Part shown: in pieces, positions 1 through 45,673 of the stretch | Position numbering within the stretch: position 1 is the stretch's first letter | Layout: each line of letters starts with the position of its first letter | Source of the DNA: an uncultured Haliea sp. | GTDB taxonomy: Bacteria; Pseudomonadota; Gammaproteobacteria; Pseudomonadales; Halieaceae | Assembly: GCA_947258585.1 (NCBI GenBank) | Contig: CAMYIZ010000029.1 | Location: 1-45,673, forward strand | Direction: 5' to 3' | Length of the DNA: 45,673 bases | Position numbers and translations under genes: made by a program | The notes under the pieces: model-generated | The model's input: only the letters and a program-made list of their open reading frames with translations | What the model was told of the DNA's origin: nothing | The model's database searches: none

Positions 1-300
1 CAGCGCGGCCCGCTGTGCGCCGGCCCGATCCGGCCGGCGGCGGCCACCGTCCTGCGCAATGTCATCGGCAAGTTCTTTGTCGGCGAGGTGCAGCCCTGGT
101 CCGCAGCGCTGGGGCGCCGCCAGCATGAACTGCTGCCGCTGGTGGCGGCGCTGGAGTCGGGACTGGAATCCGCCCTGCCCCACGCGTATCGCCAGTGGCA
201 GGACTTGCGCGACCGTCAGCTGCAGGAATGGACCGGCGCACCCCGGCGCCATGTGGAAGCCCTGCAGGCAGTGCTGGCCCCCTGCGAGGACAGTGACTGA
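1..300 (+). CDS. C-terminal part of an unknown protein (cut by window edge)
   Basis: An open frame runs in from the left edge without a start and ends at a TGA at 298-300, giving about 99 residues. The visible part is rich in Leu, Ala and Arg, looks helical, and has no motif I recognise. Codon use (strong G/C at third positions) matches the chromosomal genes further right. The next gene follows after about 90 bases on the same strand. I cannot assign a family. Confidence 0.5.
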   Translation, partial: QRGPLCAGPIRPAAATVLRNVIGKFFVGEVQPWSAALGRRQHELLPLVAALESGLESALPHAYRQWQDLRDRQLQEWTGAPRRHVEALQAVLAPCEDSD

Positions 301-391
301 GGAATCCCGCTGAAACTTGTACCTGCCGCGCAGGTCTGAGCAGGTAACCGCAACCACGCCACCCACCGAACAAGCACTGGAGACATCCACC

Positions 392-1012
392 GTGAAACAG
401 ACCCTGCACACCGCCCGCATCGCACTGCTGGCTGCCACCGCGCTCCTGTTGAGCGCCTGCGCCAGCGGTCCGCCGAGGCCCGATGTGGACTACAACGCCG
501 ACTACAACTTCAGCCAGGTGCGCAGCATCGCCTTCCTGGAGAGTTCCGGCTCCGTGGAGGGAGACAATCCCCTGCAGCTCAGCGATATCCAGAAAGACCG
601 TATCAACGCCGCGATCCGCCATGCACTCGGACAGAAGGGCTTTACCCTGGTGGACGACCCGGCCGGGGCCGACATGCTGCTCAGCTGGCACCTGGTGACC
701 CAGTTCAAGACCGATATTGAGACCCGCGACAGCGGGTTTGGAATGGCCTGGTACCGTGGCTACAACCGCTACAGCATGTACGATTGCTGGAGCTGCGTCG
801 GCCCCCGCACCGACGTAACCTCCCGCAACTACACCGAGGGCACCTTCATCGTCGACATGATCGACCCCGGCATGGAGCGTTCCGTCTGGCGCGGGGTGGT
901 CCAGTCCCGCCTCAGCGGCCAGCAGATGCGGGACCAGGCCGTGGCCAACGAGGCCGCCGAGGCGATCTTCGCGGCCTTCCCGCCCGGCCAGCCGGCCGCA
1001 AACAGCCCCTGA
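392..1012 (+). CDS. DUF4136-type outer lipoprotein
   Basis: The protein has 206 residues and is probably a lipoprotein anchored in the envelope; its function is unknown. I chose the GTG at 392 because GGAGA lies 8 bases upstream (379-383) and because it puts a clean lipoprotein signal at the N-terminus: a basic start, a hydrophobic stretch and a lipobox L-S-A-C with Cys23. An upstream in-frame start at 317 would bury this signal. The rest (Asp-Tyr-rich start, a strand near AFLESS, ADMLLSWH, then a low-complexity Tyr/Gly middle and a helical C-terminus) fits DUF4136, a family common in Proteobacteria and Bacteroidetes. The gene ends about 30 bases before the tRNA promoter. Confidence 0.8.
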   Translation: MKQTLHTARIALLAATALLLSACASGPPRPDVDYNADYNFSQVRSIAFLESSGSVEGDNPLQLSDIQKDRINAAIRHALGQKGFTLVDDPAGADMLLSWHLVTQFKTDIETRDSGFGMAWYRGYNRYSMYDCWSCVGPRTDVTSRNYTEGTFIVDMIDPGMERSVWRGVVQSRLSGQQMRDQAVANEAAEAIFAAFPPGQPAANSP

Positions 1013-1040
1013 AGGAGGGCCTCCACCCACACCGCCTCTA

Positions 1041-1069
1041 TTGAGCGCGAGCGCCGGCTTTGCTATAGT
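1041..1069 (+). promoter_or_regulatory. Sigma-70 promoter of tRNA-Arg
   Basis: The -35 TTGAGC (1041-1046) and -10 TATAGT (1064-1069) are separated by exactly 17 bases. A GC-rich discriminator (CCGCGCCC) follows, typical of stringently controlled stable-RNA promoters. The predicted start near 1076 leaves a 5' leader of about 60 bases before the tRNA. Confidence 0.7.
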
Positions 1070-1137
1070 CCGCGCCCTTGCGGGGCTTCCCGGGTATTCC
1101 CAGGCCGATGCCCAGCCCCGCACTAGCACCACATCAA

Positions 1138-1214
<77 letters not shown>

Positions 1215-1310
1215 TTTAAACCTTCGGAATCAGCCAGTTAGCCTGGCACTCACGACCTCCGAAGTCCCAAAGTCCATGTTTGTCACAGCCTTGTCACAGA
1301 GGCACGACAA

Positions 1311-1583
1311 ATGGCTACCATTCGTAAACGCTCAGGCCGCTGGCAACCGATGATTCGCCGGAGTGGACACCCTCCGATCAGCAAGACCTTCAGCACCAAA
1401 TCAGACTGTATCAAGTGGAGTCGCCAGCTGGAAGCTCAGATCGAACGCGACCTGTACCTGCCCAACCACGGCCATGCGCACCAGCCAGGCACCTCTCCCC
1501 TAAGCCCTGGAGGCAAGCAGAAATCAGATTCAACGAAACTTTTCTTGTATCTGTACGTCAGATTGACGTACATTTGTCATTAA
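1311..1583 (+). pseudogene. N-terminal stub of a tyrosine-type phage/island integrase
   Basis: The first 50 or so residues (MATIRKRSGRWQ, RRSGHPPISKTFSTKSD, WSRQLEAQIERDLY) match the SAM-like/AP2-like arm-binding start of tyrosine recombinases, which usually reads MATIRKRSGKWQ...GHPP.SK.F..K..A..W. After about residue 55 the similarity stops. The frame ends 90 codons in, at 1583, so the core-binding and catalytic domains (R..H-x-x-R..Y) are absent. It begins 96 bases after the 3' end of tRNA-Arg and points away from it, the usual order for an element integrated in a tRNA gene. It cannot be active; it marks the left border of an old island. Confidence 0.75.
1545..1574 (+). promoter_or_regulatory. 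Promoter with perfect palindromic operator of the toxin-antitoxin operon
   Basis: Two 9-base arms, TGTACGTCA (1552-1560) and TGACGTACA (1564-1572), form a perfect inverted repeat around GAT. A plausible -35 TTGTAT (1545-1550) and -10 TACATT (1569-1574) flank it with 18-base spacing, so a bound dimer would block polymerase. The site lies 43 bases before the antitoxin ATG. RHH antitoxins of this class autoregulate by binding such sites. A second, smaller inverted repeat (GAGGC-ACT-GCCTC, 1588-1600) lies in the leader. Confidence 0.6.
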
Positions 1584-1615
1584 CCGAGAGGCACTGCCTC
1601 CAAGAGGAAACAGAG

Positions 1616-1897
1616 ATGGCGAATTCAGCCCGCAAAGAACGCCTGGACATGAGGATCGACTCAGAGACGAAATCGCTAGCGGAACGCGCATCCGCGGCTT
1701 TGGGCTGTGCCTCTGTTACAGAATACCTGACCCGTTTGATCAGGCAAGACGCGCCTGAAATCCTGAAGCAGCAAGCCTCCATCAAAGTAACGAGTGACCA
1801 GTTCGATACCTTCATGATGGCATGCCAGGACACGTCTGCTGCCCCCAGCGCTCGTATTCTGGAGGCTGCCAAGCGCCTTGATCAAGAAGGATTTTGA
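1616..1897 (+). CDS. DUF1778 (TacA-type) ribbon-helix-helix antitoxin
   Basis: This 93-residue protein starts at the ATG at 1616, behind AGAGGAAA. The first half (KERLDMRIDSETKSLAERASAALG followed by VTEYL) is the DUF1778/RHH DNA-binding fold: a beta strand with alternating residues, then two helices. The C-terminal half (VTSDQFDTFM, ILEAAKRLDQEGF) is the region that wraps the GNAT toxin in TacA-type antitoxins. It neutralises the acetyltransferase encoded next door and, with it, represses the operon at the palindrome upstream. Its stop directly abuts the toxin start, consistent with coupled translation. The pair sits in the island next to tRNA-Arg, a usual place for addiction modules. Confidence 0.88.
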   Translation: MANSARKERLDMRIDSETKSLAERASAALGCASVTEYLTRLIRQDAPEILKQQASIKVTSDQFDTFMMACQDTSAAPSARILEAAKRLDQEGF

Positions 1898-2416
1898 TTG
1901 CCAGTCCCGCAAGAGTTTATAGTACTCAATCCAACCCAATTTGACGTGAAGGCTTTCGATTGCGGAAAGCCTGACATGAATAAATTCCTGGCTCGCTTTG
2001 CCGCAAAGAACATGGGCTTGGGATTGAGCAGCACATGGGTATTGCCCGCGGAGCATCATGTTGAGGGCGTAAAAACTCCGATAGCCGCCTATTACACCCT
2101 GGCCTCCTCAACAGTTTCCAAAGTAGATATCCCGACTGACGCGAATCTCCCAAACTATCCCGTGCCTGTCGTATTGCTCGCCCGGCTTGCCGTCGATAGG
2201 GCTTACCAGGGTAGGCGCTACGGCGAGAAGACGCTGGTTAGCGCGCTCCGACATAGCGTCGAACTAACTACTCGCGGACTGCCAGCCATCGGACTGATCC
2301 TCGATGTTCTCGACGAGGACGCAAAAGCCTTCTACGACAGATTTGATTTGTTTAATCCCTTTACCGACAATCCCATGAGGCTATTTGTCTCAATGAACGT
2401 CCTCCGGCAAATCTAG
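1898..2416 (+). CDS. GNAT-family (TacT-type) acetyltransferase toxin
   Basis: The protein has 172 residues. TacT-type toxins acetylate the amino group of aminoacyl-tRNAs and so stop translation; that role is taken from the family. The start is TTG at 1898, the base right after the antitoxin TGA, so no gap separates the genes. Visible features are the N-terminal CGKPDMNKFLARFA segment (in the family usually a D-C-G-x-x-x-L-x-x-W/F block), the strand LARLAVDRAYQGRRYGEKTL (residues 95-114) carrying the acetyl-CoA pyrophosphate loop Q-G-R-R-Y-G, and Tyr146 in the AFYDRF segment, where the catalytic tyrosine sits. The loop has Arg in place of the more usual Gly at its third position. The gene appears intact. 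Confidence 0.88.
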   Translation: MPVPQEFIVLNPTQFDVKAFDCGKPDMNKFLARFAAKNMGLGLSSTWVLPAEHHVEGVKTPIAAYYTLASSTVSKVDIPTDANLPNYPVPVVLLARLAVDRAYQGRRYGEKTLVSALRHSVELTTRGLPAIGLILDVLDEDAKAFYDRFDLFNPFTDNPMRLFVSMNVLRQI

Positions 2417-2486
2417 AACCAGCATAGGCCCGTCTGACGTTGAGCAGGAAGTCGACACACTCATTCGTACTCGCGCCGGAATTACC

Positions 2487-2690
2487 ATGGACATCGTCCT
2501 CCCCGGGTATGGCTTCGCGGCTCAGTGGAACCTCGATGACGACGGTATGTTATGGGCCATCGCTGAGGAATCCGTCGAGCAGGTCGGCTGCATCCACAAC
2601 TGCCAGGGTCTCGAGTTCGACTACGTCGGCGTCATCATCGGAGACGACTTCGTGATTCGTGACGGCCGCGTAGTCTTGCGCAAACCTGCC
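2487..2690 (+). pseudogene. C-terminal fragment of a DUF2075 (AAA/helicase-like) protein
   Basis: About 65 residues (QWNLDDDGMLWAIAEESV, then GCIHNCQGLEFDYVGVIIG, then a D-x-x-x-R-D-G-x-V-V tail) match the very end of DUF2075 proteins. These are P-loop ATPases often found in phage-defence and island settings, where the usual wording is GCIHTCQGLE-DY-GVIIG. The Walker motifs and the rest of the protein are missing. The frame runs on without a stop into the sulfotransferase start. The fragment begins within 70 bases of the toxin stop. It is a remnant of a larger gene lost by deletion. The ATG at 2487 is only the first in the open stretch and no function is expected. Confidence 0.6.
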
Positions 2691-2738
2691 GATAGTCTAC
2701 AGTCTCAATCACCTCATTGTTTTGCAGGGCCGAGTGAA

Positions 2739-3386
2739 ATGGCATTGAAGATCATCGGGGCAGGCTTCGGCCGCACTGGCACCATGTCGATGAAAACGGC
2801 ACTGGAGCAGCTGGGTTATCCTTGCTATCACATGGTGGAGTGCTTCCCCAAAGGGCCTGCGCACTGGAAGCTGTGGGAGCAGGCAGGAACCGGTGCAGCG
2901 GAGTGGGATGCAATTTTCGAGGGCTTTACTGCGACGGTCGATTTTCCCGCCTGCACCAGCTATGCCGCACTCGCGGAGTAATACCCTGACGCAAAAGTCG
3001 TGCTGACGGTGCGGGATCCAGAGAAGTGGTTCGCCTCAGTCCAGAGCACCATCTTTGGCAGGGAATGGATAGAGTTCCTGCCCGGCACTGAAGCGGGCGC
3101 CTACATGAAAGCGACCATCAATGACTACTTTGATGGCCGGATGCATGATCGCGAGCACCTTGTGCGCCGCTTCAATGAACACGTTGCCGATGTGAGGGCA
3201 ACCATTGCGCCGGAGCGGCTGCTGGTATGCGAAGTAGCCGATGGCTGGGGGCCACTCTGCGAGTTCCTCGAAGTCCCCGCCCCCGAGGGGGCGTTCCCGC
3301 ACGTCAACGATACTGAGGCTGTGCAAGGTCTTATCAGAGCCATCATGGACAATGGGTTCCAGGCGGTGCTTGGCTACAAGGGTTAG
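2739..3386 (+). pseudogene. Sulfotransferase-family protein (PF17784 type) interrupted by one in-frame stop
   Basis: From the ATG at 2739 the frame encodes a P-loop start G-A-G-F-G-R-T-G-T-M-S (residues 7-17, PAPS 5'-phosphosulfate loop), then LGYPCYHMVE, as in Sulfotransfer_4 proteins. Codon 81 is TAA (2979-2981), exactly where the family has a residue before YPDAKV. The same frame then continues with LTVRDPEKWFASV (3'-phosphate binding) to a natural stop at 3386. Without the TAA the protein would be about 215 residues, normal for the family, and no other lesion is visible. A single base change in, for instance, a CAA, GAA or AAA codon explains it, so inactivation looks recent. Sequencing error or read-through are the alternatives. 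Confidence 0.82.
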
Positions 3387-3455
3387 CCTGCTGGGTACCG
3401 ATCCATCAAAAGAAGCCAATCCCTTGCCATCTCTTGCTGCAACCCTACACTGTTA

Positions 3456-3475
3456 ACTGTACACATATGTACAGT
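3456..3475 (+). promoter_or_regulatory. Perfect palindrome upstream of the HNH-type fragment
   Basis: Arms ACTGTACA (3456-3463) and TGTACAGT (3468-3475) are perfect inverted copies around CATA. The site ends 18 bases before the ATG at 3494 and just before a strong AAGGAGG Shine-Dalgarno (3479-3485). It resembles a LexA box, but CTGT and ACAG are separated by 10 bases rather than the usual 8. A repressor operator is likely; the regulator is unknown. Confidence 0.5.
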
Positions 3476-3493
3476 AACAAGGAGGACCTTCCC

Positions 3494-3697
3494 ATGGCAA
3501 AGCTCAGCTTTTCGGAGCAGCAGGCAGCGCGCAAGCTGGAGTATTTCCAGGACGAAAACGGCATGTGGGTATTCGAGGCCACCCTGCCACCGGAGGCCGG
3601 TGCGTTAGTGATCCGGGCCATCGAAGCCGCTGTCGCCGGGACGCAGGAGGGCAAACAGATCCAGAAACGCGTTTCCGCGGAACGTCCGGCTGTCTGA
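3494..3697 (+). pseudogene. Truncated DUF222/13E12-type HNH endonuclease fragment
   Basis: A 67-residue frame starts at an ATG with a near-perfect Shine-Dalgarno (AAGGAGG, 8 bases upstream). The segment ARKLEYFQDENGMW followed by the turn LPPEAGALVIRAIEAA is typical of the DUF222/13E12 repeat proteins that carry a C-terminal HNH nuclease. After residue 60 (VSAERPAV) the frame stops. No H-N-H motif is found in the 460 bases that follow, so the catalytic part is lost. The intact start region and operator suggest the 5' end is ancestral and the rest was deleted. A genuine small protein cannot be excluded. Confidence 0.55.
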
Positions 3698-4160
3698 CGA
3701 CAATTACTTTGGCCCGTCGTATCGCTTCAATATTTAGCCGCAGACAAGCCGAACCGCTAGCTACCAGGACGTTTTCTGGATGTACGCTTGCCTGCGGGAC
3801 CAGAGGAGGCTGCGGTATGAAACGACGCACGGTCTTACAAGCGCATCCGCCGATGCAAGCAAGAGCTTTGCGTCGCGGCAGGTCAGCATCCGCCCAGCCC
3901 ATTTCCGGATTCACCCTTGAGTCGAAAGCAGACGACCAGACCCGCGAAGTGCACCAGGACGCCATGGCTGATCAACAGCCGCCATTCCGGAAAAGCCGAC
4001 CGGTAGCTAGGGGCCAGCTGCGGTCGTAACGCTATGCCAGCGGCCAGGCTTATACGTCTGTTGGACTACTACCGCTTTGTCCTACTAGCCGCCGCTCTTA
4101 AAAATACAACCTGGCCATATCACGAGGCCATTTTAGCTTTGAATTGTACTGGCACCCTGG
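3698..4160. other. 463-base stretch without a supportable gene
   Basis: No frame shows recognisable protein sequence; the open frame at 3565-4029 has no coding character and overlaps the HNH fragment. The sequence is probably debris of deleted genes. Near its right end an inverted repeat TGGCC (4113-4117)/GGCCA (4127-4131) is followed, on the minus strand, by a run ending in five T (4101-4105). It may act as a weak terminator of the VOC gene. Confidence 0.5.
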
Positions 4161-4544
4161 CTACTCAGCGTATGTAAATACATCTAGCTTGTGCCCATCA
4201 AGGTCCCGGAAGTACGCCGCGTAAAAGCCATCGCCACCTATCGGCCTCAGGCCCGGAGCGCCTTCGTCCTCGGCACCAAGTTCGAGGGCCTTGGCATGGA
4301 GCAGATCTACTTTATATCGCGAGTCAACGCCAATCGCGGTCATCGTCCCATTGCCAATGGTAGCGGGCTTGCCATCGAGAGGTGTCATAATACAAAGCAT
4401 CACTGCATCCATGTTTGCACCCCAGCCATAGCCGCGCTCCCCGAAGTCCATTTGTCGCGTCAGGCCGATTTCTCCGAGAAGGGTGTCGTAGAACGAAACT
4501 GCCCGAGGCAGATCGTTGGTGCCCAGAATTACGTAGCCGATCAT
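4161..4544 (-). CDS. VOC (glyoxalase/bleomycin-resistance fold) protein
   Basis: This 127-residue protein consists of one vicinal-oxygen-chelate domain made of two beta-alpha-beta-beta-beta modules. Module one is IGYVILGTNDLPRAVSFYDTLL and onward. Module two carries the end signature FYAAYFRDLDGHKLDVFTY, with the usual aromatic-D-P/L-D-G-H-x-x-D/E. Length and layout match small stand-alone VOC proteins annotated as glyoxalase or lactoylglutathione-lyase-like. The first His of the metal site is not obvious at the N-terminus, so the reaction is unknown. AGGAAG lies 6 bases before the ATG. It sits alone on the minus strand between two decayed stretches and appears intact, a cargo gene of the island. 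Confidence 0.8.
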   Translation of the reverse strand: MIGYVILGTNDLPRAVSFYDTLLGEIGLTRQMDFGERGYGWGANMDAVMLCIMTPLDGKPATIGNGTMTAIGVDSRYKVDLLHAKALELGAEDEGAPGLRPIGGDGFYAAYFRDLDGHKLDVFTYAE

Positions 4545-4570
4545 AAGTATCTTCCTGTCGCGTTTTCAAA

Positions 4571-4598
4571 AGCATAGTCTATATCCAATTGACTCCAA
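4571..4598 (-). promoter_or_regulatory. Candidate sigma-70 promoter of the VOC gene
   Basis: On the minus strand TTGGAG (4598-4593) and TATGCT (4576-4571) are 16 bases apart. They lie about 30 bases before the ATG at 4544, in an AT-rich pocket. The stretch 4599-4873 beyond it has no recognisable gene; the 103-residue frame there on the minus strand looks non-coding. Confidence 0.4.
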
Positions 4599-4873
4599 AG
4601 CTTTATGACTCCAGCGTTTATCCCCTACCAAAATACTTCCGCTTTGTGGTGGAAGCGGCAGTCGGCGCAGAGCAGGAGTACCCTGTTTTGGCAGGAGGCA
4701 AATGTCTAAAATGTGTGGCAAGCACCCCCGCGCTAATGCGTTTCCGCGGAACCGAGGAGGCGCCCTTCGATATCGATAAGCGCTCTCAATTTCAGACACT
4801 GCTGCAATACGGCTGCGCACGCAGCACCACGGCACCGCTGGAGCCAGGCGCGTTGTTCCGACGGCAAAGGAGG

Positions 4874-5275
4874 TCACCAGAGGGATCGGACGTATTTGTA
4901 GTCCCTGATTTTCCTGTCTGCCGTAATGAGCGGCACATTAAGGTGCCTTGCCAACGCGACAATCATCCTGTCCGCCGGATCCTTGTGGAAGTCACCCGGC
5001 AGGCGTGTCGACTCAACCGCGGTGGTACTGTCTACCGGAACAAAGCGGACCCCATCCACATCGGCAGCGGCATCGAGCCAATCGTCGACACTCATGGTTA
5101 GCGTCAACCGATTCTGAGAGACCAGCATCGCGACCTCCCATGCAGAGATCGCCGATACCAGAACTGCGCCTCTGCTGTCCTGAAGCTCGCTCTGAATCGC
5201 CGCCCCGGCGTTGTCCGAGAGTTCACCGTGGCCATTCAACCACCAGAGCACGGTGTGGGTATCGAGCACGATCAA
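4874..5275 (-). CDS. PIN-domain (VapC-like) ribonuclease toxin
   Basis: This 133-residue protein is a PIN nuclease; toxins of this class cut RNA, often tRNA or rRNA, using Mg ions held by acidic residues. The first acid is Asp5 in IVLDTHTVLWW, the second Glu47 in ISAWEVAML, and later acids are in DPADRMIVALA and the ITADRKI segment, all in the canonical order. The start is TTG at 5275, overlapping the antitoxin stop by 4 bases (TTGA), so translation is coupled. The His-Thr after the first Asp (DTHT) is typical of the PIN toxins paired with Phd/YefM-type antitoxins. It looks intact and is transcribed with the antitoxin from the promoter at 5543-5571. Confidence 0.88.
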   Translation of the reverse strand: MIVLDTHTVLWWLNGHGELSDNAGAAIQSELQDSRGAVLVSAISAWEVAMLVSQNRLTLTMSVDDWLDAAADVDGVRFVPVDSTTAVESTRLPGDFHKDPADRMIVALARHLNVPLITADRKIRDYKYVRSLW

Positions 5276-5508
5276 GAAAGCGCCTTCCAGTCATCCTCGG
5301 CAACCGGCTGGGTTGGATCAATGAACTCGACGACGCTGCCCTGGAGTCTTTCTTGCGGTGAGCGTGGGTCTGCGCGATAGCGGCGGATTTCGACGGTTGG
5401 CTGCCCCCGGTCGGTAATTACCACAACACGGCCGGAAGTCTCCACTTGGCGGAAATACTCCAGTGCCTTTGCCTTGAACTGCGATTTGGTGACCTGTTCT
5501 TGCTCCAT
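5272..5508 (-). CDS. Phd/YefM-type antitoxin of the PIN toxin
   Basis: This 78-residue protein has an N-terminal fold (VTKSQFKAKALEYFRQVETSG, then VVVITDRGQPTVEIR) that is the Phd/YefM DNA-binding and dimerisation domain. Its C-terminal tail (VVEFIDPTQPVAEDDW) is acidic and would cover the toxin. I chose the ATG at 5508 because GAGG lies 6-7 bases upstream; in-frame ATGs at 5520 and 5571 lack this. The stop overlaps the toxin start. The antitoxin both neutralises the PIN nuclease and represses the shared promoter (family knowledge). Confidence 0.83.
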   Translation of the reverse strand: MEQEQVTKSQFKAKALEYFRQVETSGRVVVITDRGQPTVEIRRYRADPRSPQERLQGSVVEFIDPTQPVAEDDWKALS

Positions 5509-5542
5509 CTTCTGCCTCATTGCGGTATGGACCATGGTTGAG

Positions 5543-5571
5543 ACTGTACTCTCTGAAAATGACCATGACAA
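5543..5571 (-). promoter_or_regulatory. Sigma-70 promoter of the Phd/PIN operon
   Basis: Read on the minus strand, TTGTCA (5571-5566) and TACAGT (5548-5543) are separated by exactly 17 bases and lie about 35 bases before the antitoxin ATG at 5508. The leader holds CCATGG-rich symmetric sequence that could be the autoregulatory operator. This operon appears to be the right end of the low-GC island. Confidence 0.6.
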
Positions 5572-5693
5572 CTAGTCACATCAGGTAACCAGTCCATGCC
5601 ACCTCGCCACAGAAGAGTCACAAGTAACAGGAATGGCTCCAGCAAGGCCTGTGCTGTATAACACGCAACTTTCCCGTACCGACTGCGCCCGAA

Positions 5694-6599
5694 ATGGACA
5701 ACTTCTACCTGATACTGGCCTGCCTGGGCATCGGCCTGCTGCTGCGCCGCGCGCCCGGGATGCCCGCCACCAGCGCCGTTGCACTGAATGGCTATGCGCT
5801 CAATGTGGCCCTGCCGGCGGTGATTCTCGCCAACCTGCCGCTGCTGAATGTCTCCCGTGCCCTGCTGATTCCGGCGCTGACCCCGTGGCTGTTGATGCTG
5901 CTGGTTATTGCATTGCTGCTCACGCTCGCGCGCCTGCTGGAATGGTCCCGCGAGGTCACGGGGGCGCTGTTGATCGTGGTGCCGCTGGGCAATACCTCCT
6001 ACCTCGGCTTTCCCCTGGTACAGTCTTTCTTCGGCCAGGAGGCCATGCCCTACGCGGTGGTCTACGACCAGCTGGGCTCGTTCATCGCCCTGGCCGCCTA
6101 CGCGCCGGTGATTGCCGCGCTCTACGGCCCCGGCACCCACAGGCCCGCCGCGGTGTCCATACTGGCGCGGATTTTCAGCTTTCCGCCCTTCATCGCCCTG
6201 CTCGCCGGCCTGGCCTTGCGCGGGGTAGAACTGCCGTCACTGGCGAACCAGCTGGTGGATATGCTGGCCGCCACCCTGATACCCGTGGTGATGGTCGCCG
6301 TGGGCCTGCAGATCACGGCGCGCTTTCACCGCAGTGAGCTGTCGCCGCTGACCTTTGCCCTCGGTATCAAGCTGCTGCTGATGCCGGCTTGTGCCTGGCT
6401 ACTGTGGATGGCGCTGGGACAGGATGGGCTGGCAGTGCGCGTAGCCGTGTTCCAGGCCGCCATGCCATCGATGATCTCCGCCGGTGCCATCGCGATTGCT
6501 GCGGGGCTGGCGCCGCGGCTGGTGGCGGGAATCGTGGGGCTGGGGCTAGTGTCGTCATTTGCTACCCTGCCACTGTTGTACTGGTTGCTGGAGCGGTAG
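5694..6599 (+). CDS. AEC-family (auxin efflux carrier-like) transporter
   Basis: This 301-residue inner-membrane protein has about ten hydrophobic helices in two repeats, as in the AEC/BASS fold. Typical marks are ALNGYALNVALPAVIL in the second helix, PLGNTSYLGFPLV and YDQLGSF in the middle (the N-T-x-x-L-G-x-P motif is diagnostic of AEC proteins) and AAMPSMISAGAIA near the end. Members export organic anions or malate-like acids; the substrate here cannot be read. No clear Shine-Dalgarno precedes the ATG. It is the first gene right of the island, and GC content returns to the chromosomal level here. Confidence 0.85.
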   Translation: MDNFYLILACLGIGLLLRRAPGMPATSAVALNGYALNVALPAVILANLPLLNVSRALLIPALTPWLLMLLVIALLLTLARLLEWSREVTGALLIVVPLGNTSYLGFPLVQSFFGQEAMPYAVVYDQLGSFIALAAYAPVIAALYGPGTHRPAAVSILARIFSFPPFIALLAGLALRGVELPSLANQLVDMLAATLIPVVMVAVGLQITARFHRSELSPLTFALGIKLLLMPACAWLLWMALGQDGLAVRVAVFQAAMPSMISAGAIAIAAGLAPRLVAGIVGLGLVSSFATLPLLYWLLER

Positions 6600-6605
6600 C
6601 CGGGC

Positions 6606-7337
6606 ATGAATACCCGCTCCATGCCCCACCGCCACTTTGGCGTCGACGGCTGCAAGGGTGGCTGGTTCTACGTGTGCCTGGCGAGCGAGGGTTTATCCCA
6701 CGGCGTTGTTCCCCACGTCAGTGCCCTCCTGGCGCAGGCTAGAGCTGCGGATGCTGTACTCATCGATATCCCCATCGGCCTGCTGGATGGCGGCCCCGAT
6801 GGGCGACGGTGCGACGCGGAGGCGCGGCGCCTGCTCGGTCCGCGCGCGTCCAGCGTGTTCAATGCGCCCGTCCGGGGCGTCCTGGGCCAGCAGAGCTATG
6901 CGGAAGCCAACGCCTGCAGCCGCGAGCTGGCGGGCAAGGGCCTGAGCAAGCAGACCTGGAACATCTGTGCCAAGATCCGCGAGGTAGACGACGTGCTGCG
7001 CACGGATGCCAGGGCCCGCAACATTCTCCACGAGGCACACCCCGAGCTGTGCTTCTTCGGCCTGGCGGGCGGGCGCCCCATGCAGCACAACAAGAAGACC
7101 GAATCCGGCTTCACCGAGCGCCTGGCGCTGCTTGAGCAGTATCTGCCCGCAGCCGGCGAGTTCGTTGCGGCCGCCCTCGCCAGCTACCCGCGCTCACGGG
7201 TGGCGAGAGACGACCTCGTGGACGCCACCGTGTGTGCGCTGACGGCGTCCATGCAGCAGCACTGGCGCAGTGTCCCGGCCGCCGACGAGTACGATGCCGC
7301 AGGCCTGGCCATGAAAATCCTGTACTGCCAGCCATGA
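6606..7337 (+). CDS. DUF429 family protein
   Basis: This 243-residue protein belongs to the DUF429 family, proteins of unknown function with an RNase H-like fold (predicted nuclease; family knowledge). Marks are GVDGCKGGW at residues 12-20 (the family's G-V-D-x-x-x-x-G-W start with the first Asp), VLIDIPIGL (second acid), RRCDAEARRLLG, SVFNAPVR, HEAHPELCF with Glu in the middle, and RDDLVDATVCAL near the end. It starts 6 bases after the AEC stop, so the two are probably cotranscribed. An ATG five codons in (6621) is an alternative start. Confidence 0.85.
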   Translation: MNTRSMPHRHFGVDGCKGGWFYVCLASEGLSHGVVPHVSALLAQARAADAVLIDIPIGLLDGGPDGRRCDAEARRLLGPRASSVFNAPVRGVLGQQSYAEANACSRELAGKGLSKQTWNICAKIREVDDVLRTDARARNILHEAHPELCFFGLAGGRPMQHNKKTESGFTERLALLEQYLPAAGEFVAAALASYPRSRVARDDLVDATVCALTASMQQHWRSVPAADEYDAAGLAMKILYCQP

Positions 7338-7459
7338 GCGTCTACACTCAGGCATCTGGGACGCCCTGTGTGCTGTAGCGCACGGACAGTGAACCCGGTT
7401 TCAGCCCAATCTGCCGCCAGGCAGCCCTGCTTCCAATACCCGACAAGGAGTAACACCTT

Positions 7460-7612
7460 ATGGATTTGAGCCTCGCCCTGACACCCGTCGTTTCCCTGAT
7501 TGCCGGTATTCTCATTTTCGTTTTCCCGCGCCTGTTGGCCAAGATCGTCGCCATCTACCTGATTGCCGTGGGCATCATCGGGCTGCTGGGAGCGGGCAAC
7601 TTCCAAATCTGA
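7460..7612 (+). CDS. Small DUF3096-type inner-membrane protein
   Basis: This 50-residue gene starts at the ATG at 7460 with AAGGAG (7445-7450) upstream and ends 13 bases before the next gene. The protein is two hydrophobic helices joined by a short basic turn (V-F-P-R-L-L-A-K): VVSLIAGILIF and IVAIYLIAVGIIGLLG. This pattern (hydrophobic-FPRLL-IVAIYLI-GLLG) matches the DUF3096 family of short two-helix membrane proteins. The function is unknown. It may be cotranscribed with the M48 protease behind it. Confidence 0.8.
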   Translation: MDLSLALTPVVSLIAGILIFVFPRLLAKIVAIYLIAVGIIGLLGAGNFQI

Positions 7613-7625
7613 CAGGGCAAAAACC

Positions 7626-9053
7626 ATGATGCGCCTCGCTGTTGCCGTCTTCGCCCTGTCGCTGACCGCCTGCGCGGTCAATCCGGTTACCGGTGATCGG
7701 CAGTTGGCGCTGGTGTCCGAAGCCCAGGAAATCCAGATCGGGCGCGAAGTCGCCGGCTCTGCCGAACAGCAGTTCGGCCTGGTCAAGGACGACGAACTGC
7801 AGGCGTATATACAAAGGCTCGGCGACCAGCTGGCAATGGCCTCCGAGCGGCCGGAGCTGCCCTGGACCTTCCGGGTGGTCGACGAACCGACGCCGAATGC
7901 ATTTGCCGCGCCGGGAGGATTCATCTACTTCACCCGTGGCCTGCTGGCGATGATGCGCAATGAAGCGGAGCTGGTCAGCGTACTCGGCCACGAGATCGGT
8001 CACGTCACCGCGCGCCACTCGGTCACCATGATGAGCCGGGCCCAGCTGGCCCAGTTGGGGATCGGCATCGGTTCGATTCTCAGCCCGACCGTGGCGCAGT
8101 TCGGAGACCTGGCGGCGGGCGGCCTGCAGCTGCTGTTCCTGAAGTACGGGCGCGATGCGGAGCGCCAGGCAGATGATCTCGGCTACCGCTATTCCCTGGA
8201 GCAGGGCTATGACGTGCGCGAGATGGTGAATGTCTTTGCCGCCCTGCAGCAGTCTGCAGAGCTGGCAGGCCAGAACCCGGTGCCGAACTGGCAGGCGTCA
8301 CACCCCTACCCGGCAGAGCGGATCCAGCGCATCAACAAGCAGCTGGCCTCATTGCCCCCGGCATCCCCTCCTCGCCGCATTGGCGAGGACGACTATCTGC
8401 AACGAATCGACGGGCTCGACTATGGTGAGAATCCGCGCGAAGGCTTTTTCGATGACAATCGTTTCCTGCACCCGGACCTGGCCTTCCGCCTTGATTTCCC
8501 CCCGGGCTGGCGCAGACAGAATCTGTCCCGGGCCGTCATCGCCGGCAGTCCGCAGGAGGATGCAATCATCCAGATGACGGTGGTTCCCGGCAGCCTCAAG
8601 GAGGCGGCCAACACATTCTTCAGCCAACAGGGACTGACGGCCGGCAGGGTAGGTTCACAGAAGGTCAACGGCCTGCCCGCGATTGCTGGCAACTTCGAGA
8701 TGCAAACCGAGCAGACGAAACTCGGCGGAACCGTAACCTTTGTTGAGCTGGCCGGCCGCACCTACATGATACTGGGCTATGCGCCTGCCCAGCAGCGCGC
8801 CAAATACGACAAGACCTTCCGTGCCAGCATGAACAGCTTCGCGCGCCTCACCAATGCCGCGGCGCTCAACAAGCAGCCACTGAAATTGTGCATTGTGCGC
8901 CTGCCGCGCGCAATGTCGCTGGAGGCATTCAACAGCGCCTACCCCTCCGACATTCCACTCGCTGAACTGGCCCTGATCAATCATCTGCGCGGACCGGAGG
9001 ATGTCATGCCGGCGAACTTCCGCGCCAAGCGGGTCATCGACGCGAGCCCATAG
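7626..9053 (+). CDS. M48 (BepA/LoiP-like) zinc metalloprotease lipoprotein
   Basis: The protein has 475 residues. The N-terminus is a lipoprotein signal with lipobox L-T-A-C soon after the start and a following AVNPVTG, common in periplasmic M48 proteases. HEIGHVTARHS at 122-132 gives the zinc motif H-E-x-x-H; the third ligand is Glu in the ERQADDLG segment (about residue 180). The domain is followed by a region of about 200 residues (from the ENPREGFFDDN segment) with an FPPGW strand, as in longer M48 proteins of gammaproteobacteria. The likely role is quality control of outer-membrane proteins, facing the periplasm. The frame is open upstream to 7563, but the ATG at 7626 gives the signal peptide. 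Confidence 0.9.
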   Translation: MMRLAVAVFALSLTACAVNPVTGDRQLALVSEAQEIQIGREVAGSAEQQFGLVKDDELQAYIQRLGDQLAMASERPELPWTFRVVDEPTPNAFAAPGGFIYFTRGLLAMMRNEAELVSVLGHEIGHVTARHSVTMMSRAQLAQLGIGIGSILSPTVAQFGDLAAGGLQLLFLKYGRDAERQADDLGYRYSLEQGYDVREMVNVFAALQQSAELAGQNPVPNWQASHPYPAERIQRINKQLASLPPASPPRRIGEDDYLQRIDGLDYGENPREGFFDDNRFLHPDLAFRLDFPPGWRRQNLSRAVIAGSPQEDAIIQMTVVPGSLKEAANTFFSQQGLTAGRVGSQKVNGLPAIAGNFEMQTEQTKLGGTVTFVELAGRTYMILGYAPAQQRAKYDKTFRASMNSFARLTNAAALNKQPLKLCIVRLPRAMSLEAFNSAYPSDIPLAELALINHLRGPEDVMPANFRAKRVIDASP

Positions 9054-9089
9054 GCAACGAGTCGCCGAGATTCCTTCAAGGAGTGCGCC

Positions 9090-9887
9090 GTGAATACAGA
9101 GACCGTCTTTGTCGATATAGCGGGCCCGGTCTGCACCATTACCCTGAACCGTCCGCACAAGCGCAATGCCGTCGACCGCCCCACCGCGGACGCCCTGCGC
9201 GCGGCCTTCGAGCAGTTCGAGCGCGATGACAGCCTGCGGGTGGCGGTGCTGTGCGGCGCCGGTGGCAACTTTTGCGCGGGCGCCGACCTGACAGCGATGG
9301 GCGACCCGACACTGCGCAACGAGCTTGACGCGGAGGGGGCCGGTCCCGGCCCCATGGGGCCGAGCCGGATGCAGCTGGCCAAGCCGGTAATCGCGGCAGT
9401 GGAGGGCTACGCGGTGGCCGGCGGCCTGGAACTGGCGCTGCTGTGCGACCTGCGGGTAGCGGCGGAATCCGCCGTGTTCGGGGTATTCTGCCGGCGCTGG
9501 GGCGTGCCCCTGATCGACGGCGGCACGGTGCGCCTGCCGCGTATTGTAGGCCAGGGCCGGGCCCTGGACATGATCCTCAGCGGGCGCCCGGTGGCCGCCG
9601 CGGAGGCGCTGCAGATGGGGCTGGCCAATCGCGTGGTCGCGGATGGCACCGCCCGCGCCACCGCCGAGGCACTGGCAGCGGAGATCGCCGCCTTCCCCCA
9701 GCAGTGTATGCTGGCGGACCGGGCTTCAGCGCTGCAGCAGTGGGATCTCGACTTCGCCGCGGCACTGCAGAACGAGGGACGGCGAGGCTATCCGGTGGTC
9801 TTCGCCGAGGCCATCGCCGGCGCCGGGCGATTTGCCGACGGCGCGGGGCGCCACGGCGCGTTCCAGACCCAAACCGGCAAGGACTGA
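9090..9887 (+). CDS. Crotonase/enoyl-CoA hydratase family protein
   Basis: This 265-residue protein has the crotonase fold, which hydrates or isomerises acyl-CoAs. The GTG at 9090 is chosen because AAGGAG lies 6 bases upstream and the sequence starts with the usual first strand (VFVDIAGPVCTITLNRPHKRNAV). The oxyanion-hole segments are AGGNFCAGADL and GYAVAGGLELALLCDLRVA. In the catalytic region RRWGVPLIDGGTVRLPRIVG the position of the first catalytic Glu is not occupied, while Asp is present in the loop. The substrate is unknown. It follows the protease by 36 bases and precedes thpR by 35, so it may sit in a short operon unrelated to the valine operon. Confidence 0.87.
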   Translation: MNTETVFVDIAGPVCTITLNRPHKRNAVDRPTADALRAAFEQFERDDSLRVAVLCGAGGNFCAGADLTAMGDPTLRNELDAEGAGPGPMGPSRMQLAKPVIAAVEGYAVAGGLELALLCDLRVAAESAVFGVFCRRWGVPLIDGGTVRLPRIVGQGRALDMILSGRPVAAAEALQMGLANRVVADGTARATAEALAAEIAAFPQQCMLADRASALQQWDLDFAAALQNEGRRGYPVVFAEAIAGAGRFADGAGRHGAFQTQTGKD

Positions 9888-9922
9888 CCCGGGCCGAGAA
9901 CAGCCCGCGAGGACATCTCCCC

Positions 9923-10444
9923 ATGCGCATTTTTTTTGGCCTGGAACTGGATCCCGATGCCCGCCGGGCGCTTTCCGACTGGCGTGACCGCCACGGTTTC
10001 GCTGACGGCCGCGCGGTACCTGCCGTCAACTTCCACCTCACCCTGGCGTTCATCGGCGCGGTGGACAACCGGAAGCTGGACACGCTGTGCCGGGCAGTAG
10101 ACGACTGGGACCCGGACACAGGGTTCGGCGAGGTGGTGCTGGACCAGGTGGGCTACTGGCCCAAACCCGGCATTTACTGGGCGGGACCGTCGCAGCCAGC
10201 GCCGGCGCTGGCGGCACTGGCGCGCAAACTGCAGCACCTGGGCGGCCAGGTCGGGGCGAGGCTGGAGAAAAAGCCCTTTGCACCGCATGTCACCCTGTAC
10301 CGGAGCTGCACGGCACCGCCGCCCGCGCCCGCCGCCCCGCCCACCGTTACCCTGGCCTACGATCACTTCACCCTGTTCGAATCACACATGGGCCGGCTGG
10401 GTGTGAGCTATCGGGCCGTGGAGCACTGGCCCCTGGGTCGCTAG
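9923..10444 (+). CDS. thpR: RNA 2',3'-cyclic phosphodiesterase (2H family)
   Basis: This 173-residue protein of the LigT/ThpR family opens 2',3'-cyclic phosphate ends of RNA in the cytoplasm. The two catalytic H-x-T-x motifs are HLTL at 38-41 and HVTL at 122-125. The N-terminus MRIFFGLELD and the segment YWPKPGIYWAGP are typical of the family, and the length is standard. Its TAG (10442-10444) overlaps the TAG of the convergent SDR gene in the palindromic tetramer CTAG, so the two genes end inside each other. Confidence 0.9.
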   Translation: MRIFFGLELDPDARRALSDWRDRHGFADGRAVPAVNFHLTLAFIGAVDNRKLDTLCRAVDDWDPDTGFGEVVLDQVGYWPKPGIYWAGPSQPAPALAALARKLQHLGGQVGARLEKKPFAPHVTLYRSCTAPPPAPAAPPTVTLAYDHFTLFESHMGRLGVSYRAVEHWPLGR

Positions 10445-11316
10445 AGCTGTGGCACTTCCGCCTCGTCAATCGGCAGCTCGGCGCGACCGATGCGCTCGGC
10501 CCGCTGCTGCAGGGTCTGCGCCGCGTCCTCCAGCCCGATCATGATCACAAAGCGCTGCTCGCGGATGCCCTGCAAGCAGTACTGGGCCAGCTCGTCCAGG
10601 TCCTGGAACTGCAGCTCCCAGCCGGCGCTGGCGGCGGCCTCCTTGAACTGCTCGATAGTGGGCGCCGGGATCGCCGGCTGCTCCCGCGCCAGCGTCTGCG
10701 GCCGGTTGCGGTCCGTGGTCCAGATGCCCGTATCCAGCAGGCCGCCGGAGGGGTAGAACACCGAGGCGCCCAGTGCCGTGCCCTGGGACTTCAGCTGCGC
10801 CGCCAGGCACTCGGTGAGGCAGGATACCGCCGCCTTGCTGGAGGCGTACACGGACTGGTAGGGCAGCGCGGAAATGCCGCCATCGCCGGAAGACGTATTG
10901 ACGACATAGCCCGGCTCGCCGGAGGCGATCATGCGCGGGACAAAGGCCTGGATACCGTGCACCACCCCCAGCACATTGACCCCGTGCACCCACTTCCAGT
11001 CGTTGGGGGTGGTCTCCCAGATATTGGCGGAAGGCGCGGCGACACCGGCATTGTTGAACAGCAGGTGGCAGCGACCGTGGCGCTCGAATACCTGATCAGC
11101 AAGGCGCGTGACCGAAGCCGCATCTGCCACATCCGTGACCACGCCGCTGATATCGCCGAGCCCGGCGAATTCCGCGGTAACGCGGTCCAGGGCGGACTGC
11201 TCGACATCGGCCACCACCACATGGGCGCCCTCCTGCAGCAGGGCCTTGACCAGGGCGCGGCCAATACCGCTGGCGCCACCGGTGACTACTGCCACCGTAT
11301 CGGAAAAATTCTGCAT
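10441..11316 (-). CDS. Short-chain dehydrogenase/reductase (SDR)
   Basis: This 291-residue classical SDR uses NAD(P) to oxidise or reduce a hydroxyl/keto group. The cofactor loop is TGGASGIGR near residue 12, the structural NNAG follows, and the active-site Ser lies before YASSK (the Y-x-x-x-K pair). Asp in VVVADVEQ at the end of the second strand points to NAD. I start at the ATG at 11316 (AGAAGG about 10 bases upstream) rather than the in-frame ATG at 11349, because the fold begins right after it. The C-terminus is longer than in most SDRs and ends in helical sequence. It is divergent from the exported amidohydrolase with 163 bases between, which contain an inverted repeat CTTGC-N7-GCAAG at 11371-11387. 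It probably belongs to the catabolic cluster. Confidence 0.9.
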   Translation of the reverse strand: MQNFSDTVAVVTGGASGIGRALVKALLQEGAHVVVADVEQSALDRVTAEFAGLGDISGVVTDVADAASVTRLADQVFERHGRCHLLFNNAGVAAPSANIWETTPNDWKWVHGVNVLGVVHGIQAFVPRMIASGEPGYVVNTSSGDGGISALPYQSVYASSKAAVSCLTECLAAQLKSQGTALGASVFYPSGGLLDTGIWTTDRNRPQTLAREQPAIPAPTIEQFKEAAASAGWELQFQDLDELAQYCLQGIREQRFVIMIGLEDAAQTLQQRAERIGRAELPIDEAEVPQL

Positions 11317-11479
11317 GTCACTGCTACCTTCTGTTATTGGAGTGGGCACAGTATCCGCAGCGGGGGGTGGCTTGCCCAGCCCGCAAGGGTATTAGCGCCC
11401 GTCAGTTCAAGTTACGCGACTCCCGACAGATCGACTACCATTGAGATTCCATTTTCAACCAGAACGAGAAGCGCTGAGC

Positions 11480-12949
11480 ATGGCCAAACAACCGCAGCAG
11501 GACCCGGACGGCACCCGCCTGCCGATCAAGCTGGACAGCACCTCCAACGGCGAGTTCATGCCCATCCCGCTGGACGCCATTCACCACCACGCCAACCGCC
11601 TGGCCCTGGCAAACGCCGACCGCAACGCCAGGCGCCGGGGTGTCGACCGCCGCTCGTTCCTGGTGAGCGCCTGCGGTGCCGCCAGCACTCTGCTGGCCTT
11701 CAACAGCGCCTACGCCGCCAGCGGCGAGCGCGGCGGTTACTTTGAACTGGACCCGGAAGCGGCCCTGGACCCCGAGCTGGCCGCAGCGGGCGTCGAAGGC
11801 AAGGAATTCATCTTCGACGTGCAGGGCCACTTCGTGAACCCCACCGGCGCCTGGACCGAAAAGCTGCCGGAGGATGCCCGCCCCCTGTCCGGCATGCCCA
11901 ATGCCAGTTGCGCGGAGGGTGAGGGTCCCGGCCGCGCCTACCTGGACTGCTTCAACTCGGAGCAGTTCGTGCAGGACGTGTTCATGGATTCCGATACGGA
12001 CCTGATGGTGCTGTCCTTCGTGCCCTCGCGCGCGGACTCCGAGCCGCTCACCATCGAGGAGGCGGCGGCCACTGCGGAAATTGTCGAACGCATGCAGGGC
12101 AGCCACCGCCTGCTGCTGCACGGCCGTGTCAATCCCAACCAGCCCGGGGATCTGGATGCCATGGACCAGCTGGCAGAGCACTGGGGCGTCAGTGCCTGGA
12201 AGACGTATACCCAGTGGGGGCCGGAGGGGAAGGGCTTCTGGCTGGACGACGAAGACACCGGCATTCCCTTCCTGGAAAAGGCGCGGGCGCTGGGGGTGAA
12301 GATCGTGGCGATACACAAGGGCCTGCCCTTCGGCCCGGACTCCTACGAACACTCCACCTGTGCCGACATCGGCCGGGCCGCCAGGCTGTACCCGGATATC
12401 AGCTTCCTGGTCTACCACTCGGGCTATGTGGCGGGTGTCAGCGAAGGGCCCTACGACCCGAACCGGGAGGACGGCATCGACGCCCTGGTGACCTCGCTGC
12501 GGGACAACGGCATCGGCCCCAACAGCAACGTCTTCGCGGAGCTGGGCAGCACCTGGCGTTTCCTGATGCGCGACCCGGACAGCGCCGCCCACAGCCTGGG
12601 CAAGCTGCTGAGCTACGTGGGCGAAGACAACGTGCTCTGGGGCACGGATTCGATCTGGTACGGCTCACCCCAGGACCAGATCCAGGCCTTCCGCAGCTTC
12701 CAGATCACAGACAGGTTACAGCAGATGTACGGCTACCCGAAGATGACGGCGGCTCTGCGCGCCAAGGTATTCGGTCTCAACGCGCTCAAGCCCTATGGCC
12801 AGCAGGTCGCAGACCTGTTGCCCGGCTTCGGCCTGGACAGGGTTGCGGCGCTGCGCAGCGACTACCGCGCCCAGCCCGACCCGCACTTTCGCACCTACGG
12901 CCCCAGGAGCCGGCGCGAATTTCTCAATCTGATGCGCTGGGGAGCCTGA
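11480..12949 (+). CDS. Tat-exported amidohydrolase-2 family protein
   Basis: This 489-residue protein has the amidohydrolase-2 (PF04909) TIM-barrel fold, a metal-dependent hydrolase or decarboxylase family. A twin-arginine signal D-R-R-S-F-L (residues 56-61) plus a hydrophobic stretch to A-Y-A-A near 80 predicts export of the folded enzyme. The 55 residues in front of the RR pair are unusually many. In the barrel the first metal site reads FDVQGHF in place of the common D-x-H-x-H. IAIHKGL, LVYHSGY and WGTDSIWYG carry the later His and the Asp. The start at 11480 is preferred over 11441 because it follows a purine-rich stretch. It points towards the MFS gene and ends 24 bases from that gene's stop. 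The substrate is unknown. Confidence 0.85.
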   Translation: MAKQPQQDPDGTRLPIKLDSTSNGEFMPIPLDAIHHHANRLALANADRNARRRGVDRRSFLVSACGAASTLLAFNSAYAASGERGGYFELDPEAALDPELAAAGVEGKEFIFDVQGHFVNPTGAWTEKLPEDARPLSGMPNASCAEGEGPGRAYLDCFNSEQFVQDVFMDSDTDLMVLSFVPSRADSEPLTIEEAAATAEIVERMQGSHRLLLHGRVNPNQPGDLDAMDQLAEHWGVSAWKTYTQWGPEGKGFWLDDEDTGIPFLEKARALGVKIVAIHKGLPFGPDSYEHSTCADIGRAARLYPDISFLVYHSGYVAGVSEGPYDPNREDGIDALVTSLRDNGIGPNSNVFAELGSTWRFLMRDPDSAAHSLGKLLSYVGEDNVLWGTDSIWYGSPQDQIQAFRSFQITDRLQQMYGYPKMTAALRAKVFGLNALKPYGQQVADLLPGFGLDRVAALRSDYRAQPDPHFRTYGPRSRREFLNLMRWGA

Positions 12950-12973
12950 GCCTGGCACAGTGCTCCCGCGCGC

Positions 12974-14314
12974 TCACTGGTCCGTCGCCACGAGATCGCG
13001 GTAGGGCCGCAGCGCGCGCAGGAACAGCAGCGACGCGGTGACTGCCACCGCAATGCCGACAATGGCCAGTGACTCACCCACCAGCGCCCGGTCCTGGACG
13101 ATGTAGTCTGTGCACAGCGCTATCAGCGTGGGACCAAGGCCCATGCCGACGCCGCTGGTCATCACCACATACACGCCGGCAATCACCCCCCGCATGGTAC
13201 CGGGCGTGATGTTCTGGAGCGTGCTGGCGGCCAGCGCCAGCGGCAGGGTGACCAGCACGCTGGCGGCGACCACAGCCGCCAGGGCGACGTTGACACTGGA
13301 GGTCAGGGGCAGGACCAGCAGGAACGGGCACACGCCGAGGCTGGCGTAGCAGGCCAGTCGCAGGGGATAATCGACGATCCCGCGGGCAGCCATCCAGCGC
13401 CCTATAACCGGCCCGCTGAGCACGCCCGCCGAGCCCGACAGCAGCGCGATAAAGCCGTAGCGCAGGCCCGCTTCCTGTACGCTGAGATCGAAGGTGCGCA
13501 CCAGGTAGCTCGGCACCCAGGCCTGCAGGCCGTAGAGCACGATGACCAGCAGCGGAACGCCGACGAGGAGCGCGGTGTAGATGCGGGCCTGGTTCATCAG
13601 TACCTGTACGATTCCCGCGGACGGCCGGCCGGTCTCCGCCGCAGCGGCGCCGACGGGATGCAGCGACGACTGCATGCGTACAGGCTCCATGACCCGCAGA
13701 AACAGCAATGCGACCAGCACGCCCGGCGCGCCCACCACCATAAAGGTCACCTGCCAGGGCTTCAGGTCCCCCACCAGCGGCAGGCTGACAACCGAGACAT
13801 CGGCCATCATGCCCATCAGGGCGCCGCCGAGAATCATGGAGAAGCCGGCGCCGAGGTAGGGGCCCATGAGGAAGACGCTGATCGGAAACCCGCGCCGCTC
13901 CGGCGGAAAATAGTCCGCCATCATGGACCAGGCCGCCGGGGTCAGCGCCGCCTCGCCCATGCCCACCGCGGCGCGCGCCGCGAACAATTGCCGGAAGCTG
14001 TTGGCGAGGCCACAGGCGGCGGTCGCCAGGCTCCAGAACAGCACCCCCCCGGCCACGATCAGTTTGCGCGAATGCGTATCCGCCAGGCGCCCCAGGGGGA
14101 TACTGAACAGGATATAGGTGATGATGAAGGCGAAACCCTGGAGCAGGCTCATCTGGGTGTCACTGATCTGCAGGTCCTGTTGAATCGGCTCGACCAGCAG
14201 ATTCACGATCTGGCGGTCGACAAAGGACAGCATATAGGCGAACGTCAGCAGCAGTGTCACCCGCCAGGCGAGCCTGGACGATGGGTACGCTGCTTCCCGG
14301 TTGTCACTGCTCAT
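12974..14314 (-). CDS. MFS transporter
   Basis: This 446-residue protein has twelve predicted membrane helices. The early segment LSFVDRQIVNLLVEPIQQDLQISDTQMSLLQGFAF is cut here into its parts: the D-R family mark in helix 1 and the loop before helix 2. The G-R-L-A-D-x-x-x-R-K motif (motif A) follows helix 2. This is the spinster/GudP-like MFS type frequently found beside catabolic genes for organic acids and aromatics. Its ATG overlaps the last 11 bases of the NmrA-like gene, and AGAGG is placed 7 bases upstream within that gene, so they are translationally coupled. It probably imports or exports the product of the cluster's pathway. Confidence 0.88.
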   Translation of the reverse strand: MSSDNREAAYPSSRLAWRVTLLLTFAYMLSFVDRQIVNLLVEPIQQDLQISDTQMSLLQGFAFIITYILFSIPLGRLADTHSRKLIVAGGVLFWSLATAACGLANSFRQLFAARAAVGMGEAALTPAAWSMMADYFPPERRGFPISVFLMGPYLGAGFSMILGGALMGMMADVSVVSLPLVGDLKPWQVTFMVVGAPGVLVALLFLRVMEPVRMQSSLHPVGAAAAETGRPSAGIVQVLMNQARIYTALLVGVPLLVIVLYGLQAWVPSYLVRTFDLSVQEAGLRYGFIALLSGSAGVLSGPVIGRWMAARGIVDYPLRLACYASLGVCPFLLVLPLTSSVNVALAAVVAASVLVTLPLALAASTLQNITPGTMRGVIAGVYVVMTSGVGMGLGPTLIALCTDYIVQDRALVGESLAIVGIAVAVTASLLFLRALRPYRDLVATDQ

Positions 14315-15239
14315 CGGTCACCTCTGGGGTAGTGGGTGGGAAAACGGGGTGGAGCCTGGCCCAGTCCTCGACTCGCAGCAGAGGCAGGGCATGCCGTTGC
14401 CGGAACTGTGACATGTCGACCGTGAAGGGCGATGGGCGCTGAGTGTTGTACCAAGTGTAGATAGCGCGGAGGTCCTCCGCTATGCGCTCTTCCGCGGCGC
14501 GCTCGCCGCCGCCAAACAGCGCCCCCATGCGCCGGGCGAACTCCGCCACGGGCAGGCTCTCGAAGCGAATCTCGCGCCCCCAGGCCCGGCTCAGGGCCGC
14601 GGCGGTCTCAGCGCCGCGCAGGGCCTCGGGCCCGCCGACAACGTAGCGTCGATCGATCGCATCGGGATCGTCGGCGAGCGCGATCATTATCCTGGCGACG
14701 TCGTCCAGGCTGATCCAGCTCACCGGCAGGTCCTCGCCGTGAGGATAGCTCAACAGCTGGCGCTCCCGCAGCGCGGGCAGCGCCCATCCCCGGAGCATGT
14801 TCTCCATGAAAATGACGGGGCAGACGGCGGTCGCCGGAACCGGCGACGCCAGCAGGTCCCGGATGATCCCGTGGCGCACATCGTGGGCAACATGGCCTAC
14901 GGGACGGTCACCCACGTACAGGCTGGCGTTGAACACAATGCGCCGGACAGTGGATTGCTCAGCGGCATGGAGGAAGTTCTGGAAGCCCTGGAGAATTGCC
15001 CCGGGGTCATTGAATGAAGCCGACGGCAGATTGAGGAATACCGTATCCACCTGCCCCAGCACTGCGGGCAGGGTGGCCGGCGCCAACAGGTCCAGCGCCA
15101 CTGGCTTGACACCGTTGGGCAATTTTGCCGGATCAGGCTGGCGCCCGGCACCCAGTACGGTATGGCCAGCCGCCGCCAGGGCAGCCGCCTGGCAGTAGCC
15201 CTGGTCCCCGGTGGCACCCACGACCAAAAAACGTTGCAT
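14304..15239 (-). CDS. NmrA-like NAD(P)-binding protein (atypical SDR)
   Basis: This 311-residue protein begins with the dinucleotide loop VVGATGDQG (residues 5-13) of the NmrA/atypical-SDR family, which binds NADP without the Tyr-Lys pair of classical SDRs. Further marks are VFLNLPSASF, RIVFNASLYVG, PVIFMENML and VSWISLDDVARI, the last three typical of NmrA proteins and NAD(P)H:quinone-type reductases. Two ATGs lie 6 bases apart (15245, 15239). GGAG is 8 bases before the second and only 2 before the first, so I choose 15239. It lies between the TonB receptor (67 bases downstream of that gene's stop) and the MFS gene, which overlaps it by 11 bases. Confidence 0.85.
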   Translation of the reverse strand: MQRFLVVGATGDQGYCQAAALAAAGHTVLGAGRQPDPAKLPNGVKPVALDLLAPATLPAVLGQVDTVFLNLPSASFNDPGAILQGFQNFLHAAEQSTVRRIVFNASLYVGDRPVGHVAHDVRHGIIRDLLASPVPATAVCPVIFMENMLRGWALPALRERQLLSYPHGEDLPVSWISLDDVARIMIALADDPDAIDRRYVVGGPEALRGAETAAALSRAWGREIRFESLPVAEFARRMGALFGGGERAAEERIAEDLRAIYTWYNTQRPSPFTVDMSQFRQRHALPLLRVEDWARLHPVFPPTTPEVTDEQ

Positions 15240-15270
15240 GGACATTACTCCAGCCAGCGCCGGGGCGGGA

Positions 15271-15302
15271 AGCGGGTTTGAGGCCCGCTCCCGGCACCCG
15301 GG
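15271..15302 (-). terminator. Two stem-loops after the TonB-receptor gene
   Basis: Directly after the receptor stop, AGCGGG/CCCGCT (15271-15276 with 15284-15289) and CCCGG/CCGGG (15290-15294 with 15298-15302) can fold into two neighbouring GC-rich hairpins. No T-run follows on the minus strand, so complete intrinsic termination is doubtful. They may stabilise the receptor mRNA or reduce read-through into the NmrA-like and MFS genes. Confidence 0.4.
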
Positions 15303-15306
15303 CTGC

Positions 15307-17586
15307 TCAGAAGCGCGTGGTCAGCTCGATGCCGTAGGTACGCGGCACACCGCCCCAAACCGCCCGGTGGGTTCCGCCGTCGAAGCCGAAGTCGTGGAAG
15401 TCCTCATCGGTCAGATTGCGACCGAAAATCGCCACCGACCAGCCGTCGCCGAAGCGATCATAGGTGATGCTCGCATCGAGCAGGCCATAGGAGTCCACGG
15501 CGATGCTGGGGCTGTTGAGGGTGTCCACGAAATGCTCGTCCCGCCACTGGTAGGACACGCGGGAGAACAGTTCGGCGTTGTCACCGATCGGCATACGGTG
15601 CTGCAGGCCGGCGGTGAATTCGAACTCGGGGACCCGCTCGAACTCCAGGCGCTCGGCAGCCGGGTCATCTATCGCCGGCTCGTATACGCCGTTGCGGTCG
15701 GCATCGATGCCCGGGAAGCGGTCATACTTGGCATCCAGGTAGCCGAGGGAGAAGTCGGCGGAAAGCGTGTCCGTCAGCATGACCGAGCTCTCCACTTCAA
15801 TACCCGTGATGGTCGCCTCGGCGGCGTTGCGCAGCACCTGGGCCACCTGCGGGACACCATTCACGACCACAGTATCGGAGATGGTCCGCTGGATGTCGTC
15901 ATAGCTGCTGTGGAACAGCGCGACGTTGAACCGCAGCCGGTCGTCCATCAGCGTGGATTTGACCCCCGCTTCCCAGGTCACCACTTCCTCTTCGTCAACG
16001 GGGCCCAGGGTCTCGGGAATGGACGCCCTGATGTTGTAGGAGCCGGAGCGGAAGCCGGTGGACCAGGTGGCGTAGCCAAACACGTCATCGGTGATACGCC
16101 AGTTCACTCCCACCTTGGGGGAAAAACTGGTCCAGGTCTCATCGTCCGTCACCGTGTTCGGGCAGTCGGCCATGGACAGGGAGGCAAAGACCGTCGCATT
16201 GCCACTGAAGGGGCAGAACACCACCTCTTTCTCTTCGTGGGTCACCCGCCCGCCAACCAGCAGCGACCAGCGGTCATTCAGGTTCCAGTTCGCTTCACCG
16301 AACAGCGCGTAGGACGTATCGTCGGTCAACGCCAGGCCGACCTGCTGGAAAATCGTCGGCTGCGCGGGAGTGCCGCCGATAAAGAATTCCCGGCGCTCGC
16401 CGATGTCGTACTCCTGGGTGAAGTAGAACGCCCCTGCGGTGAACTCGACGACATCGGAGAAACTGGAGGCATAACGGGCCTCGACGGAGAACTGCTCCTG
16501 CGACTCTTCATTGTCCGGGAACGAGAACACGGTGAAGGGAGAGCCGTCAAAATCCGTGGAGGAATCGTAGCTGACCTCCCGGCCCCCGGTGATCAGCGTG
16601 AATACGCCGTGGTCTGCCTCGTAGCTGGCATCCACCACCAGCATCTTGGTCTCACTGTCGACATAGCCCTGGTTGTTGTGGCGAATGTCGTACTTGTCCG
16701 CGGGTGGCGTGTACTCGAAGACCCGCTGCACGGTGGCGGGCCCGGCGACCCGCGGATCAATCCGGCTGTCCAGGTTTTGCGCCGCGGATGAGCCGCCGCG
16801 CCCGCGGTAGTACTCGCCAATCACCGCGACCGAAGTGCGATCCGTCGGCGTCCAGAGCAGTGACGGCCGGATAATATTGACATCATCCTCGGGCTTGCTT
16901 TGGCCGTTGAACAGGTTGTTGAAGTAGCCGTCCGCAGAGCGACTCATCCCGGCCACGCGCACGCTCAGGTCGTCGCTGACCGGGAGATCCACAGCGCCGG
17001 TCATCTGCATGGTGTCATAGTTGCCGAGCTGGAACTTGGCATAGCCGCCAAACTCGTTCCCCGGCCGACGGCTGGTCACCGACACCGCGCCGCCGGTCAC
17101 GTTCTTGCCGAACAGGGTACCCTGGGGGCCGCGCAGGACTTCAACGGACTGGAAGTCGAAAGCGGACGCGATGGAACTGGGACCGAAGCCGACGTAGATG
17201 CCGTCAAAAAACGCACCCACCGCGGGGTCCTGGGAGCGGGTGGTGTTGCTCACCCCGATACCGCGAATGAAAAAGTTGGCAAAACCGGGAAACGTGCCCG
17301 CCGAGTTCAGCTGGACGTTGGGCGCCATGCGGCCGATATCCGTCAGGTCGACTGCGAAGGTCTGCTCGATCGCCTCTCCGCTGTAGACCGAGATGGCTGT
17401 AGGCACTTCCTGGACATCCAGGCCGGTGGCCCGTTTCTGGGAGGTCACCACCACCTCTTCCAAGGCTCGGGGCTGAGCCTGAGCCTGCGCTGCCGGCAGC
17501 AGCGCGGCCACCAGGGCGGAGGCCGCGGCGACGCCGACTACCAGTGAAGATCTCTTGCCGCACGGGCGGCTGGTGTAAGTACTCAT
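15307..17586 (-). CDS. TonB-dependent outer-membrane receptor
   Basis: This 759-residue protein starts with a signal peptide ending near A-Q-A-Q and continues with LEEVVVTSQKRATGLDVQEVPTA, in which the EEVVVT stretch is the TonB-box region and the start of the plug (about residues 35-160). The plug shows GFANFFIRGIGVSNTTRSQDPAVG and VEVLRGPQGTLFGKN. The remaining 600 residues form the barrel and end in Phe, as outer-membrane proteins do (last strand GIELTTRF). The type FIRGIGV-QDPAVGAFFDGIYVG is the branch that, in sphingomonads and Halieaceae, accompanies catabolic clusters for aromatic, terpenoid or steroid compounds rather than iron uptake. AAGG lies 8 bases before the ATG. It has its own strong promoter and operator at 17692-17742 and a 120-base leader. 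Confidence 0.93.
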   Translation of the reverse strand: MSTYTSRPCGKRSSLVVGVAAASALVAALLPAAQAQAQPRALEEVVVTSQKRATGLDVQEVPTAISVYSGEAIEQTFAVDLTDIGRMAPNVQLNSAGTFPGFANFFIRGIGVSNTTRSQDPAVGAFFDGIYVGFGPSSIASAFDFQSVEVLRGPQGTLFGKNVTGGAVSVTSRRPGNEFGGYAKFQLGNYDTMQMTGAVDLPVSDDLSVRVAGMSRSADGYFNNLFNGQSKPEDDVNIIRPSLLWTPTDRTSVAVIGEYYRGRGGSSAAQNLDSRIDPRVAGPATVQRVFEYTPPADKYDIRHNNQGYVDSETKMLVVDASYEADHGVFTLITGGREVSYDSSTDFDGSPFTVFSFPDNEESQEQFSVEARYASSFSDVVEFTAGAFYFTQEYDIGERREFFIGGTPAQPTIFQQVGLALTDDTSYALFGEANWNLNDRWSLLVGGRVTHEEKEVVFCPFSGNATVFASLSMADCPNTVTDDETWTSFSPKVGVNWRITDDVFGYATWSTGFRSGSYNIRASIPETLGPVDEEEVVTWEAGVKSTLMDDRLRFNVALFHSSYDDIQRTISDTVVVNGVPQVAQVLRNAAEATITGIEVESSVMLTDTLSADFSLGYLDAKYDRFPGIDADRNGVYEPAIDDPAAERLEFERVPEFEFTAGLQHRMPIGDNAELFSRVSYQWRDEHFVDTLNSPSIAVDSYGLLDASITYDRFGDGWSVAIFGRNLTDEDFHDFGFDGGTHRAVWGGVPRTYGIELTTRF

Positions 17587-17671
17587 AATATTACCTTCTT
17601 ATCAATTTATAGGAACGTGACACCTTCTTTGCGGGCGGGGCACCACCGCGAAATGAGCCTGACCGCGATCT

Positions 17672-17691
17672 GCGAACCTTGCGGTGTTCGC
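17672..17691 (-). promoter_or_regulatory. Stem-loop in the 5' leader of the TonB-receptor mRNA
   Basis: GCGAAC (17672-17677) and GTTCGC (17686-17691) are perfect inverted copies around an 8-base loop, right after the operator. The leader between the predicted start and the ATG is about 120 bases and contains more GC-rich self-complementary sequence, so a role in mRNA stability or translation control is possible. It matches no riboswitch class I know. Confidence 0.35.
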
Positions 17692-17742
17692 TTTTTGAAT
17701 AAAGTTCAACATTAATATAGTTGTTCGCCGCAAGCATGTCAA
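17692..17742 (-). promoter_or_regulatory. Strong promoter with TTGAA-N5-TTCAA operator (TonB receptor)
   Basis: On the minus strand the -35 is a perfect TTGACA (17742-17737), the spacer is 17 bases and the -10 is TATATT (17719-17714). The palindrome TTGAA-N5-TTCAA (17709-17695) begins 4 bases after the -10, covering the transcription start. The 22-base block 17692-17713 matches the block at 19641-19662 (read in its own promoter's direction) at 19 positions, all differences lying in the 5-base centre. A repressor binding here would block initiation. Confidence 0.75.
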
Positions 17743-17780
17743 CCGCCCGACCCGCAATTTCGGACCCTGAATTGGACCCA

Positions 17781-19535
17781 TCACGCCGCAGGAATCGGAT
17801 CTTCCGCATGGGCTGTTCGCGCCGCGATATAACCAAAGGCTATGGCGGGACCTATGGTGCCACCCGCCCCGAAGTAGGCTTCGCGAGTCGGCGACTCGAC
17901 ACAGTTCCCCGCACCGAACAGCCCGGGGATGGGCTGACCCGAGTGATCCAGTACTCTCGCGGTCGCATCGATCACCGGCCCACCGGAAGTATCGAGCAAG
18001 CCGGGAGCGAGAATTACCGCATACAGCGGCGCGGCCGTGTCCAGTGGATACATGGTGGGATTGAGGAGCTGCTGCAATGGCTCCTCCAGCGGCACATGAA
18101 CCCGCGAGAAATGCGACTGCCATTCTCGCTCGGAAGCGTGTGCCCCACGCTGAAAATCTTCATCCACGCCTTTCACGGCGAAGCGATTGAAGCGCTCAAT
18201 GGTAGCCGCAAGATTGCTGGCGAAATCTCCTCCAAGGGCGAAGGCAATGCCGTGGTCTAGGTGAATGCGCGACAGGCGCGTGGCAAGCTGCGCTGCCAAA
18301 TCGGCAACCGAATCACCGCGGATAAGATGCCCCGAGTCGCCAGGCCCGCGCGGCAGCGGCGGAGTACCGGCAAAGGTATTCACAGCGCGCTGATCGAATA
18401 TCAGGAACAAAAACTGGTTCGAATATTCCACAGCAACCGGATCCCATTCATAGTGAACTCGGCTGCGGTCGTTGTAGTTTCGCTTCTCATTGGCTACCCG
18501 CCGCCCATGCTTGTTGACCATCAGCATCGAGTCACCGGGCGGAATATGTACCGGACCTCCGACCATGCGCTGTCGCAGGGCCTCTTCCAGCACCACCTGG
18601 GTACGCCAGGCCGTACCGAGCTCTCCCTGCATGGCACCCACACGGGCAGCTATAGGCAAAAAATCCCCGGTGGCGGTTGGCATGGCGCAGCTGCCGTAGG
18701 CCATGCGCTGGTGTCGCGCCAACAGCTCCGGGGCATGAGCGAACCCCCCCGTAGCGACGATCACGCCCTTGCGGGCGCGCACCCGCACCTCCTGCCCTGC
18801 ATGCTCCAGCCTCACACCCACGACGCGCCCCTGCTCACTTTCCAGGTCCAGGAGCCGGTGCTGCAACCGCAGGGCAACGCCTCGCTGCACCAGCCAATCC
18901 ACCATGCCATCGACAAGTCCGGCCCCTCTGCCACCGTTGGGCGATGAGGGGCTGGGCCAAATGGAGCGACCCTTTGGAGTCCTGTTTTCCACGAGGTGTG
19001 CGGCATAGTCCGGGGAGGGCCCGGTATCATCTGGCAGTTCAAACAGAGTGAACTGCACTGCGCCGACCTCCTGCAGCAGCTCAGTGGCTGCTGACCCGTT
19101 GCGGTAGAAGGCCAGCAGCAGTGCGTAGCGTTCTGCATCCAACCCCAGAGTCTCCCCATCCGCGTCATAGCGCTCGGGGTAGGCGTAGCGAGCCATGTAG
19201 CGCAGGCAATCTGCCTCCTCGTCCCGCAAACCGGCGCCCCGCAGCCAGGCATTGTTGGGCACCCAGGCCACGCCACTGGCCAGACGCGTGGTCCCACCGG
19301 GCACCGCACTCTTGTCGATCAACATGACCGAGTCGCCCTGGGTAGCTGCGGTTACCGCCGCGGTGCAACCTGCTGCACCACTGCCGACCACAATGATGTC
19401 CACCGTCTCCCGCCACCCCTCAGCAGGTGTCGCGGCAACGGCGGTCCGCAAGCCAAGTATTCCGCCTCCGGCAGCTGCAAAGGCCGTGCGCACAAAATGC
19501 CGACGCTGAAGATTTAGTCGCTCATCGTTGCTCAT
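17781..19535 (-). CDS. Tat-exported FAD-dependent dehydrogenase (KstD/fumarate-reductase flavoprotein family)
   Basis: This 584-residue protein has a twin-arginine signal at its start (Q-R-R-H-F-V at 10-15, then AFAAAGGGILGL). The FAD domain follows with VDIIVVGSGAAGCTAAV, the GGTTRLASGVAWVPNN segment, and at the end GLFGAGNCVESPTREAYFGAGGTIGPAIAFGY, cut here at G-A-G-N and G-P-A-I. The G-G-T-T/W-V-P-N-N and G-x-G-x-T-I-G-P marks are shared by 3-ketosteroid delta-1-dehydrogenases and fumarate-reductase-like flavoproteins. It probably oxidises or reduces a C-C bond of a ring substrate in the periplasm. GGGAG lies 7 bases before the ATG. It is divergent from the SnoaL-like gene, sharing the operator region at 19641-19662, and lies upstream of the TonB receptor on the same strand. 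Confidence 0.88.
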   Translation of the reverse strand: MSNDERLNLQRRHFVRTAFAAAGGGILGLRTAVAATPAEGWRETVDIIVVGSGAAGCTAAVTAATQGDSVMLIDKSAVPGGTTRLASGVAWVPNNAWLRGAGLRDEEADCLRYMARYAYPERYDADGETLGLDAERYALLLAFYRNGSAATELLQEVGAVQFTLFELPDDTGPSPDYAAHLVENRTPKGRSIWPSPSSPNGGRGAGLVDGMVDWLVQRGVALRLQHRLLDLESEQGRVVGVRLEHAGQEVRVRARKGVIVATGGFAHAPELLARHQRMAYGSCAMPTATGDFLPIAARVGAMQGELGTAWRTQVVLEEALRQRMVGGPVHIPPGDSMLMVNKHGRRVANEKRNYNDRSRVHYEWDPVAVEYSNQFLFLIFDQRAVNTFAGTPPLPRGPGDSGHLIRGDSVADLAAQLATRLSRIHLDHGIAFALGGDFASNLAATIERFNRFAVKGVDEDFQRGAHASEREWQSHFSRVHVPLEEPLQQLLNPTMYPLDTAAPLYAVILAPGLLDTSGGPVIDATARVLDHSGQPIPGLFGAGNCVESPTREAYFGAGGTIGPAIAFGYIAARTAHAEDPIPAA

Positions 19536-19603
19536 TTCCGTCTCCCTTTTTTATTTCTTTTGAACTTTCTCTACCACTGATCAAATCATTGGGTGGTCCG
19601 CGT

Positions 19604-19662
19604 TTGACAGCATTGCAGACAGCACCTAATATCAGACGCCAATGTTGAATATAATTCAAAAA
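19604..19662 (+). promoter_or_regulatory. Strong promoter with TTGAA-N5-TTCAA operator (SnoaL/OYE operon)
   Basis: The -35 is a perfect TTGACA (19604-19609), the spacer is 17 bases and the -10 is TAATAT (19627-19632). The palindrome TTGAA-N5-TTCAA lies at 19645-19659, about +6 to +20, inside a 22-base block (19641-19662) nearly identical to the one at the TonB-receptor promoter and in the same orientation to transcription. The GAGGGGG ribosome site of the SnoaL-like gene follows within 10 bases. The same palindrome lies 106 bases upstream of the divergent flavoprotein ATG and may control it too. Confidence 0.78.
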
Positions 19663-19677
19663 TGAGGGGGCCGCCAG

Positions 19678-20247
19678 ATGGACGCCACAACATTGGAGAA
19701 ACGCCTCCTTAAGCTGGAGGCACACGACAGCATCCGCATGTTGGTTGCACAGTATGGAATTGCTGTCGACGATCATGATCTACAGGGCCTGGCCGAGCTG
19801 TTTGCCAAGCAGGCCATGTTCCGCTCCAAGGATGGCGTCATGGAAGCTCACGGTCGTGAGCAGATCCTGGAGCAATTCATAGCCCGCTTCGCCGTGCTCG
19901 GAATAAGCAATCACGTCAGCCACGACCACATCATCACTCTGGATGAGCGGGACATGCAGCGGGCGAAAGGGCTGGTCACCTCTCATGCGGAGCTTTGGCG
20001 CAACCATCAGGCCTACATCGCAGCCCTGCGATACAAGGATCTGTACGTCCTCGAGGATGGCGAATGGCGATTCGGCGAACGCGAACTCGCCTTTCTGTAT
20101 TATGTCCCGATTGCAGAGTATTGCGACGCCCTTGGCAGCCCACTGCGACAGCGCGCCTATGGCGACCAGCGGCCTGCGGATTTCCCGGAGGGGCTGCCAA
20201 CCTGGCAGGACCATCGTCCCATCGACGCCAACAAGACAGCTGGTTGA
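19678..20247 (+). CDS. SnoaL-like (NTF2-fold) protein
   Basis: This 189-residue protein has a SnoaL_4/NTF2-like domain: an N-terminal helix pair (LEKRLLKLEAHDSIRMLVAQYG), A-V-D-D-H-D-L (the usual D-x-x-D/H-W region), LAELFAKQAMF, GREQILEQF, then the beta sheet with SNHVSHDHIITLDE and the end of the cone near YVLEDGEWRFGERELAFLYY. In this fold Asp and His residues in the cavity catalyse isomerisation, hydration or dehydration of cyclic substrates, as in steroid and aromatic catabolism. The start is set by GAGGGGG 8 bases upstream. The OYE-like gene follows after 27 bases in the same operon. Confidence 0.85.
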   Translation: MDATTLEKRLLKLEAHDSIRMLVAQYGIAVDDHDLQGLAELFAKQAMFRSKDGVMEAHGREQILEQFIARFAVLGISNHVSHDHIITLDERDMQRAKGLVTSHAELWRNHQAYIAALRYKDLYVLEDGEWRFGERELAFLYYVPIAEYCDALGSPLRQRAYGDQRPADFPEGLPTWQDHRPIDANKTAG

Positions 20248-20274
20248 CCAACCCTAAAGCATAGGAGCACACCA

Positions 20275-22257
20275 GTGACGCACAATAGTCAGCATCCACA
20301 CTACCCTCATATCTTTCGTTCGCTCTCAGTGGGGGCAATGACACTACGCAATCGCACCATGACCCCTCCGCATGCGTCGGCCATCGGCAATATTTATGGC
20401 AGTGACGAGGAGGCCCTGCGTAATATCGCGTACTTTGAGCAGCGTGCAAAATCGGGCATCGCCTGGATCGGCGCCCTGTCAACCCTGGTGAAGAACCATC
20501 TCATCCCAGGCTTCGATCCCACGGGTGTAGGCGCCACCACTACGGGCTATTTCCGACTGCCGGGCTTCGTGGAACGCATCCAGCAATTCAGCGACACCAT
20601 GCACCGTCATGACACTCGGGTGACCGTGCAAATGGTCAATCAGGGCGGCATGCCCCATGGCCCTTCGCCGGTGATGAGCGCACCGGTCATCAACCTCATG
20701 CCGCATGTCATGGATAAGAACGATATTGCAGCCTTCGTGCAGGAATACGGTGAGTCAGCGCGGCTGGCCGCGGACGGCCGTGCAGATGGGGTTGAAATCC
20801 ACCTCAATCACGATGATCTGCATCAGTGGTTTCTGTCGCCGGCCACCAATCTGCGCACAGATCGCTACGGGGGCTCATTGGAGAATCGTTGCCGCTTTAC
20901 CCGCGAGGTGCTGCAGTCAATCCGAGATGCGGTGGGTTCAGCCTTCACGTTAGGGGTGCGCATGAACCTCCGCGAGGAAAATCCTGCCGGCTACCAACTG
21001 CACGGCGCGATCGATATCGCCCAGTACCTGGAATCCACCGGCCTGATCGACTACGTGCACGGCGTAGTCGGCAACCCCTGGGGCAATCCCAGCTACATCC
21101 AGCCGGATTATTTCAGCCCCGCTCAATGGGCTGACCTGGCTGGGGAACTGCGGGCAGCATTGGGGCTGCCAGTGGTCTATACCGGCAAGGTCAACAGTCC
21201 GGCCGTCGCGGAGTCGGTTCTCGCTCACGGTCAGGCCGACGTTATCGGCATTGCCAGGGCGCTGATCGCCGACGGTGACTTCGTGGGCAAAGCTGACCAG
21301 GGCCATGCGCTGGACATACGCCCCTGTGTGGGCTGCAACGAATGTATCAGTCGCCGCTACGTGGAGGGCTTGCCATTCGGCTGCGCTGTCAATCCGGCCA
21401 CCAGTCACGAAGTCCTCGGCCCCTGGCCTATTGCTAAACAGCGCCGTAACCTGCTCATTGTAGGGGGTGGTCCGGCCGGGCTGGAGCTGGCCGCGTTGGC
21501 AGCTGAAGGGGGGCTGGAAGTCGAACTCTGGGAAGCAGCGGAGCAGACCGGCGGCCAGCTACGCTGGGCTGCAAGAGCCCCGGGCAATCACCGTTATAGT
21601 GACTACCTGGCCTGGCAGGAGCGACGCCTGGCAAAACTGCCTGTCGATCTAAGGCTGTCCCGAACTGCGAGCGCGGCGTCGGTACTCGCCCACGGCGCCG
21701 ATGTTGTCGCTTTTGCCACCGGCGCACACGCTCGACGTCCCGAGATCCCCGGCATAACACAGCCGCAGGTAGCAGACATCCGCGAAGTACTGGAAGGGAA
21801 TCTTACTCTCGGCAACCGAGTGGTCATAATCGCGCAGGACGACCATCTGTCGCCACTGCTAGTCGCAGATTTCCTGGCTGAACGCGGCCACCAAGTGACT
21901 CTTGTCTACGCCACCAATGCCCCTGCACAACTCGTGGGCCGCTACAGTATCGGTGCGGTGCTTGGTCGTCTGGATGCTCGCGATGTACAGCTGCACACCA
22001 TGCAGGAGGTGGTTGCCATTGACGGCCTGCAGTTGCAAACCCGCCAGGTTTACTCGCGGAAAATTCGTACACTCGCAGGCTTTGACAACATAGTGCTCGC
22101 TTGTGGCAGTGTTCCGGACACCGTTGTTCACGACGCGGTAAAAACGGCCAGGGACGGCGTACACCTCCTCGGAGATGCCTATGCGCCCCGCAGAGTGGTA
22201 TTCGCAACCCGCCAGGCTTATGCCTTGGCGCGCGAATTGGTGACCACGACCGTTTGA
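20275..22257 (+). CDS. Old Yellow Enzyme/FAD fusion reductase (2,4-dienoyl-CoA reductase / BaiCD-like)
   Basis: The protein has 660 residues. An N-terminal FMN TIM barrel (to about 345) carries RYGGSLENRCRF. A 4Fe-4S cluster motif follows, C-V-G-C-N-E-C with a fourth Cys in PFGCAVNP. Then a FAD/NAD domain has the loop NLLIVGGGPAGLELA (about 397-411). This is the layout of 2,4-dienoyl-CoA reductase FadH, trimethylamine dehydrogenase and the bile-acid enzymes BaiCD/BaiH, which reduce enone or dienoyl double bonds. The barrel's usual H-x-A-H-G-Y motif is changed to I-H-L-N-H-D-D-L-H, so the substrate probably differs from FadH. The start codon is GTG; a purine-rich GGAG (about 20264) is upstream. 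It ends in a stem-loop that overlaps the stop. Confidence 0.9.
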   Translation: MTHNSQHPHYPHIFRSLSVGAMTLRNRTMTPPHASAIGNIYGSDEEALRNIAYFEQRAKSGIAWIGALSTLVKNHLIPGFDPTGVGATTTGYFRLPGFVERIQQFSDTMHRHDTRVTVQMVNQGGMPHGPSPVMSAPVINLMPHVMDKNDIAAFVQEYGESARLAADGRADGVEIHLNHDDLHQWFLSPATNLRTDRYGGSLENRCRFTREVLQSIRDAVGSAFTLGVRMNLREENPAGYQLHGAIDIAQYLESTGLIDYVHGVVGNPWGNPSYIQPDYFSPAQWADLAGELRAALGLPVVYTGKVNSPAVAESVLAHGQADVIGIARALIADGDFVGKADQGHALDIRPCVGCNECISRRYVEGLPFGCAVNPATSHEVLGPWPIAKQRRNLLIVGGGPAGLELAALAAEGGLEVELWEAAEQTGGQLRWAARAPGNHRYSDYLAWQERRLAKLPVDLRLSRTASAASVLAHGADVVAFATGAHARRPEIPGITQPQVADIREVLEGNLTLGNRVVIIAQDDHLSPLLVADFLAERGHQVTLVYATNAPAQLVGRYSIGAVLGRLDARDVQLHTMQEVVAIDGLQLQTRQVYSRKIRTLAGFDNIVLACGSVPDTVVHDAVKTARDGVHLLGDAYAPRRVVFATRQAYALARELVTTTV

Positions 22258-22274
22258 GGCTCGAGAACGAGCCT
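22257..22274 (+). terminator. Stem-loop overlapping the stop codon of the OYE-like gene
   Basis: AGGCTCG (22257-22263) and CGAGCCT (22268-22274) form a perfect 7-base stem with an AGAA tetraloop; its first base is the last base of the TGA. No T-run follows, so it is a terminator only in a weak or Rho-assisted sense, or an mRNA 3'-end protector. The remaining 64 bases to the convergent mmsB hold nothing else I recognise. Confidence 0.45.
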
Positions 22275-22338
22275 TACCCCTGCCTGCTATCTCTCAGCTG
22301 AATTTCCAGCTGCGCTTTCCCATCAAGACACTGGCGCC

Positions 22339-23229
22339 TCAGGCGTTACTGCCTAATCTCTTCATCATGACGGAAAAGTCCTGCTGGCCCATCCCCTGTT
22401 CCTGCAACTGGCTGTAGAGCTCCCGGGCCAATTGGCCCATGCGGTTATCCACCCCGCTATGCTCCGCGATCGCCATCGCCAGGCCCAGGTCCTTGGCCAT
22501 CAGGTCCACCATGAACCCCGGCTTGTAGGCGTTGCTGGCAGGGGCCTTCTCCATCACCCCGGGATAGGGATTGTAGACTTCCAGCGACCAGTTGCGACCG
22601 GAACTGGCGAGCATGATCTCGGACAGGACCTTGGGGTCCAGGCCGTTGCGGACACCCATTTCCAGTGCCTCGCAGGTGCCGATCATGTGGATGGCCAGCA
22701 GCATGTTGTTGCAGCCCTTGGCGACCTGACCCGCACCCGCGGGGCCGGCGTGAAAAATATTCTTGCCCATGTCGGCGAGGATGATTTTCGCCTTCTCGAA
22801 GGTCGCCGCCTCGCCCCCGCACATGAAGGCCAAGGTGCCCGCGGCGGCCGCGGCGACGCCACCGGAAACCGGCGCATCCATGAAGCCGATGCCCCGTGCC
22901 GCCGCCGCCTCGCCCACTTCGCGCGAGGTGGGGGCATCAATGGTGCTGCAATCCAGCACCGTGGTGCCGCTGTCCAGCTGCGCCAGCAGGCCGTCGTCAC
23001 CCAGGTAAATGCCCGCCACGTGCTTGCCCGCGGGCAGCATCGAGATGACGTACTCCGCGCCCACCACGGCCTCGGCGGTGGAGGCAGCGACGGTGGCGCC
23101 GGCGTCGGCCAGCTGCCGACAGGCGGCTTCAGACAGATCAAAGACCTGCACCGCGTGGCCGGCCTTGACCAGATTGACGGCCATGGGGCCGCCCATATTG
23201 CCGAGCCCGATAAATGCGACTTGCGCCAT
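22339..23229 (-). CDS. mmsB: 3-hydroxyisobutyrate dehydrogenase
   Basis: This 296-residue NAD-dependent enzyme oxidises 3-hydroxyisobutyrate to methylmalonate semialdehyde in valine breakdown. The N-terminus VAFIGLGNMGGPMAVNLVKAGH is the beta-hydroxyacid dehydrogenase signature. DAPVSGGVAAAAAGTLAFMCGG is the substrate-binding segment, and the catalytic Lys lies in AGQVAKGCNNML. KDLGLAMAIA and the helical end are typical, and the length is standard. It is the last gene of the five-gene operon, 21 bases after the hydrolase stop. Confidence 0.93.
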   Translation of the reverse strand: MAQVAFIGLGNMGGPMAVNLVKAGHAVQVFDLSEAACRQLADAGATVAASTAEAVVGAEYVISMLPAGKHVAGIYLGDDGLLAQLDSGTTVLDCSTIDAPTSREVGEAAAARGIGFMDAPVSGGVAAAAAGTLAFMCGGEAATFEKAKIILADMGKNIFHAGPAGAGQVAKGCNNMLLAIHMIGTCEALEMGVRNGLDPKVLSEIMLASSGRNWSLEVYNPYPGVMEKAPASNAYKPGFMVDLMAKDLGLAMAIAEHSGVDNRMGQLARELYSQLQEQGMGQQDFSVMMKRLGSNA

Positions 23230-23250
23230 GATGGTAAAACTCCTGTCCTG

Positions 23251-24363
23251 TTAGAGGTCCGCCAGCGGGTTGTGGTCCCACGGCGCCTGGAAGAATGAGT
23301 CAAGCAGGTCCTGGGGCACGTCCCGGGTACGCGGGAAGGCCCAGGCGGGATTGCGGTCCTTGTCCAGCAACAGGGCGCGCACCCCCTCGGCAAACTCGGG
23401 GTAGCGCACCACGTTGGTCGCCAGCACCAGTTCCGCCTGGAACACCTCGCGCAGTGAGGCGTGGCGGGTTTCCTGCAGCTGGCGGCTGATCCACAGGGCC
23501 GCCAGGGGCGAGCCGTGGGCGAGGCCGTCGCGGGCCTTCGCCAGCCAGGGGTCATCGGTCTGCTGGCTGCTGATGGTGTCCACCACCTGGTGTACGTCAT
23601 CGCCGTCACAGAGGGCATTGATCAACCGCAGGTGCGGCTCCACCTGGCCGCCGGGCATGCTGCCGACACTTTGCTCGGTCAGCGGACGCAGGATGTGGCG
23701 CACCTGGGCGTGGTTGGCCACGGTGTCGTCGCTCCACTGGCTGCGGCGCAGCTGATCCAGTACGGCGGCCTTGTGTTCACTGCCAATGAAGCGGTCGGCG
23801 ATACCCGTGAAGACGGCATCTGCGGCATTGATCGAGGCCCCGGTCAGGGCCAGGAACTGGCCCGATTTGCCGGGCATATGATTGAGGAACCAGCTGCCGC
23901 CCACGTCCGGGAACAGGGCGATCGTCACCTCGGGCATGGCGATGCGGGTGGCCTCGGTCACCACCCGGTGTGAACAGCCGGCCATGACCCCGAGACCGCC
24001 GCCCATGACGATACCGTGGCCCCAGCAGATGATGGGCTTGGGCCAGGTGTGCAGGGTGTAGTTCATGCGGTATTCGCGGGCGAAGAAGGCTTCCGCCTCC
24101 TCGCAGGGACCTCCCGGGGTCGCGGTGGCGGAGCGGTGCAGGGCCTGCACGTCACCGCCGGCGCAGAACGCCTTTTCGCCACTGCCGTCGAGGAACACCG
24201 CGGCGATGCCCGGGTCGTCGCGCCAGGCATCGAGCTGCTGCTGCAGCGTGTCCACCATCTCCAGGGTGAGCGAATTCAGGGTTTTCGGCACATTGAGAGT
24301 CAGGCGGCCCACTTTCAGGTGGGCGCACTCGAGCTCCTCGATAATTACAGCTGGTTCTGACAT
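23251..24363 (-). CDS. 3-hydroxyisobutyryl-CoA hydrolase (crotonase family)
   Basis: This 370-residue protein, longer than a simple enoyl-CoA hydratase, matches HIBCH: KAFCAGGDVQAL, then an FFAREYRMNYTLHTWPKP stretch (the family's F-x-x-E-Y-x-L/M-x-Y), then HGIVMGGGLGVMAGCSHRVVTE with the oxyanion hole, then MPEVTIALFPDVGGS with the catalytic Glu and Asp. The C-terminal helical part (FAEGVRALLLDKDRNPAW) is the HIBCH-type end. It releases CoA from 3-hydroxyisobutyryl-CoA, supplying the acid for the dehydrogenase that follows. The start at 24363 is chosen because the family sequence begins there and lies 10 bases after the previous stop; the frame is open further upstream. Confidence 0.9.
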   Translation of the reverse strand: MSEPAVIIEELECAHLKVGRLTLNVPKTLNSLTLEMVDTLQQQLDAWRDDPGIAAVFLDGSGEKAFCAGGDVQALHRSATATPGGPCEEAEAFFAREYRMNYTLHTWPKPIICWGHGIVMGGGLGVMAGCSHRVVTEATRIAMPEVTIALFPDVGGSWFLNHMPGKSGQFLALTGASINAADAVFTGIADRFIGSEHKAAVLDQLRRSQWSDDTVANHAQVRHILRPLTEQSVGSMPGGQVEPHLRLINALCDGDDVHQVVDTISSQQTDDPWLAKARDGLAHGSPLAALWISRQLQETRHASLREVFQAELVLATNVVRYPEFAEGVRALLLDKDRNPAWAFPRTRDVPQDLLDSFFQAPWDHNPLADL

Positions 24364-24373
24364 GGTTCGGTCC

Positions 24374-25162
24374 TTAACGGTTCTTCCACTCGGGCTTGCG
24401 CTTTTCCAGGAAGGCGTTGACACCCTCGCGCTGGTCTTCGGTGGAGAACAGGTCCACGAACAGGTCCCGTTCCAGCGCAAGGCCGCTGCCGATCTCGATA
24501 TCCCGGCCGCTGTGGATCAGTTTTTTGCAGGACGCCACGGCACCGGGGCTCTGGCCACCCACCTGCTCGGCCAGGGCCAGCGCCCGGGTCAGGGCCTCGC
24601 CTTTGGGCACGACTTCCTCCACCAGCCCGATGCGCAGCGCGGTCGCAGCGTCAACCCGCTCGCCGCAGAGAATGATGCGCTTGGCCCAGCCCTCGCCCGC
24701 CAGCCGCGCCAGCCGCTGGGTGCCGCCGGCGCAGGGCAGCAGGCCGACCTTGGCTTCCGGCAGGGCCATCTGCGCCTGCTCCTCGGCGATACGGATATCG
24801 CAGGCCAGGGCCACTTCCAGGCCGCCGCCCATGGCAAAGCCGTTGACCGCCGCGATGGAGACGCCGCGGAAATCCGCCAGGGTCTCGAAGGCTTCACCGA
24901 AGTACTCCGCCATGGTGCGGGCAGTTTTGGGGTCGCCGTCGGCAAACAGCTTCAGGTCCGCACCGGCGGAGAAAAACTTGTCGCCGGCACCGGTCATGAC
25001 CAGGGCAAAGATCGCGTCTTCCCGATTGAGCTTGTTGACCAGGTCGCGCAGGGCGGGCAGGCTCTCGGTGTCCCAGGTATTGGCCGCCGGGTTGTCGATG
25101 GTGACCAGGGCGGTGTGCCCGCGGACTTCAACCTTGAGTTTGTCGGATGTGCTCAGGCTCAT
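24374..25162 (-). CDS. Enoyl-CoA hydratase (probably methacrylyl-CoA hydratase)
   Basis: This 262-residue crotonase has oxyanion-hole segments GDKFFSAGADLK and GFAMGGGLEVALACDIRIA and a catalytic region ALPEAKVGLLPCAGGTQRL with Glu in PEAK; the second acid is not clear. By position between isobutyryl-CoA dehydrogenase and the hydrolase it should hydrate methacrylyl-CoA to 3-hydroxyisobutyryl-CoA. The ATG at 25162 overlaps the acyl-CoA dehydrogenase stop (ATGA), so the two are translationally coupled, and this fixes the start. Confidence 0.88.
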   Translation of the reverse strand: MSLSTSDKLKVEVRGHTALVTIDNPAANTWDTESLPALRDLVNKLNREDAIFALVMTGAGDKFFSAGADLKLFADGDPKTARTMAEYFGEAFETLADFRGVSIAAVNGFAMGGGLEVALACDIRIAEEQAQMALPEAKVGLLPCAGGTQRLARLAGEGWAKRIILCGERVDAATALRIGLVEEVVPKGEALTRALALAEQVGGQSPGAVASCKKLIHSGRDIEIGSGLALERDLFVDLFSTEDQREGVNAFLEKRKPEWKNR

Positions 25163-26319
25163 TTTATTACCTCCAGTGCGCCGTCCATTAGCATTTTCCG
25201 GGCCACGATGACCCGCATGATTTCGTTGGTGCCTTCCAGGATCTGGTGTACCCGGGTATCCCGCACATGGCGCTCCATGGGGTACTCGCGGATATAGCCG
25301 TAACCGCCGAACAGCTGCAGGGCGTCGTTGCAGACATTGAAACCCACATCGGTGGCGAAACGCTTGGCCATGGCACAGTAGGTGGAAGCCTGCGGGTCCT
25401 TGTTGTCCAGCTTGCTGGCGGCGAGGCGCACCATCTGCCGGGCTGCGACCAGCTCGGTGAGCATGTCCGCGAGCTTGAACTGGGTGTGCTGGAAATCGGC
25501 GATCGCGGTGTCGAACTGGCGCCGCTCCTGGACATAGGCAGCCGCCTCCTCCAGCGCCTGCTGGGCGGTGCCGACGCTGCAGGTGGCGATGTTGATGCGC
25601 CCCCCGTCCAGGCCCATCATGGCGATGGCGAAGCCCTGCCCCTCCTCGCCCAGGCGGTTGCCCACCGGCACCCGCACATTGTCGAAGGTGACCATGCGGG
25701 TCGGCTGGGCGTTCCAGCCCATCTTCGCTTCTTTCTTGCCGTAGCTGATACCCTCGGCATCCGCTGGCACCAGTAGCGCGGTGATGCCGCGAGCACCGTT
25801 GTCGCTGGTGCGCAGCATTACCACCAGCACATCGGTGTCGCCCGCACCGGAGATGAAGACCTTGCTGCCGTTGACAACGTAGTCGTCGCCGTCGCGCTTC
25901 GCCGTGCTGCGCAGGGACGCCGCGTCGGAGCCGGCGCCGGGCTCGGTCAGGCAATAGGACGCGAGTTTCTCTCCGCTGACCAGCGCCGGGCACCAGCTGT
26001 CGATGACGGCATCAGTGCAGTAGTTGCCGATCATGCTGGTGGCCATGTTGTGGATGGTCAGGAACGCGGCGGTGGTGGTGCAGCCGCGCGCCAGTTCCTC
26101 CACGATCAGGCTGGCATCGAGCCGGCCCAGGCCCAGGCCGCCGGCGCGCTCCGGGGTGTACATGCCCATGAAACCCAGTTCACCCGCCTGGCGCAGCGCA
26201 TCCTTGGGAAAGATTGACTCCTCGTCCCACTTGGCTGCGTTGGGCGCCAGCGCACCCTCGGCGAAGGAGCGCGCACTTTCAATAAAGGCCTGCTGTTCTT
26301 CGGAAACCGAAAAATCCAT
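25159..26319 (-). CDS. Acyl-CoA dehydrogenase (probably isobutyryl-CoA dehydrogenase)
   Basis: This 386-residue FAD enzyme oxidises short branched acyl-CoA to the enoyl-CoA and passes electrons to ETF. Family marks: YCLTEPGAGSDAASL (flavin contact), the VFISGAGDTD region, KKEAKMGWNAQPT, then DGGRINIATCSVGTAQQAL, FGGYGYIREYPMERHVRDTR and QILEGTNEIMR, in which Glu of L-E-G-T is the catalytic base. AAGGGGG precedes the ATG by 8 bases. It follows the aldehyde dehydrogenase by 12 bases. Confidence 0.92.
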   Translation of the reverse strand: MDFSVSEEQQAFIESARSFAEGALAPNAAKWDEESIFPKDALRQAGELGFMGMYTPERAGGLGLGRLDASLIVEELARGCTTTAAFLTIHNMATSMIGNYCTDAVIDSWCPALVSGEKLASYCLTEPGAGSDAASLRSTAKRDGDDYVVNGSKVFISGAGDTDVLVVMLRTSDNGARGITALLVPADAEGISYGKKEAKMGWNAQPTRMVTFDNVRVPVGNRLGEEGQGFAIAMMGLDGGRINIATCSVGTAQQALEEAAAYVQERRQFDTAIADFQHTQFKLADMLTELVAARQMVRLAASKLDNKDPQASTYCAMAKRFATDVGFNVCNDALQLFGGYGYIREYPMERHVRDTRVHQILEGTNEIMRVIVARKMLMDGALEVIK

Positions 26320-26331
26320 GGTACAGCCCCC

Positions 26332-27750
26332 TTAAAAGCGGTTCATGACTTTGCCGAACAGCTCCTCGTCACTGGGGACCACCTTGGTTTCGGCCAGCGG
26401 CTTGGACACCCAGGTCTCGTTGATCAGGTCGCGCCAGGTGATGTTGTGGTTGATGCTGTTGCCGCCCCAGGAACCGCAGCCCAGGGAGAAGGTCTGGCGC
26501 ATGCCGTTCCACAGGTTGCCGCTGTTGGAGGCAGCCTGGGGCTGGTTCACCATCACCCGCGAGGTGCGCGTGGCCAGCGCCAGCTTGAGGATATTGTCAT
26601 CGTTGTTGGAATAGATACCGCAGCTGTGGCCCTGCCCCTGGTAGGCCTGGATGCGGTTGGTCAGCTCGATGGCCTCGTCGATGTCCTTGACCTTGTACAG
26701 GGCCATGGTCACGGTCAGCTTCTCCCCGGAGAAGGGGTAGTCCGGGCCGGCACCCACTTCCGGCACGATCAGGAACTGCTTGCCTTCCGGCAGGTCGATG
26801 CCCGCCCGGCCGGTGATCGTGGTCGCGTGCTGGGCGACGATGTTGGGGTTGAGGTGGCCGTCCACCCAGATCACGTCCTGCAGCTTCTGCTTGTCCTCAC
26901 CCTCGATAATGTAGCCGCCCTCGCGCTTCAGTTTTTCCAGGAATTCGTCGTAGATGGACTCGAATACCAGCACCGAATTGTCCGAGGAACAGGACGCCGC
27001 CAGGTCCAGGGTCTTGGAGATGCGGATTTTCTCGGCCGCCTCGTCCAGGTTGGCGCTGTCGTCCACCGTGATCACGGCGTTGCCCACGCCGACGCCCAGG
27101 GCCGGGGTGCCGGAGGAGTAGGCCGCGCTGACCATGGCCTCGCCGCCGGTTGCGAGGATGCGGTCACACTGGCGCATCAGTTCGTTGGTCTTGTCCAGCG
27201 AGGGCACGTCGATGCTCTGTACCAGGTCCGCCGGTGCGCCCATGGCGACGATGGCCTCGCGCATGTAGTCGCAGATCATCTTGTTGGTCAGTTTGGCGCG
27301 CGGGTGCGGGGCGATGATGATCGCGTTGCGCCCCTTCACGGCGGAAATCGCCTTGATTACCGGCGTGGCCTCAGGGTTGGTGGACGGCGACAGGGCGCCG
27401 ATGACGCCTACCGGTTTGGCAATCTTGATGATGTTGCGGACCGGGTCTTCCTCGATCACACCGACGGATTTGTCGTTGATGATGTCCATCAGCGTCGCAC
27501 GCGTCTTGCGGTGGATCTTGAGGAACTTGCCGTCGTAGTTGCCGAGCTGGGTTTCCTCCACGGCAAAATGGGCGATCTTCTCGGACACGCCTTCACGGGC
27601 CACCGACCAGACCATCGCGGTAATCAGCTCGTCGACCTGCTCCTGGGTGTAGTGCTCGATGGCCGCCTGCGCCGCTCTGGCGCGCGCCATCATCGCGGCG
27701 ATTTCCTGCTGGACTTCGTTACCTTGCTGGATTTCCTGGACCTTGGCCAT
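26332..27750 (-). CDS. CoA-acylating aldehyde dehydrogenase (SauS/EutE-like)
   Basis: This 472-residue aldehyde dehydrogenase has the shape of CoA-acylating enzymes of the EutE, AdhE-N and sulfoacetaldehyde dehydrogenase (SauS) branch. Visible marks are KPVGVIGALSPSTNPEATP (residues 112-130), NAIIIAPHPRA, ATGGEAMVSAAYSSGTPALGVG and the catalytic Cys254 in AASCSSDNSV. The classical ALDH Glu motif (E-L-G-G) and the MmsA marks are absent. It would turn an aldehyde, NAD(P) and CoA into an acyl-CoA. As first gene of the valine operon it stands where methylmalonate-semialdehyde dehydrogenase (mmsA) is usual. GGAG lies 8 bases before the ATG. The substrate is unproven: methylmalonate semialdehyde by context, sulfoacetaldehyde-like by sequence. 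Confidence 0.87.
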   Translation of the reverse strand: MAKVQEIQQGNEVQQEIAAMMARARAAQAAIEHYTQEQVDELITAMVWSVAREGVSEKIAHFAVEETQLGNYDGKFLKIHRKTRATLMDIINDKSVGVIEEDPVRNIIKIAKPVGVIGALSPSTNPEATPVIKAISAVKGRNAIIIAPHPRAKLTNKMICDYMREAIVAMGAPADLVQSIDVPSLDKTNELMRQCDRILATGGEAMVSAAYSSGTPALGVGVGNAVITVDDSANLDEAAEKIRISKTLDLAASCSSDNSVLVFESIYDEFLEKLKREGGYIIEGEDKQKLQDVIWVDGHLNPNIVAQHATTITGRAGIDLPEGKQFLIVPEVGAGPDYPFSGEKLTVTMALYKVKDIDEAIELTNRIQAYQGQGHSCGIYSNNDDNILKLALATRTSRVMVNQPQAASNSGNLWNGMRQTFSLGCGSWGGNSINHNITWRDLINETWVSKPLAETKVVPSDEELFGKVMNRF

Positions 27751-27877
27751 GACTAGAACTCCTGTCGTGCTGCTTGCGGATCGGGGACCCCGTCACCTGA
27801 CTATAGACGGGATTCTTATGATAGCCGGAAAGGATACCGAGGGCGGACGCCGGGGCAAAGGGACTAAATTGCGGTTG

Positions 27878-27901
27878 ATATGGACTATATTTCGGCCATA
27901 T
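27878..27901. promoter_or_regulatory. Inverted repeat upstream of the valine operon
   Basis: ATATGG (27878-27883) and CCATAT (27896-27901) are perfect inverted copies 12 bases apart, in the only AT-rich part of the 186-base region upstream of the operon's first ATG. It is a candidate operator; I could not place a convincing -35/-10 pair around it, so the start of transcription is unknown. Confidence 0.35.
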
Positions 27902-27927
27902 TACCCATTTGTAGCTGTTTTGAGCTT

Positions 27928-27951
27928 CCCGGGCCGTCAGGCCTGCCCGGG
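27928..27951 (-). terminator. GC-rich stem-loop with the stop codon of the GGDEF-EAL gene in its loop
   Basis: CCCGGGC (27928-27934) pairs with GCCCGGG (27945-27951); with a one-base bulge the stem extends to CTT/AAG on both sides. The TGA of the minus-strand gene (27939-27937) lies inside the 10-base loop. No T-run follows in either direction, so it is an mRNA-end structure rather than a classic terminator. Confidence 0.4.
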
Positions 27952-30078
27952 GAAGTGGTCGAGGAAGGCGCCGAAGTCCGCTGCCGGCAGGGCCTTGCTG
28001 ATCAGCCAGCCCTGTACATCGCAGGCCCCCATGGCGGCCACAATCTGCAACTGCTCGGGAGTCTCAACGCCCTCCACCACAACCTCCAGACGCAGGGCGC
28101 GAGCCAGCTGGAAGATCGCTGAAACCACGGCGGCCTGCTCCTCCTCCCGCTCGATTCCGGCGACAAACATGCGGTCTATCTTCAGGGTATGGACTGGCAA
28201 GCGCACCAGATAGTTGAGTGACGAGTAACCGGTACCGAAGTCATCGATTGCAATGCGCACACCGAGCGAGCGCAGGTCCTGCAACCAGCTGGCGGTGCTC
28301 TCCATATCCTCGACCAGGCTGCTTTCGGTCAGCTCGAATACCAGGTGCTTCGCCGCCAGGGGGCTGACCGCCAACACTTCGCGGGTGCGCTGGAGAAAGG
28401 CGGGGTCGCGCACCTGATGTGCGGACACATTGATCGAGAGATCGAAGGATTCCGGCAGCTGGTCCGCCCACGCGGACAGCTGGTTGACCGCAGTCTCGAG
28501 GACCCACTCGCCCAGGGGCAGGATGAGGCCGGTCTCTTCCGCCAGGGGAATGAACACGTCCGGGTAGCGGGTGCCGTCGGGGTGCTGCCAACGCAGCAGG
28601 CACTCGGCACCCACCACCCGCTGCAGCGCGCTGTCCACCAGGGGCTGGAAATGCAGTTCGAACTCCTGGTTCTTGAGCGCCGCACGCAGCTCCGATTCCA
28701 GCTGGAGTTTGGAAAACACCTTTCTGTTGTGCGCCGCGGTGTAGAAGGCGTAGCGGTTCCGGCCCGACTGCTTGGCATCAAACATCGCCGTATGTGCCCG
28801 CTGCACCAGCAGATCGAAGTTGTCGCCATCGTCGGGGTACACCGAGATGCCCATGGACGCGGTCAGGCTGAGTCGCCCCCCGTCGGGCAGGTCGCAGGGC
28901 TCGGCGATGGTGGCCAGGACCCGGTCGGCCACCCTCGCGGCGTCCAGCGGGTCGGTGAAATTGCTGAGCACGACCACGAACTCGTCGCCGCCAAAGCGCG
29001 CCAGCTGCATCCCCAGGTGCTCCAGCCCGAGGCTTTCGTCCCTGGCGACGAGGTCACAGGGGCGCACCGCGCTGGCGAGTCGCGAGGATACCTCGCGGAT
29101 CAGGCTGTCGCCGATCGCGGGGCCCAGCGTGTCGTTGATGTGGCGGATTCCGTCGAGATCCAGCATGCAAACGGCGCAGCGATACTCCTGCCGGGATGCG
29201 CCCGCCAACAGCTTTACCGCCTGCTGTTCCAGCAGGCGGCGATTTGCCAGGCCGGTCATCTCATCGTAGTGCGCCAGGCGATGCAGTTCCTGCTGGATGC
29301 GCAGACGCTCACTGGTGTCCTGGAGAATGGCGATAAACACGCTGGGATCGTCATCTTCCGAATACAGCAGGGTGCCCTCGGTGGGATAGACGGAGCCATC
29401 CCTGCGCCGCATCTGCAGGGAGAATTTTTCCTGCTGGTGTAATCTCACCTGCTCCAGCATGCCACCCAGCCCCCGCGCGGAGCCGTTGTGCAGCACTTCG
29501 GTAAAGCTCATGCCCTGGAGTTCCGCCTTGCTGTAGCCGAGGTTGCGCAGTGCGCTCATATTCTCGTCGAGCAGGGCATGGGTGTCGGCGTCGAATACCA
29601 GGATTTCGTCGGGGGACTGGTTGATCACGCGGGCAAAGCGGTCGGCGGAACGCTGCACGGCGACCCCGCCAGCGGCGCGCAACGCAAACTGGGCCCGGTA
29701 GGCCAGCGCTGACCAGTTCACCGGCTTGGAGACGAAATCCCAGGCGCCGATGGAGAAGGCGCGCTGCTCGGCGTCAGTCTCGCTGAGCGAGGTCAGGACA
29801 ATGATGGGCGTGTTCTTGAATTTCGGCCGGCGACGGATCTGGCGGCAGACTTCAAAGCCGTCCATGCCGGGCATGATGATGTCCAGGAGGATGATATCCG
29901 GCGCAATCTGGTCGATCCTGGCCAGGGCATCGGCACCACTGAGTGCCGTGGCCACCGTGTAGCCCTCGGATGCAAAGAACGTTTCCGCGAGCAACAAGCT
30001 ACCCGGGTCATCGTCGACCGCGAGCATCACATAACCGGTGGTGGCCTGCGCATCCCGCGTCGCGGGGTCACCTGACAT
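27937..30078 (-). CDS. Response regulator-PAS-GGDEF-EAL c-di-GMP signalling protein
   Basis: This 713-residue protein carries four domains. REC (about 15-135): acidic cluster D22-D24, phosphoacceptor D66 in ILLDIIMPGMDG, T96 and K118. PAS (about 145-265), beginning FARVINQSPDEILVFDA. GGDEF (about 270-450): intact GGDEF at 363-367, with extra residues (about 347-359, around ESLGLEHLG) between the D-L-V-A-R strand and the motif. EAL (about 455-705): the E-x-L motif is E492-C-L, and D612-D613 (DDFGTGYSS), K633 and E669-G-V-E-T are kept, so phosphodiesterase activity is possible. It would be a cytoplasmic enzyme that makes or breaks c-di-GMP, depending on phosphorylation. I start at the ATG at 30078; no good ribosome site is visible, and the frame is open far upstream only because of GC bias. 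No partner kinase is adjacent. Confidence 0.9.
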   Translation of the reverse strand: MSGDPATRDAQATTGYVMLAVDDDPGSLLLAETFFASEGYTVATALSGADALARIDQIAPDIILLDIIMPGMDGFEVCRQIRRRPKFKNTPIIVLTSLSETDAEQRAFSIGAWDFVSKPVNWSALAYRAQFALRAAGGVAVQRSADRFARVINQSPDEILVFDADTHALLDENMSALRNLGYSKAELQGMSFTEVLHNGSARGLGGMLEQVRLHQQEKFSLQMRRRDGSVYPTEGTLLYSEDDDPSVFIAILQDTSERLRIQQELHRLAHYDEMTGLANRRLLEQQAVKLLAGASRQEYRCAVCMLDLDGIRHINDTLGPAIGDSLIREVSSRLASAVRPCDLVARDESLGLEHLGMQLARFGGDEFVVVLSNFTDPLDAARVADRVLATIAEPCDLPDGGRLSLTASMGISVYPDDGDNFDLLVQRAHTAMFDAKQSGRNRYAFYTAAHNRKVFSKLQLESELRAALKNQEFELHFQPLVDSALQRVVGAECLLRWQHPDGTRYPDVFIPLAEETGLILPLGEWVLETAVNQLSAWADQLPESFDLSINVSAHQVRDPAFLQRTREVLAVSPLAAKHLVFELTESSLVEDMESTASWLQDLRSLGVRIAIDDFGTGYSSLNYLVRLPVHTLKIDRMFVAGIEREEEQAAVVSAIFQLARALRLEVVVEGVETPEQLQIVAAMGACDVQGWLISKALPAADFGAFLDHFPGQA

Positions 30079-30229
30079 GAACAGAGATCTATTGATAGCG
30101 GCCAAAACCCATCGCAGGCGTACAGTGGCGGAAACCTTGAGTTTGCGGGCCACCATGGCGCCTGTCAACCTGATGCAGGATTCGGCTATCCTGTAGTCTT
30201 GCAGGCATTCTACCCAGCGGGAGCAAGGA

Positions 30230-31909
<1,680 letters not shown>

Positions 31910-32036
31910 GCCCCGGCGTGAGTAGGTACAAGTATTTGCGCCAACCGCCACCGTCTCCCGCCCCGGGCGGCCAAACTGTCGCCGACAGGGCCTGGGAGCC
32001 GGGACAATAACGGCAACCAACCGGAACGGATCTACC

Positions 32037-34193
32037 ATGCGCTCACTGCTGTTACTGACCCTCGCCTGCTTCCTGTGCTCACCCGCCCTCGCCAAGCCGG
32101 TCACCGGCGAGCGACTGCTCGCGGCTGACCGCGATGCCGACAATTGGCTCAGCCACGGGCGCGACTACAGCGAACAGCGCTACTCCCCGCTGGCGGAAGT
32201 CAATGCCGGGACCGTGAGCGAGCTGGGCCTGGCCTGGTATTTCGAAACCGATACCCGCCTGGGACTGCAGACCACGCCGCTGGTGATCGATGGCGTGATG
32301 TACTTCACCGGTGCCTGGAACACCGCCTGGGCCCTGGATGCCGCCAGCGGCGAGCTGCTGTGGAAGTTCGACCCCGACGTTGCCCGCAGCAAGAGCATCA
32401 CGGCCTGCTGCGGCGCCATCAACCGGGGCCTGGCGGCCTGGGGCGATCTGCTGTTCATGGGCGCCCTGGACGGACGCCTGATCGCCATCGACCGCAGCAC
32501 CGGACAGATGCGCTGGTCCACCCAGACCACCGACCCGGCGGAGCCCTACGCCATTACCGGCGCTCCCCGGGTGGCCCGGGGCAAGGTATTCATCGGCAAC
32601 GGCGGCTCCGAGTTCGGCACCCGCGGCTATGTCAGCGCCTACGATGCCGCCACCGGTGAATTCGCCTGGCGTTTCTACACGGTGCCGGGCAACCCCGCCG
32701 ATGGCTTCGAAAACGAGGCCATGGCCCGCGCCGCGGAGACCTGGAGCGGCGAGTGGTGGCGCTACGGTGGCGGCGGCACCGTCTGGGACAGCATCGTCTA
32801 CGACCCGGAATTCAACCAGCTCTACCTCGGGGTGGGCAACGGCGCGCCCCACAACCGCCGCATTCGCAGCCCCGGCGGCGGCGACAACCTGTTCCTCACG
32901 TCCATCGTCGCCGTGGACCCGGACACCGGCGAGTACCTCTGGCACTACCAGCAGGTGCCGGGGGAAACCTGGGACTACACCGCCAGCCAGCAGATGACCC
33001 TGGCGGAAATCCCCTGGGAGGGAGCGCCGCGCAAGGTGATCCTGCACGCGCCCAAGGCCGGCTTTGTCTACATCATCGATCGCGCCACGGGCAAGCTGCT
33101 GTCGGCGGAGCCCTACACCACGGTCACCTGGGCCAGTGGCTACGACTTGGACAGCGGCCGGCCGCGGGAGAACCCGGGACAGGACTACGCGGGGGAGCCG
33201 GCCATGGTGTTCCCCTCCGCCATGGGCGGGCACAACTGGCACCCCATGGCCTACAGCCCCGATACCGGCCTGCTGTACATCCCCGAACTGGACATGGGCA
33301 TGCTCTACGATGAAATCGCACCCATTGACTACCGGCACCTGAAGCGCCACTACAACACGGGCTATGAGATGAGCCACGAGAGCTACTCCCAGCGCTTCAC
33401 CCAGGCCATGCTCCGGCACCTGCCCAAGTCCCACCTACTGGCCTGGGACCCGGTGCGCCAGCAGGCGGCCTGGAAGCTGCCCCATCCGAACATCCACAAT
33501 GGCGGCGTGCTGGCTACCGGCGGCAACCTGGTGTTCCAGGGCACCTCGGACGGGCGCTTCATTGCGGTGCAGGCGGATAACGGCGAACTGCTGTGGACCT
33601 TCGAGGCACTCAACAGTGTGATGGCCGGCCCGGTGAGCTACCGGGTCAACGGCGAGCAGTACATCGCGGTCGCCGTCGGGCGGGGTGGCGCGCTGACCAT
33701 GAACACGGGGCGCAGTTATCCCACCGGCAATCCCAACAACCGCATCATGGCCTTCAAGCTCGGCGGCAGTGCCGCCCTGCCGGCGACCCCGGCAGCGGAG
33801 CGACCGGCACCTCCGCCACAGCCCGAGGCAACGGCAGCGGACCTGGAGCAGGGCCGCACGGCGTTCAACCGCTATTGCGCCCGCTGCCACGGCGCCGATG
33901 TGGTCGGTGACGGCTCCATCCCCGACCTGCGCTACCTGCCCGCGGTGTGGCACGAGAATTTCTCCGCGGTGGTCCTGGAAGGCCTGATGGAGCAGGCGGG
34001 CATGCCCCGGTTCGACGATGTGCTGGACAGCGCACAGGTCGGGCAGATCCACGCCTACGTGATTGCCCGGGCCCACGAAGACCACGCCCTGCGCCAGGAG
34101 CAGGGCTGGCTGGCTGCGATAAAGGATTACGCTACCGATATTTCCGCGCGTGTGGCAGCATGGCTGGTACGTTTCCAGGTCAGGGACGACTGA
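32037..34193 (+). CDS. PQQ-dependent quinohemoprotein alcohol dehydrogenase
   Basis: This 718-residue periplasmic protein starts with a signal peptide ending S-P-A-L-A. The eight-bladed PQQ propeller follows: DRDADNWLSHGRDYSEQRYSPL at the start, vicinal Cys124-Cys125 (ACCGAINRG, the disulfide over PQQ), ETWDYTASQQ with the catalytic Asp, and tryptophan docking repeats. After a Pro/Ala linker (about 580-600) comes a cytochrome c domain with heme motif C-A-R-C-H at 614-618 and Met ligand in AGMPRFDDVL. This is the type II (quinohemoprotein) layout: it oxidises alcohols and passes electrons through its own heme. The sulfatase follows after 33 bases. Confidence 0.94.
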   Translation: MRSLLLLTLACFLCSPALAKPVTGERLLAADRDADNWLSHGRDYSEQRYSPLAEVNAGTVSELGLAWYFETDTRLGLQTTPLVIDGVMYFTGAWNTAWALDAASGELLWKFDPDVARSKSITACCGAINRGLAAWGDLLFMGALDGRLIAIDRSTGQMRWSTQTTDPAEPYAITGAPRVARGKVFIGNGGSEFGTRGYVSAYDAATGEFAWRFYTVPGNPADGFENEAMARAAETWSGEWWRYGGGGTVWDSIVYDPEFNQLYLGVGNGAPHNRRIRSPGGGDNLFLTSIVAVDPDTGEYLWHYQQVPGETWDYTASQQMTLAEIPWEGAPRKVILHAPKAGFVYIIDRATGKLLSAEPYTTVTWASGYDLDSGRPRENPGQDYAGEPAMVFPSAMGGHNWHPMAYSPDTGLLYIPELDMGMLYDEIAPIDYRHLKRHYNTGYEMSHESYSQRFTQAMLRHLPKSHLLAWDPVRQQAAWKLPHPNIHNGGVLATGGNLVFQGTSDGRFIAVQADNGELLWTFEALNSVMAGPVSYRVNGEQYIAVAVGRGGALTMNTGRSYPTGNPNNRIMAFKLGGSAALPATPAAERPAPPPQPEATAADLEQGRTAFNRYCARCHGADVVGDGSIPDLRYLPAVWHENFSAVVLEGLMEQAGMPRFDDVLDSAQVGQIHAYVIARAHEDHALRQEQGWLAAIKDYATDISARVAAWLVRFQVRDD

Positions 34194-34226
34194 AGCCGGA
34201 GGGGTTGCCCGGCAGGGAGATCGACC

Positions 34227-36008
34227 ATGTGGACAGCCACTTCACGCTCCATTCCAAGGGGCAGGACATCCCTGTTCTGCGCCGGCATGCTGGCCAGTGT
34301 GCTGGCGGCCGCGGAAGCGCCGCGGCCCAATATCGTGCTGATCCTGGCCGATGATGTCGCGCTGATGGATTTCAGCGCCTACGGCGGTGAGGCCCACACC
34401 CCCAACATTGATGCCCTGGCGGAACGGGGTGTCTTGTTCGCCAACTTCCACGCCACCCCCATGTGCGCCCCCTCCCGGGCCATGCTGCTGACCGGCATGG
34501 ACAACCATCTGGCCGGGGTCGCCAGCATTCCCGAAGTGCTGCCGCCGGAGCACCGCGGCCAGCCCGGCTACAGCATGCACCTGGAGCCGGGCGTCGAGAC
34601 CATCGCCGCGCGCCTGCAGCCGCTGGGCTATCGGACCCTGATGACCGGCAAATGGCACCTGGGCCACGGGCCGGGGCAACTCCCCAACCATCACGGTTTC
34701 GAGCGCTCCTTCGTTCTCGATGCCTCCGGAGCGGACAACTGGGAGCAGCGCCCCTACCTGCCTTTCTACAAGGAGGCGCCCTGGTTCGAGGACGGCGAGC
34801 CCGCCACCCTGCCCGCGGACTTCTATTCCTCGGCCTTTATCGTCGACAAAATGCTGCAGTACCTCGAGGAGACGCCGGCGCAGGAGCAGCCATTCCTCGC
34901 CTACCTCGCGTTCCAGGCGGTGCACATTCCGGTGCAGGCGCCCCGGGAATTCAGCGACAACTACCGCGGCGTCTACGACGCTGGCTGGCAGGCCCTGCGC
35001 AGCGCCCGCTGGCAGCGCGCCCGGGACCGCGGCCTGGTGCCGGAGGACGCTCCGCTGGCGCCCATGCACCCGGCGCTGGCGGCGTGGGAAGAGCTGGACG
35101 CGGAAGAACGCCGGCTCTTCAGCCGCCGCATGGAGGTCAACGCCGGCATGATCGAGGCCATGGACCACCACATCGGCCGCTTCATGGCGTACCTGCAAAG
35201 CCGGGACTTGTACGACAACACGCTGTTCATCGTCACCTCGGATAACGGCCCGGAAGCAGCGAATCCCACCGATTCCGGCATGATGCGCCTGTGGCTGCGG
35301 CTGGTGGGTTACGACGCCGCGACCATCGACACCCTGGGCGAACGGGGCAGCTACGGTTTTATCGGCCCCGCCTGGGCCAGCGCAGCCGCCGGTCCCAGTG
35401 ACCTGTTCAAGTTCTACAGCGGTCAGGGTGGGCTGCGAGTGCCGCTGATCATCGCCGGGCCGGGCATCCAGCCTGACAGGCTGCAGCCGGCTTTTGCCAT
35501 CGCCGCCGACATCGCGCCCACCCTGCTGGACCTGCTGCAACAGCCGCTCGCGGAGCCCATGACCGGCCGCAGCCTGCTGCCCCTGCTTCGCGGTACAGCG
35601 GATCGCGTGTACCCGCCGGATGCCGCTGTCGGTATCGAAACTGCAGGCAATGCCGCCCTGTTCCGGGGGGACTACAAGCTGGTGCGCAACCTGCCGCCTT
35701 TCGGCGATGGCGCGTGGAAGCTGTATCACCTGGCCACGGACCCCGGTGAAACCCGAAACCTGGCCCGGGAACAACCCGCCCTGTTCGCGCAAATGCAGCG
35801 CGCCTATGCCGACTACGCGCAGCGGGTCGGGGCCCTGGACATGCCACCCGGCTACCAGCCGCTGCAACAATTGCAGGCCAACTCACTGCGCCTGCTGGCA
35901 GGCAACTATTGGCCGTTTTTGCTGGTCTGCGTCACAGTTTTGCTGTTGTTGTTGACGGTGCTCTGGCGTATTCTCGCGCGTTTTGTAAAAAGGGCGGGGC
36001 TGAACTGA
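34227..36008 (+). CDS. Membrane-anchored sulfatase (formylglycine type)
   Basis: This 593-residue protein has a type I sulfatase domain. The modified Cys80 lies in C-A-P-S-R-A-M-L-L-T-G, the signal for oxidation to formylglycine. Metal ligands are in LILADDVAL (Asp42/Asp43) and VTSDNGPE, with GKWHLGHGPGQLP and the usual NHHGF region in between. The N-terminus has a hydrophobic stretch ending A-S-V-L-A-A-A that looks like a signal peptide. Close to the C-terminus a strong hydrophobic segment (FLLVCVTVLLLLLTVLW) followed by basic residues predicts an anchor with the domain in the periplasm. It hydrolyses a sulfate ester; the substrate is unknown. No formylglycine-generating enzyme is in the window. 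Its TGA overlaps the next gene's CTG. Confidence 0.91.
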   Translation: MWTATSRSIPRGRTSLFCAGMLASVLAAAEAPRPNIVLILADDVALMDFSAYGGEAHTPNIDALAERGVLFANFHATPMCAPSRAMLLTGMDNHLAGVASIPEVLPPEHRGQPGYSMHLEPGVETIAARLQPLGYRTLMTGKWHLGHGPGQLPNHHGFERSFVLDASGADNWEQRPYLPFYKEAPWFEDGEPATLPADFYSSAFIVDKMLQYLEETPAQEQPFLAYLAFQAVHIPVQAPREFSDNYRGVYDAGWQALRSARWQRARDRGLVPEDAPLAPMHPALAAWEELDAEERRLFSRRMEVNAGMIEAMDHHIGRFMAYLQSRDLYDNTLFIVTSDNGPEAANPTDSGMMRLWLRLVGYDAATIDTLGERGSYGFIGPAWASAAAGPSDLFKFYSGQGGLRVPLIIAGPGIQPDRLQPAFAIAADIAPTLLDLLQQPLAEPMTGRSLLPLLRGTADRVYPPDAAVGIETAGNAALFRGDYKLVRNLPPFGDGAWKLYHLATDPGETRNLAREQPALFAQMQRAYADYAQRVGALDMPPGYQPLQQLQANSLRLLAGNYWPFLLVCVTVLLLLLTVLWRILARFVKRAGLN

Positions 36009-38947
36009 AACACCTGCATCTCCCAATCCTGGCCCGCGCCACCTGGTTGCTGTTCGCACTGCTCGCTGCCCTGCCGGCGGCGGGCCTGAATCCCGACCGC
36101 CTGCCCAGCCAGTACCTGTACGACCGTTTCGGGCGCGAACATGGCCTGCCCTCGGACACCGTCTGGATCGCCCGCCAGGGCCCGGAAGGCTATCTCTGGC
36201 TGGGCACGAAGAATGGCCTTGCGCGCTTTGATGGCGTCCGCTTCACGGTCTTCAACAAGCAGAATCAAACCGCCTTCCGCTCCAACGATGTCCGCGACAT
36301 CGAAGTCGCGGAGGACGGCAGCCTGTGGCTGGCCACCTACGGCGGCGGTGTGCTGCACTTCGTCGATGGCGAATTCACTGCGCTGACCACCGCTGACGGC
36401 CTTGCCGACGACATTGTCCACGATGTCTACCTGGCCCCCGGTGGCGCCGTCTGGTTCGCTACCGGCATCGGCATTTCGCGGCTGCAGGACGGCAAACTGC
36501 AGAGCTGGAACATGGCAGACGGGCTTACCGACAACCGCACGTTCCGCATTCACACCGACGGCGCCGGCGGGGTCTGGATCGCCACCCTCACCAACGGCCT
36601 CAGCCACTTCGATGGCGCGAACTTCAACAATTTCAGCGAAGGCAGCGGCCTCGACTCCACCCAGGTTCACCTGTTGTTCGCGGACCCGGAGTTCGGCCTC
36701 ATCGCCACCACCATTACCGGCACCACCTACCGGCTGACAGATCGGGGGCCTGTGATCCACGAGAGCGCCAGCCTGCAGCAGAACCTGCCAGTGCACGCCG
36801 CCCTGCGCGACCGCGATGGCAGCCTGTGGCTGGGTACCTATGGCCGGGGTCTGTGGCGTCTCGGCAGCGACGGCGCACTACAGCAATTCACCCTGACCAC
36901 GGAGCGGCCCGGCTATGTGTTCGAGCTGCTGGAAGACCGCGAGGGCAATCTCTGGGCTTCAACCATGCATGGCATCTACCGCCTGCGCGACAGCAATTTC
37001 CTCCACTACGGCCAGCCGGAGGGCCTCGCCGAGGCGATATTCGTCGTTACCCAGAGCCCCCTGGATGAGGCCATCTGGGCGGGCTCGGAAGGCAGCGGGC
37101 TGTTCCGGCTGGCCACGGACGGCACGGTAAGCCGCTTCGATATGGCAGGCGGGCTGTCCAACAACAATGTCTCGGCACTGCTGGCGGAGGCCGACGGTAC
37201 GGTCTGGGCCGGCACTTTCGGCGGCGGCCTCAACCGCATTGGCAGCGATGGCGCCATCAGCCACTACACCGTGCAGGGCGGACTTCCCAACAACCACATC
37301 ATGGGGCTGCAGCGGGATCGCGAGGGCAGGCTGTGGGTGGTGACCGACGGCGGCATGGGCACGCTCGATGAGGCCACGGGCAGATTCCAGCTGCGCGAGG
37401 GCTTGCCGGGCACCGTACTCAGGGAGATCACCGAAGACCGCCTGGGTCGATTGTGGCTGACCAGCAACAGCGGCCTCATCCAGCTGGAAGCAGATGGCAT
37501 CACGCTGTGGGACGAGTCCACCGGGCTGGGAAGCGACCTGGTCAGCACCACCTACGTCGACGCGGAGGGCGTGGTCTGGATAGGCAGCCGGGAGTCCGGC
37601 CTGGCGCGCCTGGAAGGGGGAAAACTGTTCCAGTTCTCCAGCGAACACGGACTGCCGCAGCTGTCAGTACTGGCAATCCTGGAAGATGACGCGGGCAGGC
37701 TCTGGATGAGCGGCGCCGACGGCCTGGCCAGCATTGCCCGCGCCGACCTCAACGCGGTAGCCCGGGGCGACCTGCAGCGGGTCAGCGCGCAGCTCTATAC
37801 CGAAGCGGACGGACTGCGCTCGGCGCAGTTCCTGGGGGGGTTCCAGCCCGCCGGCTGGCGGGCCCGCGACGGTAGACTCTGGTTCGCCTCCAATCGCGGC
37901 CTGGTGGCACTGGCGCCCGGCACCTTCGAGCAACGGGGCGTACCCGGACGGCCTATCCTTGAGCAGGTTCGGGTCAACGGCAAGCCGGTCGCCTTGACCA
38001 ACCCGCTGCATCTGCCGCCCGATGCCAGCGCCCTCGAAGTGGATTACACGGTACCGCGGCTGGGCGCCCCGCACACGCTCCAGTTCCGCTATCAGCTGCA
38101 AGGTTTCGACCAGGACTGGCACCGGGTGGGAAGCCGCCGGACAGCCTACTTCACGGGTCTCACAGCGGGCACCAAGACCCTGCGCGTGGTCGCCGAGGAC
38201 AACCAGGGTGTCGACGACCTCACGGCGGCGGAGGCCACCCTGGTCATCGTGCGCGCGCCCTTCTGGTATCAGACCTGGTGGTTCCGGGTACTGGCCGCGC
38301 TGGGAACACTGCTGCTGGCCTCCGGCCTGTACTACGCCGCCAGCCGCCAGGCCCTGCGCCGCCAGCGCCGGCTGGAACGACTGGTGGACCGCCGCACCCG
38401 GGAACTGCAGATTGCGCTGAACAGGGTGGAGGAGATATCCCGGACTGACAGCCTTACCGGCGTTGCCAACCGGCGGTTCCTCGACGAGATTCTCGACAGC
38501 GCCTGGCAGCAGTGCGCGCAACAGCACGCGCCGGTGAGCGCACTCATGCTGGATATCGATTACTTCAAGCAGTACAACGACAGCGCCGGTCACGTCGCCG
38601 GCGACAAGTGCCTGCGCGAGGTAGCTGCAGCCCTGCAGTCAGGCGTGTTGCGGGATGAGGACGTGGTGGTACGCTACGGCGGCGAGGAGTTCCTCGCCCT
38701 GTTGCCCGGCGCGGACGCCCGCGCTGTCGCCAGCGTTGCCGAGCGCATACAGCGCCTGCTGCGGGGTCTCAGGATCACCCACCCGAACAGCCCGGTCTCC
38801 CCCTTCCTGACCGCCAGCCTGGGTTGCGCCACCGCCTGGCCGGCAGAAGCGGGCACCCCGGACGACCTGATCCGCAGCGCCGACACGGCCCTGTACCGGG
38901 CCAAGAGCGAGGGCCGCGATCGCATCGCGGTGTGCGGCGAGGCCTGA
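36005..38947 (+). CDS. Beta-propeller (Reg_prop/Y_Y_Y) membrane sensor with GGDEF domain
   Basis: The protein has 980 residues if it starts at the CTG at 36005. That CTG overlaps the sulfatase TGA as CTGA, follows AAGGGCGGGG, and begins a perfect signal peptide (KHLHLP..., a hydrophobic core, then LPAAG). No ATG, GTG or TTG lies nearby in frame; the nearest upstream is TTG at 35909, which would add 32 odd residues. Domains: about 14 Reg_prop blades (GLPSDTVW, LWLGTKNGLARFDG repeated) to about 640, Y_Y_Y (about 690-755), one membrane helix (about 759-780), a short coiled coil, and GGDEF with GGEEF at 892-896 and I-site R883-D-E-D886. The periplasmic propeller probably senses a ligand and drives c-di-GMP synthesis. 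Coupling to the sulfatase suggests the ligand relates to its substrate. Confidence 0.88.
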   Translation: MKHLHLPILARATWLLFALLAALPAAGLNPDRLPSQYLYDRFGREHGLPSDTVWIARQGPEGYLWLGTKNGLARFDGVRFTVFNKQNQTAFRSNDVRDIEVAEDGSLWLATYGGGVLHFVDGEFTALTTADGLADDIVHDVYLAPGGAVWFATGIGISRLQDGKLQSWNMADGLTDNRTFRIHTDGAGGVWIATLTNGLSHFDGANFNNFSEGSGLDSTQVHLLFADPEFGLIATTITGTTYRLTDRGPVIHESASLQQNLPVHAALRDRDGSLWLGTYGRGLWRLGSDGALQQFTLTTERPGYVFELLEDREGNLWASTMHGIYRLRDSNFLHYGQPEGLAEAIFVVTQSPLDEAIWAGSEGSGLFRLATDGTVSRFDMAGGLSNNNVSALLAEADGTVWAGTFGGGLNRIGSDGAISHYTVQGGLPNNHIMGLQRDREGRLWVVTDGGMGTLDEATGRFQLREGLPGTVLREITEDRLGRLWLTSNSGLIQLEADGITLWDESTGLGSDLVSTTYVDAEGVVWIGSRESGLARLEGGKLFQFSSEHGLPQLSVLAILEDDAGRLWMSGADGLASIARADLNAVARGDLQRVSAQLYTEADGLRSAQFLGGFQPAGWRARDGRLWFASNRGLVALAPGTFEQRGVPGRPILEQVRVNGKPVALTNPLHLPPDASALEVDYTVPRLGAPHTLQFRYQLQGFDQDWHRVGSRRTAYFTGLTAGTKTLRVVAEDNQGVDDLTAAEATLVIVRAPFWYQTWWFRVLAALGTLLLASGLYYAASRQALRRQRRLERLVDRRTRELQIALNRVEEISRTDSLTGVANRRFLDEILDSAWQQCAQQHAPVSALMLDIDYFKQYNDSAGHVAGDKCLREVAAALQSGVLRDEDVVVRYGGEEFLALLPGADARAVASVAERIQRLLRGLRITHPNSPVSPFLTASLGCATAWPAEAGTPDDLIRSADTALYRAKSEGRDRIAVCGEA

Positions 38948-38950
38948 CCG

Positions 38951-40411
38951 CTACTGCGCGTAGCCGGGCGGCGCGGTAAAAGCCCGGTGATGGCGCTCCA
39001 GCAGACGCGCCACCGCCAGAGTCGTGCGGTCCCCCAGGTAGCGTGAAACCACCTGTACCCCCACCGGCAGCCCGTCGAGGGTGAGCCCCGCCGGAACCAC
39101 CGTGGCCGGCAGGTAGGCGTTGACGGTGAGCCCGGCCCAGCGCAGGAGGTCCGTGTAGGGCCGCGTTGCGCCATTGACCACCAGGCTGCGCTGGAGCATG
39201 TCCGGCGTGTGGTCGTGGGGAAATGCCGGCACATGCACACAGGGGCAGAGCAGGACATCAAATTCCCCGAAAAAGCGCGACCAGGCCTCCCGGGTACGCA
39301 GGCGGATCTCGTTCTGCTCCAGCCAGGCGCTGTGGCTCAGGGCGATGCCCCGCATCTGCAGCATCGCCTCGCCGCAGTCCGCCGGGTCGGCGGCGGCCAC
39401 CGCCTCCGCCGCCATCTCCCGCACCGCTTCGGGCAACGTAGCGGCCATGACCGCCATCAACAATTGCACATAATTGCGATGGTTGGCCTCGGGATCGATG
39501 TCCGGCCGCGCCTCCAGGTCTACCCGGGCACCCAGGTGCTGCAGGGTGCCGGCCACGCTGTTGATACAGCGCTGCACCTCGCGGTCCACCGGGCAGAAGG
39601 GGTCGTCCGCCCACACCGCTACCCGCAGCCCGCCGAGTTCCCTGAAGCTGGGCGGGGGCAGTTCCACCCGCCAGGCGGGCGCATCGCTGCTGTCGGGACC
39701 GAGCAACAGGTCCAGGGCCTGCTCCAGGTCATCGACACAGGTCGCCAGCGGACCCGCGACCGTGAGGTCCGGCTCTGACAGCACCCCCTCCCCCGGCGGC
39801 AGGTGACCGGCATAGGGAACTATGCCAAAGCTGCTCTTGTGCCCGAACACGCCGTTGAAGTGGCTGGGGGTGCGAATCGAGCCACCAATGTCGCTGCCCA
39901 GCTCCAGCGGGGTCAGGCCCGCCGCCAGCGCCGCCGCCGCGCCACCGGAGGAGCCGCCGCAGGTCCGCGCCGGATTCCAGGGGTTATTGGTGACGCCGTA
40001 GACCTCGTTGTAGGTCTGCAGGTCGGCGGTCATGTAGGGGACATTGGTCTTGCCGAACACAATGGCGCCGGCCTCGATATACCGCTGTACCGCGGCGGCA
40101 TTGGTCGCGGGGATATTGTCGCGGCAGTCGGGGATGCCGCCAACCGTCACCAGGCCGGCAGTGCAGAAGGAGTCCTTGATAGTGAGCGGCACGCCGTGCA
40201 GTGGCCCCCAGTCCTCACCGCGGGCAGCTGCTGCATCGGCTGCCGCCGCCCGCTCGCTGGCCCGCTCCGTATCCAGGGCCACGACAGCATTCAAGCCCTC
40301 ATTGAAGCGCGCAATGCGGGCGAGGAAAAAGTCCAGCACCTGTACCGAGGACAGGTGCCCGGCCTTGATCTCCCGTGCCAGTTCGAAAGCGCTGCGATAG
40401 AGTATCTGCAT
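38951..40411 (-). CDS. Amidase (amidase-signature family)
   Basis: This 486-residue enzyme of the amidase-signature family hydrolyses amide bonds; the substrate is unknown. The catalytic triad is visible: Lys79 in PLTIKDSF, the GGSSGGAAAALAAG loop with Ser154/155, and nucleophile Ser178 in GSDIGGSIRTPSHFNG. I start at the ATG at 40411, where the family sequence begins (MQILYRSAFELA). The earlier ATG at 40474 lies inside the upstream gene and adds a low-complexity Thr/Asn stretch. The stop is 3 bases from that of the convergent sensor gene. The PpnN gene is 28 bases upstream, so they may be cotranscribed. Confidence 0.9.
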   Translation of the reverse strand: MQILYRSAFELAREIKAGHLSSVQVLDFFLARIARFNEGLNAVVALDTERASERAAAADAAAARGEDWGPLHGVPLTIKDSFCTAGLVTVGGIPDCRDNIPATNAAAVQRYIEAGAIVFGKTNVPYMTADLQTYNEVYGVTNNPWNPARTCGGSSGGAAAALAAGLTPLELGSDIGGSIRTPSHFNGVFGHKSSFGIVPYAGHLPPGEGVLSEPDLTVAGPLATCVDDLEQALDLLLGPDSSDAPAWRVELPPPSFRELGGLRVAVWADDPFCPVDREVQRCINSVAGTLQHLGARVDLEARPDIDPEANHRNYVQLLMAVMAATLPEAVREMAAEAVAAADPADCGEAMLQMRGIALSHSAWLEQNEIRLRTREAWSRFFGEFDVLLCPCVHVPAFPHDHTPDMLQRSLVVNGATRPYTDLLRWAGLTVNAYLPATVVPAGLTLDGLPVGVQVVSRYLGDRTTLAVARLLERHHRAFTAPPGYAQ

Positions 40412-40439
40412 GTCGTCCCGCCTGTTTCTCGTCGTGGGT

Positions 40440-41792
40440 TCAGATTCGGTAACAGGGTTTGTAGTCGTGCTCACCCTCGCCCAGCTTCATGCGCTTCTGC
40501 TTCACCAGCATGTGCAGCAGCCGGTCCATGCTCTGCAGCAGCCGCGGCTCGCCGTGCAGCTGGTAGGGGCCATGCTGGCGCACCTGCTCGATGCCAAAGG
40601 TCTTGACGTTGCCGGCGACCAGGCCGGAGAAGGTCCGCCGCAGTTGCGCGGCCAGCTCGTGCCGCGGCATGTCCTCCCGCAGCTCCAGCGCCGCCATGTT
40701 GGCATGGGTGGGAACGAACGGCTGCTGCAGGTCACTGGTAATGGCCAGCTCCCAGTTGAAATAGTAGGCTTCCTTTGCCTTGCGCCGACGGGAATGCTGC
40801 TCCTGAACCGCCTTGCGCACGGTGCGGCCAACCTCGTGGTGGTCGCCCAGGATCACCTGGTAATACTGCCTGACCTGCTCGCCCAGGCAGTCGACCAGAA
40901 AACGCTCCAGCTCGACGAAATACTGCTCGCACTGCGCCGGACCGGTGAGCACCAGCGGCAGGCTGGAGTCGTTGTCCGGGTGCATGAGAATGGCCAGCAG
41001 GTAGAGGATTTCCTCCACCGTGCCGACGCCGCCCGGAAACACCACAATCGTATGGGCCAGGCGCACGAAGGCCTCCAGCCGCTTCTCGATGTCCGGCATG
41101 ATCACCAGCTCGTTGACAATGGCATTGGGCGACTCGGAGGCGATAATGCCGGGCTCGCTGATGCCGATATAGCGCCCGTTCTTCATCTGCTGCTTGGCGT
41201 GACCCACCGCGGCGCCTTTCATCGGCCCCTTCATGGCGCCGATACCGCAGCCGGTGACGATATCCAGTCCGCGCAGGCCCAGGGCATAGCCCACGTCCTT
41301 GGCGTAGTCGTACTCCTCCCGCGGAATGGCGTGGCCACCCCAACAGACCACCAGACGCGGTGGCTCATCCGGGCGCACCACGCGGGCATTGCGCAGGATC
41401 CGGAACACCAGGTCGGTCGTCACCGAAGCCGATTCCGCCGGTTTCGCTCCCAGCTTGATGTCGGTGTAGACGATGTCGCGGAGGGCGGAAAACAGGTGCT
41501 CCTGGATACCGCGAATCATGCGCCCGTCGACAAAAGCCTGCGCGGGTGCGTTGCACAGCTCCAGCCGCAGGCCGCGGGGCTGCGGCACCAGGTGCAGGTC
41601 GAAATCCGAGAAATCCGCGTAGATTTCCGCGGCATCGTCCTTGTTGCTGTCGGTATTCAGGATAGCCAGGGCACAGCGCCGGTAGAGGTCGAACAGTTCC
41701 CCCCGGGTGGTGGTGAAGTCCTCGATTTCCCCCCGCGACAGCAGGTTCAGCGAGTTTATCGGGTTGAGAACAGCGTGCGCGAGCTTGTTCAT
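40440..41792 (-). CDS. ppnN: Nucleotide 5'-monophosphate nucleosidase (LOG family, PpnN)
   Basis: This 450-residue protein has nearly the size of E. coli PpnN (YgdH). The LOG/Rossmann centre has LVVCWGGHAIPREEYDYAKDVGYALG, TGCGIGAMKGPMKGA and the diagnostic FPGGVGTVEEILYLLAILMHP (P-G-G-x-G-T-x-x-E). N- and C-terminal extensions specific to PpnN are present (MNKLAHAVLNPINSLNLLSRGE; the end GEGEHDYKPCYRI). It cleaves nucleoside monophosphates to base and ribose-5-phosphate; in E. coli (p)ppGpp activates it. The start at 41792 is chosen because the family begins MxxxxxAxVSPxGSLxLLSxxE; the DUF6482 gene ends one base earlier. Confidence 0.93.
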   Translation of the reverse strand: MNKLAHAVLNPINSLNLLSRGEIEDFTTTRGELFDLYRRCALAILNTDSNKDDAAEIYADFSDFDLHLVPQPRGLRLELCNAPAQAFVDGRMIRGIQEHLFSALRDIVYTDIKLGAKPAESASVTTDLVFRILRNARVVRPDEPPRLVVCWGGHAIPREEYDYAKDVGYALGLRGLDIVTGCGIGAMKGPMKGAAVGHAKQQMKNGRYIGISEPGIIASESPNAIVNELVIMPDIEKRLEAFVRLAHTIVVFPGGVGTVEEILYLLAILMHPDNDSSLPLVLTGPAQCEQYFVELERFLVDCLGEQVRQYYQVILGDHHEVGRTVRKAVQEQHSRRRKAKEAYYFNWELAITSDLQQPFVPTHANMAALELREDMPRHELAAQLRRTFSGLVAGNVKTFGIEQVRQHGPYQLHGEPRLLQSMDRLLHMLVKQKRMKLGEGEHDYKPCYRI

Positions 41793-41793
41793 G

Positions 41794-42114
41794 TCAGCCG
41801 CCCTCCGGGAAATCGCCCCAGTCCCGGGACAGCGGTATTTCCAGGGTGTTGGCGCCAGCGCGGCCGGGCTGCCCGACCATCTCGTCATAGGCACTCTCGT
41901 GGCGCAGATACAGCCCGGGCGCGGCCACCCCCGCCAGCTGCTGCTTCATCGCCGTGAGATTGCGGGTGCGCAGCGGCTTGCCCTCGGCGTCCGTCACCAG
42001 GAACGTTTCCTCGCCGAACGCCGCGTAGGCTATGTAAATGCTGAAATCCAGCGAGTGCACGATGACCCGGGTCAGGCCCACGCTGTTCTGTAACTGTGGC
42101 AAGGTGATCTTCAT
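41794..42114 (-). CDS. DUF6482 family protein
   Basis: This 106-residue cytoplasmic protein of unknown function begins with MKITLPQLQN and contains VIVHSLDFSIYIAYAAFG and the strand ETFLVTDAEGKPLRTRNL, as DUF6482 proteins do. The start at 42114 follows GAGG by 6 bases; the ATG 12 bases upstream lacks a ribosome site. It ends 1 base before the ppnN start, so expression is coupled. It is divergent from the AsmA gene. Confidence 0.75.
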   Translation of the reverse strand: MKITLPQLQNSVGLTRVIVHSLDFSIYIAYAAFGEETFLVTDAEGKPLRTRNLTAMKQQLAGVAAPGLYLRHESAYDEMVGQPGRAGANTLEIPLSRDWGDFPEGG

Positions 42115-42303
42115 CGTTTTCCTCAAGGTCCTTTTGAATCCTGTCGCGGTTTTCTGTGAATACTAACCTACTATCCGGCGTTCGCCCTCCCTCCGGCGTC
42201 AGCATCCCCCTCTATTCGCCAGCCAATGCCGGCATCCATTCCCGGCCGCTCGCCACCCGATTCTGCTACCATCGGCTGATTGCTCAGCTGAAGGAGAGGC
42301 CCC

Positions 42304-44142
42304 ATGCCCAGAATCCTGTTGTACCTGATCGGCATCCCGCTGCTGCTGGTGGTTGTCGCCGTTCTGTTGCTGCCCCTGGTGCTGGACGAGGACAAACTGG
42401 TTGAACTCGCCACCGACACCCTGGAACAGCGCAGCGGAGCCCGGCTGGACGTGCGCGGCCAGGCGGGCCTGAGCCTGTTCCCCCGCCTGGCACTGCGCCT
42501 GACGGACACCGCCTTGCAGCTTCCCGGCGAGGGGCAACCCGACATCAGTGTTCGCGAGCTCTCGGTCGAGGTGTTCCTGCGGCCCCTGCTGTCGCGGGAG
42601 GTCGTGATCAAGGGGCTGGAACTGGACGGCCTGGTGCTGACCCTGCCAGCGCAGGAGGCCGCTCCTGATGCCGACCTCGCCAGCCTCTCCGATGCCCAGC
42701 TGGACGCCTTCTACGCCTCGCGGCAGCAGGCCCTGCGCGAGGCTGCGGAAACCGGGGCCGGCGCGGTCCTGGGCGCACCGCTGGCCCTGAATGTCGCCAG
42801 TCTGCGACTCACCGATGCGCGCGTGATCCTGCAACAGCCCGCCGGCGCGGAGCCCCTGGTCCTGGCGCTGCCGGCCCTGATGGCAACCGATCTCAACCTG
42901 GAGGGCAAACCCGCCTCCCTCACCCTGCAACTGCGTGTTCCCGGGGATCAGGAATTGGCGCTGGATCTCGCCACCGTATTCAGCGCCAGCGCCGACTCGC
43001 AAGTCCTGACCCTGCAGGAACTGGAGGCCGAACTCAGCGGTGCGACGGCAACGCCGCTGACCCTGCGTGCCGAGGGCACCGTCAGGCTGGACCAGCACCT
43101 CGCCGAACTGGCGGTGGAAATGGAGAGCGGACCGACCCGGGGCAGTGGCACCGTGCGCTATGCCGCGCTGGAAAGTCCACAAATAGATGCCACATTGAAC
43201 CTCAACCTGCTCGACCCGGCGCTCCTGCTGCTGGCGGGGCCGGAAGCAGCCACCAGCGCGGACAGCGCCTCCGCCGATGGCGATGCCCCGCTGCCCCTGG
43301 GCGCCCTGCGCCTGGCCGATACCCGGGCCGACCTGCGGGTCGAGCGTGCCGTAGTGGGCGCCCATACCGTGGAGAACCTCCGCCTGCACCTGCGCGCGGT
43401 GGAGGGAGTGGCGACCTTCGATACCATTACCGGGACCGTCCACGGCGGCAAAGTGAACGCTACCGCCACCCTGAATGCCCGTCGCAGCACCCCCACCCTG
43501 ACCACCCGGGGCGAGCTGGCCGGGCTGGATACCAGCATCCTGCTGGCAGCGCTGGAGGCAGAGCCGGTACTGTCCGGCACAGCCAACGCCAGCTGGCAGC
43601 TCGCCAGCCGGGGCAACAGTCGCAATGCCCTGGTCGCCGGCCTCGAGGGCGATATCCGCCTCGACACCGAAGGTCTCGCCCTGGAACAGCTGGGCGTTGA
43701 CCGCATGCTGTGCAAGGTAATCGCGCAGATCAATCAACAGTCACTGCAGACCGAGTTGCCCGAACGCAGTGACTTCGAGAGCCTGAGCGCCCGGGTCCGG
43801 CTGGCCGGTGGCGAGGCCCTGCTGGACCCCCTGCAGGGAAGCCTGCCCCACATCGGCTTGCGCGGCGACGGCAAGATGGACCTGCTCAGCAAGGACTTCG
43901 CGGCCAACTTCAAGGCCCGGCTGGCGCCGTCACTGGGGGAGCTGGACCCGGCCTGCCGGGTCAACGAGCGGTTGACGGCGATCGACTGGCCGGTGAAATG
44001 CCGCGGTCAGCTCGGGGGCGACCCCGGCGACTGGTGCCGGGTGGACAGCGAGGCCATCATCGCGGATCTCGCCCGCAATGAGCTGGAAAGCAAGGTCAAG
44101 GAAAAAGGGGGGCGCCTGTTGGAGCGCCTGCTGAAGCGCTGA
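42304..44142 (+). CDS. AsmA-family envelope protein
   Basis: This 612-residue protein has a single N-terminal membrane helix (LLYLIGIPLLLVVVAVLLLPLVL) and a long periplasmic part of repeated beta strands. AsmA marks are the start VLDEDKLVELATDTLEQRSG, R-L-D-V-R-G and LSLFPRLALRLTD, and at the C-terminal side DRMLCKVIAQINQQSL and the G-D-G-K-M-D-L-L-S-K-D-F strand. AsmA-like proteins form bridges that help phospholipid movement between inner and outer membranes. AAGGAGAGG precedes the ATG. The 2-hydroxyacid dehydrogenase follows 21 bases later. Confidence 0.9.
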   Translation: MPRILLYLIGIPLLLVVVAVLLLPLVLDEDKLVELATDTLEQRSGARLDVRGQAGLSLFPRLALRLTDTALQLPGEGQPDISVRELSVEVFLRPLLSREVVIKGLELDGLVLTLPAQEAAPDADLASLSDAQLDAFYASRQQALREAAETGAGAVLGAPLALNVASLRLTDARVILQQPAGAEPLVLALPALMATDLNLEGKPASLTLQLRVPGDQELALDLATVFSASADSQVLTLQELEAELSGATATPLTLRAEGTVRLDQHLAELAVEMESGPTRGSGTVRYAALESPQIDATLNLNLLDPALLLLAGPEAATSADSASADGDAPLPLGALRLADTRADLRVERAVVGAHTVENLRLHLRAVEGVATFDTITGTVHGGKVNATATLNARRSTPTLTTRGELAGLDTSILLAALEAEPVLSGTANASWQLASRGNSRNALVAGLEGDIRLDTEGLALEQLGVDRMLCKVIAQINQQSLQTELPERSDFESLSARVRLAGGEALLDPLQGSLPHIGLRGDGKMDLLSKDFAANFKARLAPSLGELDPACRVNERLTAIDWPVKCRGQLGGDPGDWCRVDSEAIIADLARNELESKVKEKGGRLLERLLKR

Positions 44143-44163
44143 CAGCCAGAAGAGGCAATACCC

Positions 44164-45348
44164 ATGGTTAGTACCATCTCCGTCCGCAGCCGTGCGGGGC
44201 TGCTTTACCTGTCGCTGCTGCTGGCCGCCAGCCTGCCTTTGCCAGCGCAAGCGACACCGCCCGACCCGGCCCGCCCTGAGGCGGCATCGCCGGACCCGGC
44301 CCGGCAGCTGATCGCCAACCTCAATCTGGAGGCCGCGCCGAGTGCCGTCAGCAGCCACCCGCGCTGGGAACCGGCCCGGGTGGTGGTGTCCCTGCCCCGC
44401 GGCATGGGCGACGACCGTTTTCTCCAGCAGTTGCAGGCGGCGGCGGGAGAGGTAACCCTGATAGTGGACGACTCGGGGGCCTATGTACCCACCCGGGAAA
44501 CCCTGGCCGGCGCCGATGGTTACATCGGCTTCTGCACCACCGACATGCTGAAAAACGCCGACCCCGGTTTGTTGTGGGTACACAGCTACACCGTGGGCAT
44601 GGATCGCTGCAGCGATGCCAGTGACGACCTGCGGGCGGACCGCATCTTCACCAACAACAAACGCCTGTCGGGACCCACCATAGCGGAGCACGGCATTGCC
44701 ATGTTGCTGGCGATCAGCCGGGGCCTGCCCGCCTACAGCGCCGCGCAGGCCGAGCGCCAGTGGCGCCGGGAACTGTCGACAGGACTGGCCTTCGGTGAGC
44801 TGGCCGGCAAGACCCTGCTGGTGGCCGGTCTCGGCGGTATCGGGACGGAAGTGGCGCGCCGGGCCCACGGCCTGGGCATGCGGGTGATCGCCACCCGCAA
44901 CTCCTCCCGCGACGGCCCGGACTTCGTGTCCTACGTGGGCCTGTCGGGAGAGCTGGCGACACTGGCCGGCGAGGCGGACGTGGTGGTCAATGCGCTGCCA
45001 CTGACGGAGGAGACCGCGGGCCTGTTCGACGCCGACCTGCTGGCGCAGATCAAACCCGGGGCCATCTATATCAATGTTGGCCGCGGCCAGACTACGGACA
45101 CTGCCGCCCTGGTCGCCGCACTGCAGAGCGGACAGCTGTACGGTGCCGGCCTGGATGTGACCGACCCGGAGCCATTGCCCGAGGACAGCCCGCTGTGGCA
45201 GTTGCCCAACGTGATCATCACCCCCCATGTCGCCGCCGCTGGCGGTGACAGCCTGCAGCGCACCGCCCTGATCGCAGCTGAGAACCTGCGCCGCTATGTC
45301 GGCGGCGAGCCGCTGCTCAACCTGGTGGACATGGAAGCGGGGTACTGA
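44164..45348 (+). CDS. D-2-hydroxyacid dehydrogenase with N-terminal signal peptide
   Basis: This 394-residue protein belongs to the D-isomer 2-hydroxyacid dehydrogenase family. The cofactor loop is GLGGIG at 222-227, and the triad is R307 (NVGRGQ), E336 (DPEPLPED) and H355 (TPHVAAAG). Arg residues in IATRNSSRDG after the second strand suggest NADP rather than NAD. The first 30 residues (basic start, hydrophobic LLYLSLLLAASLPL, A-Q-A) form a convincing signal peptide, followed by a Pro/Ala-rich linker of about 30 residues, so the enzyme would be exported or membrane-held. That is odd for an NAD(P)-dependent enzyme. A later start without the signal is not obvious, because AGAAGAGG lies before the ATG at 44164. 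Confidence 0.88.
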   Translation: MVSTISVRSRAGLLYLSLLLAASLPLPAQATPPDPARPEAASPDPARQLIANLNLEAAPSAVSSHPRWEPARVVVSLPRGMGDDRFLQQLQAAAGEVTLIVDDSGAYVPTRETLAGADGYIGFCTTDMLKNADPGLLWVHSYTVGMDRCSDASDDLRADRIFTNNKRLSGPTIAEHGIAMLLAISRGLPAYSAAQAERQWRRELSTGLAFGELAGKTLLVAGLGGIGTEVARRAHGLGMRVIATRNSSRDGPDFVSYVGLSGELATLAGEADVVVNALPLTEETAGLFDADLLAQIKPGAIYINVGRGQTTDTAALVAALQSGQLYGAGLDVTDPEPLPEDSPLWQLPNVIITPHVAAAGGDSLQRTALIAAENLRRYVGGEPLLNLVDMEAGY

Positions 45349-45673
45349 CCGGGGCGCTTCCGCTTTCCGGCGGTAGTTGGCGCTATCCTCCGATCCAGGG
45401 CAGCGCAAGGACGGCTGCCCCAAGCGATACTGTCTCGGCCCGATAGTTGCGTGTAGTCATCGGTATTCAGTGATGAAATGGCCGAACTTGTTTTCCTCCG
45501 TGCGGTGGCCGCATTTGATGACACGCGATTCTTGGGGTTTTGCTGCGGCGTGGCTAATATACTGGATATAAATGGGTCTTCCCCGAATCGTGTGGAAACG
45601 TAGTGTTCCCCTCCCATCTTGGGTATGGTTCATCCATCATTCCTTTTTCTATTTTAGGCGATGGACGAAGTTA
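45349..45673. other. Right-edge stretch without a supportable gene
   Basis: After the dehydrogenase stop a stem-loop GGGCAGC/GCTGCCC (45398-45404 with 45414-45420, 9-base loop) may end its mRNA, but no T-run follows. The rest, to the window end, is clearly more AT-rich than the genes to the left. The frame at 45294-45617 on the minus strand has no protein-like features. It may be a long promoter region, a small RNA or the start of another accessory segment. Confidence 0.5.

Follow-up and report, generated by a model that had tools for sequence, protein, structure and literature searches.

In the 45,673-nucleotide stretch of DNA that was analysed (the window), two near-identical blocks in front of a TonB receptor gene and of a SnoaL/OYE operon are probably (at a probability of about 0.8) operators of TetR1, an autoregulated repressor from another contig, and the surrounding gene cluster would then form an accessory arm of a dispersed catabolic regulon. 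Very probably the blocks are real operators; TetR1 can be named as their regulator with good confidence, and the predicted mechanism is of the ordinary TetR kind. The computed support covers the motif, its distribution in the genome, the tie to TetR1 and the conservation of position.

Two probable operators and the genes they flank

The window is contig C29 of the source genome (G000; 4.19 Mb in 77 contigs), which comes from a Haliea-like species. Written in the direction of transcription, its two blocks read AATGTTGAACTTTATTCAAAAA (17692-17713, minus strand) and AATGTTGAATATAATTCAAAAA (19641-19662, plus strand). The first-pass annotation had called them near-identical, and sequence comparison agrees: 19 of the 22 bases are common and the three differences all fall within the 5-base centre. 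Each block holds the palindromic core TTGAA-N5-TTCAA, at 17695..17709 (minus) for operator 1, in the TonB receptor promoter, and at 19645..19659 (plus) for operator 2, which ends 18 bases before the start codon of the SnoaL-like gene. The exact core occurs twice in the window versus 0.01 expected, and none of 100 shuffles reached two. Under a weight matrix built from 24 foreign sites, operators 1 and 2 score 27.2 and 28.8, versus a maximum of 14.4 in 200 Markov-simulated windows, and both are also matched by the model R1 described below.

A TTGACA, a 17-base spacer and a −10 had been reported ahead of each block, and both sets were recovered by the promoter scan as sigma-70-like promoters: TTGACA-17-TATATT at 17714..17742 (minus) for the TonB receptor and TTGACA-17-TAATAT at 19604..19632 (plus) for the SnoaL/OYE operon. 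These were the only two promoter-like sites in 17500-19800, where shuffled sequence gave a mean of 0.9. From the −10 to the start of the operator core there are 4 bases at the receptor promoter and 12 bases at the SnoaL promoter. No separate promoter for the Tat flavoprotein was found by the scan of 17500-19800, thus control of that gene by operator 2 is unproven. At the receptor promoter, the −35 together with the spacer (TTGACATGYTTGCGNCNARCAAC; 17720-17742, minus) is also kept in the relatives G017 and G024; this string occurs once each in the source genome, G017 and G024 and in none of the other 142 genomes searched, with a search pattern built from those same three genomes; it may be the site of a second regulator.

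On the minus strand, operator 1 precedes the TonB-dependent outer-membrane receptor (15307..17586; 759 aa; Pfam plug and barrel; orthologues at 79% in G024 and 74% in G017), which is followed co-directionally by an NmrA-like NAD(P)-binding protein (14304..15245, minus) and by an MFS transporter whose gene overlaps the NmrA-like one (12974..14314, minus), with the synteny of both held in G017 and G024. The SnoaL_4-domain protein (19678..20247, plus; 189 aa; Pfam; relatives at 62% in both G017 and G024) is followed by an OYE/2,4-dienoyl-CoA-reductase-type flavoenzyme (20275..22257, plus; 660 aa; Pfam), whose two best solved relatives, the matches being remote, are NCR (6qkg) and 2,4-dienoyl-CoA reductase (1ps9). 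Elsewhere in the window, 27937-31182 encodes a response-regulator/PAS/GGDEF/EAL protein of 1081 aa, and 32037-38947 a PQQ dehydrogenase with a 74% relative near the OYE gene of G024, a sulfatase, and a two-component-propeller GGDEF protein with a 62% relative likewise near that gene.

Between the two operators lies a flavoprotein gene (17781..19535, minus; Pfam), whose best solved relatives, 8am8, 8am3 and 8am6 (E about 1e-105), mark the product as cyclohexanone-dehydrogenase-like, a putative cyclic ketone desaturase. Its N-terminus is, judged by eye, of twin-arginine type (RRHFVR), and the protein is probably exported. In the text available for PMC10966990, cyclohexanone dehydrogenase is the enzyme name for the 8am3/8am6/8am8 type from Alicycliphilus denitrificans, and Tyr195, Tyr376, Tyr570 and Gly574 are called catalytic. 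That enzyme is the closest to the flavoprotein among solved structures (query residues 10-578 aligned), and in an alignment read by eye all four catalytic residues are retained, while the gate residue Trp113 is replaced by Val, so that the pocket may take a larger ring. Given this resemblance, the four retained residues and the replaced Trp113, one may fairly guess, and no more, that the substrate is some cyclic ketone such as a steroid or terpenoid.

A TetR-family gene with the motif in its own promoter

In the whole source genome, the exact core TTGAA-N5-TTCAA was found eight times versus zero for the reversed control pattern. Random placement of the motif genome-wide had been named in the first-pass annotation as the outcome that would speak against regulation; instead, six of the eight sites are directly upstream of genes. 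Besides the two window sites, these are C4:9668 (upstream of a TonB receptor, and also overrun by an ORF with no Pfam match), C4:23298 (72 bases before the TetR-family gene TetR1), C34:4048 (upstream of a ChrR-type cupin gene adjoining a PQQ dehydrogenase) and C51:23668 (upstream of an acyl-CoA dehydrogenase). The remaining two are intragenic (in miaA on C2 and in an S8 peptidase gene on C10), score 16.8 and 11.2 by matrix, respectively, have no R1 match and are taken as chance occurrences. Two lesser sites were also seen near the C4 receptor: a one-mismatch site (20.7; L009:6767-6787) about 50 bases before the aligned start of the adjoining PQQ dehydrogenase, and a weak one (18.0; L009:9625-9645) next to the receptor site itself. 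The description of a "small regulon" around the receptor, flavoprotein and reductase has to be given up, as the six strong sites are distributed over four contigs, with the core of the regulon on a different contig from the window.

TetR1 (P0001, G000:C4; 214 aa) is encoded outside the window, on a different contig, which corrects the picture left by the earlier remark that the window holds no regulator gene. It carries an N-terminal TetR helix-turn-helix domain (PF00440, 39.8 bits at a cut-off of 24) and reached no NCBIfam TetR equivalog cut-off, the best being BetI (39.9 versus 201.3 bits). Of the 144 genomes other than G000, 28 gave a match at E≤1e-20, including one 31% paralogue; a search of named genomes returned records from Haliea, Kineobactrum and other Halieaceae. 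In a class-wide sample at E≤1e-30, one of 369 genomes had TetR1, namely the source genome itself.

The exact motif is present 20-102 bases before the aligned TetR1 start in 25 of 29 loci (the source genome's own included); it is absent from L023, where one base mismatches, from L038, from L042, which is truncated by a contig end, and from L043, the 31% paralogue. A search for a regulator gene bearing the motif in its own promoter, proposed in the first-pass annotation, thus found one, and the guess made there of a TetR-type, dimeric repressor gains support from the same loci. Among the 25 promoters, the half-sites have a mean pairwise identity of 1.0 (a value fixed by the selection of exact-motif loci), the centre one of 0.50 and the flanks one of 0.28-0.46; the surroundings of the box diverge much more than the box. 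The helix-turn-helix segment, which we take to be the recognition helix, reads M[TS]ASHLLYYF in 22 of the 28 loci covering this part of the protein. In the source genome, TetR1 has a SnoaL-like gene as its divergent neighbour (77% to that of G001); the SDR gene that holds this position in relatives was not found there.

The tie between TetR1 and the window is drawn by R1, a sequence-only model made from 21 distinct foreign TetR1-promoter sites with the source genome excluded. When it was run on the source genome (150 of 474 first-look candidates scored), the 11 matches at E≤10 corresponded to exactly the six sites ahead of genes, with five sites matched on each strand; the top match was the TetR1 promoter, and both window sites were among the matches.

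Sites in relatives and other candidate explanations

Of the window cluster, the OYE gene has an orthologue (71%) in just one of 144 further genomes at E≤1e-150, namely G024, and in the family search at E≤1e-200 two of 140 genomes (the source and G024) have it, with at most 8 candidates scored per genome in these searches. Within the genus, to which G007 also belongs, the OYE was absent at both cut-offs from all seven other genomes searched, and for this reason the cluster is regarded as accessory. The sites had been expected to be conserved in relatives that keep the cluster, and in both relatives found to keep all or part of it sites stand in the same position, as an exact site in G017 and in degenerate form in G024. 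In the 15-kb G017 locus the SnoaL, receptor, NmrA and MFS genes are present, and the interval from SnoaL to receptor has one exact site; R1 matches this site although it lies outside the R1 training set. G024 holds OYE, SnoaL, flavoprotein, receptor, NmrA and MFS genes arranged as in the source genome, and across its 19-kb locus matrix scores of at least 12 occur only at the same two promoters (18.0, overlapping one of 12.3, and 15.5), behind a TTGACA and a −10-like hexamer. R1 misses these sites, its sole match in G024 (E 3.3) lying elsewhere. At the TetR1 promoter of G024 (L072:15208-15323), three weak boxes (13.1-16.2) and no strong one were seen; this would fit a joint drift of operator and repressor in that genome.

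Sixteen relatives contain 55 exact sites, comprising 28 at cluster-type genes, 5 at TetR1 promoters, 1 in G005 and 21 others; surroundings were first read for 26 of the 55, picked by signature-like centres or by nearness to TetR1. The 28 cluster-type sites score 19.4 to 32.7, among them one before the core receptor in G002 (26.6) and one in G004 (23.2) before an acyl-CoA dehydrogenase 96% identical to that on C51 of the source genome. None of the 21 others scores above 17.6, and 18 of these fall within ORFs. Sites stand upstream of TonB receptors in G001, G002, G007, G013, G018, G024, G035, G045, G067, G069, G079 and G135 (overlapping, in G018 and G045, the called start of the longest ORF), upstream of a GST/PQQ operon in G017 and G079, and at the cupin/PQQ pair in G001 and G007. 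By the exact pattern, G003 and G006 have the TetR1 site only, and no site precedes the core receptor of G004. Genes of the core cluster encode an SDR, a SnoaL-like protein, AMP-forming ligases, a FAS1-type dehydratase, a thiolase, a Rieske oxygenase, a GST and a luciferase-like protein; the NCBIfam matches of these enzymes were too general to name a substrate.

A second regulator gene of the core cluster, TetR2 (P0002), is about 1.8 kb from TetR1 in the source genome and near TetR1 in several relatives, and might be what binds the sites, TetR1 being merely its neighbour. We consider this improbable. The site abuts TetR1, not TetR2, and three genomes (G011, G036 and G135; 88, 70 and 98% complete, respectively) have TetR1 and a site with no TetR2 match at E≤1e-40, G135 carrying two strong sites (29.8 and 30.8). 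Conversely, G005 (99% complete) has TetR2 (76%) without TetR1, and in the 44 kb read there no matrix hit reached 12; its whole genome contains one exact site, scoring below 12, and one weak R1 match (E 1.3).

The number of exact sites per genome, compared among family members, separates those with and without TetR1 only to a moderate degree, averaging 4.44 in the 25 genomes with TetR1 versus 2.39 in the 64 without (p=0.0017), the source genome being omitted and G019, with its 31% paralogue, counted as lacking TetR1. Genomes without TetR1 are also above the reversed control (153 versus 61), the bare pattern exceeding the control in both groups; therefore the bare pattern has other sources as well. 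What marks the regulon is the fuller signature, with G/A at the outer positions, an A/T centre and a location in a promoter; the bare pattern does not. In G059 (Halieaceae; L102-L126), 16 exact sites were counted versus one for the control; 6 of the 11 loci examined have relatives of core genes (TetR1, PQQ dehydrogenases, TonB receptors, an SDR, and ligase-like genes at 25-28%) and 5 have no match. If these sites work, G059 would have a much enlarged regulon.

Some excess of the pattern in genomes without TetR1 might be expected were the sites boxes of MetR, a LysR-type regulator, and TTGAA-N5-TTCAA does contain TGAANNNNNTTCA, the published MetR consensus as given in the text available for PMC13393422. 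This reading is more improbable still. The genes scanned beside the eight sites of the source genome (receptor, TetR, cupin, acyl-CoA dehydrogenase, SnoaL, miaA and peptidase) include no methionine gene, and the A/T-rich centre and outer G/A positions belong to the TetR1-promoter signature. Hardly credible is a recent duplication of one promoter with a motif of no regulatory role, which would account for the identity of the blocks, as the DNA outside them differs between the two promoters and the reading is contradicted by the distribution of sites over the genome and across genera, orthologous promoters in other genera holding sites at the same place.

A predicted TetR1 regulon and its reach

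With the operators assigned to TetR1, the claim that the receptor and SnoaL/OYE promoters are co-regulated is supported by their common motif, by the tie to TetR1 and by positional conservation. In the proposed mechanism, whose binding, repression, inducer and substrate we infer, a TetR1 dimer would bind the 15-base palindrome (approximate consensus TTTGAAtaNtATTCAAga), lying across the transcription start or shortly after it, and would thereby block initiation. An inducer, probably the cyclic substrate or a CoA thioester derived from it, would release TetR1, so that the receptor operon and the SnoaL/OYE operon would be expressed together with the core regulon of TonB receptor, PQQ dehydrogenases, Rieske oxygenase, CoA ligases and thiolase. 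As the accessory arm, the window cluster would serve to take up a cyclic ketone or a related compound and to desaturate or reduce it. The same site at TetR1's own promoter would make the repressor autoregulated.

Autoregulation is the general layout of the TetR-family (PF00440) local repressors of catabolic or efflux operons. TetR1 is like them in its TetR_N domain and in a palindrome that stands at its own and its target promoters and overlaps the start region; it is unlike them in that its predicted targets include TonB receptors and a cupin/PQQ locus and occupy four contigs. A search of the literature by sequence did not find the operator string, and in the literature searched on TetR, Halieaceae/Haliea, TonB-dependent receptors and PQQ we found no description of a TetR1 regulon. 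What PMC10100682 says on TetR and TonB had no bearing on the regulon, and steroid, terpen- and aromatic are absent from the main text available for it.

A wider proposal, offered tentatively and with the odds somewhat against it, is that TetR1 is a lineage-specific catabolic master repressor of the Halieaceae and a neighbouring family, with a regulon that grows by operator capture and with the private, conserved TTGACATGYTTGCGNCNARCAAC at the receptor promoter as a second, substrate-specific input. By such capture, accessory islands of uptake plus desaturase genes for new cyclic substrates would gain TTGAA-N5-TTCAA at the start of a TonB receptor operon.

From the motif of the window the analysis arrives at a regulator candidate that can be named, at a defined operator and at a regulon open to testing, all within a family of coastal marine bacteria, and TonB receptors and a probably exported ketone desaturase would be tied to a catabolic network. 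TetR1 may also serve as a handle for finding the substrate, since its inducer should be that substrate or a product of it.
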